Assembly: GCF_029223285.1 (NCBI RefSeq)
Contig: NZ_JARHUJ010000005.1
Span: forward strand, 496,001 to 560,000
DNA from: Paraflavitalea sp. CAU 1676
GTDB taxonomy: Bacteria; Bacteroidota; Bacteroidia; Chitinophagales; Chitinophagaceae
DNA: 64,000 nucleotides
Direction of reading: 5' to 3'
The first letter of the stretch is position 1; every line of letters starts with the position of its first letter. The notes beneath the pieces were generated by a model. It did no database searches. It saw nothing but the letters and a program-made list of their open reading frames with translations, and had not been told where the DNA came from. Made by a program: the position numbers and the translations under genes. This document shows, piece after piece, positions 1 to 64,000 of the stretch.

Positions 1-2072
1 TCAATGGCCATTACCTGGGCAAGCGGCCCAATGGCTACATCTCTTTCGGATATGACCTGACGCCTTACCTGCAGAAGCCGAACGTGGCTAATGTGATCGC
101 GGTGAAGGTGGATAATAGTCAGCAACCTAATTCGCGGTGGTACACAGGGTCGGGCATTTACCGCAATGTGCGCGTAGTGGTGACGGATCGGGTGGCGGTG
201 GATCAATGGGGTAGTTATGTTACGACACCGGTTATTACCAAGCAGGCTGCCAGCGTTCGCGTTGCGTTGCAGTTGCGCAGGGTGGGGCAGCAGGCGCCAT
301 ATGTTGAAGTGATCACTAAGATCATCGATGCAAAGGGCAGGGTAGTAGCTGAAAAGGGTTTGAAGGATGTGGTGTTACATGACTCTTTGCAGGCCGTAGT
401 GGTGCCTTTGCAGGTTGCTGCGCCTCAATTGTGGTCGGTGAACAGACCCTATTTGTACAGGGCGGTAACCAGTATAGTGCAGGGCGGTAAAGTGATCGAC
501 AAATATGCTACGACATTTGGCGTGCGGTATTTCCGGTTCGACGCCGATAAAGGATTTTTTCTGAATGACGAGCCGTTGAAGATCCTGGGTGTGTGTATGC
601 ACCATGACCTGGGCGCTTTGGGCGCGGCGGTGAACGTGCGGGCGATGGAGCGGCAACTGGAGATCATGAAAGCGATGGGCGCCAATGCGATCCGTACGGC
701 GCACAATCCACCGGCGCCGGAGCTGCTGGACTTATGCGACAGGATGGGATTACTGGTGATCGATGAAGCGTTTGATATGTGGCGGAAGAAGAAAAACAAG
801 TTCGACTATTATGCCGATTTCCCCGAGTGGCACCGGCGCGACCTGGAAGACCAGGTGAAACGCGATCGCAACCATCCTTCGGTGTTTTTGTGGAGCATAG
901 GCAATGAAATAAGAGAGCAATTCGATAGCACGGGCATCACGCTTACGCGGGAGCTGGTGGATATTGTGAAAGCACTGGACACTACGAGGCCGGTGATCGC
1001 TGCGCTGAGCGAATGGAACCCAGCGAAGAACTTCATGTATCAGTCGGGCGTATTTGATGTGGTGGGGTTGAACTATCATCACGAAGTGTATGCCGACTTT
1101 CAAAAGCATTATCCCGGCAAAGCCTTTTTGGCCACGGAAAATATGTCGGCCCTGGCTACGCGGGGGCATTATGATCTTCCTTCGGATACCATGAAATTCT
1201 GGCCGCAGAAATCTCCCATGAAATATGTGGAAGGCGGGAATGCTGATCTTACCGTATCGGCCTTTGACCAGGTGGCTGCCTATTGGGGATCTACCCATGA
1301 AACGACGTGGAAGATCATCAAAAAGCATCCTTTTCTATCGGGGCTGTTTGTGTGGACGGGTTTCGATTATCTCGGCGAGCCGGTGCCTTATCCCTGGCCG
1401 GCGCGGAGTTCGTATTATGGCATTGTGGACCTGGCGGGCTTTCCCAAAGACGTGTATTACCTGTATCAAAGTGAGTGGACGAATAAGCCGGTGCTGCATG
1501 TGTTTCCGCATTGGAACTGGCAGCCGGGGCAGGTGGTGGATGTGTGGGCGTATTATAACCAGGCCGATGAGGTGGAGCTTTTTCTCAACGGCCGGTCGCT
1601 GGGTGTGCAACGGAAAAATGGTGATGACCTGCATGTGATGTGGCGGGTGCCTTTCGAGGCCGGCGAGCTGCGGGCGGTGTCGCGCAGGGGCGGTGAAACA
1701 GTGCTGGAAAAGACGATCAAAACTGCCGGAAAAGCTTTCCGGCTGGAATTGATACCCGACAGGAAGATTATCCATGCCGACGGCAAGGATCTTTCTTTTA
1801 TAACCATCCGTATTTTGGATGAAAAGGGCAGCATAGTACAGGATGCGGACCCTTCGATAAAGGTAAATCTGACAGGTAACGGTTCGCTGGCTGCCATGGA
1901 CAATGGTTACCAGGCCAGCCTGGAATCGTTTAAAGGCAAGGAACACAAGGCGTACCATGGTTTGTGCCTGGCGATCATCCAATCGGGCAGGGTAGGCGGC
2001 GACATTACCATCGAAGCGACTGCGGCAGGTTTGCAAGGCGGTTCGGTCACTATCCGTTCCGTTAAAAAATAA
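1..2072 (+). CDS. Glycoside hydrolase family 2 enzyme with DUF4982, 5'-truncated by the window edge
   Basis: The frame is open to the left edge (first full codon at 3), so the signal peptide and part of the N-terminal jelly roll are missing. A GTG at 84 is only an internal codon: the residues before it (NGHYLGKRPNGY...) are typical of the GH2 sugar-binding domain. The order is sugar-binding domain, immunoglobulin-like domain, then a TIM barrel with the acid/base Glu in SIGNE (codon near 906) and a likely nucleophile Glu in LATEN (near 1138). A DUF4982 domain (KPVLHVFPHWNW...) and a C-terminal Ig-like domain follow. GH2 members with this layout are exo-acting beta-galactosidases or beta-glucuronidases of the periplasm. 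In this locus it probably removes a beta-linked sugar from a pectin side chain. The exact sugar cannot be read from the sequence. It ends 165 nt before the next gene, which has its own promoter, so it may close an upstream operon. Confidence 0.9.
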   Translation, partial: NGHYLGKRPNGYISFGYDLTPYLQKPNVANVIAVKVDNSQQPNSRWYTGSGIYRNVRVVVTDRVAVDQWGSYVTTPVITKQAASVRVALQLRRVGQQAPYVEVITKIIDAKGRVVAEKGLKDVVLHDSLQAVVVPLQVAAPQLWSVNRPYLYRAVTSIVQGGKVIDKYATTFGVRYFRFDADKGFFLNDEPLKILGVCMHHDLGALGAAVNVRAMERQLEIMKAMGANAIRTAHNPPAPELLDLCDRMGLLVIDEAFDMWRKKKNKFDYYADFPEWHRRDLEDQVKRDRNHPSVFLWSIGNEIREQFDSTGITLTRELVDIVKALDTTRPVIAALSEWNPAKNFMYQSGVFDVVGLNYHHEVYADFQKHYPGKAFLATENMSALATRGHYDLPSDTMKFWPQKSPMKYVEGGNADLTVSAFDQVAAYWGSTHETTWKIIKKHPFLSGLFVWTGFDYLGEPVPYPWPARSSYYGIVDLAGFPKDVYYLYQSEWTNKPVLHVFPHWNWQPGQVVDVWAYYNQADEVELFLNGRSLGVQRKNGDDLHVMWRVPFEAGELRAVSRRGGETVLEKTIKTAGKAFRLELIPDRKIIHADGKDLSFITIRILDEKGSIVQDADPSIKVNLTGNGSLAAMDNGYQASLESFKGKEHKAYHGLCLAIIQSGRVGGDITIEATAAGLQGGSVTIRSVKK

Positions 2073-2103
2073 CCCCTTTTTCTCTATGGTGATGCAGCTA
2101 TCC

Positions 2104-2173
2104 TTTTAGTAAAATATTCCATCATTTTAGTGAAACTTTACATTGTTTTCGGTAGGGCACGCCAGTACCTTTA
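2104..2173 (+). promoter_or_regulatory. Promoter and upstream activator element of the susCD operon
   Basis: A Bacteroidota-type promoter can be read: -33 ATTG at 2142-2145, 20 nt spacer, -7 TACCTTTA at 2166-2173 (consensus TAnnTTTG). Upstream lies the 14-mer AAATATTCCATCAT at 2112-2125, found again upstream of the GH106 promoter at nearly the same distance. It is flanked by direct repeats TTTTAGTAAAA (2104-2114) and TTTTAGTGAAA (2125-2135), with a period of 21 nt, about two helical turns. That layout fits an AraC-type activator dimer. The assignment to a particular regulator is inference. Confidence 0.6.
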
Positions 2174-2237
2174 GCTTGCTTGAATGGCCTTCGATTTTAT
2201 AGTTGCCATTTGTGCCTAACGATTAAAAAGATCCTTC

Positions 2238-2948
2238 ATGAAACGGTATTTGCTTGTCATTGAAGCGGCTATTCTTCATCCCACCTATAAGGCTGTTATT
2301 ATTTGTTTCCTGGTTATACATGCTGGCAGTGTTCAGGCTCAACAGACAACTGTTGTTGCTGAAGACACTGCTTATGTACGTGTGGTGCATGAGCGGGCGG
2401 GCAAGATTGTTGCTGCGCTTGCTATCAAAGACGAAAAGAAGTTTAAGCAGGCACAGGATATTATTGCTTCGCAGTACCGCGCACTGAACCAGCTTCATGA
2501 AGGCAGCAAGCTAAAGGTGCAGCAACTGAAGCAAAACACAGGTCTCACAAAAGAGGCGCTGGACGAATCGGTTAAGCAGGAAGAGGCCGACAAAGAAGCA
2601 AACCTGGCCCGCCAGCATTCCGTATATATCGATCAGTTGAAGATGGTGTTGACCGATGAACAAATCGAACAAGTAAAAGATGGTATGACGTACCGCGTGT
2701 TGCCCACTACGTACCAGGCCCACCTCGATATGATCCCCTCCCTGACGGAAGAACAAAAGAAACAAATCTATTCCTGGCTGGTGGAAGCGCGCGATCATGC
2801 CATGGACGCCGAATCATCTGACAAAAAGCATTGGTGGTTTGGTAAGTATAAAGGACGTATCAACAATTATCTCGCTGCACAAGGATATGATCTGAAGAAA
2901 GAACGAGAGGCCTGGGAAATAAGGAAGAAAGAGAAAGCCGCCCGATAA
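2238..2948 (+). CDS. Secreted DUF3826 family protein
   Basis: A 236-residue protein with an N-terminal signal segment (hydrophobic stretch around residues 18-33, ending VQAQQ). The mature part resembles DUF3826: a mostly helical, charged protein with AGKIVAALAIKDE near the start and a conserved YRVLPTTYQAHLDMIPSLT segment. DUF3826 proteins occur mainly in Bacteroidota glycan loci and have no established activity that I know of. It is the first gene after the PUL promoter and lies 82 nt before susC, so it is probably co-transcribed with the transporter. The ATG is supported by the signal sequence. A periplasmic accessory role is inference. Confidence 0.75.
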   Translation: MKRYLLVIEAAILHPTYKAVIICFLVIHAGSVQAQQTTVVAEDTAYVRVVHERAGKIVAALAIKDEKKFKQAQDIIASQYRALNQLHEGSKLKVQQLKQNTGLTKEALDESVKQEEADKEANLARQHSVYIDQLKMVLTDEQIEQVKDGMTYRVLPTTYQAHLDMIPSLTEEQKKQIYSWLVEARDHAMDAESSDKKHWWFGKYKGRINNYLAAQGYDLKKEREAWEIRKKEKAAR

Positions 2949-3030
2949 GCATTCAATCAAGTTTCAAAAAAGCTATTCATTTATGTTCCTGGTCTGCTGC
3001 AGGAACAGGATACCAAAAACTAGATGCCAT

Positions 3031-6000
3031 ATGAAGTTCCCACAAATTTTTAACCGGTTGATGTTGCTGATGCTGGCCATCTTTGGCTCGTTCTGTGCCA
3101 TGGCGCAGCAAAAAACTGTAACGGGCACTGTTTACAACCAGGACTCCAAGGAGCCTCTGCCAGGGGTGACCATTGGATTGAAGGGCACGAACCAGACGAC
3201 GCTGACGGATGCGAAGGGCCAGTTTTCGATACTGGTGTCGGGCAATGAGTCGGTATTGAAATTTACTTATGTTGGCATGGCTTACCAGGAAACGACTGTG
3301 GGTGAGCGAACCAACCTGACGATCACGCTGGCTGAAGACAAGAAGCAGCTGGAAGATGTGGTGGTAGTAGGGTATGGTGCGCAAAAGAAGATCCACCTCA
3401 CGGGCGCGGTAGCCACTGTGCCCATGAAAGAGATACAGGATCTGCCGGTGGGCAGCATGTCGGCTGCTTTGCGTGGACAGATGGCGGGGGTGAATGTGTC
3501 GGGCGGTTTTGGCCGTCCCGGTGATAATGCTACGATCACCATCCGCAATCCTTCGTTCTTTGTAAAAGATGGTCAGTCTACCAACCCGATCTATGTGATC
3601 GACGACATCATCCGCACGCCGGATGATTTCAATGCACTGGATGCGTCTGAGATAGAGAATATTTCCGTTTTAAAAGATGCCGCCGCGGCTGTGTATGGTA
3701 TCCTCGGCGCCAATGGTGTTGTAGTGGTGCGTACCAAAAGAGGTAAAGCGGGTGCGCCGAAGATCAACTACACGGTGTCATATGGTATTGCGGATGCGGC
3801 GCAACTGCCCAGGATGATGAATGGTTTGCAACAGGCTACTTACCTGAATAGCCTGGTGATGGCGGAAAAGAACTATATCGCTGACGGAACCAATGGATAC
3901 AAGACCGATGCGCGCTGGTATACCGATGATGAACTGGAGCATTTCAAAAACAACAGCACCAATTGGCTGGAAGAGGCCTGGCAACCTGCCACGACGATGC
4001 GTCATGCGCTTAATATCAGCGGCGGTTCGGAAAAGGCTACTTATTTCGCCGGTGTTTCTTATATCAACCAAACATCGAACTTCGATAATATCAATACCGA
4101 TCGCTGGACGTTCCGCGCCAGTTCCGATATCAAGCTGACCACGGGGTTGAAACTAGGACTGTCGGTGAGCGGCGATGTTTCTCAAAACAAACGTTATTAC
4201 AATAAGCAGGGCAGTGAAAGTGCCGATAACGACGTGAAGACGTTGGTTGGTACGCCGATGTTCAATCCTTATTACGTAGATGGCTTGCCCGTGTTGCTGA
4301 CTTCGGCCACGAACAGCCAGGTAGAGAATTTTCACTTCTTCGAGATACAACGTTCCAACAATACTACGGTTACGCGTACCAACGGTTTGAATGTACAGGC
4401 AACCCTGAACTATGAAGTACCCTTCATCAAAGGGTTGAGGGCCGGCGTCAATTACAGTAAGAACCTCGACAATACTTTTGGTAAACAGTTTGGTACACGG
4501 TATACCGTGTACCGTTTCAGCATGCTGGGTGATCATAGCCATATTTTTGGCGGTACACCCATCAATGCCATTACGCTCAGCAATGGCGACCGGGTGCGTA
4601 TCAGTCCTTCTTATGCCGACCGTTACCAGCTGAACGCTACGTTAAATTATGAGCGCAGCTTTGGTGACCATCAGTTCTCGATCTTCGCGGGCTACGAGCA
4701 GGCGGAAACTGAAACCGATGCCGTGAACGCCATGCGCGAAGGAGTGATCAATGGTGGTGATGACAATATGAACTATGCCCTTGGCACCAACACGACCGAT
4801 GAAACCCAAACTGAATTTGGCCGGTTGGCCTATGTAGGCCGCCTCAATTACAACTATGCCAGCAAGTACCTGGCAGAGTTTTCTATACGTGCAGATGCGA
4901 ATCCGAACTTTGCGCCTGAATACCGCTGGGGTTATTTCCCTTCTTTCTCATTGGGCTGGGTAGCTTCACAGGAAGAGTTCTTTAAGCGCAATGTGTCGTT
5001 CATCGATTTCATGAAGGTGCGTGCTTCGATCGGTTGGCTGGGTACCGACAATACCAAGGGGTTCCAATACCTGCCCAACTACGCAGCCCAAACCGGTAAG
5101 GCCCCTGTATTTGGCGGCAATGCAGACAGGGGATATGCGATCCTTCCCAACACGGCCATCGCCAACTACCAGATCAGGTGGGATGACAATACAAAATACA
5201 ATGCAGGGCTTGATCTTCAGTTCCTGAGCAGCCGTCTGTCGGTGACTGCCGATGCGTTCCTCGATCACCGCACCAACCAGTTGAGTACTTTGACTTCCGG
5301 CGCCTCTTTGCTGATCGGTGGCAACCTGCCTCCTGAAAACTTTGGTGAATCGAAAAGCTTTGGTTACGAATTGTCGATCGGCTGGAAGGATAATATCACC
5401 AGGGATCTTTCTTACAATATCAATACTTTCCTTTCCTGGGCCGATAACAGGCTGATCATCCTGGCGCAGCCGCTGGGTAATGTGGGTACTTATCTCGATG
5501 CCGCCAACCGGTCGAGCGACCTGGGCAAGATGGGTTACCGCTACCTCGGTATGTTCCGTTCGCAGCAACAAGTGGATGATTATGTTGCGAAGAACCCGGG
5601 CTATACCATCTTTGGACAAACGCCCAAGCCCGGTATGCTTTATTATGAGGATGTACGTGGCCCTAAGGTGAATGGTCAATACAGCGGACCTGATGGTAAG
5701 ATCACCGAAGAAGACCTGGATTATTTAGCGCCCAAAGCTGACAATCATTATCAGTTGGGCTTCAACTTTGGCGTGAGTTACAAGACCCTGAGCTTAAGTG
5801 TGGTGAGTGGTATGGCGTTTGGCGGTCAGGATATGCTGGAAGGCAGTGCCTACAAAAAGGGAACGGCTACCTCGAATCGTCCGGAGTTTTGGAAGGATGT
5901 GTGGAGCCCGGATAATCCGAATGCAAAATATCCCAATCCTTACTATTCTGAAAACTATGACAAGCCTTCTTCTTTCTGGTTTGTGAGTTCTTTCGCCTGG

Positions 6001-6201
6001 CGCATCGCCAACATCAACCTGAGTTATACGCTGCCCATCCGCTGGACCAATGCGGCTGGCCTGGGTAGCGCCCGCGCCTTCGTGGTTGCCACCAACCCGA
6101 TCAACCTGTACAATCCGTACTCGTACCGGGATAATTCGGCAGCCTACGATGTGTATCCGTCTATCCGGACGGTTTCGCTTGGTTTAAACTTAGGGTTTTA
6201 A
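3031..6201 (+). CDS. SusC/RagA-family TonB-dependent outer-membrane glycan transporter
   Basis: This is a 1056-residue SusC-type receptor. I start it at the ATG at 3031, because a signal peptide follows directly (MKFPQIFNRL... CAMAQQ). The longer frame from 2983 adds unconvincing residues. Domains in order: a carboxypeptidase-regulatory-like beta-sandwich (about 22-105, PLPGVTIGLKGT), the SusC hallmark (VVVVGYGAQKK), the plug (about 125-235) and a 22-strand barrel ending in an aromatic residue (LGLNLGF). With the SusD lipoprotein 18 nt downstream it would import oligosaccharides across the outer membrane using TonB/ExbBD energy. It is the only SusC in the window, so it should bring in the substrate handled by the many glycosidases around it. 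Confidence 0.97.
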   Translation: MKFPQIFNRLMLLMLAIFGSFCAMAQQKTVTGTVYNQDSKEPLPGVTIGLKGTNQTTLTDAKGQFSILVSGNESVLKFTYVGMAYQETTVGERTNLTITLAEDKKQLEDVVVVGYGAQKKIHLTGAVATVPMKEIQDLPVGSMSAALRGQMAGVNVSGGFGRPGDNATITIRNPSFFVKDGQSTNPIYVIDDIIRTPDDFNALDASEIENISVLKDAAAAVYGILGANGVVVVRTKRGKAGAPKINYTVSYGIADAAQLPRMMNGLQQATYLNSLVMAEKNYIADGTNGYKTDARWYTDDELEHFKNNSTNWLEEAWQPATTMRHALNISGGSEKATYFAGVSYINQTSNFDNINTDRWTFRASSDIKLTTGLKLGLSVSGDVSQNKRYYNKQGSESADNDVKTLVGTPMFNPYYVDGLPVLLTSATNSQVENFHFFEIQRSNNTTVTRTNGLNVQATLNYEVPFIKGLRAGVNYSKNLDNTFGKQFGTRYTVYRFSMLGDHSHIFGGTPINAITLSNGDRVRISPSYADRYQLNATLNYERSFGDHQFSIFAGYEQAETETDAVNAMREGVINGGDDNMNYALGTNTTDETQTEFGRLAYVGRLNYNYASKYLAEFSIRADANPNFAPEYRWGYFPSFSLGWVASQEEFFKRNVSFIDFMKVRASIGWLGTDNTKGFQYLPNYAAQTGKAPVFGGNADRGYAILPNTAIANYQIRWDDNTKYNAGLDLQFLSSRLSVTADAFLDHRTNQLSTLTSGASLLIGGNLPPENFGESKSFGYELSIGWKDNITRDLSYNINTFLSWADNRLIILAQPLGNVGTYLDAANRSSDLGKMGYRYLGMFRSQQQVDDYVAKNPGYTIFGQTPKPGMLYYEDVRGPKVNGQYSGPDGKITEEDLDYLAPKADNHYQLGFNFGVSYKTLSLSVVSGMAFGGQDMLEGSAYKKGTATSNRPEFWKDVWSPDNPNAKYPNPYYSENYDKPSSFWFVSSFAWRIANINLSYTLPIRWTNAAGLGSARAFVVATNPINLYNPYSYRDNSAAYDVYPSIRTVSLGLNLGF

Positions 6202-6219
6202 CTGTAAACGATTGTAACA

Positions 6220-8055
6220 ATGAAAACGATCCTTGTAAATAAAATAGCTCTCACTGCCGGTGTTGCCTCATTGTTGTCGCTGGCAGCCTGTAATAAAGTG
6301 CTGGACAAGTATGATCAGAAAAGTATTCCCGGCGAATTGATCTACAACGACTCGACGCTGGTGAAACTGAATATCGACTATATCTACGAGAACAACCTTC
6401 CTGGCTGGGGTGGTAACTCCAATCTCACTGGCGGCAGTATCTCGGGTTCGGCTACGAGTTTGAGTGATGAATCGTATGGCGAAAGCAAATTCTTCGAGGG
6501 TACGGTCACTACGTCTGATGTGGGAGATATTGGCACAGGGTTAAATGCAAATAATAACTACGGAAGGATCCGTGTGATCAATATGTTGCTGCGCGATGTG
6601 GATGCGGGTATTTTACCGGCCGACACGAAGAAGCGTCTGAAGGCCCATGCCTTTTTCTTCCGTGCCTACCGCTACTTTGACCTGGTGCGTTTGTATGGTG
6701 GTGTGCCGCTGGTGACTACTGCTTTGGATGCGGTAGGAGAGCAGGCGAAGGCGGAAGCCTTGCGGCCACGTAATACAACTGCGGAGTGCATCGATCAGAT
6801 CGTAAAGGACCTCGATAGTGCCATTGCCTGGCTGCCTGCCAAGTATACGGCTTCGGCCGATTGGGGCCGCATTACGAGCGGCGCTGCGGCTGCCTTCAAA
6901 GGAAGGGTATTGATGACCTATGCCAGTCCGCAGTTCAATCCTGGTGATGATGTGGCCAGGTGGCAAAGAGCCTATGATGCCAACCTGCAGGCGAAGACCT
7001 TGCTGGATGGTGGTGGTTTTGGATTGCACGCTTCGTACGATGCTATGTGGTTCTCCGAAGTCAACAACCCGGAGGCAGTTATGATCACGGGATATAATAC
7101 TGCTACCGGCGACCAGGTGAAGAAGAACAATGGCTATGATAATTCTACCCGTCCCTCGTACCTTGGTACAGGCGGCGGCTCGAACCAGCCTTCGTGGGAG
7201 ATGGTGAAGGCTTACCCGATGAAAGACGGTAAGCTGCCGGGCGACGCTACTTCTGCGTATGCTTACTCGGATCAATTGTTTTATAAGAACAGGGATCCCC
7301 GTTTTGACAAGACGATTGGTTACAATGGCGTGAACTGGCCTATCAATGGTAATGCGAATTATAAGTTGTGGACTTATTATGCCGCCAACAAGACGGTAGA
7401 GAATAAGGCGACCAATACTGGTTTCTATACCCGCAAAGCGATCAACCCCACGGTGGATATTTCGAACGTGCAGTATAGTGGTACCGACTGGATGGAGATC
7501 CGTTATGCGGAAGTATTGCTGAACCTGGCGGAATGTGCTGCGGGTATCGGCAGGGTGGCTGCTGACCAGGAAGCTTATACCGGTTTGGTGGCAGTACGTA
7601 AGAGAGCGGGCCTTCAGGCAGGCGGAGGATCATTGTATGGTTTAAAGTCGGGCATGTCGAGGGCTGAGCTTTTCGATGCCATCCTGTTTGAGAGAAGGAT
7701 TGAATTTGCTTTTGAAGGCAAACGTTTCTGGGACCTGCGTCGCTGGAAGAAGATTGAATCGGTGTTGAACGGTACCCGCCGTCAAAAAGTAACGATCAAT
7801 CTGAAGACGGGTGCGGGCATTCCATCGGCGGCAGATTTCGCCAATCCTGCCAGTCCGAACTATCGTGATAAAGTTGACCTCGATGTTGCTTATACCAATT
7901 ATTTCGAACTGGTGTTTGGCAATCTCGATACCAAGTATGCCATCAACTGGAAGCCCGAGTATTATTTCTTCGGTATTCCACCGGCAACGATGACCAATAA
8001 TCCCAATATTGTTCAAAGCAATACCTGGGGCGGCGGTTTTGATCCTTTGAAATAG
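6220..8055 (+). CDS. SusD/RagB-family surface glycan-binding lipoprotein
   Basis: A 611-residue lipoprotein. The signal peptide ends in the lipobox LAAC, so Cys24 would be acylated and the protein carried to the cell surface. The helical TPR-like SusD fold is shown by segments such as AHAFFFRAYRYFDLVRLYGGVPL, AAAFKGRVLM and the C-terminal LFDAILFERRIEFAFEGKRFWDLRRWK, all hallmarks of SusD/RagB. It forms the lid on the SusC barrel and binds the glycan. Spacing to susC is 18 nt, a tightly coupled pair. It is somewhat longer than many family members (about 500-600 residues) but shows no break. Confidence 0.97.
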   Translation: MKTILVNKIALTAGVASLLSLAACNKVLDKYDQKSIPGELIYNDSTLVKLNIDYIYENNLPGWGGNSNLTGGSISGSATSLSDESYGESKFFEGTVTTSDVGDIGTGLNANNNYGRIRVINMLLRDVDAGILPADTKKRLKAHAFFFRAYRYFDLVRLYGGVPLVTTALDAVGEQAKAEALRPRNTTAECIDQIVKDLDSAIAWLPAKYTASADWGRITSGAAAAFKGRVLMTYASPQFNPGDDVARWQRAYDANLQAKTLLDGGGFGLHASYDAMWFSEVNNPEAVMITGYNTATGDQVKKNNGYDNSTRPSYLGTGGGSNQPSWEMVKAYPMKDGKLPGDATSAYAYSDQLFYKNRDPRFDKTIGYNGVNWPINGNANYKLWTYYAANKTVENKATNTGFYTRKAINPTVDISNVQYSGTDWMEIRYAEVLLNLAECAAGIGRVAADQEAYTGLVAVRKRAGLQAGGGSLYGLKSGMSRAELFDAILFERRIEFAFEGKRFWDLRRWKKIESVLNGTRRQKVTINLKTGAGIPSAADFANPASPNYRDKVDLDVAYTNYFELVFGNLDTKYAINWKPEYYFFGIPPATMTNNPNIVQSNTWGGGFDPLK

Positions 8056-8095
8056 GCAAGCTACTATCTATAGATGTTCATTAACCACTCTTTTG

Positions 8096-9757
8096 ATGAA
8101 AACACTTGTGAAAACAATTCCGGTGCTGGGGCTTTTGATCGCAGCACATGCTGCCAAGGCTCAGTATCCTACTATTCCTCCTGATGTGCAGAAGTCGTCG
8201 GACTCAATGTTGAATGAAGCGCGTATCCGTTCGGATGAGGCCTGGGCCAAAGCGTACCCGATCATACAGGATGATGCGCGACATGGAAAGCCTTATATAC
8301 CCTGGGCGGCTAAGGCTGATGATCTGCCGCAGGCAACTATCCCGGCATTTCCCGGCGCTGAAGGCGGCGGTAAATACAGTTTTGGCGGCCGTGGCGGCAA
8401 GGTGATCGTGGTGACCAACCTGAACGACGAGGGGCCGGGCAGTTTGCGCTGGGCCTGTGAGCAGGGTGGTGCGCGTGTGGTGGTGTTCAATGTGGCGGGT
8501 ATCATACGGCTCAAGACGCCGTTGATCATTCGTGCTCCTTATATCACGATTGCGGGTCAATCGGCTCCCGGTGATGGTGTTTGTGTGGCGGGAGAAACCG
8601 TATGGATCAATACGCACGATGTGATCATCCGTTTCATGCGTTTTCGCCGGGGTGAAACCTGGGTAGGCAGAAGGGATGATGCCATTGGCGGCAACCCGAT
8701 CGGCAATATCATGATCGACCACGTGTCGGCCAGCTGGGGCCTCGATGAGAACATGAGCATGTACCGGCATATGTACAATGACAGTACCGGTGCGATCGAA
8801 CAAAAGCTGCCTACGGTGAATATCACGATCCAGAACAGCATCTTTGCAGAAGCGCTGGATACCTGGAATCACTCATTCGGCAGTACCCTGGGTGGCGAGA
8901 ACTGTACGTTCATGCGTAACCTGTGGGCCAATAATACCGGTCGCAATCCTTCGATCGGCTGGTATGGTACTTTCAATTTCGTGAACAATGTTGTGTTCAA
9001 CTGGGTGCACCGTTCTATGGACGGCAGTGACTATCGCGGCCAGTTCAATATTATCAATAACTATTATCAACCCGGGCCGGCTACGCCTAAGAATAACCCG
9101 GTGGGACATCGTATCATCAAGCCCGAGAGTGGGCGCAGCAAACTGAAATACCATGTCTATGGCCGTGCTTATGTGAACGGCAATATCATGGAAGGGTATG
9201 ATGCCATTTCCAGCGATAACTGGGCTGGTGGTGTGCAGGTGGAAGATGAAAAGGATGCGGGCGAGCACAAGGCCTATATGAAATTCGACAAACCGTTGCC
9301 GATGCCGGTAGTGACTGTTGTGGATGCGAAGCAGGCTCGCGAATATGTGCTGGCGAATGCGGGGGCTACTTTGCCCCGGAGAGACCCGGTAGATGTGCGC
9401 ATCTCCGAGCAGGTGAGAACGGGTAAGATCGCTTATAAAGATGGCGTGAAGCTGCCCGAAACGCAGTTCAAACATCGCCGGATGCCTATCGACTCTTATA
9501 AGATCGGTATCATCACCGATCCCAGTCAGGTAGGCGGTTATCCCGACTACAAGGGCAATCCTTATAAGGACAGTGACAATGATGGTATTCCTGACGACTG
9601 GGAGAAGGCCCGCGGTTTGAATGCGAACAATGCGGCGGATGCTGCTGCCTATGCGAAAAGCAAAAGCGGCTATACCAATATTGAAGAGTACCTGAACAGC
9701 CTGGTACCTGCGAAAGGGGTTCAACCTGTGGTGGCTGCGGCGAAAAAAGGATTTTGA
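8096..9757 (+). CDS. Polysaccharide lyase family 1 pectate lyase, secreted
   Basis: A 553-residue parallel beta-helix lyase. I start at the ATG at 8096, the codon after a TTG. A signal peptide (MKTLVKTIPVLGLLIAAHAAKAQ) follows. PL1 features include AFPGAEGGGKYSFGGRGG, GSLRWACEQ, the helix turns ITIAGQSAPGDGV and IIRFMRFRRG, IMIDHVSASWG (calcium-binding Asp/His strand) and RNPSIGWYG. The C-terminus carries a DSDNDGIPDDWE calcium-loop repeat (about residue 490) like thrombospondin type 3 or dockerin loops, common in Bacteroidota lyases. PL1 enzymes cut homogalacturonan by beta-elimination using calcium. This one sits directly after susCD and would release backbone fragments carrying RG side chains. 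A terminator follows it. Confidence 0.92.
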   Translation: MKTLVKTIPVLGLLIAAHAAKAQYPTIPPDVQKSSDSMLNEARIRSDEAWAKAYPIIQDDARHGKPYIPWAAKADDLPQATIPAFPGAEGGGKYSFGGRGGKVIVVTNLNDEGPGSLRWACEQGGARVVVFNVAGIIRLKTPLIIRAPYITIAGQSAPGDGVCVAGETVWINTHDVIIRFMRFRRGETWVGRRDDAIGGNPIGNIMIDHVSASWGLDENMSMYRHMYNDSTGAIEQKLPTVNITIQNSIFAEALDTWNHSFGSTLGGENCTFMRNLWANNTGRNPSIGWYGTFNFVNNVVFNWVHRSMDGSDYRGQFNIINNYYQPGPATPKNNPVGHRIIKPESGRSKLKYHVYGRAYVNGNIMEGYDAISSDNWAGGVQVEDEKDAGEHKAYMKFDKPLPMPVVTVVDAKQAREYVLANAGATLPRRDPVDVRISEQVRTGKIAYKDGVKLPETQFKHRRMPIDSYKIGIITDPSQVGGYPDYKGNPYKDSDNDGIPDDWEKARGLNANNAADAAAYAKSKSGYTNIEEYLNSLVPAKGVQPVVAAAKKGF

Positions 9758-9789
9758 TCAAGCGGACCGTCTCGCGGGATGGTCTTACA

Positions 9790-9811
9790 GGGGGCTTTGA
9801 TGTTTGCCCCC
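9790..9811 (+). terminator. GC-rich hairpin preceding the terminator
   Basis: A perfect 6-bp stem GGGGGC (9790-9795) / GCCCCC (9806-9811) with a 10-nt loop. It has no T tract of its own. Its right arm with the preceding TTT (9803-9811) is also perfectly complementary to 9856-9864 of the next hairpin, so the two structures could exclude each other. Confidence 0.5.
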
Positions 9812-9836
9812 GGCCGACAATAGATTTTTGTGCTGC

Positions 9837-9872
9837 TTTGCCCCTGCTGTTGAATGGGGGCAAAGTCTTTTT
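9837..9872 (+). terminator. Rho-independent terminator after the PL1 gene
   Basis: Stem TTTGCCCC (9837-9844) / GGGGCAAA (9857-9864) with a 12-nt loop, followed by GTCTTTTT. It lies 80 nt after the PL1 stop and 48 nt before the next start. It should end or reduce transcription of the susCD-PL1 unit. A weak -7-like TAATTTAG at 9893-9900 downstream could start the next unit. Confidence 0.75.
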
Positions 9873-9920
9873 AAGCAACCCTGCGACTTACTTAATTTAG
9901 GATTCTAAACTACGATCGAC

Positions 9921-12900
9921 TTGAGTAAGATAGTTCTGCCAATCGTTCTCACCTGCGTTTGCCTGTTATTGTTCCGGACCCTGCCGGCGCAAAAAGGGGT
10001 AAAGCCTCCCCCTGCACCGATCTTCTATGCGAACGGACGTTTACAATACACACCGGATTCGCTGGGTAACCGCGTGCCGGACTTCTCGTATTGCGGTTAT
10101 GCTGCGGGTGAGAAGGTCATTCCTATGGCGCCGGTGAAAGTGGTGGTGCCGGTAGTTACGGGCGATGCTACACGGCGTATACAGGCGGCGATCGACTATG
10201 TAAGCAATTTACCCCTTGATAAAGATGGTGTTCGCGGCGCTGTGTTGCTGCAAGCCGGTGAATACCACGTTGGCGGCAGCTTAGTACTGCATACGGGCGG
10301 TGTGGTGTTGCGCGGTCAAGGCGCGGCAACAGTAATTGTTGGAGAGGGGCTGGACCGTGCTACGCTGATCAGGATTGCGGGTAAGGGCGATAAGAAGTTG
10401 AAAACGCCCGTGGCGGTGGCTGATGGGTATGTGCCGGTGAATGCGATGGCTGTGCGTGTGGCGGCGGGGCATGGTTTGAAGGCTGGTGATGAGGTGGTGA
10501 TTACGCGTGCCTGTACGGCGGCATGGATCGCTGCTTTGGGTACTGATCATTTTGGTGGTGGGATCACTTCATTGGGCTGGAAGCCGGGGCAGCGGGAATT
10601 GCAGTGGGTACGTACGGTGATGAGTGTGAAGGGTGATGTGCTGGAGCTGAATGCTCCATTGACGGCTGCGCTGGATCAACGTTATGGTGGTGGTACGGTG
10701 TCGGCGCTTCAATGGCCGGGGCGTATATCGCAATGTGGGGTGGAAGGCATGCAGCTGGTTTCAACGTTCAATAAAGACAATGAGAAAGATGAGTCCCATC
10801 GTTGGATGGCCATTACGATAGATGATACCCGGGACGCGTGGGTGCGACAAGTGGTGTTCAGGCATTTTGCCGGATCGGCTGTAGCTGTTGGTGAAACGGT
10901 TTCACGGGTTACCGTAGAAGATTGTATGTCGCTGCTGCCGGTTTCTGAAATTGGCGGCGAGCGGCGCAATAGTTTTTTTACGGCGGGGCAACAGGTGTTG
11001 TTTCAGCGTTGCTATGCCGAGTATGGTATGCATGATTTTGCGACTGGCTTTTGTGCGGCGGGGCCTACGGCGTTTGTACAGTGCGAGTCGAAGCAGCCTT
11101 TTGGTTTTAGCGGTGGTATCGATAGCTGGAGCGCCGGGGTATTGTTTGATGTGGTGAATGTGGATGGTGGCGCGATCAGTTTGTTGAACCGCGGTCAGGA
11201 CGGGCAGGGTGCAGGGTGGAATATTGCCAATGGGGTGTTGTGGAATTGCAGTGCGGCCCGTATCGATTGCTACAAGCCGCCGACGGCCAATAACTGGGCG
11301 TTGGGTTCCTGGAGCCAGTTTGCCGGAGATGGCTATTGGGGGGAGTCGAATAACAGCATTGAACCAAGGAGTTTATATTATGCCCAGCTGAAAGAAAGAC
11401 TTGGTGCGGTGGTGGATACCCGTGTGCAGGTGATGCCGATGGAGTCGGAAGCTTCGAGCAGTCCGACCGTAGCGGTGGCGCAGCAATTGACGGCGCAGGC
11501 GGTGGCACCGGCGAAGACGTTGCTGGAGTTTATTGGGGACGCTATTAGGCGGCAGCCATTGCTTACTGACGGTGCGGGTGTGCGGCGTATCGATGACATA
11601 GGGGTGAAACCAGTTGTGACGCCTACGTTGAGTGCACCGCTGCAATTGGTAAATGGCAGGCTGGTGCGCGGTACGGCGTTGGTGGCTGGCATGCGTAGCG
11701 ATGAACCCTGGTGGAGCGGCAGTGCGCGGCGTTATGCGTTGGATAAAATGAAGCCAGCGATCACACGGTTTGTGCCAGGTAAAACAGGAAGGGGCCTCAC
11801 GGACGACCTGGGTGTGCTGACGGATTCTATGCAAGCGGATCATGTGCTGGCGCTCGATCATAATTATGGTTTGTGGTATGAGCGCAGGCGGGATGATCAC
11901 GAACGCATTCGCCGGATGGATGGAGAAGTGTGGGCGCCGTTTTATGAGCTGCCTTTTGCGCGTAGCGGACAGGGTGCGGCCTGGGATGGGTTGAGTAAAT
12001 ACGATCTTACAAAATACAATGACTGGTACTGGCGGCGGCTTCGGCAGTTTGCTGAGTTGGCCGATCAGAAAGGTTTGCTGCTGATACATCAGCATTATTT
12101 TCAGCATAATATTATCGAGGCTGGTGCGCATTATGCGGATTTTCCGTGGCGCCCTGCCAACAATATCAACAATACGGGTTTCCCCGAGCCGGTGCCCTAT
12201 GCCGGTGACAAACGCATCTTTATGGCAGATCAGTTTTATGATACTGCCCATCCGGTGCGCCGTGCTTTGCACAAAGCCTATATACGGCAATGCCTCAATA
12301 ACTTTACGGATAATAACGGCGTGCTGCACCTGATTGGTGCGGAGTACACCGGTCCCCTGCATTTTGTGCAGTTCTGGCTGGATGAGATCGCTGCGTGGGA
12401 GCGGGAAACGGGTAAGCACCCGCTGATTGGTCTTAGTACTACCAAAGATGTGCAGGATGCGATACTGGCCGATCCGCGGCGCACTGCGGTGGTGGATGTA
12501 ATCGATATCCGCTACTGGCATTACCAGCAGGATGGTTCTGCGTATGCCCCGCAAGGTGGTCAGCAGCTGGCGCCGCGGCAACATGCCCGCTTGCTGAAGC
12601 CGAAAGCAACTTCGGCCGAGCAGGTATACAGGTCTGTACTTGAATACCGCACGAAGTATCCGGGCAAAGCGGTGATCTATTCGGGCGATGCCTATGATCG
12701 TTATGGCTGTGCGGTGTTGATGGCGGGTGGTTCGATGCCTTCGCTAGTATTGAGCGATGGTGCTGCATTGCAAGCGATCGCTACGATGAGGCCGGTGATC
12801 TCGGAGGAACTGGCCGGCAGGCAATGGATGCTGCATAATGCGCAAATGGGTTATGTGATCCAGGACCTGGCGAAAGACAAAGGGTCAGTTGATGCCGTGA

Positions 12901-13046
12901 TTGAGGCTGGCAGTTATCGCGTTGCCTGGATCAATGCTCTGAGCGGTGTTGTCAAATACACGAAAGAATCCGTGAAAGGCGGTAAGTCTATATCTATTCA
13001 GAAACCTGACCGTGGCAGCTGGGTGTTGTGGCTGAAGAAAAAATAA
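9921..13046 (+). CDS. Secreted beta-helix plus TIM-barrel-like protein (DUF6298-like), unknown activity
   Basis: A 1041-residue protein that appears to start with TTG at 9921. There is an in-frame stop at 9906-9908, no ATG between, and a good signal peptide follows (MSKIVLPIVLTCVCLLLF... LPAQ). Residues about 60-490 form a right-handed parallel beta-helix of the pectate_lyase_3 kind (AIDYVSNLP, GVVLRGQGAATVIVGEG, VTVEDCMSL). Residues about 600-930 look like a separate glycosidase-type TIM barrel (KYNDWYWRRLRQFAELADQKGLLLIHQHYFQHNI, LIGAEYTGPLHFVQFWLDEI, VIDIRYWHY). Glu808 in GAEYTG is a candidate acid/base. I associate this arrangement with the DUF6298 label and know no assigned reaction. It leads the run of RG-II-type enzymes and ends 6 nt before the next gene, so it is probably an uncharacterised pectin-active enzyme. 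Confidence 0.75.
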   Translation: MSKIVLPIVLTCVCLLLFRTLPAQKGVKPPPAPIFYANGRLQYTPDSLGNRVPDFSYCGYAAGEKVIPMAPVKVVVPVVTGDATRRIQAAIDYVSNLPLDKDGVRGAVLLQAGEYHVGGSLVLHTGGVVLRGQGAATVIVGEGLDRATLIRIAGKGDKKLKTPVAVADGYVPVNAMAVRVAAGHGLKAGDEVVITRACTAAWIAALGTDHFGGGITSLGWKPGQRELQWVRTVMSVKGDVLELNAPLTAALDQRYGGGTVSALQWPGRISQCGVEGMQLVSTFNKDNEKDESHRWMAITIDDTRDAWVRQVVFRHFAGSAVAVGETVSRVTVEDCMSLLPVSEIGGERRNSFFTAGQQVLFQRCYAEYGMHDFATGFCAAGPTAFVQCESKQPFGFSGGIDSWSAGVLFDVVNVDGGAISLLNRGQDGQGAGWNIANGVLWNCSAARIDCYKPPTANNWALGSWSQFAGDGYWGESNNSIEPRSLYYAQLKERLGAVVDTRVQVMPMESEASSSPTVAVAQQLTAQAVAPAKTLLEFIGDAIRRQPLLTDGAGVRRIDDIGVKPVVTPTLSAPLQLVNGRLVRGTALVAGMRSDEPWWSGSARRYALDKMKPAITRFVPGKTGRGLTDDLGVLTDSMQADHVLALDHNYGLWYERRRDDHERIRRMDGEVWAPFYELPFARSGQGAAWDGLSKYDLTKYNDWYWRRLRQFAELADQKGLLLIHQHYFQHNIIEAGAHYADFPWRPANNINNTGFPEPVPYAGDKRIFMADQFYDTAHPVRRALHKAYIRQCLNNFTDNNGVLHLIGAEYTGPLHFVQFWLDEIAAWERETGKHPLIGLSTTKDVQDAILADPRRTAVVDVIDIRYWHYQQDGSAYAPQGGQQLAPRQHARLLKPKATSAEQVYRSVLEYRTKYPGKAVIYSGDAYDRYGCAVLMAGGSMPSLVLSDGAALQAIATMRPVISEELAGRQWMLHNAQMGYVIQDLAKDKGSVDAVIEAGSYRVAWINALSGVVKYTKESVKGGKSISIQKPDRGSWVLWLKKK

Positions 13047-13052
13047 TCGCGC

Positions 13053-16000
13053 ATGAAGCTCTTATCTGGCATTCTAACATTTTTACTGGTTGTAGTTTTT
13101 GCGCAAGCGCAGGAGACGCCGCTTCCGAGGTTGAAGGTGTCGCCCAATGGGCGGTATTTCGTTTCGCAGAACGGTGCGCCTTTCTTTTGGCTGGGCGATA
13201 CGGGCTGGCTGTTGTTCATCAAGCTAACGCGTGAAGAATCGGTACAATACCTGGAGCAACGAAAGCAACAGGGCTTTAATGTGATCCAGGTGATGGTGCT
13301 GCATGATGTACGGAAGGCGGTGAATGCCTATGGTGATTCGGCACTGGTGCATGAAGATGTGGCCAGGCCTCGTGTAACGCGTGGTAATAATGCTGCGGAT
13401 GCTGCGCAATACGATTTCTGGGATCATGTGGACTATGTGATCGACCAGGCCGCCCAGCGGGGGATCTATATGGCGCTGGTGCCGGTGTGGGGCACGAATG
13501 TGAAGAATGGCTGGGTGAAGGAGGGTGCGGCTAAACAGTATGCCAGCTTCCTGGCTAACCGTTATAAGAACAAATCGAATATCATCTGGCTGAATGGGGG
13601 AGATATTCCCGGCAGTGATTCCATCAAGGTATGGAACCAGATCGGCAGCACACTTCGATCAATCGATAAAAACCATCTTATTACTTTTCATCCCCGCGGG
13701 CGCACTACTTCTTCGCGGTGGTTCCATAACGAATCCTGGCTCGACTTCAACATGTTCCAGAGTGGGCACCGGAACTATGCGCAGGATACGAGCAAGGGGG
13801 AAACACATTATGGTGAAGACAACTGGCGATATATAGAGGAGGACAGGAAGCGGCAGCTGTTGAAACCCACGATGGATGGCGAGCCTTCGTATGAAGGCAT
13901 TCCGGAGGGTTTGCATGATACGACGGAGCGTTTCTGGAATGATGCCGATGTGCGACGGTATGCTTATTGGAATACGCTTTCGGGCGGCGCTGGGTTTACG
14001 TATGGCCATAGCGCAGTTATGCAGTTCTACCATACAGGCGATAAAGACCGTGCCTACGGCGCTAAACTATACTGGGAGCCAGCAATGCAGGCGGCGGGGG
14101 CAACCCAAATGAAATTCCTCCAACAGCTGGTGTTGTCGAAACCTTATTATGAGGCGGTGGCTGACCCTGCGCTGGTGCCCGGTAACGGCGAGCGGTATGA
14201 CAGGGTGGTGGCTTTGCGTGGTAAGGACTTCGCGTGGCTGTATACTTATACCGGAAAGCCGTTCCGGGTGGCGATGGGGGGCATTGCGGGTAAGCATGTT
14301 CGTGCTTATTGGTTTGACCCGCGTACCGGCAACCGGCAGGATGCCGGTGTGCTGGCCAATACGGGCATTGCTTTGTTTGATCCGCCTGGTGAGCCGGCGG
14401 CAGGCAACGACTGGGTGCTGATACTCGAGACCGCAAATGATATAAGGCAAGACCAGGTTTATCTGTTCTCTTCGTTTCGCGAACCGGCTACCGATGGATT
14501 GCGGTTCCTGTACAGCTATGATGGCAAGCGCTGGCAGGATGTAAACAAGACCTTTCTTACGCCCGCTGTTGGCAAGCAGAAAGTGATGCGCGACCCTTCG
14601 ATCGCGCAGGGTCCGGATGGTACTTTCCATTTGGTGTGGACCAGCAGCTGGCGCGGCGATAAAGGGTTTGGGTATGCTTATTCGAAAGACCTCGTGCATT
14701 GGAGAGAGCAACGCTTTATTCCGGTGATGGAGCAGGAGAAGGAGGTGGTGAATGTGTGGGCGCCGGAGATCTTTTATGATTCGGTGGGCAGGCAATTCAT
14801 TATCATCTGGGCTTCGGCGATTCCGGGCCGTTTTGAAAAGGGCATCGAAGAGGATAACAATAACCACCGGATGTATGTGACCACGACTGCCGATTTCAAG
14901 ACCTTTACCCCTACTAAGCTTTTCCTGGACCCTGGTTTCAGTGTGATCGATGCCACGATCGTTCAAAGAGGTGTACAGGATTATGTGCTGGTGCTGAAGG
15001 ATAATACAAGACCCAACAGGAATATCAAGGTTGCCTATGGCCGCTCGGCCCTGGGGCCTTATACCGGCGTTACCGCTGCGTTTACGGAATCCTTTACCGA
15101 AGGACCTTCGGTGGTGAGGATAGGTAGTGAATGGCTGGTGTATTTCGACGCTTACCGGTCAAAGAAGTATGATGCGGTGAAGACGACGGATTTCAAATCG
15201 TTTACGCCTGCGGCGGGAACCGTGCAGGTGCCAGAGGGGCATAAGCATGGTACGGTGTTCAGCGCATCTGAGGAAACCTTGTTTGGTCTACTGAAGCAGG
15301 ATACGGCTCATTATACCGGCGGGCAGCTGGCCAATGTTGATTATCACGACGGGCGACTGCCGCTGGCGATGGGCGTACACAATGTACAAGTGATGCGGGC
15401 GCACAGAGACCTCAAAGAGGCGGCGCATAGTTTTGGCTGGACGTATAACCACGCGCCCATGCTGGCTTACTGGAACAATACTTTTTATCTCGAGTACCTT
15501 AGCAACCCGGTGGGTGAACATGTGCCGCCGGGGCAAACCCTGCTGGTGACCTCGAAAGATGGTTATCGCTGGAATGATCCCGTGGTGCTCTTTCCCCCTT
15601 ATAAAGTGCCTGATGGGTTTAAGAAAAAGGACCGGGAAGGTGTGGCGCATGACCTGTATGCGGTGATGCACCAGCGCATGGGTTTCTATACGGCCTCTAA
15701 CAAGAAACTGCTGGCACTGGCGTATTACGGTATTGCGATGGACCAGAAAGATGATCCCAATGATGGTAATGGGGTAGGGCGTGTGGTGCGGGAGATCAAA
15801 ACAGATGGCAGTTTCGGTGCTATCTACTTTATCAGGTATAACCACGATTTTAATGAGAAGAACAGTGCTTATCCTTTTTACAAGAGCAGCGCGGATAAGG
15901 ACTTTGTAGCGGCTTGCGACGAGCTGTTGTCGAAGCCGTTGATGATGCAGCAATGGAATGAGGAGGCGGACCGGGACGATCCATTGATCCCTGTAAAGAA

Positions 16001-17072
16001 AGAATACAAGGCTTTTTGTTTTTACCACCTGCCCGATGGCAGGGTGGTGGGCCTATGGAAACATGCGCTTACTTCTATCAGTACCGACGAGGGGAAGAGC
16101 TGGCTCTTTAACCCGTTGCGGGCGCCGGGTTTCGTGAACAGTAATGCCAAGATATGGGGGCAGCGTACGGAGGATGGGAAGTATGCTACGGTATACAACC
16201 CTTCGGAGTTCCGCTGGCCATTGGCGCTTTCGGTGAGTGATGATGGACTCAACTTCAAGAACCTGCTGCTTGTTAATGGTGAGATATCGCCCATGCGCTA
16301 TGGCGGTAACTATAAATCGTATGGTCCGCAGTATGTGCGGGGTATCCAGGGAGGCGATGGCGTTCCGCCCGATGGGAAGCTGTGGGTAAGCTACAGTATG
16401 AATAAAGAAGACATCTGGGTGGCATCGGTACCGGTTCCTGTGACGGAGAAAGCGGCTGGCGCCGTGGCGGAAGATTTCTCGAAGCTGGGGGCTGGAGAGG
16501 CTCTACAATACTGGAACACCTACAGCCCCGTGTGGGCACGTACCGGGGTTGTTGATGCAGGCGGTGCACGTGCGCTGGTGCTAAAGGATGGCGATGCGCA
16601 TGACTATGCGAAGGCGGAGCGGGTGTTGCCTCCTGCCACGAAGATGCATCTTGAGTTTTCGGTGACACCGTCTCAGAACGATCATGGACAGCTGGATATT
16701 GAACTGGCCAATGCTGCAGGTACGCCGGGTGTACGGTTTACGTTTGGCGCCGATAGTGTGCTGGTGTCGAAGTCGGGTGCGCGGTACAAGACGTTGCTGA
16801 AGTACGAACCGGGCAAGCGTTACGATTTCAAGGTCGATATCAATACCGCTGCGCGTATGTATACCATGAACATTAATGGTAAGGCCATCGGTGCGCAGGT
16901 GATGTTTGCACCGCTGCATGCGGTGGAGCGTATTGTATTCCGGACAGGTGAGGTGCGCCGGTTCCCGACAGCCGATACGCCGGCTGATAATTTTACAGAC
17001 TTGCCCGATGCCGGTAGGCGCATCAAAGAGGCGGTGTTCAGTATTGGTTATTTGATTGCGAAACCCCAATAA
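13053..17072 (+). CDS. Trimodular glycosidase: GH140 apiosidase-like, GH43-like propeller, GH143-like propeller
   Basis: A 1339-residue secreted protein (signal MKLLSGILTFLLVVVFAQAQ). Module 1 (about 22-460) is a DUF4038/GH140 TIM barrel with FFWLGDTGWLLF, IIWLNGGDIPG and TMDGEPSYE, plus its C-terminal beta-sandwich (YDRVVALRGKDFAWLYTYTG). GH140 is known as the apiosidase acting on RG-II. Module 2 (about 470-755) is a five-bladed GH43-like propeller with MRDPSI (base), SVIDATI (modulator) and TEGPSVV (acid). Module 3 (about 760-1335) resembles the DHA-hydrolase family GH143 (FGWTYNHAPMLAYWNNTFYLEYL, ALTSISTDEG, SNAKIWGQRTEDG) followed by a LamG-like sandwich. From memory, the B. thetaiotaomicron GH143 is fused to GH142. 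Here it is joined to GH140, and the likely GH142 is the next gene. The GH140 call is firm, GH143 moderate, GH43-like activity unknown. Confidence 0.85.
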   Translation: MKLLSGILTFLLVVVFAQAQETPLPRLKVSPNGRYFVSQNGAPFFWLGDTGWLLFIKLTREESVQYLEQRKQQGFNVIQVMVLHDVRKAVNAYGDSALVHEDVARPRVTRGNNAADAAQYDFWDHVDYVIDQAAQRGIYMALVPVWGTNVKNGWVKEGAAKQYASFLANRYKNKSNIIWLNGGDIPGSDSIKVWNQIGSTLRSIDKNHLITFHPRGRTTSSRWFHNESWLDFNMFQSGHRNYAQDTSKGETHYGEDNWRYIEEDRKRQLLKPTMDGEPSYEGIPEGLHDTTERFWNDADVRRYAYWNTLSGGAGFTYGHSAVMQFYHTGDKDRAYGAKLYWEPAMQAAGATQMKFLQQLVLSKPYYEAVADPALVPGNGERYDRVVALRGKDFAWLYTYTGKPFRVAMGGIAGKHVRAYWFDPRTGNRQDAGVLANTGIALFDPPGEPAAGNDWVLILETANDIRQDQVYLFSSFREPATDGLRFLYSYDGKRWQDVNKTFLTPAVGKQKVMRDPSIAQGPDGTFHLVWTSSWRGDKGFGYAYSKDLVHWREQRFIPVMEQEKEVVNVWAPEIFYDSVGRQFIIIWASAIPGRFEKGIEEDNNNHRMYVTTTADFKTFTPTKLFLDPGFSVIDATIVQRGVQDYVLVLKDNTRPNRNIKVAYGRSALGPYTGVTAAFTESFTEGPSVVRIGSEWLVYFDAYRSKKYDAVKTTDFKSFTPAAGTVQVPEGHKHGTVFSASEETLFGLLKQDTAHYTGGQLANVDYHDGRLPLAMGVHNVQVMRAHRDLKEAAHSFGWTYNHAPMLAYWNNTFYLEYLSNPVGEHVPPGQTLLVTSKDGYRWNDPVVLFPPYKVPDGFKKKDREGVAHDLYAVMHQRMGFYTASNKKLLALAYYGIAMDQKDDPNDGNGVGRVVREIKTDGSFGAIYFIRYNHDFNEKNSAYPFYKSSADKDFVAACDELLSKPLMMQQWNEEADRDDPLIPVKKEYKAFCFYHLPDGRVVGLWKHALTSISTDEGKSWLFNPLRAPGFVNSNAKIWGQRTEDGKYATVYNPSEFRWPLALSVSDDGLNFKNLLLVNGEISPMRYGGNYKSYGPQYVRGIQGGDGVPPDGKLWVSYSMNKEDIWVASVPVPVTEKAAGAVAEDFSKLGAGEALQYWNTYSPVWARTGVVDAGGARALVLKDGDAHDYAKAERVLPPATKMHLEFSVTPSQNDHGQLDIELANAAGTPGVRFTFGADSVLVSKSGARYKTLLKYEPGKRYDFKVDINTAARMYTMNINGKAIGAQVMFAPLHAVERIVFRTGEVRRFPTADTPADNFTDLPDAGRRIKEAVFSIGYLIAKPQ

Positions 17073-17104
17073 GGATGGTGCTTGCGGGCGCCCATTAAAA
17101 TGAC

Positions 17105-18649
17105 ATGAAGCGAATCAGTTTATATTTTATTGTTCCGGTTTTGGTGGTGATTGCCGGATGTGCAACTCATCGATCCTTGTCGGTTGAGCGGGGGACTGTG
17201 TTGCAACCGGGCACTTTTAAGCATTATGTTGATTATTTCAACAAGATGGAGGATGAGAACATTGTGCAGGCGATCCCCAACGACAGCGCCTGGCAATGGA
17301 TGGAGAAAAATATTCCGTTGTTTGAATGTCCGCAGGCGAATGTGCAGGAGATCTATTATTACCGGTGGTGGACCCTGCGTAAGCATATCAAGCAAACGCC
17401 GGTTGGCTACGCCTTTACCGAATTCCTGGTGAACCGTTCATATGCGGATAAGTATAACCTGATCAGTTGCGCGCTGGGTCATCATCTCTATGAAGGCCGC
17501 TGGCTGCGCGATCAACAATACCTCGACCAGTATGTGCATGTGTGGCTGCGGGGCGACAGCGGACGGCCCATGAAGAAATTACATGGTTTCAGCAGCTGGG
17601 CGGCAGATGCCATTTACAATCGTTACCTGGTAAGTGGCAATAAGGAGTATCTCACCAACCTGTTGCCCGATCTGCAAAAAGACTATGCCGTGTGGGAAGG
17701 CGAACGCCGGTTGCCGAACGGGTTGTTTTGGCAAAGTGATGTAAAGGATGGGATGGAGGAAACGATCAGCGGCGGGCGGCGTGAGAAGAATGCGCGCCCG
17801 ACCATCAATAGCTATATGTATGGTAATGCAAAGGCGCTGGCCGCTATTGCCAGGTTGAAAGGCGATGCGGGTACGGCGGCTTTGTTTACGCGCAAGGCGG
17901 ATACGATGAAGCAACTGGTGCAGCAAAAGCTATGGAGCAGCGACCGGCAATTCTTTGAGGTGCGCAAAGAGTCGGACAGTTTGGCTCATGTAAAAGAAGC
18001 GATCGGTTTTATTCCCTGGTATTTCAATTTGCCCGACGCAGGTTATGAAGCTGCCTGGAGTACGCTCAACGATACAAAGACCTTTTGTGCGCCCTTTGGG
18101 TTGACGACGGCGGATCGCAGTCACCCTGCTTTCCGTACGCATGGCTGCTGTAAGTGCGAGTGGGATGGGGCGGTGTGGCCTTTTGCCACGGCACAAACCC
18201 TGACGGCGCTGGCCAATGTGCTGAATAATTACCAGCAACAGGTTGTGTCGAATGCGGATTGGTTCAAACAACTGAATACCTATGTAGAGTCGCAATACTA
18301 TCGCGGCCGTCCTTATATCGGCGAGTATCTCGATGAGAAAACGGGTTACTGGCTGAAGGGAGATGAAGAGCGCAGCCGCTACTACAACCATTCCACTTTC
18401 AATGACCTTATCATTACCGGCCTGGTGGGCCTGCGGCCCCGTGCTGATGACCAGATCGAGGTGAATCCGTTATTGCCAGCGGGCAAGTGGGATTGGTTTT
18501 GCCTGGACAAGGTTTGGTACCGGGGTAAATCGATCACCGTCATCTGGGATAAGGCCGGTACGAAGTATAACCGCGGCAAGGGGCTGAGTGTGTGGGTGAA
18601 TGGATTTAAGAAAGGAAGTGCCGATCAATTGCAGAAGATCGTTTTCTAA
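17105..18649 (+). CDS. Six-hairpin (MGH1-like) glycosidase lipoprotein, candidate GH142
   Basis: A 514-residue lipoprotein with lipobox IAGC (Cys19). The body is an (alpha/alpha)6 six-hairpin glycosidase fold of the MGH1-like type: YYYRWWTLRKHI, YADKYNLISCALGHHLYEGRWL, a WSDRQFFE-like strand, EWDGAVWPFATAQTLTALANVL and a final YNHSTFNDLIITGLVGLRPR. GH142, the beta-L-arabinofuranosidase of RG-II side chain D, has this fold. Its position directly after the GH143-like module suggests the same partnership, here as separate proteins. The cysteine-rich HGCCKCEW loop is notable. The fold is well supported. The GH142 label is inference from context and should be checked by profile search. Confidence 0.7.
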   Translation: MKRISLYFIVPVLVVIAGCATHRSLSVERGTVLQPGTFKHYVDYFNKMEDENIVQAIPNDSAWQWMEKNIPLFECPQANVQEIYYYRWWTLRKHIKQTPVGYAFTEFLVNRSYADKYNLISCALGHHLYEGRWLRDQQYLDQYVHVWLRGDSGRPMKKLHGFSSWAADAIYNRYLVSGNKEYLTNLLPDLQKDYAVWEGERRLPNGLFWQSDVKDGMEETISGGRREKNARPTINSYMYGNAKALAAIARLKGDAGTAALFTRKADTMKQLVQQKLWSSDRQFFEVRKESDSLAHVKEAIGFIPWYFNLPDAGYEAAWSTLNDTKTFCAPFGLTTADRSHPAFRTHGCCKCEWDGAVWPFATAQTLTALANVLNNYQQQVVSNADWFKQLNTYVESQYYRGRPYIGEYLDEKTGYWLKGDEERSRYYNHSTFNDLIITGLVGLRPRADDQIEVNPLLPAGKWDWFCLDKVWYRGKSITVIWDKAGTKYNRGKGLSVWVNGFKKGSADQLQKIVF

Positions 18650-21433
18650 ATGAACAGGATGCTGAGAACGCTGATCATATTATTGAGTTGTATGACTGTT
18701 GCGCGAGGTTTTGCGCAGCAGACGGAATTGTTGTATTTGTCGGGCACTGGTAATGATCATACCGTTGACTGGGATTTCTTTTGTACCGATGGCAGCAAGT
18801 CGGGCAAGTGGACGACTATTCCTGTGCCTTCGTGCTGGGAGTTACAGGGTTTTGGTAAATACAATTATGGCTTCGATAAGGACAGTGTGCGTGGTAAGGA
18901 AAAAGGGTTGTACAAGTATAAGTTCCGGGTGCCGGCGTCGTGGGCAGGTAAAGTAATACGCATCGTTTTCGAAGGTTCGATGACGGATACGGAGGTGAAG
19001 ATCAACGGGCAGGTGGCCGGGCCAGTACATGAGGGCGCCTTCTATGCTTTCAAATATGATATTACGTCACTTTTGAAAGTGGGCGGCGAGAACCTGTTGG
19101 AGGTTACGGTGGCCAAGCATTCGGCCAATGGGTCTGTTAACGAAGCCGAGCGCAAGGCTGACTTCTGGATCTTCGGCGGCATCTTTCGGCCGGTATACCT
19201 GGAGGCTTTGCCGGGTGTGTATATTAATGAGGTGGCTATCGACGCGCGGGCCAATGGTCAGCTTACGGCGCGCGTGGTGACGGTGAGTGCGTTGAAAGGA
19301 GATGTGTTGACTACTCAGCTTACGACTATTGACGGTAAACCGTTTGGTGCAGCTCAGACTTTGGTGCTGGGAGATGGGGTGGTGCCGGTGGTTGTTACCA
19401 ATAAATACGCAGGTGTTAAGGCCTGGTCGCCGGAGTTTCCGCGGCTGTATGAGCTGGTGTTTACGCTGGTGCGGAAGGGTAAGGCTGTACACCGGATCAA
19501 GCAAAGGATCGGGTTCCGGACGGTGGAAGTGAAACAGCGGGATGGCATATATGTGAATGGTGTGAAAGTGAAGATGAAGGGTGTGAACCGTCATTCCTTC
19601 TGGCCCAGCTCTGGCCGGACTACGAGTAAAGATATCAGTATCAAAGACGTGCTGTTGATGAAGGAGATGAATATGAATGCGGTGCGCATGAGTCATTATC
19701 CGCCCGACGGACATTTTCTCGATGTGTGCGATTCGCTGGGCTTGTTTGTAATGGATGAGCTGGCGGGCTGGCACGGGCACTATGATACGCCTACCGGTAC
19801 TAAACGGGTGGCGGAGATGCTGGCCCATGATGTCAACCATCCTTCCATTATCTTTTGGGCCAACGGCAATGAGGGCGGACATAATTTCGAGCTGGATCAT
19901 CTATTTACAGAAGGAGATATTCAGCAAAGGCCGGTGGTGCATCCCTGGCAGTTGTTTGGCGGTTTCGATACGCAGCATTATCGCGAGTTCAATTACGGGA
20001 TCGGCAATTACAATAACGGCCGGGAGATCGTGATGCCTACTGAGTTTTTGCATGGCTGGTACGACGGCGGGCATGGTGCGGGTTTGCAGGATTATTGGGA
20101 GGCGATGTGGCATGAGCCTTTGTCGGCCGGTGGCTTTCTATGGGATTTTGCAGACCAGGGCGTGGTGCGCTCCGATAAAAACGGCCTGCTCGATACGGAT
20201 AAGAACCGCGGGGCCGATGGTATTGTGGGGCCGTACCATGAGAAAGAGGGCAGCTTTTATACAATCAAAGAAGTGTGGAGCCCGGTGGTGTTGGAGCGCC
20301 GGGAGATAACGCCGCAGTTTGACGGCAGTATTCGTTTGGAGAACCGTTATTTCTATACCAATATCAATCAATGTACGTTCAGCTGGCAGCTTACGAAGTG
20401 GGTGGCTGATAAGTCGCTGGATGCGAAAGGGACGGCGAAAGCGCCCACGGTAGCGCCTGGTGAAAAAGGTGAGCTGCGATTGGTACTTCCTGCTAATTGG
20501 TCTACCTATGACGCTTTGTATGTTACAGCGACTGATCCTTATGGTAAGGAGTTGTTTACCTGGAGTTTTCCGATCGTGCGGCCGGCTACGGTGGCTGCCG
20601 CTCTGGTGGATACAACGGGTAGCGGCTCTGTGGAGCTGGATATTGTCGATTCGCTGTATCGTATTAAAGCAGGGGGCGTTGAGGTCGGTATTCATCAGCG
20701 AACCGGCTTGCTCTCGTATGTGCGCAATGGAAAAGGGGAGATTCCTTTCAATAACGGCCCGGTGTTGCAGGAGGGAGTCAATAATTTCCAGGGCTTTACG
20801 CATCGATATGATCGCGGGCGCCTTGTGATCGCTTCTAGTTTTGAGCGAAAGAACGGTTATAATACTATGGAATGGACGATCTATCCTTCGGGCTGGATCA
20901 GGCTAAAAGTTGTATATTTTCCTGACGCTTATTTTACCTCCTTTGTGGGCGTTAATTTTTCGTTCCCTGAAAACCGTATCAAAGCCGTGGAGTATATGGG
21001 AGCGGGTCCCTACCGTGTATGGAAGAACCGGTTAAAAGGCACCCGTTTCGGGGTATGGCATAAAGACTATAATGGCACGGAGACTGGCGAAAGCTGGGTG
21101 TATCCTGAGTTCAAGGGCTACCATGCGAATATGTATTGGTGTAAGTTTATTGCCGATGCGCAGTCGTTTACGGTAGTGACGGACAATGAAGATACATTCC
21201 TGCGCCTGTTTACGCCTGCATGGAAAGAAGACCAATGGAAAAACTATATGCTCTACTTTCCCTCTGGCGATATTTCTTTTATGCAGGGGATCGCGGGCAT
21301 CGGTACCAAAACGCAGCGTAATGAAACGACCGGTCCTATGGGGCTGAAGAATATCTTCTATGATTATGAGAAGGACCAGCGTCGCGCGAAAGAGCTGGTA
21401 TTGTACTTCAATTTCAATGTTACTCAACCATGA
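18650..21433 (+). CDS. Glycoside hydrolase family 2 enzyme (beta-galactosidase/uronidase type)
   Basis: A 927-residue secreted GH2 protein (signal ends ARGFAQQ). It starts at the ATG abutting the previous stop codon. Domains: sugar-binding jelly roll (about 35-185; VPSCWELQGFGKYNYGF), Ig-like domain (190-295), TIM barrel (about 300-570) with acid/base Glu408 in ANGNEGG and probable nucleophile Glu465 in MPTEFLHG, then beta-sandwiches ending in the Bgal small-chain type (ENRIKAVEYMGAGPYRVWKNR). It would remove a beta-linked terminal sugar in the periplasm. In RG-II, GH2 enzymes act on beta-galactose, beta-galacturonic acid and related residues. The sequence alone does not tell which. It overlaps the next gene by 4 nt (ATGA). 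Confidence 0.9.
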   Translation: MNRMLRTLIILLSCMTVARGFAQQTELLYLSGTGNDHTVDWDFFCTDGSKSGKWTTIPVPSCWELQGFGKYNYGFDKDSVRGKEKGLYKYKFRVPASWAGKVIRIVFEGSMTDTEVKINGQVAGPVHEGAFYAFKYDITSLLKVGGENLLEVTVAKHSANGSVNEAERKADFWIFGGIFRPVYLEALPGVYINEVAIDARANGQLTARVVTVSALKGDVLTTQLTTIDGKPFGAAQTLVLGDGVVPVVVTNKYAGVKAWSPEFPRLYELVFTLVRKGKAVHRIKQRIGFRTVEVKQRDGIYVNGVKVKMKGVNRHSFWPSSGRTTSKDISIKDVLLMKEMNMNAVRMSHYPPDGHFLDVCDSLGLFVMDELAGWHGHYDTPTGTKRVAEMLAHDVNHPSIIFWANGNEGGHNFELDHLFTEGDIQQRPVVHPWQLFGGFDTQHYREFNYGIGNYNNGREIVMPTEFLHGWYDGGHGAGLQDYWEAMWHEPLSAGGFLWDFADQGVVRSDKNGLLDTDKNRGADGIVGPYHEKEGSFYTIKEVWSPVVLERREITPQFDGSIRLENRYFYTNINQCTFSWQLTKWVADKSLDAKGTAKAPTVAPGEKGELRLVLPANWSTYDALYVTATDPYGKELFTWSFPIVRPATVAAALVDTTGSGSVELDIVDSLYRIKAGGVEVGIHQRTGLLSYVRNGKGEIPFNNGPVLQEGVNNFQGFTHRYDRGRLVIASSFERKNGYNTMEWTIYPSGWIRLKVVYFPDAYFTSFVGVNFSFPENRIKAVEYMGAGPYRVWKNRLKGTRFGVWHKDYNGTETGESWVYPEFKGYHANMYWCKFIADAQSFTVVTDNEDTFLRLFTPAWKEDQWKNYMLYFPSGDISFMQGIAGIGTKTQRNETTGPMGLKNIFYDYEKDQRRAKELVLYFNFNVTQP

Positions 21434-24400
21434 TTATGTTTCAACGATACCTTGTCCTGCTATGCGTTTTGTTCCTGAGCGCTGGTTTGCCCGTGTATGC
21501 GCAATCAGTGCAGGTGAAAGCGCTGCAATGCGAAATGCTGACGGAGCCGCTTGGCATCGATGCTGAACAGCCGCGTTTAAGCTGGCAGCTGGAAGCAACG
21601 CAACGCAATGTGGTGCAAACGGGTTATGAGATCCTGGTTGCATCTACGGCGCAGAAACTGGCGACGGGAGAGGGAGATCTGTGGACTTCCCGAAAGGTTA
21701 GCTCGGACCAGTCTGTCCTTTTGCCTTATGCGGGCAAGGCATTGGTGAGTGGCGCCGATTGTTTCTGGAAAGTAAGGGTGTATACCAATAAAGGTAATAG
21801 TGGCTGGAGTGCGCCGGCGCGCTGGTCGATGGGTTTATTGAAACCGGGCGACTGGACGGCGAAATGGATCGGCTACGACAAAGCCTCTACATGGGATAGT
21901 GTGTCGCAATGGTCGAGGTTGTCGGCCCGTTATTTTAGAAAAGGGTTTCAGTCGGAAGGTGCAGTAAAGCGGGCGACGGTCTATGTCGTTGGGCTTGGCT
22001 TGTATGAATTGTTTGTGAATGGTAAGAAGGTGGGGGACCAGGTGCTGGCGCCCAACCCAACAGATTATCGAAAATCGGTTTTGTACAATACATATGATGT
22101 TACGGGTATGGTGAAAGGTGGCGCCAATGCCATTGGCGCCGTGGTGGGGAATGGCCGCTATTTTACGATGCGGCAGGATTACAAGCCGGCAAAGATCAAT
22201 ACGTTTGGCTATCCCAAGTTATTGCTGCAACTGGTCATTGAATATGCGGATGGCTCGCGTAAAACGATCGTGAGCGATGAAAGCTGGAAGTTGCAGGTGG
22301 ATGGTCCCATCAGAACGAATAATGAATACGATGGCGAGGAATATGATGCCACGAAAGAAATGCCGGGTTGGAATAATGTGGGCTTCAACGATGTGGGCTG
22401 GATGGGGGCTGAGTTGGTTGCGGCACCGGAAGGAAAGCTGGTTGCGCAGCGGAGCCAGCCAATGAAAGTGATGGACCGGTTTAAGCCTGTTTCGGTGAAG
22501 AAGCTCGATAGTGATCGATATGTCATCGATATGGGCGTGAATTTTGCCGGCTGGTTGCAGCTGCGGGTAAAAGGCCGGCGGGGTGAGCGGGTGCAACTGC
22601 GCTTTGCAGAAAGTTTACAACAGAACGGTGAATTGTATGTGGCCAACCTGCGCGATGCGAAGGTGACGGATATTTATACTTTGAAAGGTGGGGCGGTTGA
22701 GACCTGGCACCCGGCTTTTGTGTATCATGGCTTTCGCTATGTAGAGGTGAGCGGGTTTCCCGGTGTGCCTACGGTGAATGATTTTGAAGGTCAGCAGATA
22801 TATGATGCGGTGGCTACGACAGGCCAATTCCGTAGTTCGAATGCCACGATCAATCGCATCTATACCAATGCGTGGCGGGGTATTGCTTCCAATTATAAAG
22901 GGATGCCGATCGATTGTCCGCAGCGCAATGAGCGACAGCCCTGGCTGGGCGACCGTGCTGCCGGTGCGCTGGGAGAGAGTTTTCTTTTTGACAATGCTGC
23001 TTTGTATACGAAATGGCTGGATGATATTCAGGAATCGCAAACGGCCGAAGGGGCGATCCCTGATGTGGCGCCTGCTTTCTGGAATTATTACAGCGACAAT
23101 GTTACGTGGCCGGGTGTGTATATCCTGGTGGCCCAAATGCTGTATCAACAATATGGCGATCGCCAATCGGTGGTGAAGCATTATCCATTCATGAAGAAAT
23201 GGATGGGGTATATGCAGCAGAAGTACTTGCGCAATAATATTCTTACCAAAGACAAATACGGCGACTGGTGCGTGCCGCCGGAGTCGCTGGAACTGATCAA
23301 ATCGAAAGACAGTACCCGGACTACGAAAGGTGAATTGATCGCTACTGCCTATTATTACCGGCTGTTGCGTATTATGCAGCAGTTTGCCCGGTTGCAAGGG
23401 ATAGAGGCTGATGGCGTTGCCTATGCATCGCTGGCTGCAGGCATCAAAGCCGCTTTCCAGGACAAGTTCTATAATCCAAAGACTAAATATTACGACAACA
23501 ATACGGTAACGGCCAACCTGCTGCCTTTGCATTTTGGCATTACGCCCGATAGTGCAAGGGAGGCGGTTTTCAATAATGTTTACAACAAGATCAAGATCGA
23601 AAACCATATGCACATCAGCACCGGTGTCATTGGTACGCAGTACCTGATGCGCGGGTTATCGGCCTTTGATCGCAGCGATATTGCCTATACGCTGGCTTCC
23701 AACACGAGCTATCCCAGTTGGGGTTATATGGCCAGGAACGGCGCTACGACGATCTGGGAGTTGTGGAATGGTAATACGGCCAATCCGCAAATGAACTCAC
23801 AAAACCATGTGATGCTGCTGGGTGATCTGCTGACCTGGTTCTATGAGCACCTGGCGGGCATCCGCAGCGATGATTCGGCCGTGGCTTTCAAAAAGATCAT
23901 TATGCGGCCTGATCGAATTGATGGGCTCGACTCGGTCTATGCACGCTATCGCACCCCTTATGGTGAGGTGCTGAGCCATTGGAAGGTTGGGGCGGCGCGC
24001 AATGGTTTCAGGTGGCGTATCCGTATTCCTGCAAACACGACGGCTGAAGTATATGTGCCTGCTCATGATGCCAGTGATGTGTTGGAAAGGGGTAAGGTGA
24101 TAGGTGACCGTTCTGGCGTTCGTTTTGTGCGGACCGACGGCCGTTACCAGGTGTTTGCCATTGGCTCCGGCAGTTATGATTTTAGTGTTACTGTTCCTTA
24201 CAGGAAAGGTATAGTGGAAGATGTATTTGTTTTTGACAGGGCTTCTTTTCCCGAAAGTCATGCCTCAACGATCGTACAAACCCCCAAAGGGTTGCTGACT
24301 GCCTGGTTTGGTGGCACGAAGGAAGGGTATAAAGATGTGTGCATCTGGACCAGTGCACTGGAAAAGGGGCATTGGACAAAACCTGTGATGGTAGCTGATG

Positions 24401-25239
24401 GCATCATCAACGATACTACGCGCTTTCCCTGTTATAATCCTGTTTTGTACCAGGCGCCCAACGGCGAGCTGTTGCTGTTTTACAAGATCGGTTCGCGGGT
24501 GGCTACCTGGAAGGGGTATATGAAGCGATCCAAAGACCATGGTGTTACCTGGGGGCCGCGGGAAGAATTGCCCGAAGGATTCCTGGGCCCTGTTAAGAAT
24601 AAACCTCTTCTATTTGGCAATGAACTGTGGTGTGCTTCGAGTACGGAAGGCAATGGCTGGAGGGTTCATTTTGAAGTAACGAGCGATTGGGGACGTACCT
24701 GGAGAAAGGTGGGGCCTATCAATGATGGTAAAACGATCAATGCGATACAGCCCAGTATCCTCACGTATGCCGACGGCAGGTGGCAGGTGCTGTGCCGCAG
24801 CCGCAACAGGGCCGTGGTAGAGTCGTGGTCGGCCGATGGGGGAAAAACCTGGTCGCCCATGGTGCCCAGCAATTTGCCGAATAATAATTCCGGTACCGAT
24901 GCGGTGACGCTCAAAGACGGACGGCAGCTGCTGGTATATAATCATGTGTTGCCACCCGGTAAGGAAGCCAAGGGGGCGCGCACGCCGCTCAATGTGGCCA
25001 TTTCCAAAGATGGCAAGAACTGGTTTGCGGCGCTGGTGCTGGAAGATTCGCCGGTGAGTCAATATAGCTATCCTTCCGTTATTCAAACGCCGGATGGTAT
25101 GGTGCATTTCGTGTACACCTGGCGGCGGGAGCGGATCAAATATGTGAAGGTCGATCCTTCGAAACTGGTGCTGAAACCTATTGTGAATGGTGTGTGGCCT
25201 GGCGCCCGTACCGAAACACTCAAACCAAGTGATGATTAA
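21430..25239 (+). CDS. GH78 alpha-L-rhamnosidase fused to a sialidase-like propeller
   Basis: A 1269-residue secreted protein. Residues about 24-915 are a complete GH78: N-terminal Fn3-like region (LGIDAEQPRLSWQLE), rhamnose-binding beta-sandwiches, and an (alpha/alpha)6 barrel with DCPQRNERQPWLGD (Asp495, general acid Glu501) and TTIWELWNG (base Glu). Residues about 930-1255 are a six-bladed BNR_2/sialidase-like propeller: SFPESHASTIVQTPKG, Asp boxes SKDHGVTW, TSDWGRTW, SADGGKTW and SKDGKNW, TRFPCYNPV for the first arginine, and YSYPSVIQTPDG. Sialidase-like enzymes act on 2-keto-3-deoxy acids. RG-II side chain C is alpha-L-Rha-(1->5)-Kdo, so one protein might cleave both bonds. That substrate is inference. 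A free-standing GH78 is known to work without the propeller. Confidence 0.88.
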   Translation: MIMFQRYLVLLCVLFLSAGLPVYAQSVQVKALQCEMLTEPLGIDAEQPRLSWQLEATQRNVVQTGYEILVASTAQKLATGEGDLWTSRKVSSDQSVLLPYAGKALVSGADCFWKVRVYTNKGNSGWSAPARWSMGLLKPGDWTAKWIGYDKASTWDSVSQWSRLSARYFRKGFQSEGAVKRATVYVVGLGLYELFVNGKKVGDQVLAPNPTDYRKSVLYNTYDVTGMVKGGANAIGAVVGNGRYFTMRQDYKPAKINTFGYPKLLLQLVIEYADGSRKTIVSDESWKLQVDGPIRTNNEYDGEEYDATKEMPGWNNVGFNDVGWMGAELVAAPEGKLVAQRSQPMKVMDRFKPVSVKKLDSDRYVIDMGVNFAGWLQLRVKGRRGERVQLRFAESLQQNGELYVANLRDAKVTDIYTLKGGAVETWHPAFVYHGFRYVEVSGFPGVPTVNDFEGQQIYDAVATTGQFRSSNATINRIYTNAWRGIASNYKGMPIDCPQRNERQPWLGDRAAGALGESFLFDNAALYTKWLDDIQESQTAEGAIPDVAPAFWNYYSDNVTWPGVYILVAQMLYQQYGDRQSVVKHYPFMKKWMGYMQQKYLRNNILTKDKYGDWCVPPESLELIKSKDSTRTTKGELIATAYYYRLLRIMQQFARLQGIEADGVAYASLAAGIKAAFQDKFYNPKTKYYDNNTVTANLLPLHFGITPDSAREAVFNNVYNKIKIENHMHISTGVIGTQYLMRGLSAFDRSDIAYTLASNTSYPSWGYMARNGATTIWELWNGNTANPQMNSQNHVMLLGDLLTWFYEHLAGIRSDDSAVAFKKIIMRPDRIDGLDSVYARYRTPYGEVLSHWKVGAARNGFRWRIRIPANTTAEVYVPAHDASDVLERGKVIGDRSGVRFVRTDGRYQVFAIGSGSYDFSVTVPYRKGIVEDVFVFDRASFPESHASTIVQTPKGLLTAWFGGTKEGYKDVCIWTSALEKGHWTKPVMVADGIINDTTRFPCYNPVLYQAPNGELLLFYKIGSRVATWKGYMKRSKDHGVTWGPREELPEGFLGPVKNKPLLFGNELWCASSTEGNGWRVHFEVTSDWGRTWRKVGPINDGKTINAIQPSILTYADGRWQVLCRSRNRAVVESWSADGGKTWSPMVPSNLPNNNSGTDAVTLKDGRQLLVYNHVLPPGKEAKGARTPLNVAISKDGKNWFAALVLEDSPVSQYSYPSVIQTPDGMVHFVYTWRRERIKYVKVDPSKLVLKPIVNGVWPGARTETLKPSDD

Positions 25240-26104
25240 CGGACCTGCTTTTATTGCCGGAGTTTTGTTTAGCCTGCTATTGCTGCCCGGGATTGCGCCC
25301 GCTCAGCAGCACCCTCGCTATAAGATCGCGCTCATAGACCTGATGCTGTTGAAGCGGCAGAAGCTGGGTGCTTTGCAACTCACGAAGGACCTTGGTGCCG
25401 ATGGGGTGGAGGTCGACATGGGCGGATTGGGCAAGCGGGTGACGTTCGATAACCAGCTGCTCAATGATTCTGTACGCCAACTATACCTCAACAAGATCAA
25501 AGAACTCAATATCGAGATCCCTTCGCTGGCGATGACTGGCTACTATGCGCAGTCGTTTTGTGAAAGGGATGAATACAAGCAAAGCATTGAAGACTGCATT
25601 AAAACGATGCAGTTGATGCAGGTGAAAGTGGCCTTTTTACCCATGGGTGTGCAGTGCGACCTGGTGAAGCAACCCGGCCTGCGCGCCAAAGTGGTGGAAA
25701 GGCTGAGAGAGGCCGGTAAGATGGCCGTGGCCGCCGGTGTAGTGATCGGTATCGAGACACCGCTATCGGCTGAAGAGCAGGTGAAGGTACTGAAGGAGAT
25801 CGGCTCGCCGGGTATCAGGATCTACTTCAATGTAGCCGATGCTATTGGCGCGGGGCGTGATGTGAGTAAGGAGTTGAAGACGCTGGGGCGTCACCGGATC
25901 TGCCAGATTCACATCACCAATAAGGATGGGGTTTGGCTGGAGAACGATCCTGCGGTTGATATGAAGAAGATCAAACAAACACTCGATAAAATGAAATGGA
26001 GCGGCTGGCTGGTGGTGGAAAGAAGCCGTGATGCGAAGCAGCCCACTAATGTGAAGGTGAACTATGGGGCGAATACGAAGTATTTGAAGTCGGTGTTTCA
26101 GTGA
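25232..26104 (+). CDS. Secreted sugar isomerase/epimerase-like TIM barrel
   Basis: I start at the ATG at 25232, which overlaps the GH78 stop by 8 nt and gives a signal peptide (MINGPAFIAGVLFSLLLLPGIAPAQQ). The mature protein of about 265 residues is an AP-endonuclease-2/xylose-isomerase-like barrel. Its likely metal ligands remain: Glu in VIGIETPL, Asp in YFNVADA, His in CQIHITNK and Glu in WLVVERSRD. Cytosolic relatives isomerise or epimerise sugars or sugar phosphates. A periplasmic location is odd, since phosphorylated sugars should not occur there, so it may act on free keto or uronic sugars released by its neighbours. Function unassigned. Confidence 0.8.
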   Translation: MINGPAFIAGVLFSLLLLPGIAPAQQHPRYKIALIDLMLLKRQKLGALQLTKDLGADGVEVDMGGLGKRVTFDNQLLNDSVRQLYLNKIKELNIEIPSLAMTGYYAQSFCERDEYKQSIEDCIKTMQLMQVKVAFLPMGVQCDLVKQPGLRAKVVERLREAGKMAVAAGVVIGIETPLSAEEQVKVLKEIGSPGIRIYFNVADAIGAGRDVSKELKTLGRHRICQIHITNKDGVWLENDPAVDMKKIKQTLDKMKWSGWLVVERSRDAKQPTNVKVNYGANTKYLKSVFQ

Positions 26105-26140
26105 GCGGCAGGTGGCGGTTGGTTGGGTTATGAATTTAGC

Positions 26141-28060
26141 ATGAAACGTATTTTATTCATACTATTTGTTTCGCTGCTGCCTGTTTGTATGCAGGCGCAG
26201 ATCTGGGTGGCTACTGATGGCTCGGATAAGAACCCGGGTTCAGCGGCTTCGCCGAAGGCCTCGTTGCAAGCGGCCTTGCGGCAGGCGCGGGAGATGCGAC
26301 GCCTGCAGGACCCCGCTGCTGCGCATGGTATTCGCATTGTACTTCATGGAGGCGTGTACACACTGCCCGAACCCGTTTTCATCAGACCCGAAGATGCTGG
26401 CACTGCGGAGAGTCCGCTGAGTATTGAAGCGGCAGCTGGTGAGCAGCCTGTGTTGAGTGGCGGTGTGGCTGTTACTGGTTGGAAGAAAGTTTCCGGCACC
26501 GTGCCTGGTTTACCTGCTGCTTCGAAAGGGGCTGTGTGGGTGGCCGATGCTCCGATGAGGGGCGATGATGTATTGGATTTCCGGCAGCTGTATATCAATG
26601 ATCGAAAAGCGGTGCGTGCCCGTGACCGGAATGGTGACAGTATGAACCGCATCCTGTCGTGGGATCATGCTAAGGAGCAATGCTGGATACCTACTCCCAG
26701 GGTGCCGTCGTTGCTGACAGCGCCGGGATTGGAAATGCTGATCCATCAATGGTGGGCGATTGCCGTACTGCGCGTAAAGAAGGTTGAAGTGTATGGCGAC
26801 AGTACGCGACTTAGTTTTCATCAGCCGGAAAGCCGTATTCAAAGCGAGCATCCCTGGCCGGCTCCCTGGCTCTCCCAACAAACGGGTAATTCTGCTTTTT
26901 ATCTTACCAATGCCATACAGTTACTCGACGAGGCGGGCGAATGGTTCCTCGATAAACAACAACGCAAAGTATATTACCGGCCACTGCCCGGTGAAGATAT
27001 GAGCAAGGAAAGTGTCATTGTTCCCTTCCTCGAAACCCTATTGCGGATAGAAGGGACGGCCGAGAACCCCGTAACCAATGTGCACATCAGGAATATTTCA
27101 TTTAAGCACAGTACCTGGTTGCGTCCTTCACAACAAGGACATGTGCCTTTGCAGGCGGGCATGTATATGCTGGATGCCTATAAGCTCAAAGTGCCGGGTA
27201 CGCCCGATAAAAAGGGGTTGGAGAACCAGGCCTGGATTGGCCGGCAGCCTGCTGCGGTGCAATTATCTTATGTAAGCCATACTTCTTTTATCGGATGCCG
27301 GTTCAGTGAGCTGGGCGCCACTGGTATCGACTACCGGAAGGGAACCTATCTCGATTATATGGCCGGCTGTGTATTTACCAATATCAGCGGCACTGCCATT
27401 CAGGCCGGTGTTTTTTCGGAAGAGGCTTTTGAAACGCATCTTCCTTATAAGCCAGCCGACGAGCGTGAGCTCTGTCGGAATCTAATTATCCGTAACAACC
27501 TGGTGCATGCCACTGCCAATGAAGATTGGGGATGTCCGGGTATCAGTGCGGGGTATGTACAGGGTATACAAATCCAGCACAACGAGTTGCGGGAACTGCC
27601 TTACTCGGGCATTTGTGTGGGGTGGGGCTGGACCCAAACCGTCAATGCCATGCGCAACAACCGCATTGAAAGCAATTACATCCATCACTACGCAAAGCAT
27701 ATGTACGATGTGGCGGGTATTTATACTTTGTCGGCCCAGCCGGGTTCGGTGATTGCCGGCAACCGCATCGACAGTATTTACAATGCGCCTTATGCGCATA
27801 TTCCCACGCATTGGTTTTATCTCTATACGGATGAAGGCACGGCCAACTATACCGTGAAGGACAATTGGTGCCCTGCGGAAAAGTTTTTGCAGAATGCGAA
27901 TGGTCCGGATAACGTATGGACGAATAACGGTCCGCAGGTGGCTGATAGCGTCAAGCAGGCCGCGGGTCTGGAAGCAACCTGGCTGTTATTGCTGCAAACG
28001 GTGCCTGCCGTGCGCAGCCAACAGGCGATCAATGAAGTGCCGGTGGAAAAAGCCAGGTAA
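26141..28060 (+). CDS. Secreted right-handed beta-helix glycosidase, GH141-like
   Basis: A 639-residue protein, started at the ATG at 26141 because it opens a signal peptide (MKRILFILFVSLLPVCMQAQ). The upstream TTG at 26123 adds nothing useful. WVATDGSDKNPGSAASPKAS, RIVLHGGVYTLPEPVFI and the mid-domain repeats (NPVTNVHIRNISFKHSTW, NLIIRNNLVHATANEDWG, AGYVQGIQIQHNELRELPYSG) define a right-handed parallel beta-helix. Family GH141, which includes an alpha-L-fucosidase acting on RG-II side chain A, has this fold and a similar N-terminus. Here it is followed by short GH78 and GH127 genes, a grouping that I recall from the B. thetaiotaomicron RG-II locus (BT1001-BT1003). The helix is certain, GH141 likely. 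Confidence 0.75.
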   Translation: MKRILFILFVSLLPVCMQAQIWVATDGSDKNPGSAASPKASLQAALRQAREMRRLQDPAAAHGIRIVLHGGVYTLPEPVFIRPEDAGTAESPLSIEAAAGEQPVLSGGVAVTGWKKVSGTVPGLPAASKGAVWVADAPMRGDDVLDFRQLYINDRKAVRARDRNGDSMNRILSWDHAKEQCWIPTPRVPSLLTAPGLEMLIHQWWAIAVLRVKKVEVYGDSTRLSFHQPESRIQSEHPWPAPWLSQQTGNSAFYLTNAIQLLDEAGEWFLDKQQRKVYYRPLPGEDMSKESVIVPFLETLLRIEGTAENPVTNVHIRNISFKHSTWLRPSQQGHVPLQAGMYMLDAYKLKVPGTPDKKGLENQAWIGRQPAAVQLSYVSHTSFIGCRFSELGATGIDYRKGTYLDYMAGCVFTNISGTAIQAGVFSEEAFETHLPYKPADERELCRNLIIRNNLVHATANEDWGCPGISAGYVQGIQIQHNELRELPYSGICVGWGWTQTVNAMRNNRIESNYIHHYAKHMYDVAGIYTLSAQPGSVIAGNRIDSIYNAPYAHIPTHWFYLYTDEGTANYTVKDNWCPAEKFLQNANGPDNVWTNNGPQVADSVKQAAGLEATWLLLLQTVPAVRSQQAINEVPVEKAR

Positions 28061-28110
28061 ACGGGGGCCTCTAAATTTTCTTTAATGGACATCATTAATC
28101 ATTGCCTGAT

Positions 28111-30276
28111 ATGAAAAAATATTTCCTGTTTGCTGTCTTGACCCTTTTTGTTGCCCATGCCATGTATGCGCAACAGGCTACCTGGATCTGGTATCCGGGC
28201 GACTATGAGATCTGGTTGAGTAACAAGATGCAGAACCGCCGTACCGAGAAGGGAGCCTTTTTCCCTCCGTTCTGGAGGATGGACGCGCATTATGTGTTGA
28301 TGGATTTTCACAAAGAGTTCAACCTGACGGAGCCTGAAGAGATGCACATTTATGCCGAAGGAAATTACAATGTAAAGCTCGACTCGAAGATGCTGCCGGG
28401 TACGCCTGCTATCGTAACGATCCCGGCCGGTAAACACAAGATCAATATAAAAGTCCATAACCAGGATAAGGTGCCGGCCATTTATGTAAAGGGACGCACG
28501 ATCGTTTCGGATGCTTCGTGGCTGGTTACTTATGAAGACAAGGAGTGGATCGATGAAACGGGCAAGGTGAGTGACCAAAGCGGCACTACCTGGCTTACGG
28601 CGGGCAGTTGGAATTTCAATGACCCGCAGACACTCCCTTCGGAGTTCCGGCTATCACTGGCTTCGGCGGAACCGGTGGCGGTGGAACGGAAAGGGAACAG
28701 CCTGCTGGTAGATTTCGGGAAAGAGACCTTCGGGTATTTATCCCTGCGTGGTGTTCGTGGCAAAGGACCTATTACGATCTACTATGGTGAATCGAAAGAA
28801 GAGGCCCTATCGCCCGAAGGTTGTGAGACACTCGATAAGCTGGAGGTGGAGGGTAACGGCAAGGGTGCTATTATGACCAATTTGTCGAAAGCTTTCCGCT
28901 ATGTAAATATTGAAATGGGCCCTGGTGTTGGTGTCGACAGCGTTTCGATGTTTTATGAATACCTGCCGGTAAAGCAGCGGGGCAGTTTCAAGTGCTCGGA
29001 CGAGCAGGTGAACAGGATATACGAGGTGTCGAAATATACTTTGCAACTGAATACGCGGGAGTTCTTCATCGATGGCATCAAACGCGACCGCTGGATATGG
29101 AGTGGCGATGCTTACCAAAGCTATCTCATGAACTATTACCTGTTCTTCGATGAGGCTTCGGTGCGCAGAACATTGCTATCCTTGCGGGGTAAGGATCCGG
29201 TGAGCAGCCATATCAATACCATCATGGATTATACCTTTTACTGGTTTCTCGGCATCTACGATTATTATACCTATACGGGCGATAAGGCTTTCCTGACACA
29301 ATTGTATCCCCGTATGCAAAGTTTGATGGAGTACTGCCTTGGCCGTCGTAATAAAGATGGTTTGATGGAAGGGCTGTCGGGCGATTGGGTGTTTATTGAC
29401 TGGGCAGAAGGCCTGAGTAAGAAAGGGGAAGTGAGTTTTGAACAAATGCTGTTGTGCCGCAGCCTGGAAACAATGGCGCTTTGTGCGGGCATTGCCAACG
29501 ATGAAACAGGTGCTGCAAAATATCAGCAACTGGGCGCCGATCTGCGCAAGAAGCTATTTTCTATCTACTGGAACGATGCGAAGCAGGCCCTGGTACATAG
29601 CCGGGTAAATGGTATACCGGCCGATCATGTTACAAGGTATGCGAATATGTTTGGCATCTTCTTCAACTATTTTACGCCGCAACAAGCGGAGGGCGTTAAA
29701 ACCCATGTATTGCTGAACAAGGAGGTGCCGAAGATCACTACTCCTTATATGCGCTTTTACGAGCTGGAAGCGCTTTGTGCCATGGGCGAGCAATCGTATG
29801 TATTGAAAGAGATGAAGGACTACTGGGGCGGTATGCTGAGCCTCGGCGCTACCTCCTTTTGGGAAGAATACAATCCGGCTAAAAAGGGTGTGGAGCATTA
29901 TGCCATGTATGGCCGGCCATTCGGCAAGAGTTTGTGCCATGCCTGGGGGGCGAGTCCGCTGTATTTGCTGGGCCGTTATTACCTCGGAGTGCAGCCAACT
30001 TCGCCGGGTTATAAGACCTATTCGATCACGCCGGTATTGGGTGGTTTGCAGTGGATGGAGGGCGATGTGCCGGTGCCGGGTGGTGCAGTGAAAATGTATT
30101 GCAGCGCTACTAAATTGCAAGTGAAAGGTGCGGCCGGCGTTGGTACTTTACGTTTCAATAGTGCCTCCAGGCCGACCTGCAAAACGGCTGCGATTCAATC
30201 GTTGGGCAGCAACCGCTATGAATTGACAGTGCAACCCGGGGTGGAGTATGAGGTGGCTTATAAAGCCAGTAAGTAA
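28111..30276 (+). CDS. GH78-type alpha-L-rhamnosidase, short form
   Basis: A 721-residue secreted protein, started at the ATG at 28111 (signal MKKYFLFAVLTLFVAHAMYAQ). It has N-terminal beta-sandwiches (WIWYPGDYEIWLSNKMQNRR, LLVDFGKETFGYLSLRGV) and an (alpha/alpha)6 barrel with FFIDGIKRDRWIWSGD (Asp321) and ATSFWEEYNP (Glu585), followed by HAWGASPLYLLGRYYLGV. The acid motif differs from the classical DCPQRxER form, as is usual in this short subgroup. From memory, the RG-II enzyme BT1001 belongs here. It would remove alpha-L-rhamnose from side chains A or B after outer sugars are trimmed. It lies 50 nt after the GH141-like gene and 28 nt before GH127. Confidence 0.88.
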   Translation: MKKYFLFAVLTLFVAHAMYAQQATWIWYPGDYEIWLSNKMQNRRTEKGAFFPPFWRMDAHYVLMDFHKEFNLTEPEEMHIYAEGNYNVKLDSKMLPGTPAIVTIPAGKHKINIKVHNQDKVPAIYVKGRTIVSDASWLVTYEDKEWIDETGKVSDQSGTTWLTAGSWNFNDPQTLPSEFRLSLASAEPVAVERKGNSLLVDFGKETFGYLSLRGVRGKGPITIYYGESKEEALSPEGCETLDKLEVEGNGKGAIMTNLSKAFRYVNIEMGPGVGVDSVSMFYEYLPVKQRGSFKCSDEQVNRIYEVSKYTLQLNTREFFIDGIKRDRWIWSGDAYQSYLMNYYLFFDEASVRRTLLSLRGKDPVSSHINTIMDYTFYWFLGIYDYYTYTGDKAFLTQLYPRMQSLMEYCLGRRNKDGLMEGLSGDWVFIDWAEGLSKKGEVSFEQMLLCRSLETMALCAGIANDETGAAKYQQLGADLRKKLFSIYWNDAKQALVHSRVNGIPADHVTRYANMFGIFFNYFTPQQAEGVKTHVLLNKEVPKITTPYMRFYELEALCAMGEQSYVLKEMKDYWGGMLSLGATSFWEEYNPAKKGVEHYAMYGRPFGKSLCHAWGASPLYLLGRYYLGVQPTSPGYKTYSITPVLGGLQWMEGDVPVPGGAVKMYCSATKLQVKGAAGVGTLRFNSASRPTCKTAAIQSLGSNRYELTVQPGVEYEVAYKASK

Positions 30277-30304
30277 ATATTGTTCGATCAATAAATCATA
30301 GATC

Positions 30305-32314
30305 ATGTTGAAGATGCTGTTGCCGGTAGCCTGTACGATTGCCCTGACGGGGAATGTGCAGGCGCAGAACAAGGCGCTTACCAATACCGCCCATAGCAAG
30401 CATGCTGTTTTGTATGCGCCGGGTTTGGGTGAGGTGAAGTGGACGCAGGGGTTTTGGGCCGAGCGTTTCAATGTATGTAAAGAGGTAATGGTGCCGGGCA
30501 TGTGGAATATCTACATGGATGCGCAACGTAGTCATGCTTTTAAGAATTTCGAGATCGCTGCCGGTTTGGATACCGGTGCGCACAAGGGGCCTTCGTTTCA
30601 TGATGGTGATTTCTATAAAACACTGGAAGCGATGGCGGCCATGTATGCCGCTACGCATGATCCGCAACTGGATCTTATGATGGACCGGGCGATTGGAGTG
30701 ATCGCCAAAGGACAGCGTGATGATGGCTATATCTATACCAAATCGGTGATAGAGCAAAAGCGTACGGGCTCGCGCAAGCAGTTCGACGATCGCCTGAGCT
30801 TCGAGGCTTATAACATCGGTCATCTGATGACGGCTGCCTGCGTGCACTTCCGGGCAACCGGCAAAACCAGTTTGCTGCAGGTGGCGAAGAAGGCCGGTGA
30901 TTTCCTGATCGGCTTTTATACCAGGGCTACGCCCGAGCAGGCGCGCAATGCTATTTGTCCCTCGCATTATATGGGCATCATTGAACTGTACCGTACCACG
31001 CAGGAAGCGAAGTACCTTACGCTGGCCCAAAAGCTGATCGATATACGGGGTTTGACGGAGGGTACGGATGACAATTCGGACCGGGCTCCCTTTCGCCAAA
31101 TGCAAAAAGTGGCCGGGCATGCCGTACGGGCCAATTACCTGTTTGCCGGTGTGGCCGATGTGTATACGGAGACGGGTGATAGTTCGCTGTTGCCAGCTTT
31201 AAACAGTATGTGGGATAATGTGGTGAACCATAAAATGTATGTAACGGGCGGCTGTGGTGCGTTGTACGACGGGGTTTCGGTGGATGGTGCTTCTTACAAT
31301 CCCGATACGGTGCAGAAAGTGCATCAGTCTTACGGAAAGGATTACCAGTTGCCCAACCTGAGTGCGCACAATGAAACCTGCGCCAATATCGGCAATGTAT
31401 TGTGGAACTGGCGTATGCTGCAAATGACCGGTGATGGCAAGTATGCGGATATCGTAGAGCTTGCTTTGTACAACAGTGTGTTGTCGGGTGTAAGCATGGA
31501 TGGCAGCAAATATTTCTATACCAATCCGCTGGCGGCTTCGAAGGATTATCCGTATCAATTGCGTTGGATGGGAGGCAGGCAGGAGTATATTGGTTTGTCG
31601 AATTGTTGTCCGCCCAATACGGTACGTACGGTAGCTGAGGTAAGCAATTACGTTTACAGCCTGGCCGATTCTGTTGTGCAGGTGAACCTCTATGGCGGGA
31701 GTGAATTAACGACTACGTTACCTGGTGGCCGCCAGGTGCGCGTGAAGCAGGTTACCAATTATCCCTGGGATGGGAGGGTGCGGATCAGTATAGAAGGGTT
31801 GCCCGCGAACTATGCTGTGCGGGTACGTATTCCTGGCTGGTGCCGGAAATATTCGTTGGCGGCCGGAGGCTCTGCGCAGCATGTGGTAGAGCAGGGGTAT
31901 GCCGTGGTAAGGCGCCACTGGGAAGCAACAGATGAGGTCGTGCTCGACATGGATATGCCGGCTACCTTGCTGGAATCGCATCACCTCGTAGAAGAAACGC
32001 GCAATCAGGTAGCGGTGAAGCGTGGGCCGGTGGTGTATTGCCTGGAGTCGCCCGACATGGCTGGTGGCGCCAGTGTGTTTGATGTAGCCATTCCGGTTAG
32101 TACCGTGCTGAAGCCCGTGCCCATGCAGGTGGCGGGTGGCAACCTGATGGCCTTGAAAGGACAAGGTAAAATATTGACGCATGCTGCCGCTGGTGGCTTG
32201 TATCGGGAAGTGGCTACAAAGACCACTCCGATTTCGCTGACTTTGATCCCTTATTACGCCTGGGCCAACCGGGGCGCTACGGATATGACCGTTTGGATGC
32301 CTGTGATGCGATGA
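30305..32314 (+). CDS. GH127 (DUF1680) glycosidase
   Basis: A 669-residue secreted enzyme (signal ends GNVQAQ). The (alpha/alpha)6 barrel covers about residues 30-480: VKWTQGFWAERFNV, FEIAAGLDTGAHKGPSFHDGD and QRDDGYIYT. The zinc/cysteine site is intact: Glu357-Thr-Cys359 (NETCAN) and Cys434-Cys435 (SNCCPPN). Cys434 would be the nucleophile, as in beta-L-arabinofuranosidase HypBA1. C-terminal beta-sandwiches follow (KRGPVVYCLESPD). GH127 members cleave beta-L-arabinofuranose, and in RG-II one acts on aceric acid. The neighbours favour the RG-II role, but the two cannot be separated by eye. It is the last gene of the run and converges on the oxidoreductase gene with a 3-nt gap and no clear terminator. 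Confidence 0.92.
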   Translation: MLKMLLPVACTIALTGNVQAQNKALTNTAHSKHAVLYAPGLGEVKWTQGFWAERFNVCKEVMVPGMWNIYMDAQRSHAFKNFEIAAGLDTGAHKGPSFHDGDFYKTLEAMAAMYAATHDPQLDLMMDRAIGVIAKGQRDDGYIYTKSVIEQKRTGSRKQFDDRLSFEAYNIGHLMTAACVHFRATGKTSLLQVAKKAGDFLIGFYTRATPEQARNAICPSHYMGIIELYRTTQEAKYLTLAQKLIDIRGLTEGTDDNSDRAPFRQMQKVAGHAVRANYLFAGVADVYTETGDSSLLPALNSMWDNVVNHKMYVTGGCGALYDGVSVDGASYNPDTVQKVHQSYGKDYQLPNLSAHNETCANIGNVLWNWRMLQMTGDGKYADIVELALYNSVLSGVSMDGSKYFYTNPLAASKDYPYQLRWMGGRQEYIGLSNCCPPNTVRTVAEVSNYVYSLADSVVQVNLYGGSELTTTLPGGRQVRVKQVTNYPWDGRVRISIEGLPANYAVRVRIPGWCRKYSLAAGGSAQHVVEQGYAVVRRHWEATDEVVLDMDMPATLLESHHLVEETRNQVAVKRGPVVYCLESPDMAGGASVFDVAIPVSTVLKPVPMQVAGGNLMALKGQGKILTHAAAGGLYREVATKTTPISLTLIPYYAWANRGATDMTVWMPVMR

Positions 32315-32317
32315 AAA

Positions 32318-33445
32318 TTAAGGTTTGCTACTCTCATAGGACGCGCCTATTAACCGGCGTTGCCAGAATGGCTGATCCTTCCACAGCGTTTGCGCTGTAT
32401 AGTATTGCTGTTGTTTTGCCTGCTGCTCATTAAATGCTGCGATGTGTGCATGTGCATAGGTGGCAAGGGCCGCTCTATCGCCGGTAAGGTGTGCCTTGAT
32501 CGTGATGGCTGCCTGCAAGGCATTTTGCAGGGCGCCTGCAATCCCGTAGGTGATGATCGGATCGCCAGTGGAGGCGGCATCGCCAACGGCGAGCCAGTTT
32601 GCGGTGCATACCGGATCAAGGATAGAGGTAGCTGCTGATCTCGTAGCGGCCAATAGCTGCCTACGGTCTGCATTAGTTGCCAGCCAGGTTTTCAGGTAGG
32701 TCGTTGCGGCCAGTTCAGCGCTGAGCCATTGCGCCGATCGACGGGATGCCTGTTCATGCAGGTCGGCATCTGTCATAAAACTGAGTGAAAACTGTTGACC
32801 TTTCTCCGGTGTAGCGTACCACCAGCCATTCCCGGTAGCTTCGAAGATCGTGGCATTGCGCAAGGATTGTGGTGTGCCAGGCCACTTCATGCAATAAGCA
32901 GTCAGTTGGTCGAAGTATAGCCTTTTAGCGCCCGCTGCACGGGCCAGGCAGGCTGCTCTGCCGCTGGCATCCACCGCAAAGGCGGCTTGTATATTCCATT
33001 GCTCTCCCTGAGAAGTGCCTACTGTAATATTTATTTCATCTTGCTTGTCTTCATAGCCAATAAAGCTGCATCCTCCCAGCCAGGGCACTTTCAGGCGTTC
33101 TACCGCCCAGCGTAATTGTTTTTCGAAATAGGTGCGATTGATGAGCGATCCCCTGCCTGGGTGCTGGTATCCTTGCTGGCATTCTTTGGTGCACGTATCG
33201 CCTTGTGTAAAACGGTTTTCGACATGTGGCCGATGTTGTGTGTCGTGCAAGATGTATTCGATGCCGAGCTGGCGGAGCAAGGGGTAGGCATTGGCCGGTA
33301 TGATCTCGTTGGGCTTGTAGGCGTTGTTGTGTGTTTCGAGGATCATGGCGGGTACGCCCAACCTTGCGAGGGCAAGGGCTGTGGCGGCGCCTGCCGGCCC
33401 TCCTCCAATGATCACGACCGGTGCATGGATTTGTTTGGTTGTCAT
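32318..33445 (-). CDS. FAD-dependent oxidoreductase, flavin halogenase/monooxygenase-like
   Basis: A 375-residue cytosolic flavoprotein. The N-terminal dinucleotide-binding motif is VVIIGGGPAGAATALALARLG (about 10-30). A second FAD motif, NWLAVGDAASTGDPIITYGIAGAL, lies near residue 290. GNGWWYATP in the middle recalls the WxWxIP element of flavin-dependent halogenases but is not identical, and no active-site lysine can be placed with confidence. The family includes halogenases, geranylgeranyl reductases and LodB-type enzymes that build quinone cofactors. No partner substrate protein is visible nearby. It is divergent from the LytS kinase operon and unrelated in content to the PUL. Confidence 0.75.
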   Translation of the reverse strand: MTTKQIHAPVVIIGGGPAGAATALALARLGVPAMILETHNNAYKPNEIIPANAYPLLRQLGIEYILHDTQHRPHVENRFTQGDTCTKECQQGYQHPGRGSLINRTYFEKQLRWAVERLKVPWLGGCSFIGYEDKQDEINITVGTSQGEQWNIQAAFAVDASGRAACLARAAGAKRLYFDQLTAYCMKWPGTPQSLRNATIFEATGNGWWYATPEKGQQFSLSFMTDADLHEQASRRSAQWLSAELAATTYLKTWLATNADRRQLLAATRSAATSILDPVCTANWLAVGDAASTGDPIITYGIAGALQNALQAAITIKAHLTGDRAALATYAHAHIAAFNEQQAKQQQYYTAQTLWKDQPFWQRRLIGASYESSKP

Positions 33446-33654
33446 AGGTTGTTATGTGGGGCTCAATTTATCCTGCCGGCACTAACTGCCCTACCGTGTT
33501 TTCACGGGAAGTGCCTGGTTGTTTTCGGGCATAAGACCTGCTTTGTGTGTGATGAGTTTTTATGTGTCCGGATTCGTCCCATTTTTAGCCCATTTGGTAA
33601 CATTTACAGGAAGCGTGCGCAGCGATGGAGTAATCTTGCTGAAAAGAAATTAAC
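33446..33654. other. Divergent intergenic region
   Basis: A 209-nt gap between two divergent genes, which must hold both promoters. I see AT-rich stretches but no convincing -33/-7 pair and no repeat. Confidence 0.3.
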
Positions 33655-35262
33655 ATGACTTCTATCGATATTAACTCATCCGAAAATACTGTTGCCGCAC
33701 CCGGAAAGCTCCGCTGGTTGCAACATGAAACGGTGCTTGCCTGTATGCTATTCATCATGTGGGCGGCCTATTGCGTGCGGCCGTTGTTCTTTCTTACAGA
33801 CGGGGATATTGATTCCATCTTTGGTGTTACGTATCGTACGAATGGGTTGTCGTTCCATTACGCTACGAATGTCCTAATGCCGCAGGTGGGCGCCGGTGCT
33901 TTGCTGTTATTGAGTTATTTCGCTATCAGCCGGGTGGTGATCCCTTTGTTTTGTAAGGTGTCGTTCAAAGAAGCCACCGTTGGCATTTTACGCAAACTGA
34001 TGGCGGGCATCGTGTCGCTCCTTGTACTGGCGTTTCTACTGGCCCTCGGTGTGAATGCGTTGACCAGCCTGGCGCATCCCTGGTTATTTAATTACGGGCA
34101 TTTTCAAACGCTGTCTTTGTTTGGGTACAATGACCGTCCGCTCACCAATTTGTGGACCGGTACAGGTGCTGCTGCTGTGAGTGTTTGCATTTGGACGATG
34201 ATCCTGGGTATCCGGGCGTTGCTCGTTCATTATATCGATCGCCCGGGCGCTTCCAGAGCCTATCGCGTGCTGATTGCCAATCAATGCACGCTGTTTGCCC
34301 TTCTCTATTGTGTTGTGATTGTTGCTGTAGGGGTAGTCTGGGGGATTACGTATAAGTTTATGGTCTTTTTCTGCCTGTTCATTCCGCCAACCTTCCTGGT
34401 ATTCATGATCAATACCTACTATGTTTTTCCGCGAAAAAAGCGGGAGGACTTCTGGGAGCTCCGTACGGTAGGTGACCTGCTGCTGTTTACCGGGCTATGT
34501 ACTTTTCCCTTCTTTTTGATCAGGGGGATGGACATTCCTCATGGATTGTTCATAGCCTTCCTGAATTGTTTTCTTACCCAATGGGTGGTTACCATTCCAG
34601 TTTCCTGGTTCCTGTATCGCGAGCGGAAAGACAGGATACTGCAATTGCGCGGTGTACAGAAGGAGTTGGTGAAATCGAAAGCCGATCTTCAGTTCCTGCG
34701 TTCGCAGATCAATCCCCATTTTCTGTTCAATGCTTTAAATACTTTGTATGGTACGGCACTGCGGGAGCATGCCCCGGATGCAGCGGCCGGTATTCAGCAA
34801 TTGGGCGATATGATGCGTTTTATGCTGCACGATAACCTGCAGGATTTCATTCCGCTGGAAAGAGAGAAAGAATACCTTGCCAATTACCTCTCGCTGCAGC
34901 AATTGCGGGTTCAATCGCAGCCGGGCATTACGATCGAAAGCGATATTACATCGGAAATATGTCCGCAGGTGATTGCCCCGATGCTGCTGATCCCCTTTGT
35001 AGAAAATGCTTTCAAGCATGGCATCAGCCTTCGCCAGCCTTCGTGGGTAAAAGTATCACTGGTTTGTTCGGGCTCCGCCTTGCAGTTTGAAGTGCGCAAT
35101 AGTATGAATGCCCATGCACATGGTGATCCTGAGCGCGAGCACTCCGGCGTAGGATTACAAAACGTGCGGGAACGACTGGCGCTTATTTACCCCGGCAGGC
35201 ATCAGCTCTTCATTCAGAATAACGGCCACGAGTTCACCGTTCAACTCTCCCTTCAACCTTAA
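33655..35262 (+). CDS. LytS/YehU-type membrane sensor histidine kinase
   Basis: A 535-residue kinase. About eight hydrophobic segments cover residues 25-330, with no periplasmic sensor domain of size. The kinase core begins after a coiled stretch (YRERKDRILQLRGVQKELVKSKADLQFLR) with the His_kinase motif SQINPHFLFNALNTL (phosphoacceptor His355). The ATPase N-box is LLIPFVENAFKHG and the G-box GVGLQNVRERL. This class pairs with LytTR regulators. The partner lies two genes downstream, separated by a serine hydrolase gene, with 11-nt gaps throughout. The signal sensed is unknown. Confidence 0.93.
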   Translation: MTSIDINSSENTVAAPGKLRWLQHETVLACMLFIMWAAYCVRPLFFLTDGDIDSIFGVTYRTNGLSFHYATNVLMPQVGAGALLLLSYFAISRVVIPLFCKVSFKEATVGILRKLMAGIVSLLVLAFLLALGVNALTSLAHPWLFNYGHFQTLSLFGYNDRPLTNLWTGTGAAAVSVCIWTMILGIRALLVHYIDRPGASRAYRVLIANQCTLFALLYCVVIVAVGVVWGITYKFMVFFCLFIPPTFLVFMINTYYVFPRKKREDFWELRTVGDLLLFTGLCTFPFFLIRGMDIPHGLFIAFLNCFLTQWVVTIPVSWFLYRERKDRILQLRGVQKELVKSKADLQFLRSQINPHFLFNALNTLYGTALREHAPDAAAGIQQLGDMMRFMLHDNLQDFIPLEREKEYLANYLSLQQLRVQSQPGITIESDITSEICPQVIAPMLLIPFVENAFKHGISLRQPSWVKVSLVCSGSALQFEVRNSMNAHAHGDPEREHSGVGLQNVRERLALIYPGRHQLFIQNNGHEFTVQLSLQP

Positions 35263-35273
35263 AATAATTACGG

Positions 35274-36623
35274 ATGAAAATCTTTCTATTAGCGGGGCTA
35301 CTGGGCCTTGCCTGTCATGCCCATGCCCAGGATAGTACCGTTTACCGGCTTGACCGGCTGATGCAAGCCTGGCGCGACCAGGGGAAATTCAGCGGCACCA
35401 TACTGGTGGCGCAAAAAGGAAAGGTGCTGCTGCACCAGGGGTATGGGTTCAAGGATCAGCAGCAGCGCAGCCTGAATGATACCAATACACTCTACCAGAT
35501 CGCGTCGGTGACCAAACCTTTTACGTCTACGCTGATCGGACAGTTAGTAATTGCCGGCAAACTGTCGTTGACAGATAAGCTGCAACAGTTCTATCCCGGG
35601 TTTCCGCATGGCGACAGTATCACCATCGGTCATTTGTTGACGCATACGGCGGGACTGTGGGATTATACGCGGGATGTAGAATTGATGGAGGAACAAACGG
35701 CGCGGTCCTTCAGCCAGGAAGAGATCATACGGGTATTCAAAGATCAGCCGCTCGATTTTGCACCGGGTACGGGTTGGAGCTATTGCAATGCGGGGTATTT
35801 TTTGCTGGGTGGCATCATCGAAAAGAAGACCGGCCTAAGCTATGAACAGGCTATGCGGAAATATGTGTTTACGCCGTTGGGTATGCGGCACAGCGCGTTT
35901 GATTTCCGGAACCTGGTGAGCGTTGATAAAGCTATTGGTTATTATGCCGACTCCTCCGAGGCGCCATCGAAGAAAGCGCCGGTGGTGGACTCTACCGTGC
36001 CCTGGTCGGCCGGCTCCATTTATTCAACAGCCGGCGACCTGTACCAGTGGTACCGGGGCTTAAAGAGCCGGGTGATAATACCGCAGCACTGGCTGGATAG
36101 CGCCTGGCTGCCACGTAAGAATAAATATGGGTATGGCTGGATGACCGATTCGGTCTTTGGTCGACGGGTGGTTTCGCACAGCGGGGGTATCTTTGGGTTC
36201 AGGAGTGCATTTTGGATGTTGCCCAAAGAGGATGTTTGCATTGTGGTATTGAGTAATATGGAAACGATGAGCCGGGAAGAGATTGCGCGCAGGCTGCTGG
36301 CTGTTGTATTGCGGCAGCCTTATAGTTTGCCGGTGATGCTGAAGGCGGTGCCTGTCGATACATCGGTGCTCAGGAAGTACGAAGGCACGTACCGTATTAC
36401 TGCCAATGGGGTAGTGGTGGTGCTGGCGTTGGAGCATGGGCGGCTGATCGCCCGGCCGGAGCGTGGCCCGGCTTCGGAGTTGCTGGCACTGGACAATACC
36501 CATTTTTTCCTGAGTAATGAGCATGAGTTCAGGATCAGGTTCGAGCTGGATGCGCAAGGTAAGGTGGTGCAGATGATGCTGAACCCCAAAGGTACAGAAA
36601 AACCGGCCCTTAAGATCAAATGA
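35274..36623 (+). CDS. Secreted CubicO-type serine hydrolase (class C beta-lactamase/PBP fold)
   Basis: A 449-residue protein with a signal peptide (MKIFLLAGLLGLACHAHAQ). The catalytic residues of the class C fold are present: Ser78-Val-Thr-Lys81 (ASVTKPFTS), Tyr170-Cys-Asn172 (WSYCNAGYF) and the HSGG box in VSHSGGIFGF (near residue 301). A C-terminal lipocalin-like domain of about 100 residues (LRKYEGTYRITANG) follows. Such proteins are esterases, D-aminopeptidases or penicillin-recognising enzymes. The substrate is not evident. Its location between the kinase and the regulator of one two-component system is unusual and suggests a link to envelope sensing. Confidence 0.9.
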   Translation: MKIFLLAGLLGLACHAHAQDSTVYRLDRLMQAWRDQGKFSGTILVAQKGKVLLHQGYGFKDQQQRSLNDTNTLYQIASVTKPFTSTLIGQLVIAGKLSLTDKLQQFYPGFPHGDSITIGHLLTHTAGLWDYTRDVELMEEQTARSFSQEEIIRVFKDQPLDFAPGTGWSYCNAGYFLLGGIIEKKTGLSYEQAMRKYVFTPLGMRHSAFDFRNLVSVDKAIGYYADSSEAPSKKAPVVDSTVPWSAGSIYSTAGDLYQWYRGLKSRVIIPQHWLDSAWLPRKNKYGYGWMTDSVFGRRVVSHSGGIFGFRSAFWMLPKEDVCIVVLSNMETMSREEIARRLLAVVLRQPYSLPVMLKAVPVDTSVLRKYEGTYRITANGVVVVLALEHGRLIARPERGPASELLALDNTHFFLSNEHEFRIRFELDAQGKVVQMMLNPKGTEKPALKIK

Positions 36624-36634
36624 CTTAAAGTGAT

Positions 36635-37348
36635 ATGTTGAAAGCTATTGCCATCGATGATGAACCGATTGCCCTGGAGGTGGTGAAAGCCCTGGCAGGT
36701 AAAATACCGTTCCTGGAACTGCAGGCCGTTTTTGCGAGCCCATTCGAGGCGCTTGGCTACCTGCAGCGGGAGCAGGTGGACCTGCTATTCCTCGACATCA
36801 AAATGCCGGATATCTCGGGCATCGAGTTTCTGCGTGCCTTGCCCGACCCACCAATGGTGATCTTTACAACCGCCTACAGCGAACATGCCGTACAGAGCTT
36901 TGAACTGGACGCGATCGATTACCTGCTGAAGCCCTTTTCGCAGGCGCGTTTTCTGAAGGCCTGTAACAAAGCCCTGCAACAATACGAATACCGGAAAAAG
37001 GAAAATGGGCAGGCGTCCGCCCCAGCTACTGAAGGCGCGCCGCCAACCACCATCTTTGTAAAAAGTGGTTACGAGCAGGTGCGCATCAATCTTAACGAAT
37101 TGCTATACGTTGAAAGCAATGGCAACTATGTTGAGTTTGTGCTGGCACAATCGAAAATACTGTCACGGCTCACGATGGCCGAAGCGGAAGCCCTATTGCC
37201 AGCCCCGTTGTTCATTCGCATTCACCGGTCATTTATTGTTGGCAAAAGCCATATCTCGAAGGTTGACCGGAACAACGTGTGGGTCGGTAAAACCAGCTTG
37301 CCCGTGGGGCCGGCCTATGTGAGCGAGGTGGAGAAGCTTACGCGGTAG
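36635..37348 (+). CDS. LytTR-family response regulator
   Basis: A 237-residue protein. The receiver domain (1-120) has the acidic pair IDDEP, phosphoacceptor Asp54 (LLFLDIKMPD), the Thr in IFTTAYS and the Lys in LLKPFS. A linker rich in Ala and Pro (about 125-140) leads to a LytTR DNA-binding domain (about 145-235; LLYVESNGNYVEF, FIRIHRSFIV, LPVGPAYVSEVEKL). It would be phosphorylated by the LytS-type kinase two genes upstream. LytTR proteins usually bind paired direct repeats. No target can be assigned from this window. Confidence 0.95.
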   Translation: MLKAIAIDDEPIALEVVKALAGKIPFLELQAVFASPFEALGYLQREQVDLLFLDIKMPDISGIEFLRALPDPPMVIFTTAYSEHAVQSFELDAIDYLLKPFSQARFLKACNKALQQYEYRKKENGQASAPATEGAPPTTIFVKSGYEQVRINLNELLYVESNGNYVEFVLAQSKILSRLTMAEAEALLPAPLFIRIHRSFIVGKSHISKVDRNNVWVGKTSLPVGPAYVSEVEKLTR

Positions 37349-37429
37349 CGGGGCAGGTGCTTCCTGTAGAGAGATAAGCCTTCCGCGGTGGGGCAGGCGC
37401 GCCCGCGAGCAGCTCCACGAAAAATAGGT

Positions 37430-37491
37430 AAATATTCCATCATCTTGCCCGGATATGCCATTTGCCGGCCCGGGCCCTCCCTGTAATTTTA
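37430..37491 (+). promoter_or_regulatory. Promoter and activator element of the GH106 operon
   Basis: AAATATTCCATCAT at 37430-37443 is identical to the element before the susCD promoter. The -33 TTTG follows at 37461-37464, then a 19-nt spacer and -7 TAATTTTA at 37484-37491. Transcription would start near 37498, about 155 nt before the ATG. The shared element and near-equal spacing (17 and 16 nt to -33) imply joint control of the two PUL units. Confidence 0.6.
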
Positions 37492-37570
37492 AACTCTCAA
37501 ATGGTAATTACCTGTTCCCGGTAATGCCGGGTCAGTCAAGCGTTTTCATATAGCAAAAAGCAAGCAAGTT

Positions 37571-37604
37571 GGGGTAACGGTTCTCCGTTGGCCCCGTTTT
37601 TTTT
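37571..37604 (+). terminator. Intrinsic terminator, possibly in the GH106 leader
   Basis: Stem GGGGTAACGG / CCGTTGGCCCC with one bulge and a TTCT loop, followed by GTTTTTTTT. It lies 222 nt after the LytTR stop, but also downstream of the predicted GH106 promoter and 48 nt before its ATG. It could end read-through from the regulator operon or act as an attenuator. Confidence 0.7.
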
Positions 37605-37652
37605 ATTGGAAACCTTTAGTTGACATAACTTCACACGCGATAAGGCTTTCAT

Positions 37653-40600
37653 ATGATGCACAAGAGTTTACTCATGATTGCGGGCCTGCTATCCCTATGG
37701 CAGGTGAATTCGTGGTTAAGGGACAATGCGGACCTCACTTCCTCCTACCCAATGCAACAGCCGTTTGCAGCGCGTGCAACGGCTCCGTTACAGGAATATC
37801 TTACTAATAATGCCACTGCTCCTGTTTGGAGAGATACTTCAGGCCCCTTATCGGACCGCCTGTTTCAGCAGCCTCCTGCCAGCGCCAAACCCTGGGTGAT
37901 GTGGTACTGGATGCATGCCGGCGTTTCGAAGGCGGGCATTACGGCCGACCTCGAAGCGATGCAGCGGGCAGGTGTCGGCGGGGCCTACCTGGCCTGTATC
38001 AAAGACACTGCTTCTCCCTCCCTGTATGAGCCGGCAGCGCGACAGCTGAGCCCCGAGTGGTGGGGCATGGTGCGTTTTGCGCTGGAAGAAGCGAAGCGGG
38101 TAGGGGTAAAGATCGCCTTTCATGTTGCGGATGGATTTGCGCTCGCCGGAGGGCCCTGGATAACGCCAGAGCTTTCGATGCAAAAAGTGGTATGGACCAA
38201 GGAATATGTAAAGGGAGGCGGCAAGGTAGAAGTCTCGCTGTCTCAGCCGGAAACCAACGAAGATTATTACAAAGACATTGCCGTGCTGGCCTATCCGGCC
38301 AATTGCATACAGCCCTATAGCGACACGGTATTGATACCGCGGGTTACTTCCAGCTTACCCGGCGCCAGGGCGCAGTTCCTGGCTTTTGATAATGGCGGAA
38401 AAGACGGGTTTAAGAGTGATTCCGCCTGCTGGATCCAATATAAATACCCGCAGCCGTTTACCTGTCGCTCCATCCGGATACGCAGTGGTGGCAACAATGT
38501 GCAGGCACACCGGTTGCTGGTGCAGGTGAGCAATGATGGCGAAGAATTTACGACGCACACGCGGCTGGAGCCGCCTCGTCACGGCTGGCAGGATACGGAT
38601 GAAGACGTAACGCATTCCATACCGGCGGTAACAGCTATGTACTTCCGGTTTGTGTATGATAAAGCGGGGTCTGAGCCTGGTGCGGAGGACCTCGATGCGG
38701 CCAAGTGGAAACCTTCGCTGAAAGTGTCGGGCATCTATCTGTCTGATGAGCCGGTGGTGAATCAGTTCGAGAGCAAGAACGGATCGATGTGGCGGGTAAG
38801 CAGAAAGACGACGGTGGGCCAGGTGCCGGATTCGGTATGTGTACCGCTGAATTCGATCGTTTACCTGCGTGATAAAATGGATGCTTCGGGTAACCTGACC
38901 TGGGAGGCCCCGGCAGGTAACTGGATCATTGTGCGGATAGGACATACTTCCACCGGCCACACCAATGCTACTGCGGGCGCAGGCAAGGGGCTGGAGTGCG
39001 ATAAGTTCAATCCGGCAGCGATCAGTTTGCAATTTGATAAATGGTTTGGTGAAGCCCTGCGGGTAGCTGGTCCTGAGTTGGCCAAAGAGGTCATCAAGAT
39101 ATTCTATATCGACAGCTGGGAATGTGGCAGCCAGAACTGGAGCCCTTTGTTTGCCGCTGAGTTTAAGAAGCGGCGGGGGTATGATCTTAGTCCTTACCTG
39201 CTGAGTATGGCCGGTATTCCGGTAGAGAGTGCAGCGGTATCCGAAGGCTTCTTATACGATGTGCGCCAAACGATCGCGGGCCTGGTCGTGGATAATTTCT
39301 ACGGCACGCTCAATAAGCTGGCGCATGATAAAGGCATGCAGTTCAGTGCGGAGAGTATAGCGCCTACCATGATGAGCGATGGCATGCAGCAGTACCGGCA
39401 TGTGGATATGCCGATGGGGGAGTTTTGGCTAAACAGTCCGACCCACGATAAACCAAATGATATGCTCGATGCGATATCGGGCGCTCATATATATGGTAAG
39501 AACATTGTGCCGGCGGAGAGCTTTACGTCGGTACGCATGAACTGGGGTGAGCATCCGGGTATGATGAAAGTAGTGGGCGATCGCAACTTTGCCCTGGGCG
39601 CTAACCGCCTCGTGTTGCATGTATTCACGCACAATCCGTGGACAGACCGCAAGCCGGGCATGACGCTCGATGGCGTAGGCGTATATTTTCAGCGCGACCA
39701 AACCTGGTGGAACCAGGGTAAGGCCTGGATGGAATATTTGCAACGTTGCCAGGCCCTGTTGCAATTGGGAAAACCGGTTACGGATGTGGCTGTCTTTACG
39801 GGGGAGGAATTGCCGAGGCGTTCGGTGTTGCCGTACAGGCTGGTGAATTCGTTACCGGGTATAATGGGCAAAGAGCGGGCGGACGAAGAACGGCGGCGCC
39901 TTGCCAATGAAGGTACGCCCTTGCGTCAGTTGCCGGCGGGTGTTACGCATTCTGCGAATATGGCCGATCCGGAGAACTGGGTGGATCCCTTACGAGGATA
40001 TGCCTATGATGCCATCAATCCGGATGCCTTATTGATGGCCACTGTTAAGAACAAGCGGATCGTGTTGCCGGGTGGGGCGAGTTATGGTGTGTTGGTTATA
40101 CCCGGTGCGCATGCTTTGAATCCGGATGCCAGCTATATGACTGTTGCTGTTGAGAAGAAGATCGCACAACTTGTAAAAGCCGGGGGTACTGTGGTGATGG
40201 TGGATGCGCCCAGGCAATCACCTTCTTTGCAGGAAAGGCTGGAGAATAAGTCATTGAACGAGCTGACTGGTATGAGTATCAAAAAGACGGCGCCTCCGAA
40301 AGGGAAACTGATCATGGGTGCTTACCAGCAGGAAGATTTTACTAGTTTGGGCGTAGAGAAAGATGTAATCATTACTGACCAGGAAGGAAAGCAGACGGGC
40401 AACGTTGCGTGGACGCACCGGCAGGGGAAGGATTTCGATATTTACTTTATCTCGAATCAATCGAATACAGCACGCGGACTAAAGGTGTCGCTGCGTGTGA
40501 AGGGAAAGCAGCCGGAGATTTGGGATCCTGTAAATGGTTCTATTAAAGAGGAGGGACGTTGGATAGCCGAAGCTGACAGAACGAAGGTGGATGTTTATTT

Positions 40601-41159
40601 GCCGCCAAATGGTTCCGTATTCCTGGTGTTTCGAAAAAAGGTTACGTATCAAAGGAACACGCCCATTTTTATGCCTCCCACTGTAAGTATGACGTTGACG
40701 AACTGGCAGGTTAGTTTCGATCCTGCACTGGGTGGTCCGGCTCAGCCGGTTGCTTTTCCGGCGCTGACCAGTTGGGCTGACAATACCGATTCGACGATCC
40801 GCTACTATTCCGGCACGGCCATTTATAGCACCACCTTTATCAATAAAAGAGATGACGAGGTGCGGGCGACCGTCCGGTTCAGGGATGTTGCCAATATCGC
40901 AACAGTAAAAGTGAATGGCATTGATTTTGGTACCATCTGGACGGCTCCGTATGAACTTGATATTTCCAAAGCTGTGCGTCCGGGTGAAAACAAGATCGAA
41001 GTGGCTGTGACCAATACCTGGGGCAACAGGCTGATAGGCGACGAGCGGTTACCGAAAGAAAAACGTATCACCTGGACTACCGCTCCATTCAGATTGCAGG
41101 GTAAACCTTTGTTGCCTGCAGGGTTGATCGGGGATGTAGAGGTCTCTATCGGAAAATAA
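37653..41159 (+). CDS. GH106 alpha-L-rhamnosidase
   Basis: A 1168-residue enzyme with a short N-terminal hydrophobic segment (SLLMIAGLLSLWQVNSWL). GH106 hallmarks are WVMWYWMHAGVSKAGITADLEAMQRAGVGGAYL, EWWGMVRFALEEAKRVGVKIAFHVADGFALAGGPWI and IFYIDSWECGSQNW in the TIM barrel. A discoidin-like insertion (FRSIRIRSGGNN region) and C-terminal Ig/jelly-roll domains (RATVRFRDVANIATVKVNG, AVTNTWGNRLIGDERL) follow. GH106 enzymes are calcium-dependent alpha-L-rhamnosidases, and one of them, BT0986 from memory, cleaves rhamnose in RG-II side chain B. It is the first gene of a two-gene unit. Its TAA overlaps the next ATG by one base. Confidence 0.93.
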   Translation: MMHKSLLMIAGLLSLWQVNSWLRDNADLTSSYPMQQPFAARATAPLQEYLTNNATAPVWRDTSGPLSDRLFQQPPASAKPWVMWYWMHAGVSKAGITADLEAMQRAGVGGAYLACIKDTASPSLYEPAARQLSPEWWGMVRFALEEAKRVGVKIAFHVADGFALAGGPWITPELSMQKVVWTKEYVKGGGKVEVSLSQPETNEDYYKDIAVLAYPANCIQPYSDTVLIPRVTSSLPGARAQFLAFDNGGKDGFKSDSACWIQYKYPQPFTCRSIRIRSGGNNVQAHRLLVQVSNDGEEFTTHTRLEPPRHGWQDTDEDVTHSIPAVTAMYFRFVYDKAGSEPGAEDLDAAKWKPSLKVSGIYLSDEPVVNQFESKNGSMWRVSRKTTVGQVPDSVCVPLNSIVYLRDKMDASGNLTWEAPAGNWIIVRIGHTSTGHTNATAGAGKGLECDKFNPAAISLQFDKWFGEALRVAGPELAKEVIKIFYIDSWECGSQNWSPLFAAEFKKRRGYDLSPYLLSMAGIPVESAAVSEGFLYDVRQTIAGLVVDNFYGTLNKLAHDKGMQFSAESIAPTMMSDGMQQYRHVDMPMGEFWLNSPTHDKPNDMLDAISGAHIYGKNIVPAESFTSVRMNWGEHPGMMKVVGDRNFALGANRLVLHVFTHNPWTDRKPGMTLDGVGVYFQRDQTWWNQGKAWMEYLQRCQALLQLGKPVTDVAVFTGEELPRRSVLPYRLVNSLPGIMGKERADEERRRLANEGTPLRQLPAGVTHSANMADPENWVDPLRGYAYDAINPDALLMATVKNKRIVLPGGASYGVLVIPGAHALNPDASYMTVAVEKKIAQLVKAGGTVVMVDAPRQSPSLQERLENKSLNELTGMSIKKTAPPKGKLIMGAYQQEDFTSLGVEKDVIITDQEGKQTGNVAWTHRQGKDFDIYFISNQSNTARGLKVSLRVKGKQPEIWDPVNGSIKEEGRWIAEADRTKVDVYLPPNGSVFLVFRKKVTYQRNTPIFMPPTVSMTLTNWQVSFDPALGGPAQPVAFPALTSWADNTDSTIRYYSGTAIYSTTFINKRDDEVRATVRFRDVANIATVKVNGIDFGTIWTAPYELDISKAVRPGENKIEVAVTNTWGNRLIGDERLPKEKRITWTTAPFRLQGKPLLPAGLIGDVEVSIGK

Positions 41160-43474
41160 TGAAACAAACCTGTATACTCTTCCTGCTTACTGGTGTGATG
41201 GGCTTTTTTGTGAAAGCACAGAACGCCAACCTGTCGGCCTACAACATCGTGTGGACATCTCCCAGCAATAATGCATCGGAGTCAATGCCCTGCGGTGGTG
41301 GTGATATTGGCCTGAATGTGTGGGTAGAAAAAGGCGAGCTGCTGATCTATGCATCGCGCAGCGGCAGCTTCGACGAAAACAACAGTTTATTGAAAGCGGG
41401 GCGCATTCGCTTGCAGCTGTCTCCCAATATTTTTACCGGTACCGATTTCAAGCAGGAGCTACACTTGCAAGAGGGTTATATTACCGTAGAAGGATCGGCA
41501 GGTAGCCAAAAAGGTACTGTGCGCATCTGGGTAGATGTGTATCATCCCGTGGTGCATATCGCGATCTACAGCAATAAAAAGATTGCCGCTACGGCTACTT
41601 ATGAAAGCTGGCGTTACCGCGACAGGCCGCTGACAGGACGGGTCAATTGGGGTACTTCCTGGAAATGGGCTGCGCCCAAAAACAATATTGCTCCTAAGGA
41701 TAGCATTGCCTTTACAGGACCTGACGTGTTGTTTTATCACCGTAATCAAGCTACCACCGTTTTCGACGCCACGGTTGCCGTGCAGGGTATGGATAGTGTG
41801 AAGGATCAATTGTACAATCCTCTCTTTAATCTGCAATCTGGCGGCAGCTTCTCCGGCGGCGGATTTACTCCAGCCGGAACCACAGCAGGTGTATATGCCG
41901 GTACCGATTACAAAGGCTGGGTGTTGAAGTCTGACAGACCCGCTATTAAGCATGCTTTGACCCTACAGCTACATACAGCTTCAACGTCTTCGAATGCACA
42001 GTGGAGGCAGGGACTTGATTCACTACATGCCATTACACGTGGTGTGAAGATGGCAGCGTTTCAACAAACGCAGTCCTGGTGGACTTCCTTCTGGCAAAGA
42101 AGTTATGTACAGATCGATCCCGAACGCCGTGATCCCAGGTCATGGGAGATCGGGCGCAATTACCAGTTGTTCCGCTATATGCTGGCCTTGAATGCTACAG
42201 GCTCCTGGCCTACCAAGTTCAATGGTGGTTTGCTGACCGTTGATCCGGTGTATACAGACACTGCACTTTCCTTTACCCCCGATTTCCGCAACTGGGGTGG
42301 AGGATTGCATACCATGCAAAACCAACGGCTCGTCTATTATCCCATGATCAAAAATGGTGATTGGGATATGCTGCAATCGCAGTTGGACTTCTACACGCGT
42401 ATTCTCCACAATGCAGAGCTTCGTTCGAAAGTATACTGGGGCCATGCAGGCGCCTGCTTTACGGAGCAGATGGAAAGTTTTGGGTTGCCCAATATTGCCG
42501 AGTATGGTCAGAAGCGACCTGCTGGTTTTGATAAGGGCGTTGAATTCAATCCCTGGCTCGAGTACGAATGGGATACGGTACTGGAATTCTGCCTCATGAT
42601 GCTCGATGCGCAACGGTATACTGGTAAGGACATTAAGGAATATGTGCCTTTCATTGAAAGCTGTCTGCGTTTCTTCGATGAGCATTATCAGTACCGCGCC
42701 AGACTGCGTGGCTCCAAGGCGTTGGATGGCGCCGGTAAATTGGTATTGTATCCGGGATCGGCAGCAGAGACTTTCAAGATGGCTTATAATGCCAGCTCTA
42801 CGGCAGCGGGCTTGCGGGTGATCACGGAGCGGTTGTTGCAACTGCCGGCAAACTATGGCACCCCCGATCAACGCGTGTACTGGCAGGGGTTGTTGCAGCG
42901 TATACCGCCCATCAGCTTTATGCAGTACAGTGCATACACGACCATTGCGCCGGCGAAGTTGTGGGAGCGGGTAAACAATGTAGAGTCACCACAACTATAC
43001 CCGGTTTATCCCTGGGGCCTTTTTGGCGTTGGTAAACCGGGGCTGGATACCGCTATCAATACCTGGCGCTACGACACCTTTGCTTTGAAATTCAGGAGCC
43101 ATATCGGCTGGAAACAGGATAATATTTTTGCCGCCCGCTTAGGACTGCGTGAAGAGGCCTGGCAACTCACCAGCCTTAAACTGCAGAATGCCGGCCGTCG
43201 ATTTCCCGCCTTCTGGGGGCCGGGGTACGATTGGGTGCCCGACCACAACTGGGGCGGCAGCGGCTTGATCGGTGTGCAGGAAATGCTGATGCAGGTGGAT
43301 GACCGGAAGATATTGCTTTTCCCGGCCTGGCCTCAGCAGCAGGATGTTCGTTTCAAACTGCATGCGCCCTATAATACAACGGTAGAAGCTGAATTGCGGG
43401 CAGGCAAACTGGTTTCTCTGAAAGTGCTGCCCGAAAGCAGGAGGCAGGATGTGTTGGTGATGCTTACACCCTAA
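41159..43474 (+). CDS. DUF5703 six-hairpin glycosidase-like protein, candidate GH139
   Basis: A 771-residue secreted protein (signal MKQTCILFLLTGVMGFFVKAQ). The N-terminal beta-sandwich is of the GH95/DUF5703 type (NIVWTSPSNNASESMPCGGGDIGLNVW, GELLIYASRSGSFDENN). The C-terminal (alpha/alpha)6 barrel has FNGGLLTVDP, WGHAGACFTEQMESFGLPN, and WGGSGLIGVQEMLMQ near the end. GH95 enzymes invert alpha-L-fucosides and galactosides. Family GH139, the 2-O-methyl-L-fucosidase of RG-II side chain B, works next to the GH106 rhamnosidase. Translational coupling with GH106 makes that role attractive, but I cannot confirm the family from sequence alone. Confidence 0.78.
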   Translation: MKQTCILFLLTGVMGFFVKAQNANLSAYNIVWTSPSNNASESMPCGGGDIGLNVWVEKGELLIYASRSGSFDENNSLLKAGRIRLQLSPNIFTGTDFKQELHLQEGYITVEGSAGSQKGTVRIWVDVYHPVVHIAIYSNKKIAATATYESWRYRDRPLTGRVNWGTSWKWAAPKNNIAPKDSIAFTGPDVLFYHRNQATTVFDATVAVQGMDSVKDQLYNPLFNLQSGGSFSGGGFTPAGTTAGVYAGTDYKGWVLKSDRPAIKHALTLQLHTASTSSNAQWRQGLDSLHAITRGVKMAAFQQTQSWWTSFWQRSYVQIDPERRDPRSWEIGRNYQLFRYMLALNATGSWPTKFNGGLLTVDPVYTDTALSFTPDFRNWGGGLHTMQNQRLVYYPMIKNGDWDMLQSQLDFYTRILHNAELRSKVYWGHAGACFTEQMESFGLPNIAEYGQKRPAGFDKGVEFNPWLEYEWDTVLEFCLMMLDAQRYTGKDIKEYVPFIESCLRFFDEHYQYRARLRGSKALDGAGKLVLYPGSAAETFKMAYNASSTAAGLRVITERLLQLPANYGTPDQRVYWQGLLQRIPPISFMQYSAYTTIAPAKLWERVNNVESPQLYPVYPWGLFGVGKPGLDTAINTWRYDTFALKFRSHIGWKQDNIFAARLGLREEAWQLTSLKLQNAGRRFPAFWGPGYDWVPDHNWGGSGLIGVQEMLMQVDDRKILLFPAWPQQQDVRFKLHAPYNTTVEAELRAGKLVSLKVLPESRRQDVLVMLTP

Positions 43475-43579
43475 CTCCACAGAAAGTTCCCGCTGGCGAA
43501 AGGCGTCTAACAGGTTTAATCGGCCAATCGATGAAGTTCATTTAAATTAGCACTATCATCGGCGATAACTTGTCTTACT

Positions 43580-44488
43580 ATGAGTGTTGCGAACAAAATC
43601 GGCTCCCACAAGAATATCTGGCATGGCCTGGGCAGGCAGCGCATCGAGATCCCCAAAACGGTGATCAAGACCAGGGTACTCAACAATCCGCTGCTGTCTA
43701 AGCTGTACCCCTGCAGTTTGGGCTATTATCCCAAAGCTGAGAAGCATTATACCTATCGTAAGAAGGGGTTGCCCGAGAACTTCCTGTTCTATTGTGTGGA
43801 TGGAAAAGGCTGGTACCAGCTGGAAGATAAACGTTATGAGATAGGCGCCAATGAGTTCTTCATTTTGCCGCAGCATGTAGAGCATGCCTATGGCAGCAGC
43901 GATGAAGATCCCTGGACGATCTACTGGATACATTTTGGTGGAGAGAGTTTGCCCGAGTTCAACAACATGCAAATAGTACAAAAACATTTCAAGCCCAGCT
44001 ATGTAAAGATCCACGAGGAGGTAACAGGGATTTTCACCAAGATGTATAAGTCGCTGGAACTCGGTTATAGTTTGGATAACCTGGTGTTCACCAATATGTG
44101 CCTTTCACATTTCATCTCGCTCTTTATCTATAATCCACGGCATTATCCGCAGCAATCGCAGGATAAGCCCGATAGCATCGATAGTGCTATTCTTTACATG
44201 CACCAGCATATCAGTGAGAACATTACCCTCACCGATCTATGCAAACATTACAATTACTCTGCTTCGCGTTTTTCAAGTCTGTTCAAACAAAAAACAGGTT
44301 ATGCGCCCATCGATTATTTTATCCAGCTCAAGATGCAGAAGGCCACACAGCAGCTGGACTTCACCGACAAATCGGTAAAGTCCATTGCTATGAGCATGGG
44401 TTTTGATGATCCCTATTACTTCTCGAAGCGCTTCCGGAAGATCATTGGTATGAGTCCCAAGAAATACCGCATGACGCGTAAGGATTAG
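43580..44488 (+). CDS. AraC-family transcriptional regulator with cupin sensor domain
   Basis: A 302-residue regulator. The N-terminal cupin-like AraC_binding domain (about 40-150; LIFY-type strands, GANEFFILPQHVEHAYGSS, WTIYWIHFGGE) is the ligand sensor. The C-terminal part (about 200-300) has two helix-turn-helix units: NITLTDLCKHYNYSASRFSSLFKQKTG and KSIAMSMGFDDPYYFSKRFRKIIGMSPKKYR. It lies 105 nt after the DUF5703 gene, probably with its own promoter. It is the only cupin/AraC regulator near the PUL and so the best candidate to bind the element shared by the two PUL promoters. Its last 4 nt overlap the convergent SDR gene. Confidence 0.93.
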   Translation: MSVANKIGSHKNIWHGLGRQRIEIPKTVIKTRVLNNPLLSKLYPCSLGYYPKAEKHYTYRKKGLPENFLFYCVDGKGWYQLEDKRYEIGANEFFILPQHVEHAYGSSDEDPWTIYWIHFGGESLPEFNNMQIVQKHFKPSYVKIHEEVTGIFTKMYKSLELGYSLDNLVFTNMCLSHFISLFIYNPRHYPQQSQDKPDSIDSAILYMHQHISENITLTDLCKHYNYSASRFSSLFKQKTGYAPIDYFIQLKMQKATQQLDFTDKSVKSIAMSMGFDDPYYFSKRFRKIIGMSPKKYRMTRKD

Positions 44489-45225
44489 ATATTGTATCCT
44501 CCATCCATGGTAAGGGCGGTGCCGGTCATGAAGCCGCTTTCTTCGCTGGCGAGATAGGCCACAAGGCCTGCTATCTGTGCCGGGGTGCCGTATTTCGGTA
44601 TGGCCATGCGGCTGCGCAAGCCTTCGGCATGGGGTGCGCTGGCGGGGTTCATGTCGGTGTCGATAGGGCCAGGCTGCACCAGGTTGACGGTGATGCCTTT
44701 GGGCCCCAGGTCGCGCGCAATGCCTTTGTTGAGGCCGATAAGGGCCGACTTGCTCATGGCATAGAGCGCGCCATGCGAGTCGGAAACACGGTCGGCCATA
44801 TTGCTGCCGATGGTGATGATGCGGCTGCCGGCCTGCATATGCCGCGCAGCTGCCTGCGAAGCGAGGAATACGGCCCGCACATTCACGTTCATCATGTCGT
44901 CATATTCCTGCAGACTGTAATCTTCAATGGTATTGAGACTGAACATGCCGGCGTTGTTGACGAGTATGTCGATGCGGCCGAAGGTTTTCACGGTTTCTTC
45001 TACGGCGCGGGGCAGGGCGTCGGTGGAGTGATTGTCGGCTACGATGGCGATGGCTTTGCTGCCGGCTGCTTCCGTGACGGCTAATACTTCGGCAGCGGCC
45101 TGTGCCGATTGGGCATACGTGAAGGCAACTTTCGCACCTTCGGCGGCGAGACGTTTTACGATACCGGCTCCAATGCCGCGGCTGCCACCGGTTACCAGGG
45201 CTACTTTGTTTTCAAGGCGTTTCAT
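44485..45225 (-). CDS. Short-chain dehydrogenase/reductase
   Basis: A 246-residue classical SDR. The cofactor motif is VTGGSRGIGAGI (about 12-23), followed by LVNNAGM. The catalytic set is Ser in TIGSNMAD with Tyr-x-x-x-Lys in YAMSKSALIG, and it ends in the usual FMTGTALTMDGGYNI. Such enzymes reduce ketones with NAD(P)H, and the substrate is unknown. It is divergent from an HxlR regulator with a palindrome between them, a common pairing in which the regulator represses the reductase under redox or aldehyde stress. Confidence 0.93.
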   Translation of the reverse strand: MKRLENKVALVTGGSRGIGAGIVKRLAAEGAKVAFTYAQSAQAAAEVLAVTEAAGSKAIAIVADNHSTDALPRAVEETVKTFGRIDILVNNAGMFSLNTIEDYSLQEYDDMMNVNVRAVFLASQAAARHMQAGSRIITIGSNMADRVSDSHGALYAMSKSALIGLNKGIARDLGPKGITVNLVQPGPIDTDMNPASAPHAEGLRSRMAIPKYGTPAQIAGLVAYLASEESGFMTGTALTMDGGYNI

Positions 45226-45290
45226 ATTGTGTGTATTTTGTTGTTTGCAAAACTACCGGCATCGGCTTACATTTGCCAGTACCGCTAAAA

Positions 45291-45307
45291 TTGTTAAGTA
45301 CTAACAA
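45291..45307. promoter_or_regulatory. Palindromic operator candidate between SDR and HxlR genes
   Basis: TTGTTA (45291-45296) / TAACAA (45302-45307), perfect 6-bp arms around AGTAC, located 10 nt before the HxlR start and 65 nt before the SDR start. The size suits a winged-helix dimer such as HxlR. Confidence 0.5.
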
Positions 45308-45317
45308 AAATGTAAGT

Positions 45318-45746
45318 ATGAGGAAGCTGAACTCGACGAATACGAAGAACAGGAACTCTATCGATGCACATTGCGGCATGGCGCACACGCTATCGCTCAT
45401 CGGTGGCCGGTGGAAGCCCGGAATCCTGATGCGTTTGCTGCCCGGGAAGTTGCGTTACAATGAATTGCGTAAGGGACTGGTGGGTGTTTCGGAGCGCATG
45501 CTGGTGCTACAGCTGCGTGAGCTGGAGAGTGATGGATTGGTGAAGCGGATCGTGTATGCCGAAGTGCCGCCACGGGTGGAGTATGAATTGACGACAGACG
45601 GACGCTCCATGCAAGCCTTGCTGGTAAGTCTTTCCGACTGGGGTGTGGCAAGGTTGAAGAAGAAAGCGCCTGTTAAGGTAGAAGCGGGGCCTGAGGTTGA
45701 GGAAGGGGTGACACGGTTGAAAAAGAAACCGGCTGCGAAGGTGTAG
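45318..45746 (+). CDS. HxlR-family winged-helix transcriptional regulator
   Basis: A 142-residue protein started at the ATG at 45318. The longer frame from 45231 runs through the operator region and is unlikely. HxlR signature: CGMAHTLSLIGGRWKPGILMRLLPGKLRYNEL, VSERMLVLQLRELESDGLVKR and VEYELTTDGRSM. The single usual cysteine (AHCGM) could sense electrophiles. The C-terminal tail is a 21-codon duplication (GVARLKKKAPVKV... GVTRLKKKPAAKV), basic and probably disordered. It likely controls itself and the divergent SDR gene. Confidence 0.92.
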   Translation: MRKLNSTNTKNRNSIDAHCGMAHTLSLIGGRWKPGILMRLLPGKLRYNELRKGLVGVSERMLVLQLRELESDGLVKRIVYAEVPPRVEYELTTDGRSMQALLVSLSDWGVARLKKKAPVKVEAGPEVEEGVTRLKKKPAAKV

Positions 45747-45769
45747 GTAGGGGAGAAGCGAGGTGCCCG

Positions 45770-48700
45770 TTATGCCTGGTGCGTCGGTAGTAGTAACGTA
45801 AAAATGGCGCCTTCGCCGGGTTCGCCGGTGGCTTCGATGGCGCCTCCATGGGTCAGTAATATTCTTTTGCAAAGCGCCAGGCCTATGCCTGTTCCTTCGA
45901 ACCTGTTCTTAGGATGCAGGCGCTGAAAGATGGTGAAGATGAGTTTGGACATGCCGGGTTCAAACCCGATACCGTTATCGGATATAGTGATGAGCCAGTA
46001 CTCCTTGCCGGTAAGTGCGGGGTGGGCAGCCAGGTCTTCCTCGACAGCCTTTCTTGCGCTGATCTTTACATGAGGCCGTTTGCCGGTGCTGGTGAACTTT
46101 AGTGCATTGCCCGTTAGGTTATAGAACAATTGGTTCATCTGCAGCGGAATGGCCTCAATGACCGGCAGCTCACTGATATCGATGATCGCTTCTTTCTGTT
46201 TGATCAGCAATTCAAAATCTTCCCGCACCTGTTGCAGGACCATATTCAGGTCGACCGGTTGAAACAATTCTTCTTTCTTGGTGATATGCGAGTAGTTCAG
46301 CAGGTCCATGATGAGCTGGCTCATTCGTTCGGCTGAAGAGATAACTTTCTCCAATAGGTCTGAATGGCGGTGTTGCTCTGGTAATAGCTGCAGCTGGTTC
46401 ATGAGCATGCCCGAGAATATGCGGATCTTGCGGAGCGGCTCCTGCAGATCGTGTGATGCCACATAGGCAAACTGCTCGAGTTCTTCATTCGATTGTTTGA
46501 GGTGCTGGTTGGCCCGGCTCAATTCTTCGGTACGTTGCTGCACCAATTGCTCCAGCTTTTGCTCCATCAGCTTTTGGCTCGTGATGTCCATGGCCACGCC
46601 TGCCAGTTCATACGGCTCGCCATTTTCGTGGCGGTACACTCTAGCAGTTACGCGAATGAAGTAAACGGTTTGATCCTGCTGGTTCAATACCCTGTATTCA
46701 TCCGAGTAGTCATTGCTATTGCCGGTCAAAATCGATTGCAGTTTGCTCAACACCCGTGGCCGGTCGGCCGGGTGAATTGCTGCAAATCCGGGTTCGAGTT
46801 TGATCTCATCGGTGCTGAAGCCAAACCAGGAGCGCAGGCGCGGCGAGAAGTAGGCGATACCTGCTGCCAGGTCGATGCGCCAGGTAGCCATCTGTGCCGA
46901 TTCGATGGCGCTGTGCAACTGGGCCTGTGTTTGCATCAACTGCTGGCGTGCCAGCACCAGTTTGGTAACATCGGCTGCGGTGTTGATCACACCAAATATT
47001 TTACCCTGTCCATCGTACAATGGTTTATAGGTAAAGTTGAAATAAAACATTTCCAGCTTGCCGTGTTGCAGGAGGTCGACGCGCTCTTCTGTAGCGGTAA
47101 AGGGAATGCCGGTATCGTATACCTGTTGCAGTATGCCCATCCAGGGAGTGCCTTCCAGTTCGGGTAATGCTTCGAGAAAGGTTTTGCCGATGACGGTGGC
47201 GTCGCGGTTCCAGGTGTGCAATACGGACTCATTGGCAATCCGGATGCGCATTTCGCGACCGGTATACAAGGCTATGGGTACGGGAGCGCTGTGGATGAAA
47301 TTGCGGAACCGCTCTTCACTGGCTTCCAATGCTTTCTTGGCCTGTACCTGGGCGGTGACCTCGCTGGCCACGACCTGTACGCCCGTTATTTTTTCGCCCT
47401 CCTGAAAGGGCGCGTATACGAAGTTGAAATAGCAGTCTTCCAACTGGCCATTGCGATTCAGCCGGGCCAGGGTCTCGAAACCATAATAAGCTTTACCGCT
47501 TTTCATGACACCCCGCATCATGTCGGGAAATGGCTGGCCCTTGATCTCGGGCAATGCTTCTTCGAAAGGCAAACCGATCACCGCAGGCGTTTTGTTCCAA
47601 AAGGCCAGCATTTCCTGGTTGCAGACCTCTACGATGAGTTGGTCGCCTTTAAGTACACCCATCGCAATGGGTGCTTTTTCGATCATGGAGCGAAACCTTT
47701 GTTCACTTTCCTGCAGCGCTTGGCGGGCGGCCAGTTCGGGCCGCAGATCGCGCATGGTGGCACCCCTGCCGAGGTATTCGCCGGTCTTGGGATCGGTGAT
47801 GGAAGTGTATTCGGCATGACAGGGAATGTTTTCACCGGTCTTGAAATGACGCAGGTGGATGGTTCCAGACCAGGTTCCTTTTTCGTTTACGATGGGTAAT
47901 ATATCGCGCTTTACTCTTTCCAGTTCTTCGGGGGAGGCAAAGTCGCGATTGGTTAGGTTGCTGGTATCCTGATCGGGCATGATGCCGAGCAGGTGTTTAC
48001 CTGCTTCATTAATGTAGAGTAGTTTGCCTTCTTTGTTGCCAATGGCCATGTAATCGGCACTGTTCTCCACCAGTGCCAACAAACGTTGTTGTTCTTCCCT
48101 TGCTTTTATCTCGGGCGTGATGTCGAGTACGATGCCTGCGAAATGAGCATCGCGTCCATCGGCGCCGGGCAGGTAAGTGCCCATGGCCTTGATCCAGTGT
48201 ATGGAGCCGTCGTGCCAGATGAAACGGACTTCGTAACTGAGGCGACCGGTTTGCGTGGCCAGCCGGTAAGCTTCATCGCGAATATCTTTATCGGCCGGAT
48301 GTATGTTTTCTATTAGGGCGTTGCGGCTTAAGCCGGGTGTATATTGCCCGGTCAGGATCTTCGCCAGCAGCGGAGAGTATTCTATATAGTTGTCGGTGAG
48401 ATTGACGTTGAAGGTGCCTGCCCCTGCGCCATCCACGGCGAGCTGGGCCAGCATCTCTGCTTTGTTCACTTCTTCCCGGGCGATCTTTTCCCGCTCGATG
48501 AGCTGCTGGTTGTAGTTGCTTTGCAAGGCGCGCGAAAGCGACAGCAGGATCATATTGCCGGCGAGTGCAATGAGTTCCCGGTCGGTGGAGCCATACTGTG
48601 TCGTGGCAGGCAGAAAGAGAAAGACCAAGCCGGCGATCTGCTCTTCGCTGTTAATCAGCGGTATGGTGATCAGGGAAACGATGTCCTGGTCTTTCAGGAG

Positions 48701-49063
48701 ATGCGCTACGGGTTGCCAGTATGGGTGTTGATCCAGGTCTGGCAGCTCTTCCTCTTCGGGCAATGAGGCGGTAAACAAGGCCACCGGCTGCTGTTCTACA
48801 GCGTTGACGATTCCGTAAGGCAAGGAGGCGGTATAGGCTTTGGTAATGTGCTGACCAAAGCGATCTGCAATGCCTATCAAGACATGAACCTTTGCGAAGG
48901 ATTGTTGTTCGATCCAGCCGGCGATGGCCGGTAATAAGCGGTCGGGTGGGCATCCTTCCAGCACCATCTTCAGCAAGCGTGTCTGTTCCGTCCAGGAAGC
49001 GGCATCGGGTGGCGGCGTCACGGACGACAGACTAGCTGAATCAGGCAATTGCTGGGAACTCAT
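45770..49063 (-). CDS. Soluble GAF/multi-PAS sensor histidine kinase
   Basis: A 1097-residue kinase without membrane segments. It has an N-terminal GAF-like domain (about 30-175; VSLITIPLINSEEQIAGLVFLFL), then five PAS/PAC repeats (about 200-325, 335-455, 465-590, 595-720, 725-845; for example HPADKDIRDEAYRL, HWIKAMGTYL, YNFTYKP-type strands). A short coiled coil (QQRTEELSRANQHLKQSNEELEQ) leads to HisKA with phosphoacceptor His871 (VASHDLQEPLRK) and an HATPase domain (NLTGNALKF, DNGIGF, GTGIGLALCKRI). This matches the cytoplasmic phytochrome-like kinases common in Bacteroidota. There is no adjacent response regulator, so its partner lies elsewhere. Confidence 0.93.
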   Translation of the reverse strand: MSSQQLPDSASLSSVTPPPDAASWTEQTRLLKMVLEGCPPDRLLPAIAGWIEQQSFAKVHVLIGIADRFGQHITKAYTASLPYGIVNAVEQQPVALFTASLPEEEELPDLDQHPYWQPVAHLLKDQDIVSLITIPLINSEEQIAGLVFLFLPATTQYGSTDRELIALAGNMILLSLSRALQSNYNQQLIEREKIAREEVNKAEMLAQLAVDGAGAGTFNVNLTDNYIEYSPLLAKILTGQYTPGLSRNALIENIHPADKDIRDEAYRLATQTGRLSYEVRFIWHDGSIHWIKAMGTYLPGADGRDAHFAGIVLDITPEIKAREEQQRLLALVENSADYMAIGNKEGKLLYINEAGKHLLGIMPDQDTSNLTNRDFASPEELERVKRDILPIVNEKGTWSGTIHLRHFKTGENIPCHAEYTSITDPKTGEYLGRGATMRDLRPELAARQALQESEQRFRSMIEKAPIAMGVLKGDQLIVEVCNQEMLAFWNKTPAVIGLPFEEALPEIKGQPFPDMMRGVMKSGKAYYGFETLARLNRNGQLEDCYFNFVYAPFQEGEKITGVQVVASEVTAQVQAKKALEASEERFRNFIHSAPVPIALYTGREMRIRIANESVLHTWNRDATVIGKTFLEALPELEGTPWMGILQQVYDTGIPFTATEERVDLLQHGKLEMFYFNFTYKPLYDGQGKIFGVINTAADVTKLVLARQQLMQTQAQLHSAIESAQMATWRIDLAAGIAYFSPRLRSWFGFSTDEIKLEPGFAAIHPADRPRVLSKLQSILTGNSNDYSDEYRVLNQQDQTVYFIRVTARVYRHENGEPYELAGVAMDITSQKLMEQKLEQLVQQRTEELSRANQHLKQSNEELEQFAYVASHDLQEPLRKIRIFSGMLMNQLQLLPEQHRHSDLLEKVISSAERMSQLIMDLLNYSHITKKEELFQPVDLNMVLQQVREDFELLIKQKEAIIDISELPVIEAIPLQMNQLFYNLTGNALKFTSTGKRPHVKISARKAVEEDLAAHPALTGKEYWLITISDNGIGFEPGMSKLIFTIFQRLHPKNRFEGTGIGLALCKRILLTHGGAIEATGEPGEGAIFTLLLPTHQA

Positions 49064-49162
49064 GTGCGTATATTAGGGCGTTCCGAAGTTAAGGATAGTA
49101 TCTTAACATAATGTATACTTTTCCTTATTTTGTTCTCCGTTAATGATCAATATCAATATACT

Positions 49163-49408
49163 ATGCTGGTAGAAATTTTAGGGTGGGTGGGTTCTCTGTT
49201 TGTGCTCGTAGCTTATATCCTGAATGTGAATAAGAAGTTGGCCACTGACTCGGTAGCTTACTATGCGCTCAATATCGTGGGCAGTGCGCTGCTCATTGTG
49301 AACACCGCCGTTCACCATGCCTATCCTTCCATGGCGATCAATATAATTTGGGTGATCGTTCCGGTGGTGACGATCGTGCGGCATAGGATGCGCCGTACCG
49401 CAAAATAA
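49163..49408 (+). CDS. Small integral membrane protein (CBU_0592-like)
   Basis: An 81-residue protein started at the ATG at 49163. A TTG at 49130 would add 11 polar residues. Three hydrophobic segments (LVEILGWVGSLFVLVAYIL, YYALNIVGSALLIVNTAV, MAINIIWVIVPVVTIV) fill most of the chain, with a basic tail. The pattern resembles the small CBU_0592-type membrane family, a SWEET/PQ-loop-like fragment of unknown role. It stands alone between two minus-strand genes. Confidence 0.75.
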   Translation: MLVEILGWVGSLFVLVAYILNVNKKLATDSVAYYALNIVGSALLIVNTAVHHAYPSMAINIIWVIVPVVTIVRHRMRRTAK

Positions 49409-49419
49409 GTTGTGTATTG

Positions 49420-50319
49420 TTATTGCCCTGCCGTCACGAACTTGTAGATCATCTCTGACACCTCAGCCATGGCGGCGATGCCTGCTTTTTCATCTTTCAG
49501 TTGCTTCGACAACAGTACCAGTACATACTGTCTTCCATCGGGCAGGAATACGATGCCGCAGTCGTGCTGTACGCCGGTGATGTTTCCGGTTTTATGTGCC
49601 ACTTTCACTCCGGCGGGCAGCCGGGCGGGGATCACTTCATTGAATTGTTGATCGAGCAATATCCTGGTCATCGCGGCAGAGGAGGCGGAGTCGACCGCTT
49701 TACCCAGTGCAATCTGTTCAAAGATCAGCAGCTGGTCGGCGGCCGTAGTAGTATTGTTAAGCCCTTGCTGGTAGGCCTTGCTGTCTTCCACGCCTCTTAG
49801 TACCTGCATCTTGTTAGCGCCCATGCTCCGCATGGTTTCCATCACGTTGGGCGCGCCCACCATCTCAATCACGATATTGGTAGCCAGGTTGCTGCTCATG
49901 ATGATCATATCGTATACCAGGTCATACAGGGTTCTTTTGGTGCCGATCATGTCATACAACTGCTTTTCGCTATCGTCCTCCGGATTGAGGGAAAACAGGC
50001 TGCTGTCGACGATGCTGTGGAACTCGTTCTTTAGGAGGATGGAATCGCTAAGCGACAACTTCCCGGCCGCCGCCTGTTTGTACACTTCGATCAATACGGG
50101 TGTCTTCATGGTACTGGCTGCATGGAAGCTGCTGTCGGCATGGAGCAGCAGGGTAGTGCCGGTGCTGAGGTCTTTGAAGGCTACGGCAAACTTGCCTTCC
50201 GTTTGGTCAAGCCGTTCGCTGATGGATTGCTTCAGTTGATCGGGTGTCATGGTCGTTTGGCAGGATACAAGTATAGAAGAAATAAAAATAAGTAATGGAA
50301 AGGCTAAGGTATTGCGCAT
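49420..50319 (-). CDS. Class A beta-lactamase-like serine hydrolase, lipoprotein
   Basis: A 299-residue protein with a lipoprotein signal (ISSILVSC, Cys20). Class A fold motifs: Ser69-Thr-Met-Lys72 (AASTMKTPVL), MSSN in place of SDN, and HKTGNITG as the KTG box. The omega loop reads VEDSKAYQQGLNNTT and lacks the usual ExxLN glutamate, so deacylation of beta-lactams may be poor. It may be a penicillin-binding hydrolase rather than a resistance enzyme. It is divergent from the Nudix regulator, with 110 nt between them. Confidence 0.85.
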   Translation of the reverse strand: MRNTLAFPLLIFISSILVSCQTTMTPDQLKQSISERLDQTEGKFAVAFKDLSTGTTLLLHADSSFHAASTMKTPVLIEVYKQAAAGKLSLSDSILLKNEFHSIVDSSLFSLNPEDDSEKQLYDMIGTKRTLYDLVYDMIIMSSNLATNIVIEMVGAPNVMETMRSMGANKMQVLRGVEDSKAYQQGLNNTTTAADQLLIFEQIALGKAVDSASSAAMTRILLDQQFNEVIPARLPAGVKVAHKTGNITGVQHDCGIVFLPDGRQYVLVLLSKQLKDEKAGIAAMAEVSEMIYKFVTAGQ

Positions 50320-50366
50320 ACGTTTGAGGTTAGAACACCAACCAAATTAAGGGAAATTGTGCAAGC

Positions 50367-50411
50367 TTGTCAGCAAAAAAGTTTGACAAAGTATAAACTT
50401 TACTATTTTTA
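50367..50411 (+). promoter_or_regulatory. Promoter and operator-like repeat of the Nudix regulator gene
   Basis: -33 TTTG at 50382-50385, 18-nt spacer, -7 TATTTTTA at 50404-50411, 18 nt before the ATG. An inverted repeat TTGTCA (50367-50372) / TGACAA (50384-50389) overlaps the -33 box and resembles the TGACA half-site seen near the arabinose genes, which would allow autoregulation. Confidence 0.5.
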
Positions 50412-50429
50412 TCCATATTTCAACTGCCA

Positions 50430-51134
50430 ATGAAACGTTACTCTCAACAATCCCGATTGCTTGTAGCCGTAGACTGTATCATATTTGGATTCGATGGACA
50501 GGAACTAAAATTGTTACTCATTCAGCGTGGTTTTGAACCCGAAAGAGGCAAGTGGAGCCTCATGGGGGGCTTCGTAAAACAAACGGAAAGCTTTGAAGAT
50601 GCCGCCGCCCGCGTATTGAAAGAACTAACCGGGTTAAGCGGTGTTTATATGGAACAACTCCATGCCTTCGGCGATCCCAGCCGGGATCCGGCGGAGCGCA
50701 CTGCTTCCATTACCTACTTCAGCCTCATTGATATCCGTAAATACCAGCAACAGATTAATGATGAGTACCATGCCGAGTGGTTCCCTATCCGTAAGCATCC
50801 CAAACTCATCTTCGACCACAGCGAAATGATCGAGATGGCCAAGGCAAGGCTCCAGTACAAGGCTGCCCTGCATCCCATCCTGTTCGAACTCCTGCCCGAC
50901 AAGTTCACCCTGCCGCAGCTGCAAACGCTGTACGAGGGTATCTATGACGCGGAGATCGACAAACGAAATTTCAGCCGGAAGGTGCTTTCTACCGGTTTGC
51001 TGGTTAAACAAAAAGAAAAGGAGAAGGAAAGCTCCAAACGAGGCGCCTTTTACTATAAGCTGGATAAGAGGAAGTACAATTCGAAGTTCCACAACTTCCT
51101 TAACATCATTCCCAACGCACACAACCTGATCTAA
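50430..51134 (+). CDS. araR: Nudix-related transcriptional regulator (NrtR/AraR family)
   Basis: A 234-residue protein. The N-terminal Nudix domain (about 8-145) has the fold (LLVAVDCIIFGFDGQELKLLLIQRGFEPERGKWSLMGGFV). The Nudix box is degenerate (AARVLKELTGLSG instead of REUXEE), as expected for a ligand sensor rather than a hydrolase. The C-terminal winged helix (about 150-234; LPDKFTLPQLQTLYEGIYDAEIDKRNFSRKVL) binds DNA. Members regulate NAD or, in Bacteroides, arabinose genes (AraR). An arabinose operon and arabinanases lie 1-12 kb downstream with repeated operator-like sites, so AraR is the best reading. The symbol is assigned by context. Confidence 0.85.
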   Translation: MKRYSQQSRLLVAVDCIIFGFDGQELKLLLIQRGFEPERGKWSLMGGFVKQTESFEDAAARVLKELTGLSGVYMEQLHAFGDPSRDPAERTASITYFSLIDIRKYQQQINDEYHAEWFPIRKHPKLIFDHSEMIEMAKARLQYKAALHPILFELLPDKFTLPQLQTLYEGIYDAEIDKRNFSRKVLSTGLLVKQKEKEKESSKRGAFYYKLDKRKYNSKFHNFLNIIPNAHNLI

Positions 51135-51210
51135 GGTTCCGGAGGTTTCCTGATGCAATGCCCGGTTGCCGCAAGCAATCGGGATACAATTGTTGGTTCT
51201 ATTCAGGACG

Positions 51211-51349
51211 CCAAAATTTCTGTGTATCACGCTAAATTGATACCGACGGGTAACGACAGCTGTCCCTATTTAAGACGGGGCCAAATTTCTGTGCACCCAA
51301 GTAAAGAGATGCCAACGCGAAACGACCGTTGACCCTATCGAAGACGGGT
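51211..51349 (-). repeat. Two decayed tandem copies of the DUF2147 gene 3' end
   Basis: Two units of about 70 nt (51211-51280 and 51281-51349) resemble each other at roughly 70% by eye and continue the pattern of the first 30 or so nt inside the gene (51350-51382). On the minus strand the middle copy reads GISLLGCTEIWPRLK then stop, against GISLLGRTEVWTRLR then stop in the real gene. The outer copy has a stop inside (GINLA*YTEI). They look like an old tandem duplication now decaying. Confidence 0.75.
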
Positions 51350-51763
51350 CCATACTTCCGTGCGCCCCAGTAAACTGATGCCTATATAGCCACGAATGCG
51401 CAGGGTATTCTTGTCAGACAGGCTCATGTTGCAGCTATAGGTTTTGCCGCTCTTCGGATCGTAGATGGTGCCGCTGGTCCATTTGCCGTCCTCATCATAC
51501 TCGAAGTTCTTCAGCAGCACCAGTCCCATCAGCGAATCCTTTCTCCGGGCGGGGTCGGGATTGTGTACGTCGAAATGCTCTTTGTTGGTTTTCTTGTTGC
51601 CGCCGGCGATCCTGCCGTAGTATTTACTGCCGTTCTTGTAGATGTGGATCTGGCCCGATTTGTCGCCCGTGAGCCAGGTGCCCGTTACATCATCGGCCTG
51701 GTAGCGTTGTGCGTCAGCACCGATGGCCGTACACAAGAGTAACATCAACATCAACTGTTTCAT
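51335..51763 (-). CDS. Secreted DUF2147 family protein
   Basis: A 142-residue protein with a signal peptide (MKQLMLMLLLCTAIGADAQ). The single DUF2147 beta-barrel domain is recognised by VTGTWLTGDKSGQIHIYKNG, YYGRIAGG, MGLVLLKNFEYDEDGKWTSGTIYDPKSGKTYSC and LRIRGYIGISLLGRTEVW. The family is periplasmic, of unknown function, and perhaps binds a lipid or glycan. The 3' end of the gene is duplicated downstream as decayed copies. The terminal codons of the gene overlap the first duplicated unit. It is not clearly linked to the arabinose genes. Confidence 0.9.
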   Translation of the reverse strand: MKQLMLMLLLCTAIGADAQRYQADDVTGTWLTGDKSGQIHIYKNGSKYYGRIAGGNKKTNKEHFDVHNPDPARRKDSLMGLVLLKNFEYDEDGKWTSGTIYDPKSGKTYSCNMSLSDKNTLRIRGYIGISLLGRTEVWTRLR

Positions 51764-51992
51764 ATCAACGAATTGGTTTCAAAAAGGATGCAGGAGCGGA
51801 CCCTGCGCGATGGGTTGCCCATATAGCAATATACGGAAAAGGAACTGTAATGGCAGTGGGCGCTGAGCCGCACAGGGAGTCCGGGATGGGGGGATAGGCG
51901 GAAGAAATTGAGACGTCCCGCAGTCTATACAGGAATCGGTAACCAACGCAGATTGGAGTGAGCCAGCGAGCCTGGCGCCAGTCACTTAGCGA
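51764..51992. other. Intergenic region between DUF2147 and GH43
   Basis: A 229-nt gap. Apart from a 10-nt perfect palindrome CTGGCGCCAG (51972-51981), just past the GH43 stop and without a T tract, I see no gene, repeat or clear promoter. Confidence 0.3.
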
Positions 51993-52967
51993 TCAGGGTT
52001 GCTGTACCAGGGGCCAGCCATCGACCCAGGAGAGTTTTTCAATACGCAGCCTGGAGCGACCGCGGTCTTTGGCATCGTACCCATGAAACACGAGGTAGTC
52101 CACGCCATCAAAACTGCATACGGCATTGTGCCCTACGCCATGCCAATCCGTATCGCCCTGCAGCAGTAGTGTGCCGCCACTTTTCACCAGCGGAACGCCT
52201 GCTTTATCGAGGTAGGGACCGGTGAGCTTCTCCGAACGGCCCACGATCATTTTATAGGTGCTTTGCGCCCCTTTGCAACAGTAATCGACCGAAGCAAAGA
52301 GATAATAATAAGCCCCTTTCCGGAAAAGGAAAGGGGCTTCTATGGCGCCGTCGCCGGCGTTCGAATCGGGTTGATAGTAATTGATCTTTCTGCTGGCAAG
52401 TGGATGCCACTGCTGCGGCGTGTCGATCGCCGTGAGTGTTTTATTCAGCTTCACCAGTTTTAGGCCGTTCCAGAAAGAACCGAAGGCCAGCCAGGGCTGG
52501 TCCTGCTCATCCCAGATCACATTGGGATCGATGGCGTTCCACATATCCCTGCCCGGTATGGACTCGATCACCTTACCATGGTCAACCCACTTAAAAGCAG
52601 GGTCGCCGGGGTGTAAGGTCTTGTTGGTAGCCACGCCGATGCAGGAAGTGTTTTTGCCAAAGGTCGATACGGAATAAAAGAGATAATACAGGCCATTGTG
52701 ATACGAGATGTCGGGCGCCCAGATATGGTTCTTAAAACCAGGTACGGCCTGTACGCCCCAGGGCAGGGTATCGAATACGGGCTTCTCCTTTTGCCAGTTA
52801 ACCCTGTCTTTCGAAGAAAACACACTAATGCCCCTGCCGGTGCAGAACAGATAATAGGTGCTATCCTGCCTGATCATCACCGGGTCGTGTACGCCGATAT
52901 TGCTTTGCGCAACAAGCGAAAGTGCCGGCAAACAAAACAGGATTAGAAACAGGGGTAATGGGCGCAT
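51993..52967 (-). CDS. GH43 endo/exo-arabinanase-type enzyme, secreted
   Basis: A 324-residue protein, signal MRPLPLFLILFCLPALSLVAQ. It is a five-bladed propeller with the full catalytic triad: base Asp28 (VHDPVM), pKa-modulating Asp147 (NAIDPNV) and acid Glu210 (GAIEAPF). WAPDISYHNGLYYLFYSVS and FGSFWNGLKLVKL are typical of the arabinan endo-1,5-alpha-L-arabinosidase subgroup. It would cut arabinan backbones in the periplasm. It is the last gene of a three-gene minus-strand unit after two GH51 genes, with gaps of 13 and 33 nt, and supplies arabinose to the divergent ara operon. Confidence 0.92.
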   Translation of the reverse strand: MRPLPLFLILFCLPALSLVAQSNIGVHDPVMIRQDSTYYLFCTGRGISVFSSKDRVNWQKEKPVFDTLPWGVQAVPGFKNHIWAPDISYHNGLYYLFYSVSTFGKNTSCIGVATNKTLHPGDPAFKWVDHGKVIESIPGRDMWNAIDPNVIWDEQDQPWLAFGSFWNGLKLVKLNKTLTAIDTPQQWHPLASRKINYYQPDSNAGDGAIEAPFLFRKGAYYYLFASVDYCCKGAQSTYKMIVGRSEKLTGPYLDKAGVPLVKSGGTLLLQGDTDWHGVGHNAVCSFDGVDYLVFHGYDAKDRGRSRLRIEKLSWVDGWPLVQQP

Positions 52968-52980
52968 CTCTATAAACGGG

Positions 52981-54945
52981 TTATAACATTTTTACACGGA
53001 TCACCTGGAAGGAATAAGGCGCCAGGGTTACCGGCAGTTTCTTTCCTTTCAGGGCAATGGTTTGTTGCTGCGGACTGATACCGGCCGGCCGTGCAAAAGT
53101 GTTGGCCAATTGCAGGTCGCCTGATTTAAGTACTTCGATCGCGGCTGATTTGTCGAGCTTCTTCACGCCATTGATCACTACCTCACTGGTTTGCGGAGTG
53201 GCGCTGGTATTCACGATCTTAACGATTACTTCTTTGGATACGGTATCGATCACGGCATTGGCGTACAGACCGATCTGGCCGGCGGCCGTTTCATTGTTTA
53301 ATGTTGTTGATACCACATGGGTGCCTCTGTTGGCAGAATACATTTTTTGCACGTAGTAATTGGGCGTGCCATACGACTGCAGGTTGTTGAACCAGATGAG
53401 GTCGGGTGTCCACTGCCAGCCTTCTGCATGGGCAAACAAAGGTGCATAAGAAGCCATGTGCACCACATCTGCATTGCGCTCCAAACCGGTCATGAAAGCG
53501 GCTTCAGATAGGGCACATTGCCAGTTATTGCTGTTCTCTGCACTGGCGATGGCCTTGCTCTGTGCGGCATATTCACCGGCAAAGATCTTGGGCCCGTTGC
53601 GATCATAGTTATCATAACGTTTTGCCTGGTTCAGGAACCAGTCCGGCGCACGATAGTAATGCTCGTCGAGGATATCGGCCTTCAATCCGCGCAGAACAGG
53701 ATCGAGGTAGTCGAATAATTCGCCATTGGGATTGGGGCCCAGACTGCTTACCAGCTTCACCTCGGGATATTTGGCTTTGATGGCCTTCGCAAACAACTTG
53801 TAGCGCTCTACATATTGCTCGCCCCATTGCTCATTGCCTACGCCCATCAGCTTCAGGTTGAAGGGGGCGGGGTGGCCCATGGCAGCACGCACCTTACCCC
53901 ATTTGCTGTCGGTAGTGCCGTTGGCAAATTCAATAAGGTCCAGCGCATCCTGGATATATGGATCGAGTTCTTCCGCAGGTACTACTTCGCTGGAGTTGAA
54001 CTGGCAGGCCATGCCACAGTTCAGGATCGGCAATGGTTCGGCGCCGATGTCTTCCGACAGCAGGAAGTATTCATAAAAGCCCAGTCCGAATGATTGGAAG
54101 TAATCGGGCGTCAGCTTATGGCGGAATTCGGTATTCCAGCGGTTTACGATCACCTCACGGTCATCCACCGCACCAATCGTCTTTTTCCATTGGTAGCGGG
54201 TGGCGAGCTCCCGGCCTTCTACGATACAGCCACCGGGAAAGCGGAGGAAGCCGGGTTTCATATCAGCCAGCAGCTGCACCAGGTCGGCCCGCAGACCGCC
54301 GGGCCTGTTCTTCCAGGTCTTTTGCGGGAACAGGGAAATGATGTCGGCATCGATGATACCGGTGCCTTCGAACCAGATATTCAGTTTGGCCTTTGCTTCG
54401 GTAGCAGAAGCCGTGAGCGTACCGGTATATTTCTTCCAGTCTTTGCCGCTGAGCGGTAGGCTGGTGGAAGCGATCTTTTCATTGGCGGCATTCACCAGTT
54501 CTACCCGCAACGTTACATTGCCTTCCACTACACGGGCCTGTAAGGAGAAGTCGTAGCCTTCGCCCTGTTTGATGCCCATGCCGCGGAAACCTTCATTGCT
54601 GATGCCATAACCGGCAGCAGAACGCACGGTAAATCTGGCAAAGCGGGGATTGTTCAATTGTTCGCCCCGGTTATTGATGAGGATACTGCCATTGGCATTG
54701 TTCTGGCGCAGTTCTTTCCAGCCCATGAGCGGGGCCGCAAATTCAAAAGAGCGGTTCTTGACCAGTTCGGCGTAGATGCCACCGTCTGCACCAAAATTGA
54801 TGTCTTCAAAAAAGATACCCCACATGGTCTTCTGCACCGGTGTTTTGATCTGGGCAGCATTGACGGTGAAAACCGGGTTGGTCTGAGCCAGTAACTGACC
54901 CGTGCTCAGGCAGCCCGCAGCCAGCAGTGATACGATTGTCTTCAT
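52981..54945 (-). CDS. GH51 alpha-L-arabinofuranosidase with carbohydrate-binding domain
   Basis: A 654-residue secreted enzyme, started at the second Met (54945) where the signal peptide begins (MKTIVSLLAAGCLSTGQLLAQ). An N-terminal GH51 segment (MWGIFFEDINFGADGGIYAELV) is followed by a CBM4/9-like jelly roll (about 60-205). Then comes the barrel with FLRFPGGCIVEG, acid/base Glu in GVGNEQWGE and nucleophile Glu in FAGEYAAQS, and a C-terminal beta-sandwich. It removes alpha-L-arabinofuranose branches from arabinan or arabinoxylan. It is co-transcribed with the upstream GH51 gene (33-nt gap) and GH43. Confidence 0.92.
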   Translation of the reverse strand: MKTIVSLLAAGCLSTGQLLAQTNPVFTVNAAQIKTPVQKTMWGIFFEDINFGADGGIYAELVKNRSFEFAAPLMGWKELRQNNANGSILINNRGEQLNNPRFARFTVRSAAGYGISNEGFRGMGIKQGEGYDFSLQARVVEGNVTLRVELVNAANEKIASTSLPLSGKDWKKYTGTLTASATEAKAKLNIWFEGTGIIDADIISLFPQKTWKNRPGGLRADLVQLLADMKPGFLRFPGGCIVEGRELATRYQWKKTIGAVDDREVIVNRWNTEFRHKLTPDYFQSFGLGFYEYFLLSEDIGAEPLPILNCGMACQFNSSEVVPAEELDPYIQDALDLIEFANGTTDSKWGKVRAAMGHPAPFNLKLMGVGNEQWGEQYVERYKLFAKAIKAKYPEVKLVSSLGPNPNGELFDYLDPVLRGLKADILDEHYYRAPDWFLNQAKRYDNYDRNGPKIFAGEYAAQSKAIASAENSNNWQCALSEAAFMTGLERNADVVHMASYAPLFAHAEGWQWTPDLIWFNNLQSYGTPNYYVQKMYSANRGTHVVSTTLNNETAAGQIGLYANAVIDTVSKEVIVKIVNTSATPQTSEVVINGVKKLDKSAAIEVLKSGDLQLANTFARPAGISPQQQTIALKGKKLPVTLAPYSFQVIRVKML

Positions 54946-54978
54946 TGGTTGTATTGCGATCATGATTCGTAATAAATG

Positions 54979-56511
54979 TTATTTCAGTTCAAGTACCACG
55001 ACTGAGGCCGGTGGCAGTTTTACCGAAAGGGTAGTGCCTTTTAAAGAAGCGCCGTTGAAGGCTGTTGGTTTTATCTTCTCCGGACTTTCAAAGGTATTAT
55101 AGTCCTGTACTTTGGCCGATGCCAGTATCCTGCCGGTTACGCCGGTAATCTTTCCGCCCTGGAGGTTGAGGGTGATGGTTTGTTCTTTGGCTGCATCGAT
55201 GTTCACCAGCGATATATGGGTGTTGCCAACAGAATCACGTGAAGCCGAACAGGAGACTGCCGGCAATTCACGGTTGCCCAGTTTGTATTTGTTCGTCTTG
55301 ATCTTGATGGGCAGCAATCTGGCATCCTGGTGCACATTGTACATCTCCATGACGTGGTAGGTAGGTGTGAGGATCACCTTCTCTTCGTTGGTGAGCAGTA
55401 CGGCTTGCAACACGTTGATGGTTTGCGCCAGGTTGGCCATGCGCACGCGGTCGGCGTGGTTGTGGAAGATGTTGAGGGTTACACCGGCGATCATGGCATC
55501 GCGCATGGTGTTCTGCTGATAGAGGAAGCCGGGGTTGGTGCCTGGTTCTACATCGTACCAGCCGCCCCACTCATCTACAACGAGGGCTACGTTTTTGCGT
55601 GGATCGTATTTGTCCATGATGGCCGAGTGCTTGATCACCAGCGAATCCATCAGGAGGGCTCTTTCCATGGTCGTGAAATATTGGTCTTCGCTAAAGCCGG
55701 TGGCCGGACCTTTTCTATTCCAGTCGATCACCGAGTAGTGGTGTAATGCGATACCCTGTACCATGTTGCGGGGTATGTTGCGCATCAGCACTTCGGTCCA
55801 GTTAAAATCAGACGAGTTGGCGCCGGAAGCGATACGGAAGATGCCGCCTTCGCTCCAGCCGGTCATGAACGTAGCGTATTTGCGATAGGTATCGGCATAG
55901 TATTCGGGCCGCATATTGCCACCGCAACCCCAGGCTTCATTACCTACGCCCCAGTACTTCACGTTCCAGGGTTTTTCGCGGCCATTTTGCCTGCGCAAAC
56001 CACTCATGGGGCTTTCGCCGGCGAAGTTTACATATTGTACCCAATCGGTGAGTTCCTGTACCGTACCACTGCCTACGTTGCCGGCGAGGTAAGGGTCAGT
56101 ACCGATCAGTTCGCACATATTTAAAAAGTCGTGTGTGCCGAAGCTGTTGTTTTCCGTTACGCCACCCCACCAGGTGTTCACGATCGTGGGGCGTTTGTCT
56201 TTGGGGCCAATGCCGTCTTTCCAATGGTAAGTATCGGCAAAGCAGCCACCGGGCCAGCGCAGGTTGGCGATCTTTAATTTCTTCAGGGCCGCCACCACAT
56301 CGTTGCGTACACCAGCCGTGTTGGGTATCTTACTGTTTTCACCAACATAAAACCCACCATACACACAACGGCCAAGGTGCTCGGCAAAGTGACCGTAGAT
56401 CTGTTTGCTGATGAGGGTTTTGGCCGAGTCGGCCTGCACGGTGATCTCATTCTGGGCAAAGCCGGCAAGGCAGGCCGACAAAGCGAGCGGAAGGATAAAC
56501 AATTGCTTCAT
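54979..56511 (-). CDS. GH51 alpha-L-arabinofuranosidase
   Basis: A 510-residue secreted enzyme (signal [20 protein letters not shown]). Features: [40 protein letters not shown], acid/base Glu in [16 protein letters not shown], and nucleophile Glu in [10 protein letters not shown], with a C-terminal beta-sandwich. This is the compact GH51 form, usually active on arabino-oligosaccharides. Most relatives are intracellular, whereas a signal peptide places this one in the periplasm. It is the first gene of the minus-strand arabinanase unit, whose long leader and possible operator lie upstream. Confidence 0.93.
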
Positions 56512-56611
56512 ACGTCAATAGTTGTTTGAATCTTGATCAGGGATGGGCTGGTAGACAGCCGGTACTGAAAATAAGATGAAATAATAAGACTAAAGGTGAT
56601 ATGCGATAGGG

Positions 56612-56689
56612 AAAGAACCTGCCGCAACAGGCAGTAGGAGTGTCGGAGAGCTGACCAGCCGGCCGGCCCGTAAAAAAGGAAGGTTCTTT
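56612..56689 (-). repeat. Inverted repeat in the arabinanase leader
   Basis: AAAGAACCT (56612-56620) pairs perfectly with AGGTTCTTT (56681-56689) and encloses a small hairpin CTGCC/GGCAG (56619-56634) and a GGCCGGCC palindrome. In the minus-strand transcript this would fold about 100-180 nt before the GH51 start. Function unknown. Confidence 0.45.
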
Positions 56690-57012
56690 TCATACAGCAG
56701 TTGCAAGTGGGAGCCAAATTAACATATTTTGATCAATAATTGTCATACATACATTTAATTATTATGCCGGCCTTACCGGGCCCGGCGGGCAGGGTAGCAG
56801 GTGGAACCGGGCAGGGGTTAAACTGGTTACTATCTGTATAAGGTAAAGCATATTTTGACCCTTGCTAATTCCCTTACTTTGTTAGATTTGTGCCGTATCC
56901 GATGTTAACATGCCGGTAACAACCCAGGTAAATCCCGCCTGGCCGCTACAGCAGGAAGGCCTGCCCGGGAAAGCGGCCGTACCCGTTACCGGGGTATTTG
57001 GTAAAGTCATTT

Positions 57013-57058
57013 TTTGTTAATTCTTTTGCACCTAAATAGATAAGTGTTATCTTGACAC
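57013..57058 (+). promoter_or_regulatory. araB promoter with overlapping operator
   Basis: -33 TTTG at 57013-57016, 20-nt spacer, -7-like TAGATAAG at 57037-57044. GTGTTATCTTGACAC at 57044-57058 follows at the expected start site, 10 nt before the ATG. It matches 13 of 15 positions of the site at 61094 and has GTGT/ACAC ends. A second palindrome AGATAAGTGTTATCT (57038-57052) overlaps it. A repressor here would block initiation. Confidence 0.6.
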
Positions 57059-57068
57059 GAATTGCCGA

Positions 57069-58739
57069 ATGAAAAAGGAACAATACGTTATAGGAGTCGA
57101 TTACGGAACAGATTCTGTACGCTCCATCATAGTGAATGCTGCCAATGGTAATGAGATTGCCGCTGCCGTTTTTCATTATCCCCGCTGGAAAGATGGTCTT
57201 TATTGCAATGCTGCCGCCAACCAGTTCCGCCAGCACCCGCTGGATTATGTGGAAGGGTTGGAGCAAAGCATCAAAAGCTGTTTGCAACAGGCCGGTCCTT
57301 CCGTGGCTGCCCAGGTAAAAGCCATTTCCATCGATACTACCGGTTCTACCCCCATTGCGGTCGATGAAACCGGTACCCCCCTGGCCCTGCTGCCCGGTTT
57401 TGAACAGAATCCCAATGCCATGTTCGTGTTGTGGAAAGACCATACCTCGGTAAAAGAGGCAGCAGAAATCAATGCCCATGCGCAGAAATTCGATGTCAAC
57501 TACCTGCAATATGTGGGCGGCATCTATTCCTCCGAGTGGTTTTGGGCCAAGTTGTTGCATATATTAAGGGCAGACGAGCAGGTGCGCAAAGCCACCCATT
57601 CGTGGGTAGAGCATTGCGATTGGATCCCCTTCCTGCTCACCGGTGGCAAGCGCGCTCAGGATGTACGCCGCGGAGTTTGTTCTGCCGGCCACAAGTCGCT
57701 CTGGGCGGCTGAGTTTGGTGGACTGCCCCCTGATGAGTTCTTTACCTCCCTCGATCCGTTACTGAAAGGTTTCACTACAAGATTGTTCAAGGATACTTAT
57801 ACCTCCGCACAAGCGGCAGGTTCCCTGAGCGGAGCCTGGGCCGAAAGACTCGGCCTCTCTACCGAAGTAGTCATTGGAGTAGGTGCGTTCGATTGTCATA
57901 TGGGCGCCGTGGGCGGTCAGATCGAACCATATTACCTGAGTAAGGTAATGGGTACTTCTACCTGCGATATGCTGGTGGCGCCCAAAGCCGACATGGAAGG
58001 GAAGCTGGTAAAAGGCATCTGCGGACAGGTAGATGGTTCCATCATACCCGGTATGATCGGGCTCGAAGCCGGTCAGTCCGCCTTTGGTGATGCCTATGCC
58101 TGGTTCCGTAACCTGCTGGCCTGGCCCGTACAAACGGTGCTCGCCCAGTCGACCCTCGTAGATAAAGAAACTGCGGCCAAACTGGCCGAAGAGACCATTG
58201 GCAGGATCATCCCCACACTGGCACAGCAGGCGGAGCAACTGCCTTTCGACGACCATAGTGAACTGGCTGTCGATTGGTTCAACGGCCGCCGTACGCCCGA
58301 TGCTAACCAACTCCTGAAAGGGGCTATCAGTAACCTTGGCCTCGGCAGCGATGCGCCCCGCGTATTCCGCTCGGTGGTAGAAGCTACCTGCTTTGGCGCC
58401 AAGAGCATTGTGGATCGCTTCAACAACGAAGGCGTACCGGTGAAAGGATTGATCGGCCTGGGTGGCGTTGCCCGCAAGTCGCCCTTTATCATGCAAATGA
58501 TGGCCGATGTCATGAACATGCCCATCCGCATACACCGCTCCGAACAAACCTGTGCTGCCGGTGCAGCCATGTTTGCCGCTACAGCTGCTGGCATCTACCC
58601 CAAAGTAGAAGAAGCCATGGCAGCCATGGGGCAGGGGTTCGATGCCGAATACTTCCCCGATCAGCAAAAAGTGCCCCTGTATGCAAAGCGTTACCGCCAG
58701 TATCATACACTCGGCAACTTCGTAGAAGACAATGTATAG
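57069..58739 (+). CDS. araB: Ribulokinase
   Basis: A 556-residue FGGY-family kinase that phosphorylates L-ribulose to L-ribulose 5-phosphate with ATP. The N-terminal phosphate loop is YVIGVDYGTDSVRSIIV, followed by SIDTTGSTPIAVDETGTPL, IYSSEWFWAKLLHIL and HCDWIPFLLTG. The C-terminal ATPase half has GAFDCHMGAVGG, MGTSTCDML and GLGGVARKSPFIMQMMADV. Length and motifs match bacterial AraB. It is the first gene of araBDA, with 25 and 50 nt to the next genes, and is probably repressed by the Nudix regulator through the overlapping operator. Confidence 0.96.
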   Translation: MKKEQYVIGVDYGTDSVRSIIVNAANGNEIAAAVFHYPRWKDGLYCNAAANQFRQHPLDYVEGLEQSIKSCLQQAGPSVAAQVKAISIDTTGSTPIAVDETGTPLALLPGFEQNPNAMFVLWKDHTSVKEAAEINAHAQKFDVNYLQYVGGIYSSEWFWAKLLHILRADEQVRKATHSWVEHCDWIPFLLTGGKRAQDVRRGVCSAGHKSLWAAEFGGLPPDEFFTSLDPLLKGFTTRLFKDTYTSAQAAGSLSGAWAERLGLSTEVVIGVGAFDCHMGAVGGQIEPYYLSKVMGTSTCDMLVAPKADMEGKLVKGICGQVDGSIIPGMIGLEAGQSAFGDAYAWFRNLLAWPVQTVLAQSTLVDKETAAKLAEETIGRIIPTLAQQAEQLPFDDHSELAVDWFNGRRTPDANQLLKGAISNLGLGSDAPRVFRSVVEATCFGAKSIVDRFNNEGVPVKGLIGLGGVARKSPFIMQMMADVMNMPIRIHRSEQTCAAGAAMFAATAAGIYPKVEEAMAAMGQGFDAEYFPDQQKVPLYAKRYRQYHTLGNFVEDNV

Positions 58740-58764
58740 TATCCAACTCCACACCTAAAGATCA

Positions 58765-59466
58765 ATGAGCCGTTATCAACATATACGCGAGGAAGCTTAC
58801 GAAGCCAATATGCAATTACCTGCCCTGGGGCTGGTGCTCTTTACCTTCGGTAATGTGAGTGCCGTAGACCGCCAGGCCGGTGTATTTGCCATTAAGCCCA
58901 GTGGCGTTCCCTACAAAGACCTTTCGCCCGGTAGTATGGTGATCGTCGATTTCGATGCCAAAACCGTAGAAGGCACCATGCGCCCTTCGTCCGACACGAA
59001 GACCCATGCCGTGCTCTACAAGCATTGGGAAAAGATCGGCGGCATCGTACACACGCATTCTACCTATGCCACTGCCTGGGCGCAAGCGCAACGCGACATT
59101 CCCATCTTCGGCACTACGCATGCCGATCACAATACGGTCGATATACCCTGTGCGCCGCCGATGGACGATGCGATGATCAAAGGCGATTATGAGCACGAGA
59201 CAGGGTTCCAGATCATCAATTGCTTTCAGGAAAAAGGTCTCACCTATGAAGAGGTGGAGATGATCCTGGTAGGTAATCACGCGCCCTTTACCTGGGGTAA
59301 AACTGCTGCCAAAGCCGTTTACAACAGCGCGGTGCTGGAGAGTGTGGCCCAGATGGCCCTGCTTACCGAACAGATCAATCCCAAGGCGCCACGCCTTAAG
59401 GAAGCCCTCATCAGGAAGCACTTCGAGCGCAAGCACGGACCCGATTCCTATTATGGCCAGGTATAA
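58765..59466 (+). CDS. araD: L-ribulose-5-phosphate 4-epimerase
   Basis: A 233-residue class II aldolase-fold enzyme that epimerises L-ribulose 5-phosphate to D-xylulose 5-phosphate. Substrate and zinc motifs are present: FGNVSAVDR, KPSGVPYKDL, RPSSDTKTHAVLY, the metal histidines in IVHTHSTYATAWAQ, TTHADHNTVDIPC, and NHAPFTWGKTAAKAVYN. Length agrees with E. coli AraD (231). It lies between araB and araA. Cytosolic. Confidence 0.96.
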   Translation: MSRYQHIREEAYEANMQLPALGLVLFTFGNVSAVDRQAGVFAIKPSGVPYKDLSPGSMVIVDFDAKTVEGTMRPSSDTKTHAVLYKHWEKIGGIVHTHSTYATAWAQAQRDIPIFGTTHADHNTVDIPCAPPMDDAMIKGDYEHETGFQIINCFQEKGLTYEEVEMILVGNHAPFTWGKTAAKAVYNSAVLESVAQMALLTEQINPKAPRLKEALIRKHFERKHGPDSYYGQV

Positions 59467-59516
59467 ACCGGCCGGTAGCTTATCATTACATTCAAAATCA
59501 GTAAAACACCCAATAG

Positions 59517-61007
59517 ATGATCAACTTAAAGACATTGGAAGTTTGGTTTGTAACAGGAAGTCAGCATCTGTATGGCCCGGAGACGTTGAAGCAAGTGGCT
59601 GAAAACGCTCAAACGATTGCCAAATCCCTGAACGCATCTTCTAAGATACCGGTAACGGTATTGTGGAAGCCCACGGTAAAATCGCCCGAAGAGATCTTTA
59701 AAATATGCCAGGAAGCCAATACAGCAGAGAACTGTATCGGTATCATTGCCTGGATGCACACTTTTTCTCCCGCCAAGATGTGGATCGGCGGCCTGAAGAT
59801 CCTCAACAAGCCTTTACTGCATTTACATACCCAGTTCAACCGCGATATCCCCTGGAATGATATCGACATGGACTTCATGAACCTGAACCAGAGCGCCCAT
59901 GGCGACCGCGAGTTTGGATTCATCATGACGCGCATGCGCCTCAACCGCAAGGTTGTGGTGGGCCACTGGCAGGATGAAGAAGTACTGGAGCGCATCAACG
60001 TATGGGCCCGCGTAGCCGCCGGCTGGAACGACTGGCAGGGCGCACGCTTCGTACGCTTTGGCGACAACATGCGTTATGTGGCGGTGACCGATGGCGATAA
60101 AGTAGAAGCTGAATACAAGTTTGGATTCTCTGTCAATACCCATGGTATCGGCGACCTCGTAAAAGTGATCGATGAAGTAAGCGACGCATCAGTTGATAAG
60201 CTGGTTCAGGAATACAACGATCGTTATAAAGTAGCCGATGTATTGAAGAAAGGCGGCGCCAGCTACCAATCGATCCGCGATGCCGCGAAGATCGAGTTGG
60301 GCCTCCGTGCATTCCTCGAGCAGGGTAACTTCAAAGGGTTCTCCGACACCTTCGAAGACCTGCACGGCATGGTACAATTGCCTGGTATCGCCGCGCAGCG
60401 CCTCATGGGCAGTGGTTACGGCTTTGCCGGCGAAGGCGACTGGAAAACAGCCGCCCTCGTACGTGCTATGAAGGTGATGGCACAGGGCCTGCCCGGTGGC
60501 AACTCCTTTATGGAAGATTATACCTATCATTTCAATCCTACCAATTCACTGGTATTGGGTGCGCACATGCTGGAGATCTGTGAGTCTATTGCCGATGGCA
60601 AAGCCTCCTGCGAGATCCATCCCCTGGGCATTGGCGGCAAGGCCGATCCGGTGCGCCTCGTATTCAACAGCGCAGCCGGCAACGCGCTCAATGCATCACT
60701 CATCGATATGGGCAACCGCTTCCGTATGCTGGTGAATGAAGTAGAAGCCGTGAAGCCCGAACATGACCTGCCCAAGCTGCCGGTAGCCCGTGTATTGTGG
60801 AAGCCATTACCGGATATTAAAACAGCCTGTGCAGCCTGGATACTGGCCGGTGGTGCACACCATACCGGTTACAGTCAGAACCTGAGCTCCGAATATTTAC
60901 AAGACCTCGCAGAAATGGCCGGCATCGAGTTCGTGCTCATCAATAAAGACACGAACCTGTACCAGTTCAAAAATGAGCTGCGCTGGAACGAGATCTATTA
61001 TAAATAA
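59517..61007 (+). CDS. araA: L-arabinose isomerase
   Basis: A 496-residue enzyme converting L-arabinose to L-ribulose, manganese-dependent. It starts with the family-typical [21 protein letters not shown]. The four metal ligands can be placed: Glu in [11 protein letters not shown], Glu in [10 protein letters not shown], His in GAHMLEICE and His in [20 protein letters not shown]-type segments ([24 protein letters not shown]) match AraA. It is the last gene of the araBDA unit and is followed by an operator-like site and a terminator. Confidence 0.97.
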
Positions 61008-61093
61008 GACAACAGACGTTGTCGGTGCGGATAGGGCAGGCGGTTAAAAAGTTAACACTACTTGCTAATAAAGTATCGGTAGCCGGACAACGG

Positions 61094-61108
61094 GTGTTAT
61101 GATGACAC
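61094..61108. promoter_or_regulatory. Second AraR-type operator candidate
   Basis: GTGTTATGATGACAC, a near-perfect palindrome (6 of 7 pairs) nearly identical to the araB site. It lies after araA and before the terminator. A related GTTAACAC at 61051-61058 sits upstream. Confidence 0.6.
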
Positions 61109-61133
61109 ATTATAATACATAAGTTAAAAGCTT

Positions 61134-61170
61134 AAAGGCATCTTGCTCACCAGGCAGGTGCCTTTATTTT
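61134..61170 (+). terminator. Intrinsic terminator after araBDA
   Basis: Stem AAAGGCA (61134-61140) / TGCCTTT (61159-61165), extended by three further pairs, then ATTTT. It ends 258 nt before the symporter ATG, so the symporter needs read-through or its own promoter. Confidence 0.7.
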
Positions 61171-61428
61171 GATACCTATGTCAGATATCCTGGAAAATTG
61201 TAGACTATTTGTCTAAAAAAATGATAAACCTGGACGAATCATTGATCCGATTAGGACAATAATTAAGAAAATAATCGCTATTTTTCACGTTTGAAAAGTG
61301 CTTTGCATATGAAAATATCCTCAGTCAGTATTGGTCATACTAACAGTCGTTATTCTCTGCAACAGTCCAAGCCTTTCTCACTATTTATTAACCAACTTAA
61401 ATAACCACCTTCTAATCGGTTACTGCGT
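61171..61428 (+). other. Leader region of the symporter gene
   Basis: 258 nt, AT-rich, with TTTG boxes at 61290-61293 and 61302-61305 that could be -33 elements. No good -7 partner, no operator copy and no gene were found. Confidence 0.3.
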
Positions 61429-63150
61429 ATGAATAACAAGCTGGAGTATTACGACTATCTCATTATCATTTTCTATTTCATCCTGGTTGGGTCTTACGGT
61501 TACTGGATCTATCGTCGCAAAAAGAAGGCTACGATGGATACCAAAGACTTCTTCCTGGCCGAGGGATCACTGACCTGGTGGGCCATTGGCGCTTCGCTGA
61601 TCGCTTCCAATATCTCTGCCGAGCAGTTCATCGGTATGAGTGGTGAAGGTTTCTTCGTAGGTACAGCGGTAGCTGCTTACGAATGGATTGCAGCACTGGC
61701 TTTGATCATCATCGCCATCTGGTTCATCCCGATCTACCTCAAGAACAAGATCTATACCATGCCGCAGTTCCTCAAAACGCGGTACAATGAAACCGTGGCG
61801 TTGATTATGGCGGTGTTTTGGTTATTCCTCTATGTATTCGTAAACCTTACTTCTATCCTTTACCTGGGTGCAGTAGCCATCAATGGTTTGTTGGGAGGAG
61901 CTTATCTCCATGCCATCATGATTGCCCTGGCCATATGTGCCCTGATCATTACCCTCGGAGGTATGAAGGTAATTGGTTATACCGATGTAATACAGGTAGC
62001 GGTGTTGATCGTTGGTGGTCTTGCTACTACTTATCTCGCTCTTACGGTGGTGGCTGAAAAGATGGGTGTGGGACATGGCGCCATCGATGGTTTTAAAGCG
62101 CTGCTGGCCGATTCGCCTGAGCACTTTAAGATGATACTCGACAAACCGGCTGCCACGACAACTACGCTCAGCGACCCGTTGAACCTGCAGGTGCAGAAGT
62201 ATGTGGTGTTGCCCGGTATTGCGATGTACTTCGCTGGCCAGTGGATCGTGAACCTGAACTATTGGGGTTGTAACCAATATATCACGCAGCGTGCCCTGGG
62301 TGCCGACCTTACCACGGCGCGTACAGGTATCCTCTTTGCCGGTTTCCTGAAACTGTTGATGCCTTTGATCGTGATGTTGCCTGGTATCGCAGCCTGGGTA
62401 CTGTACAAGAATGGTCACCTGCCTCAGCTGGAAAGCAAAGACGGTGCTTACTCTGCCATCCTCGGCTTTTTGCCCAATGGTTTGAAAGGCTTGTCGATCG
62501 CGGCGCTTACGGCAGCTATCATTGCCTCGCTGGCTGGTAAACTGAACAGTATCTCTACCATCTATACGCTCGATATCCATAAGAAATACATTAGCAAGGA
62601 TCTGGACGAAAAGAAGATGGTGTGGATCGGTCGTTTGACTGTTGTAGCCGCCATCCTGATCTCTTTGATCTTTACCTGGAAAGATACCCTGGGTATTGGT
62701 GGTGAAGGTGGTTTCACCTTCATTCAGAAGTACACAGGCTTCATCAGCCCCGGTGTATTCGCGATGTTCATCCTGGGTATGTTCTGGAAGCGTACCACCG
62801 GTACGGCTGCCCTCGTGGGTGTGATCCTCGGATTTGCCCTGGCTATCTTCTTCAATAACTATGCAGTTAGTCTCTTCGGTAAAGAAACCTGGATGTACAC
62901 GGCCTTTACGTATGAGAAAATGGAAGGTGGCGTGGTGAAGACTATCACCGAAATTCCGTTCCTCATCAATATGGGCTGGTCATTCTTCATTACCGTAGCT
63001 GTGATGGTGGGTATCAGCCTTGGTGGTCCGAAAGTAAACCCCAAAGCATTCGATATCGATGGTTCTATGTTCAAGGTAAAACCTGCTACACTCGCTTTGA
63101 TCGTAGCTACCCTGATCATCCTCGCAGCACTCTATGTGCGGTTCTGGTAA
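61429..63150 (+). CDS. Sodium/sugar symporter (SSS/SGLT family)
   Basis: A 573-residue inner-membrane transporter with about 14 hydrophobic segments. Family features: DTKDFFLAEGSLTWWAIGASLIASNISAEQFIGMSG, the stretch LKTRYNETVALIMAVFW, GGMKVIGYTDVIQV, and NYWGCNQYITQRALGA. The LNSISTIYTLDIHKKYI region matches the signature near TM8, which holds the sodium site. SSS members bring in galactose, xylose or arabinose with sodium. Position after araBDA with a shared operator suggests L-arabinose. It ends in a strong terminator. Confidence 0.94.
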   Translation: MNNKLEYYDYLIIIFYFILVGSYGYWIYRRKKKATMDTKDFFLAEGSLTWWAIGASLIASNISAEQFIGMSGEGFFVGTAVAAYEWIAALALIIIAIWFIPIYLKNKIYTMPQFLKTRYNETVALIMAVFWLFLYVFVNLTSILYLGAVAINGLLGGAYLHAIMIALAICALIITLGGMKVIGYTDVIQVAVLIVGGLATTYLALTVVAEKMGVGHGAIDGFKALLADSPEHFKMILDKPAATTTTLSDPLNLQVQKYVVLPGIAMYFAGQWIVNLNYWGCNQYITQRALGADLTTARTGILFAGFLKLLMPLIVMLPGIAAWVLYKNGHLPQLESKDGAYSAILGFLPNGLKGLSIAALTAAIIASLAGKLNSISTIYTLDIHKKYISKDLDEKKMVWIGRLTVVAAILISLIFTWKDTLGIGGEGGFTFIQKYTGFISPGVFAMFILGMFWKRTTGTAALVGVILGFALAIFFNNYAVSLFGKETWMYTAFTYEKMEGGVVKTITEIPFLINMGWSFFITVAVMVGISLGGPKVNPKAFDIDGSMFKVKPATLALIVATLIILAALYVRFW

Positions 63151-63187
63151 ACAATAATACGCCCCTGGCGTACAGCTTATAAACATG

Positions 63188-63220
63188 ACAGCAGGCCTAG
63201 ATGGCCTGCTGTTGTTATTT
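63188..63220. terminator. Terminator after the symporter gene
   Basis: A perfect 10-bp stem ACAGCAGGCC (63188-63197) / GGCCTGCTGT (63203-63212), loop TAGAT, then TGTTATTT. It lies between two convergent genes. On the minus strand the tail after the stem is CATGTTT, so it may serve both directions, but the plus strand is better. Confidence 0.8.
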
Positions 63221-63247
63221 AAAGTGGGGTCGTAAGACGATGGGGAA

Positions 63248-63901
63248 TCAGGCGCCCAGTAATTGCTCGTTGAGCCAGGGAGCCGTATAATCTTCGATGA
63301 AACCGATGATGTTGTTGTAAGCGGCGAACTCTTCTTTGGTATGCATGGAAGTGATCACCACGGCCTGCATGCCGGCATTCTGCGCCGACTCTACACCTTT
63401 GGGCGCATCTTCAAATACGATGCAGTTGGCGGGGTCAACCTGTAAAGCCGCTGCGCATTTTAAGTATGTCTCCGCATCGGGTTTGCTTTTCACTACATTA
63501 TCTGCGCTGATGATGCTGCCGAAATAATGCCGGAGGTTAAGTCCGTCCAGTACAAAATCGATATTGAACGTGATGGCCGCCGATCCGATGGCCATGGGGA
63601 TATGCTGCTGATGAGCTTTTTCAAGAAACTGGTCGAGCCCCTTGATGAGTTTGAGCTGAGGACGAAATTCACGCTGGTACTGCTCTTCCTTGGCGTAGCT
63701 CATGCTGTCTTTTTCACTATTGGTGAACCTGCCGGGAAATATGCGTTCGAGTAATTCATGGTTCTTGCCATAGCATTCTTCCTTCGTACGCTCGAGAGAA
63801 ATATTTGCACCTAAATTGTTGAGAATGGTGTGCCAGGCTTTGATATGATAGTCCATGTCGTCGATCATCGTGCCGTTCAGGTCGAACAAAAATGCTTTCA
63901 T
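63248..63901 (-). CDS. HAD-superfamily hydrolase (beta-phosphoglucomutase-like subgroup)
   Basis: A 217-residue protein, started at 63901 where the first HAD motif begins (MKAFLFDLNGTMIDD). The longer frame adds 15 unlike residues. Motif I has nucleophile Asp7, but the usual second Asp is Asn9 (DLNGT). The helical cap (about 15-80), motif II in AIGSAAITF, motif III Lys in VVKSKPDAETYLKCA and motif IV in CIVFEDAPKGVESAQNAGM are present. It is a small sugar phosphatase or phosphomutase-like enzyme. The Asn may limit mutase or phosphatase chemistry. It is convergent with the symporter and perhaps linked to sugar-phosphate control, which is not shown. Confidence 0.85.
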   Translation of the reverse strand: MKAFLFDLNGTMIDDMDYHIKAWHTILNNLGANISLERTKEECYGKNHELLERIFPGRFTNSEKDSMSYAKEEQYQREFRPQLKLIKGLDQFLEKAHQQHIPMAIGSAAITFNIDFVLDGLNLRHYFGSIISADNVVKSKPDAETYLKCAAALQVDPANCIVFEDAPKGVESAQNAGMQAVVITSMHTKEEFAAYNNIIGFIEDYTAPWLNEQLLGA

Positions 63902-64000
63902 AAGCCGCAAAGATAGGCCGTAGCGGGGAAATGGCGAGGGTGGCATGCGCTTACCGTTGCTGCCAAGTCTTTTGCCGCCGCTGGCGGCGACCCGTTTTTA
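63902..64000. other. Right edge of the window
   Basis: Contains the HAD gene's upstream DNA and, at 63974-63988, a perfect GCCGCC/GGCGGC hairpin with a 3-nt loop, followed after GACCCG? by GTTTTTA-type sequence. It may belong to a feature beyond the window. Confidence 0.3.

Follow-up and report, generated by a model that had tools for sequence, protein, structure and literature searches.

The gene at positions 21430..25239 (+ strand) of the window, i.e., of the whole 64,000-nucleotide stretch of DNA that was analyzed, encodes a GH78 alpha-L-rhamnosidase fused to a sialidase-like propeller. Sequence and locus comparisons make it likely that this protein is a side-chain-C enzyme for RG-II, in which the GH78 part would take Rha and the propeller would take Kdo. 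We infer the substrates, the order of action, and the residue roles of the fusion as follows. The two-domain exo-enzyme would act on RG-II side chain C, alpha-L-Rha-(1,5)-Kdo-(2,3)-GalA, where (i) the terminal rhamnose would be removed by the GH78 domain, exposing Kdo, and (ii) Kdo would be hydrolyzed from the backbone galacturonic acid by the propeller; the residues that could perform the second step are discussed below. If this is true, the fused enzyme would be a single reagent stripping RG-II side chain C. The Rha-Kdo side chain from which the original prediction started agrees with the literature: Kdo is carried by side chain C (excerpt of PMC12168206), and this chain ends in alpha1,5-linked Rha, whereas chain D ends in Araf (excerpt of PMC12282258).

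Structure of the fusion gene

The open reading frame starts with ATG and encodes 1269 amino acids without an internal stop; its N-terminus is hydrophobic and, as judged by eye, signal-peptide-like. The GH78 part (21514..24084, + strand; residues 29-885) is covered by five Pfam models above their cut-offs, in the order Ig-like N domain, N domain, concanavalin-like domain, six-hairpin catalytic domain (E 9.3e-107), and C domain, and the BNR_2 propeller follows at 24292..25107 (+ strand; residues 955-1226, Pfam E 2.2e-85). The Pfam scores of both parts are far beyond chance and bear out the arrangement described originally, a complete GH78 enzyme and then a BNR_2 propeller in one frame. The acidic catalytic motifs of GH78 are present as DCPQRNERQPWLGD at residue 495 and TTIWELW at residue 773.

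The propeller contains three strict Asp boxes at residues 1034, 1084, and 1134, with a spacing of 50 residues. The original count of four was slightly generous, as the fourth box, SKDGKNW at residue 1192, is degenerate and shorter by one residue. A two-domain model of 830 residues (mean pLDDT 82.2, pTM 0.84) suggests that the junction between GH78 and the propeller is structured. At its start, the fusion gene shares 4 bases with the GH2 gene upstream, and its stop is overlapped by a possible ATG of the downstream gene at 25232; thus, the gene is part of a tight operon.

The RG-II-type locus

By sequence, the surrounding locus is of the RG-II type, with GH143/GH142, apiosidase-type, BT1001-type, and SusC/SusD components. 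The SusC/SusD pair is located at 2983..8055 (+ strand). The gene at 13053..17072 (+ strand) fuses an apiosidase-type (GH140) domain to the N-terminal propeller half of BT_1020, which we take to be a GH143 Dha hydrolase; residues 746-1327 of its product match residues 22-600 of 5mqr (E 2.6e-229). The C-terminal half of BT_1020 (GH142, beta-L-arabinofuranosidase type) is represented by its own gene at 17105..18649 (+ strand), the product of which matches residues 619-1102 of 5mqr (E 1.7e-227); both BT_1020 halves therefore have close relatives in the window. Other genes of the locus, all on the + strand, include a GH2-type gene (18650..21433), a secreted-looking xylose-isomerase-like TIM barrel (25232..26104, from a possible start), a close relative of the Rha-Api rhamnosidase BT1001 (28102..30276; E 4.8e-290 to PDB 3cih), and a GH106 rhamnosidase-type gene (37653..41159). 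Enzymes of the GH141 and GH127 types are also found in the window.

In excerpts of published work, 5mqr is BT_1020, named as GH142 (PMC7263609), 3CIH is BT1001 (PMC4690510), Rha-Api is cut by BT1001 (PMC7939467), and Dha hydrolase is the activity given for GH143 (PMC7761036). Because the window encodes separate enzymes for the Rha-Api and the Dha linkage, the Rha-Kdo and Kdo-GalA linkages would be left for the fused GH78 and propeller. A promoter and terminator scan was uninformative, with counts near the shuffle mean (11 vs 7.7; 8 vs 7.5). Further searches gave no match in PADLOC, one weak match of unknown function in PHROGs, and distant propellers only in a viral fold library.

Fused and separate genes in relatives

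Among 39 genomes that were selected for their relatedness and include the window's own, a near-full-length fusion was found in four others. Two of them belong to the same genus (G395, 79% identity, 1296-aa frame; G398, 74%, 1275 aa), and the other two are G401 (66%, 1269 aa) and G403 (59%, with one stop flagged within the match). The same-genus genomes G396 and G397 lack the fusion, so that two of the other four searched genomes of the genus have it; presence or absence of GH143 coincides with that of the fusion in all five genomes of the genus. The full-length fusion in two more genomes of the genus shows that the frame is no assembly error, and the GH78-propeller fusion is real.

A scan of named genomes with the propeller alignment gave at least 584 confirmed stretches, and the best 80 were kept; all counts per 80 loci refer to this best 80 of at least 584, a set that leans to close relatives. 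GH78 at 50% identity or more is present in 63 of the 80 loci. It is fused in frame to the propeller in 32 of them (three of these frames, L051, L062, and L105, start at a contig edge) and separate in 31, where it lies upstream on the same strand at 148-1648 bp by match ends. The other 17 loci, mostly from Dyadobacter, Spirosoma, and Larkinella, have the propeller without this GH78, an observation that speaks against the side-chain-C explanation; two of the 17, L079 and L080, are shortened by contig ends. In 77 of the best 80 loci, one or more further gene types of the window cluster, with SusC/SusD excluded, were detected at E 1e-15, and in 51 of the 80 a relative of the TIM barrel at 25232..26104.

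Other arrangements were observed as well. The locus L105, from a Prevotellaceae MAG, has GH78, propeller, and TIM barrel in one 1507-codon frame, and in two Bacteroides-like genomes of the phylum draw described below (G206 and G222, genus code g20) GH78 (57%) and propeller (58%) are encoded by separate genes close to each other. In a quick tree of 88 propellers, with L105 left out, the 35 fused ones correspond to 5 changes, compared with 28.3 on average when the labels were shuffled, and the fusion may have a single origin.

Fold and active site of the propeller

Residues 888-1269 were modeled by AlphaFold2 with 79 relatives (mean pLDDT 91.0, pTM 0.87). A Foldseek comparison with PDB gave mostly sialidases among the 50 listed matches (best E 3.9e-15, identity 11-18%), with 5hx0 (an uncharacterised Dyadobacter protein), 4j9t (a designed metalloprotein), and 2w38 (a P. 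aeruginosa pseudaminidase) also among these 50. Structure prediction and Foldseek thus bear out the sialidase-like fold proposed earlier. When PDB was searched with the profile of the propeller, sialidase matches started from E 1.2e-8 and were too partial for catalytic mapping. For the catalytic positions, we instead aligned the propeller by hhalign with three sialidase homologues that carry the RIP motif and are encoded in the window's own genome, L125, L126, and L130 (probability 97.1, with shallow profiles of Neff about 2). Conservation was assessed in an alignment of 80 sequences, comprising the window and 79 of the best 80 loci, with L105 left out (alignment A2).

According to hhalign, Tyr1214 pairs with the sialidase catalytic Tyr, Arg1123 and Arg1184 pair with the second and third arginines of the triad, and the position of the first ('RIP') Arg is occupied by His944, as placed by a 3-residue ungapped extension past the alignment start. 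The position of the catalytic Glu of sialidases is occupied by Gln1107, and Glu965 and Asp969 lie within a shortened acid/base loop that is aligned with gaps. All eight residues, i.e., those named above together with Arg998, show no variation among the 80 A2 sequences. Among the features of the GH33 fold, the propeller fold, the Asp boxes, and the catalytic Tyr are present in the protein. An intact arginine triad was not found by profile alignment, two of the three arginines being kept, and the Tyr-activating Glu of GH33 was found in none of the 80 A2 sequences, all of which have Gln at this position.

The original prediction assumed an arginine triad and a nucleophile and pointed to the arginine of the TRFPCYNPV motif. 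Tyr1214, Arg1123, and Arg1184 fit this assumption, but with His944 in place of the first Arg at the sequence level the triad is not intact. A missing triad had been named in the original prediction as an outcome that would refute it, and in the sequence this outcome is partly seen. The TRFPCYNPV motif is indeed present (residues 997-1005), and its Arg998 is conserved throughout A2, but it aligns with none of the three triad arginines; at the level of the alignment, hhalign rules it out as a triad member and leaves it as an extra residue. His944 for the first triad Arg and Gln1107 for the catalytic Glu are also observations against the explanation that we favor.

We propose that the propeller would represent a divergent GH33-like clade of the sialidase fold. 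In the suggested mechanism, Tyr1214 would be the nucleophile, Arg1123 and Arg1184 would bind the carboxylate, Glu965 or Asp969 would serve as acid/base, and His944 and Gln1107 would take the places of the sialidase Arg and Glu. In the usual chairs, the alpha-Kdo glycosidic bond is axial and the carboxylate equatorial, which is the reverse of alpha-sialosides, and this difference in geometry is a possible reason for the altered active site. The invariant His and Gln substitutions would offer a handle on how the sialidase fold, suited to sialic acid, was retuned for Kdo. Of all points raised here, the divergent active site most merits experimental work. Plants add Kdo by a sialyltransferase-like enzyme, GT29 RCKT1 (excerpt of PMC12168206), and sialidase-like removal would thus be the matching degradative step.

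Co-occurrence with GH143

To describe co-occurrence, we used a phylum draw of 395 genomes, with the propeller defined at 53% identity or more and GH143, which serves as the RG-II marker, as PF24067 at E < 1e-90; the GH143 count leaves out four genomes in which PF24067 matched weakly (E 1e-4 to 6e-4). The propeller is present in 20 genomes and GH143 in 21, with both in 19 and neither in 373; the discordant genomes are G249 (propeller only) and G190 and G031 (GH143 only). The Fisher p of about 4e-29 ignores kinship among genomes and overstates the evidence because the genomes are not independent. By printed coordinates, 18 of these 19 genomes have the propeller and GH143 at most 20 kb apart, the exception being G269. 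A fused-length frame was observed in 4 of the 20 propeller genomes (G000, G150, G238, and G394).

The 53% cut was chosen after inspection of the list. A 50% cut adds six genomes (G377, G162, G019, G190, G122, and G254), only one of which, G190, has GH143, and the proportion of propeller genomes with GH143 then becomes 20/26, an observation against the side-chain-C explanation. A distant group of propellers (L122-L124, 35-38% identity in the alignment) belongs to Bacteroides-like genomes, where it lies away from the RG-II locus and lacks Arg998.

Alternative explanations

The replacement of two expected sialidase residues would also fit a non-catalytic propeller, namely a lectin-like RG-II binder that holds the rhamnosidase on its substrate; non-catalytic Asp-box propellers exist, and the weak sequence matches in PDB include one, the lectin 6t96. 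We regard this as unlikely, since no variation is seen at Tyr1214, Arg1123, Arg1184, or the acidic loop positions in the 80 aligned sequences, and the propeller is often encoded by its own gene, in 31 of the 63 GH78 loci and in the 17 loci without GH78 (best 80 of at least 584). Slightly less probable still is that the GH78 domain cuts another rhamnoside (Rha-Api, RG-I, or a flavonoid), the protein not being dedicated to side chain C. GH78 is a broad family, and some genomes that lack GH143 contain GH78 relatives of about 50% identity (e.g., G007, G039, and G347); however, Rha-Api is covered by the separate close relative of BT1001, and GH78 is fused to or adjoins the propeller in 63 of the best 80 loci.

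Dha is likewise a 3-deoxy-2-keto acid, and the propeller might remove it from side chain D instead of removing Kdo. We give this little credence, because 19 of the 20 propeller genomes also have GH143, the Dha hydrolase family (excerpt of PMC7761036), which would make such a propeller redundant, and the fusion partner is a rhamnosidase, yet side chain D ends in arabinofuranose (excerpt of PMC12282258). An ordinary sialidase for sialic acids is very improbable: its closest folds among the 50 listed matches are sialidases, but identity to these matches is just 11-18%, the Arg and Glu are replaced, three RIP-motif homologues (L125, L126, and L130) are encoded elsewhere in the same genome, and the locus serves plant pectin. 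The side-chain-C reading retains the support of the RG-II locus, the sialidase fold, the widespread fusion or adjacency of GH78, the co-occurrence with GH143, the separate Rha-Api and Dha enzymes, the published need for a GH33 Kdo hydrolase and GH78 rhamnosidases in RG-II breakdown (excerpt of PMC11214529), and the lyase cassettes found at 30 of the best 80 loci, whereas the residue argument originally made for it did not hold.

Lyase cassettes in relatives

Two gene modules, K and D, were found downstream of the propeller in relatives. Module K consists of an SSF symporter and a DHDPS-family lyase, and module D of Fe-ADH, a DHDPS-family lyase, PdxA, a DUF1537-type kinase, and an SSF symporter. 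Among the best 80 loci (of at least 584), the module K lyase is present in 20 and the module D kinase with PdxA in 21; 30 loci have one or both modules, and 11 have both. The lyases of the modules resemble YagE, a probable 2-keto-3-deoxygalactonate aldolase, as well as DHDPS and N-acetylneuraminate lyase; for the module K lyase, this resemblance is weaker. D-threonate kinase is among the DUF1537 kinases (excerpt of PMC10971088), and PdxA2 has been described in organic-acid catabolism (excerpt of PMC9997740). By its lyase, module K would convert Kdo to pyruvate and D-arabinose.

A broader scheme, which we offer tentatively and consider rather doubtful as a whole, is that the propeller forms a separate, Kdo-specific branch within the sialidase fold, with a rebuilt site (Arg to His, Glu to Gln, and the extra Arg998), coupled to an uncapping rhamnosidase and, in relatives, to a Kdo cassette (symporter and DHDPS/NAL-type lyase) and a Dha cassette (lyase, Fe-ADH, D-threonate kinase, and PdxA2), which together would provide a full route for both acids to central metabolism. 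No description of such a full route from Kdo and Dha was found in the available excerpts of the openly licensed literature. The cassettes would provide a testable answer on the fate of Kdo and Dha.

The window's genome was itself considered as a carrier of these cassettes, and this was rejected as far as the searches for the module K lyase and the DUF1537 kinase reach. The module K lyase has no close relative in this genome (the best match, L136, has 21%), and the DUF1537 kinase gave no match there in a search without a positive control, where an empty answer shows little; both outcomes count against the side-chain-C explanation. The organism may thus leave released Kdo unused or use another route.

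Comparison with known systems

The RG-II system of B. thetaiotaomicron, described by Ndeh et al. in 2017, reportedly includes a GH33 Kdo hydrolase and GH78 rhamnosidases. It shares the substrate class and both family names with the fusion and is likened to it by family names only; the window differs from it in having both domains on one polypeptide. A mirror image of the fusion is BT_1020 (GH143-GH142, 5mqr), where a terminal-sugar hydrolase is likewise fused to an acidic-linker-sugar hydrolase. The target of BT_1020 is presumably side chain D, and this side-chain-D pair, fused in BT_1020, is split in the window, where the side-chain-C pair is fused instead.

In print, 'Kdo hydrolase (GH33)' and GH78 rhamnosidases are listed as needed for RG-II in a metaproteomic study (excerpt of PMC11214529), Kdo hydrolase is placed under GH33 in a CAZyme activity table (excerpt of PMC9120202), BT_1019 is listed as GH78 (excerpt of PMC6828813), and a citrus pectin PUL of B. 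xylanisolvens contains GH28, GH33, GH43, GH78, and PL1 (excerpt of PMC4769552). Thus, the Rha and Kdo activities are probably already known, their pairing is less novel than was implied at first, and the novelty lies in their fusion. No description of a GH78-propeller fusion was found in the available excerpts of the openly licensed literature. What seems new to us is the fused form (a mirror of BT_1020), the divergent active site, and the neighboring lyase cassettes in relatives.

The canonical GH33 sialidases (1eus, Neu1, and Neu2) have the predicted fold, the Asp boxes, the Tyr, and two triad arginines in common with the propeller, whereas the propeller lacks the RIP Arg (His944), has Gln1107 for Glu, a shorter acid/base loop, and the additional invariant Arg998. 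BT1001 (3cih) is likewise a GH78 enzyme of RG-II, and its close relative is the other window protein, encoded at 28102-30276; rather than 3cih, the PDB matches of the fused GH78 are 6i60, 3w5m, and 6gsz.

Genes associated with the GH78-propeller fusion

The fusion gene is adjoined by a gene for a secreted-looking, xylose-isomerase-like TIM barrel (window 25232-26104), relatives of which occur in 51 of the 80 loci with related propellers that rank best among at least 584 confirmed stretches. Whereas in the window the TIM barrel is encoded by its own gene after the GH78-propeller gene, in locus L105 it is part of a single open frame of 1507 codons (L105:3-4523) together with GH78 and the propeller. 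This three-part frame suggests that the TIM barrel belongs to the same pathway as the other two components.

DHDPS-family lyase cassettes were observed 3' of the propeller in related loci (L095:11145-18792, L043:11053-13577, L046:11078-20226, and L116:3384-6000). Two modules occur downstream of the propeller in these relatives: (i) module K, an SSF symporter and a DHDPS-family lyase, and (ii) module D, an Fe-ADH, a DHDPS-family lyase, PdxA, a DUF1537-type kinase, and SSF. These modules may function in Kdo and Dha catabolism, and the Dha route may proceed via D-threonate.

Distribution of the propeller

The propeller was also found in L058 and L079, MAG records titled Williamsia (Actinomycetota) and Lentisphaerae, reflecting either misbinned contigs or transfer; L058 also contains an RG-II cluster of Bacteroidota-like kind. 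A second, more distant propeller group from Bacteroides-like genomes (L122, L123, and L124) lacks the propeller residue Arg998 and is sited outside the locus described here.

Other features of the window

A further uncommon RG-II fusion (window 13053-17072) joins in one gene an apiosidase-type domain (side chains A/B) to the N-terminal half of BT_1020, which is of the Dha hydrolase type (side chain D); the same fusion is present in G395, a genome of the same genus, as a 1340 aa frame. An arabinose cluster adjoins the RG-II locus (window 51993-61007). Its minus strand encodes GH43 and two proteins of the arabinofuranosidase type; after these come genes for an FGGY kinase, a class II aldolase-type protein, and L-arabinose isomerase.
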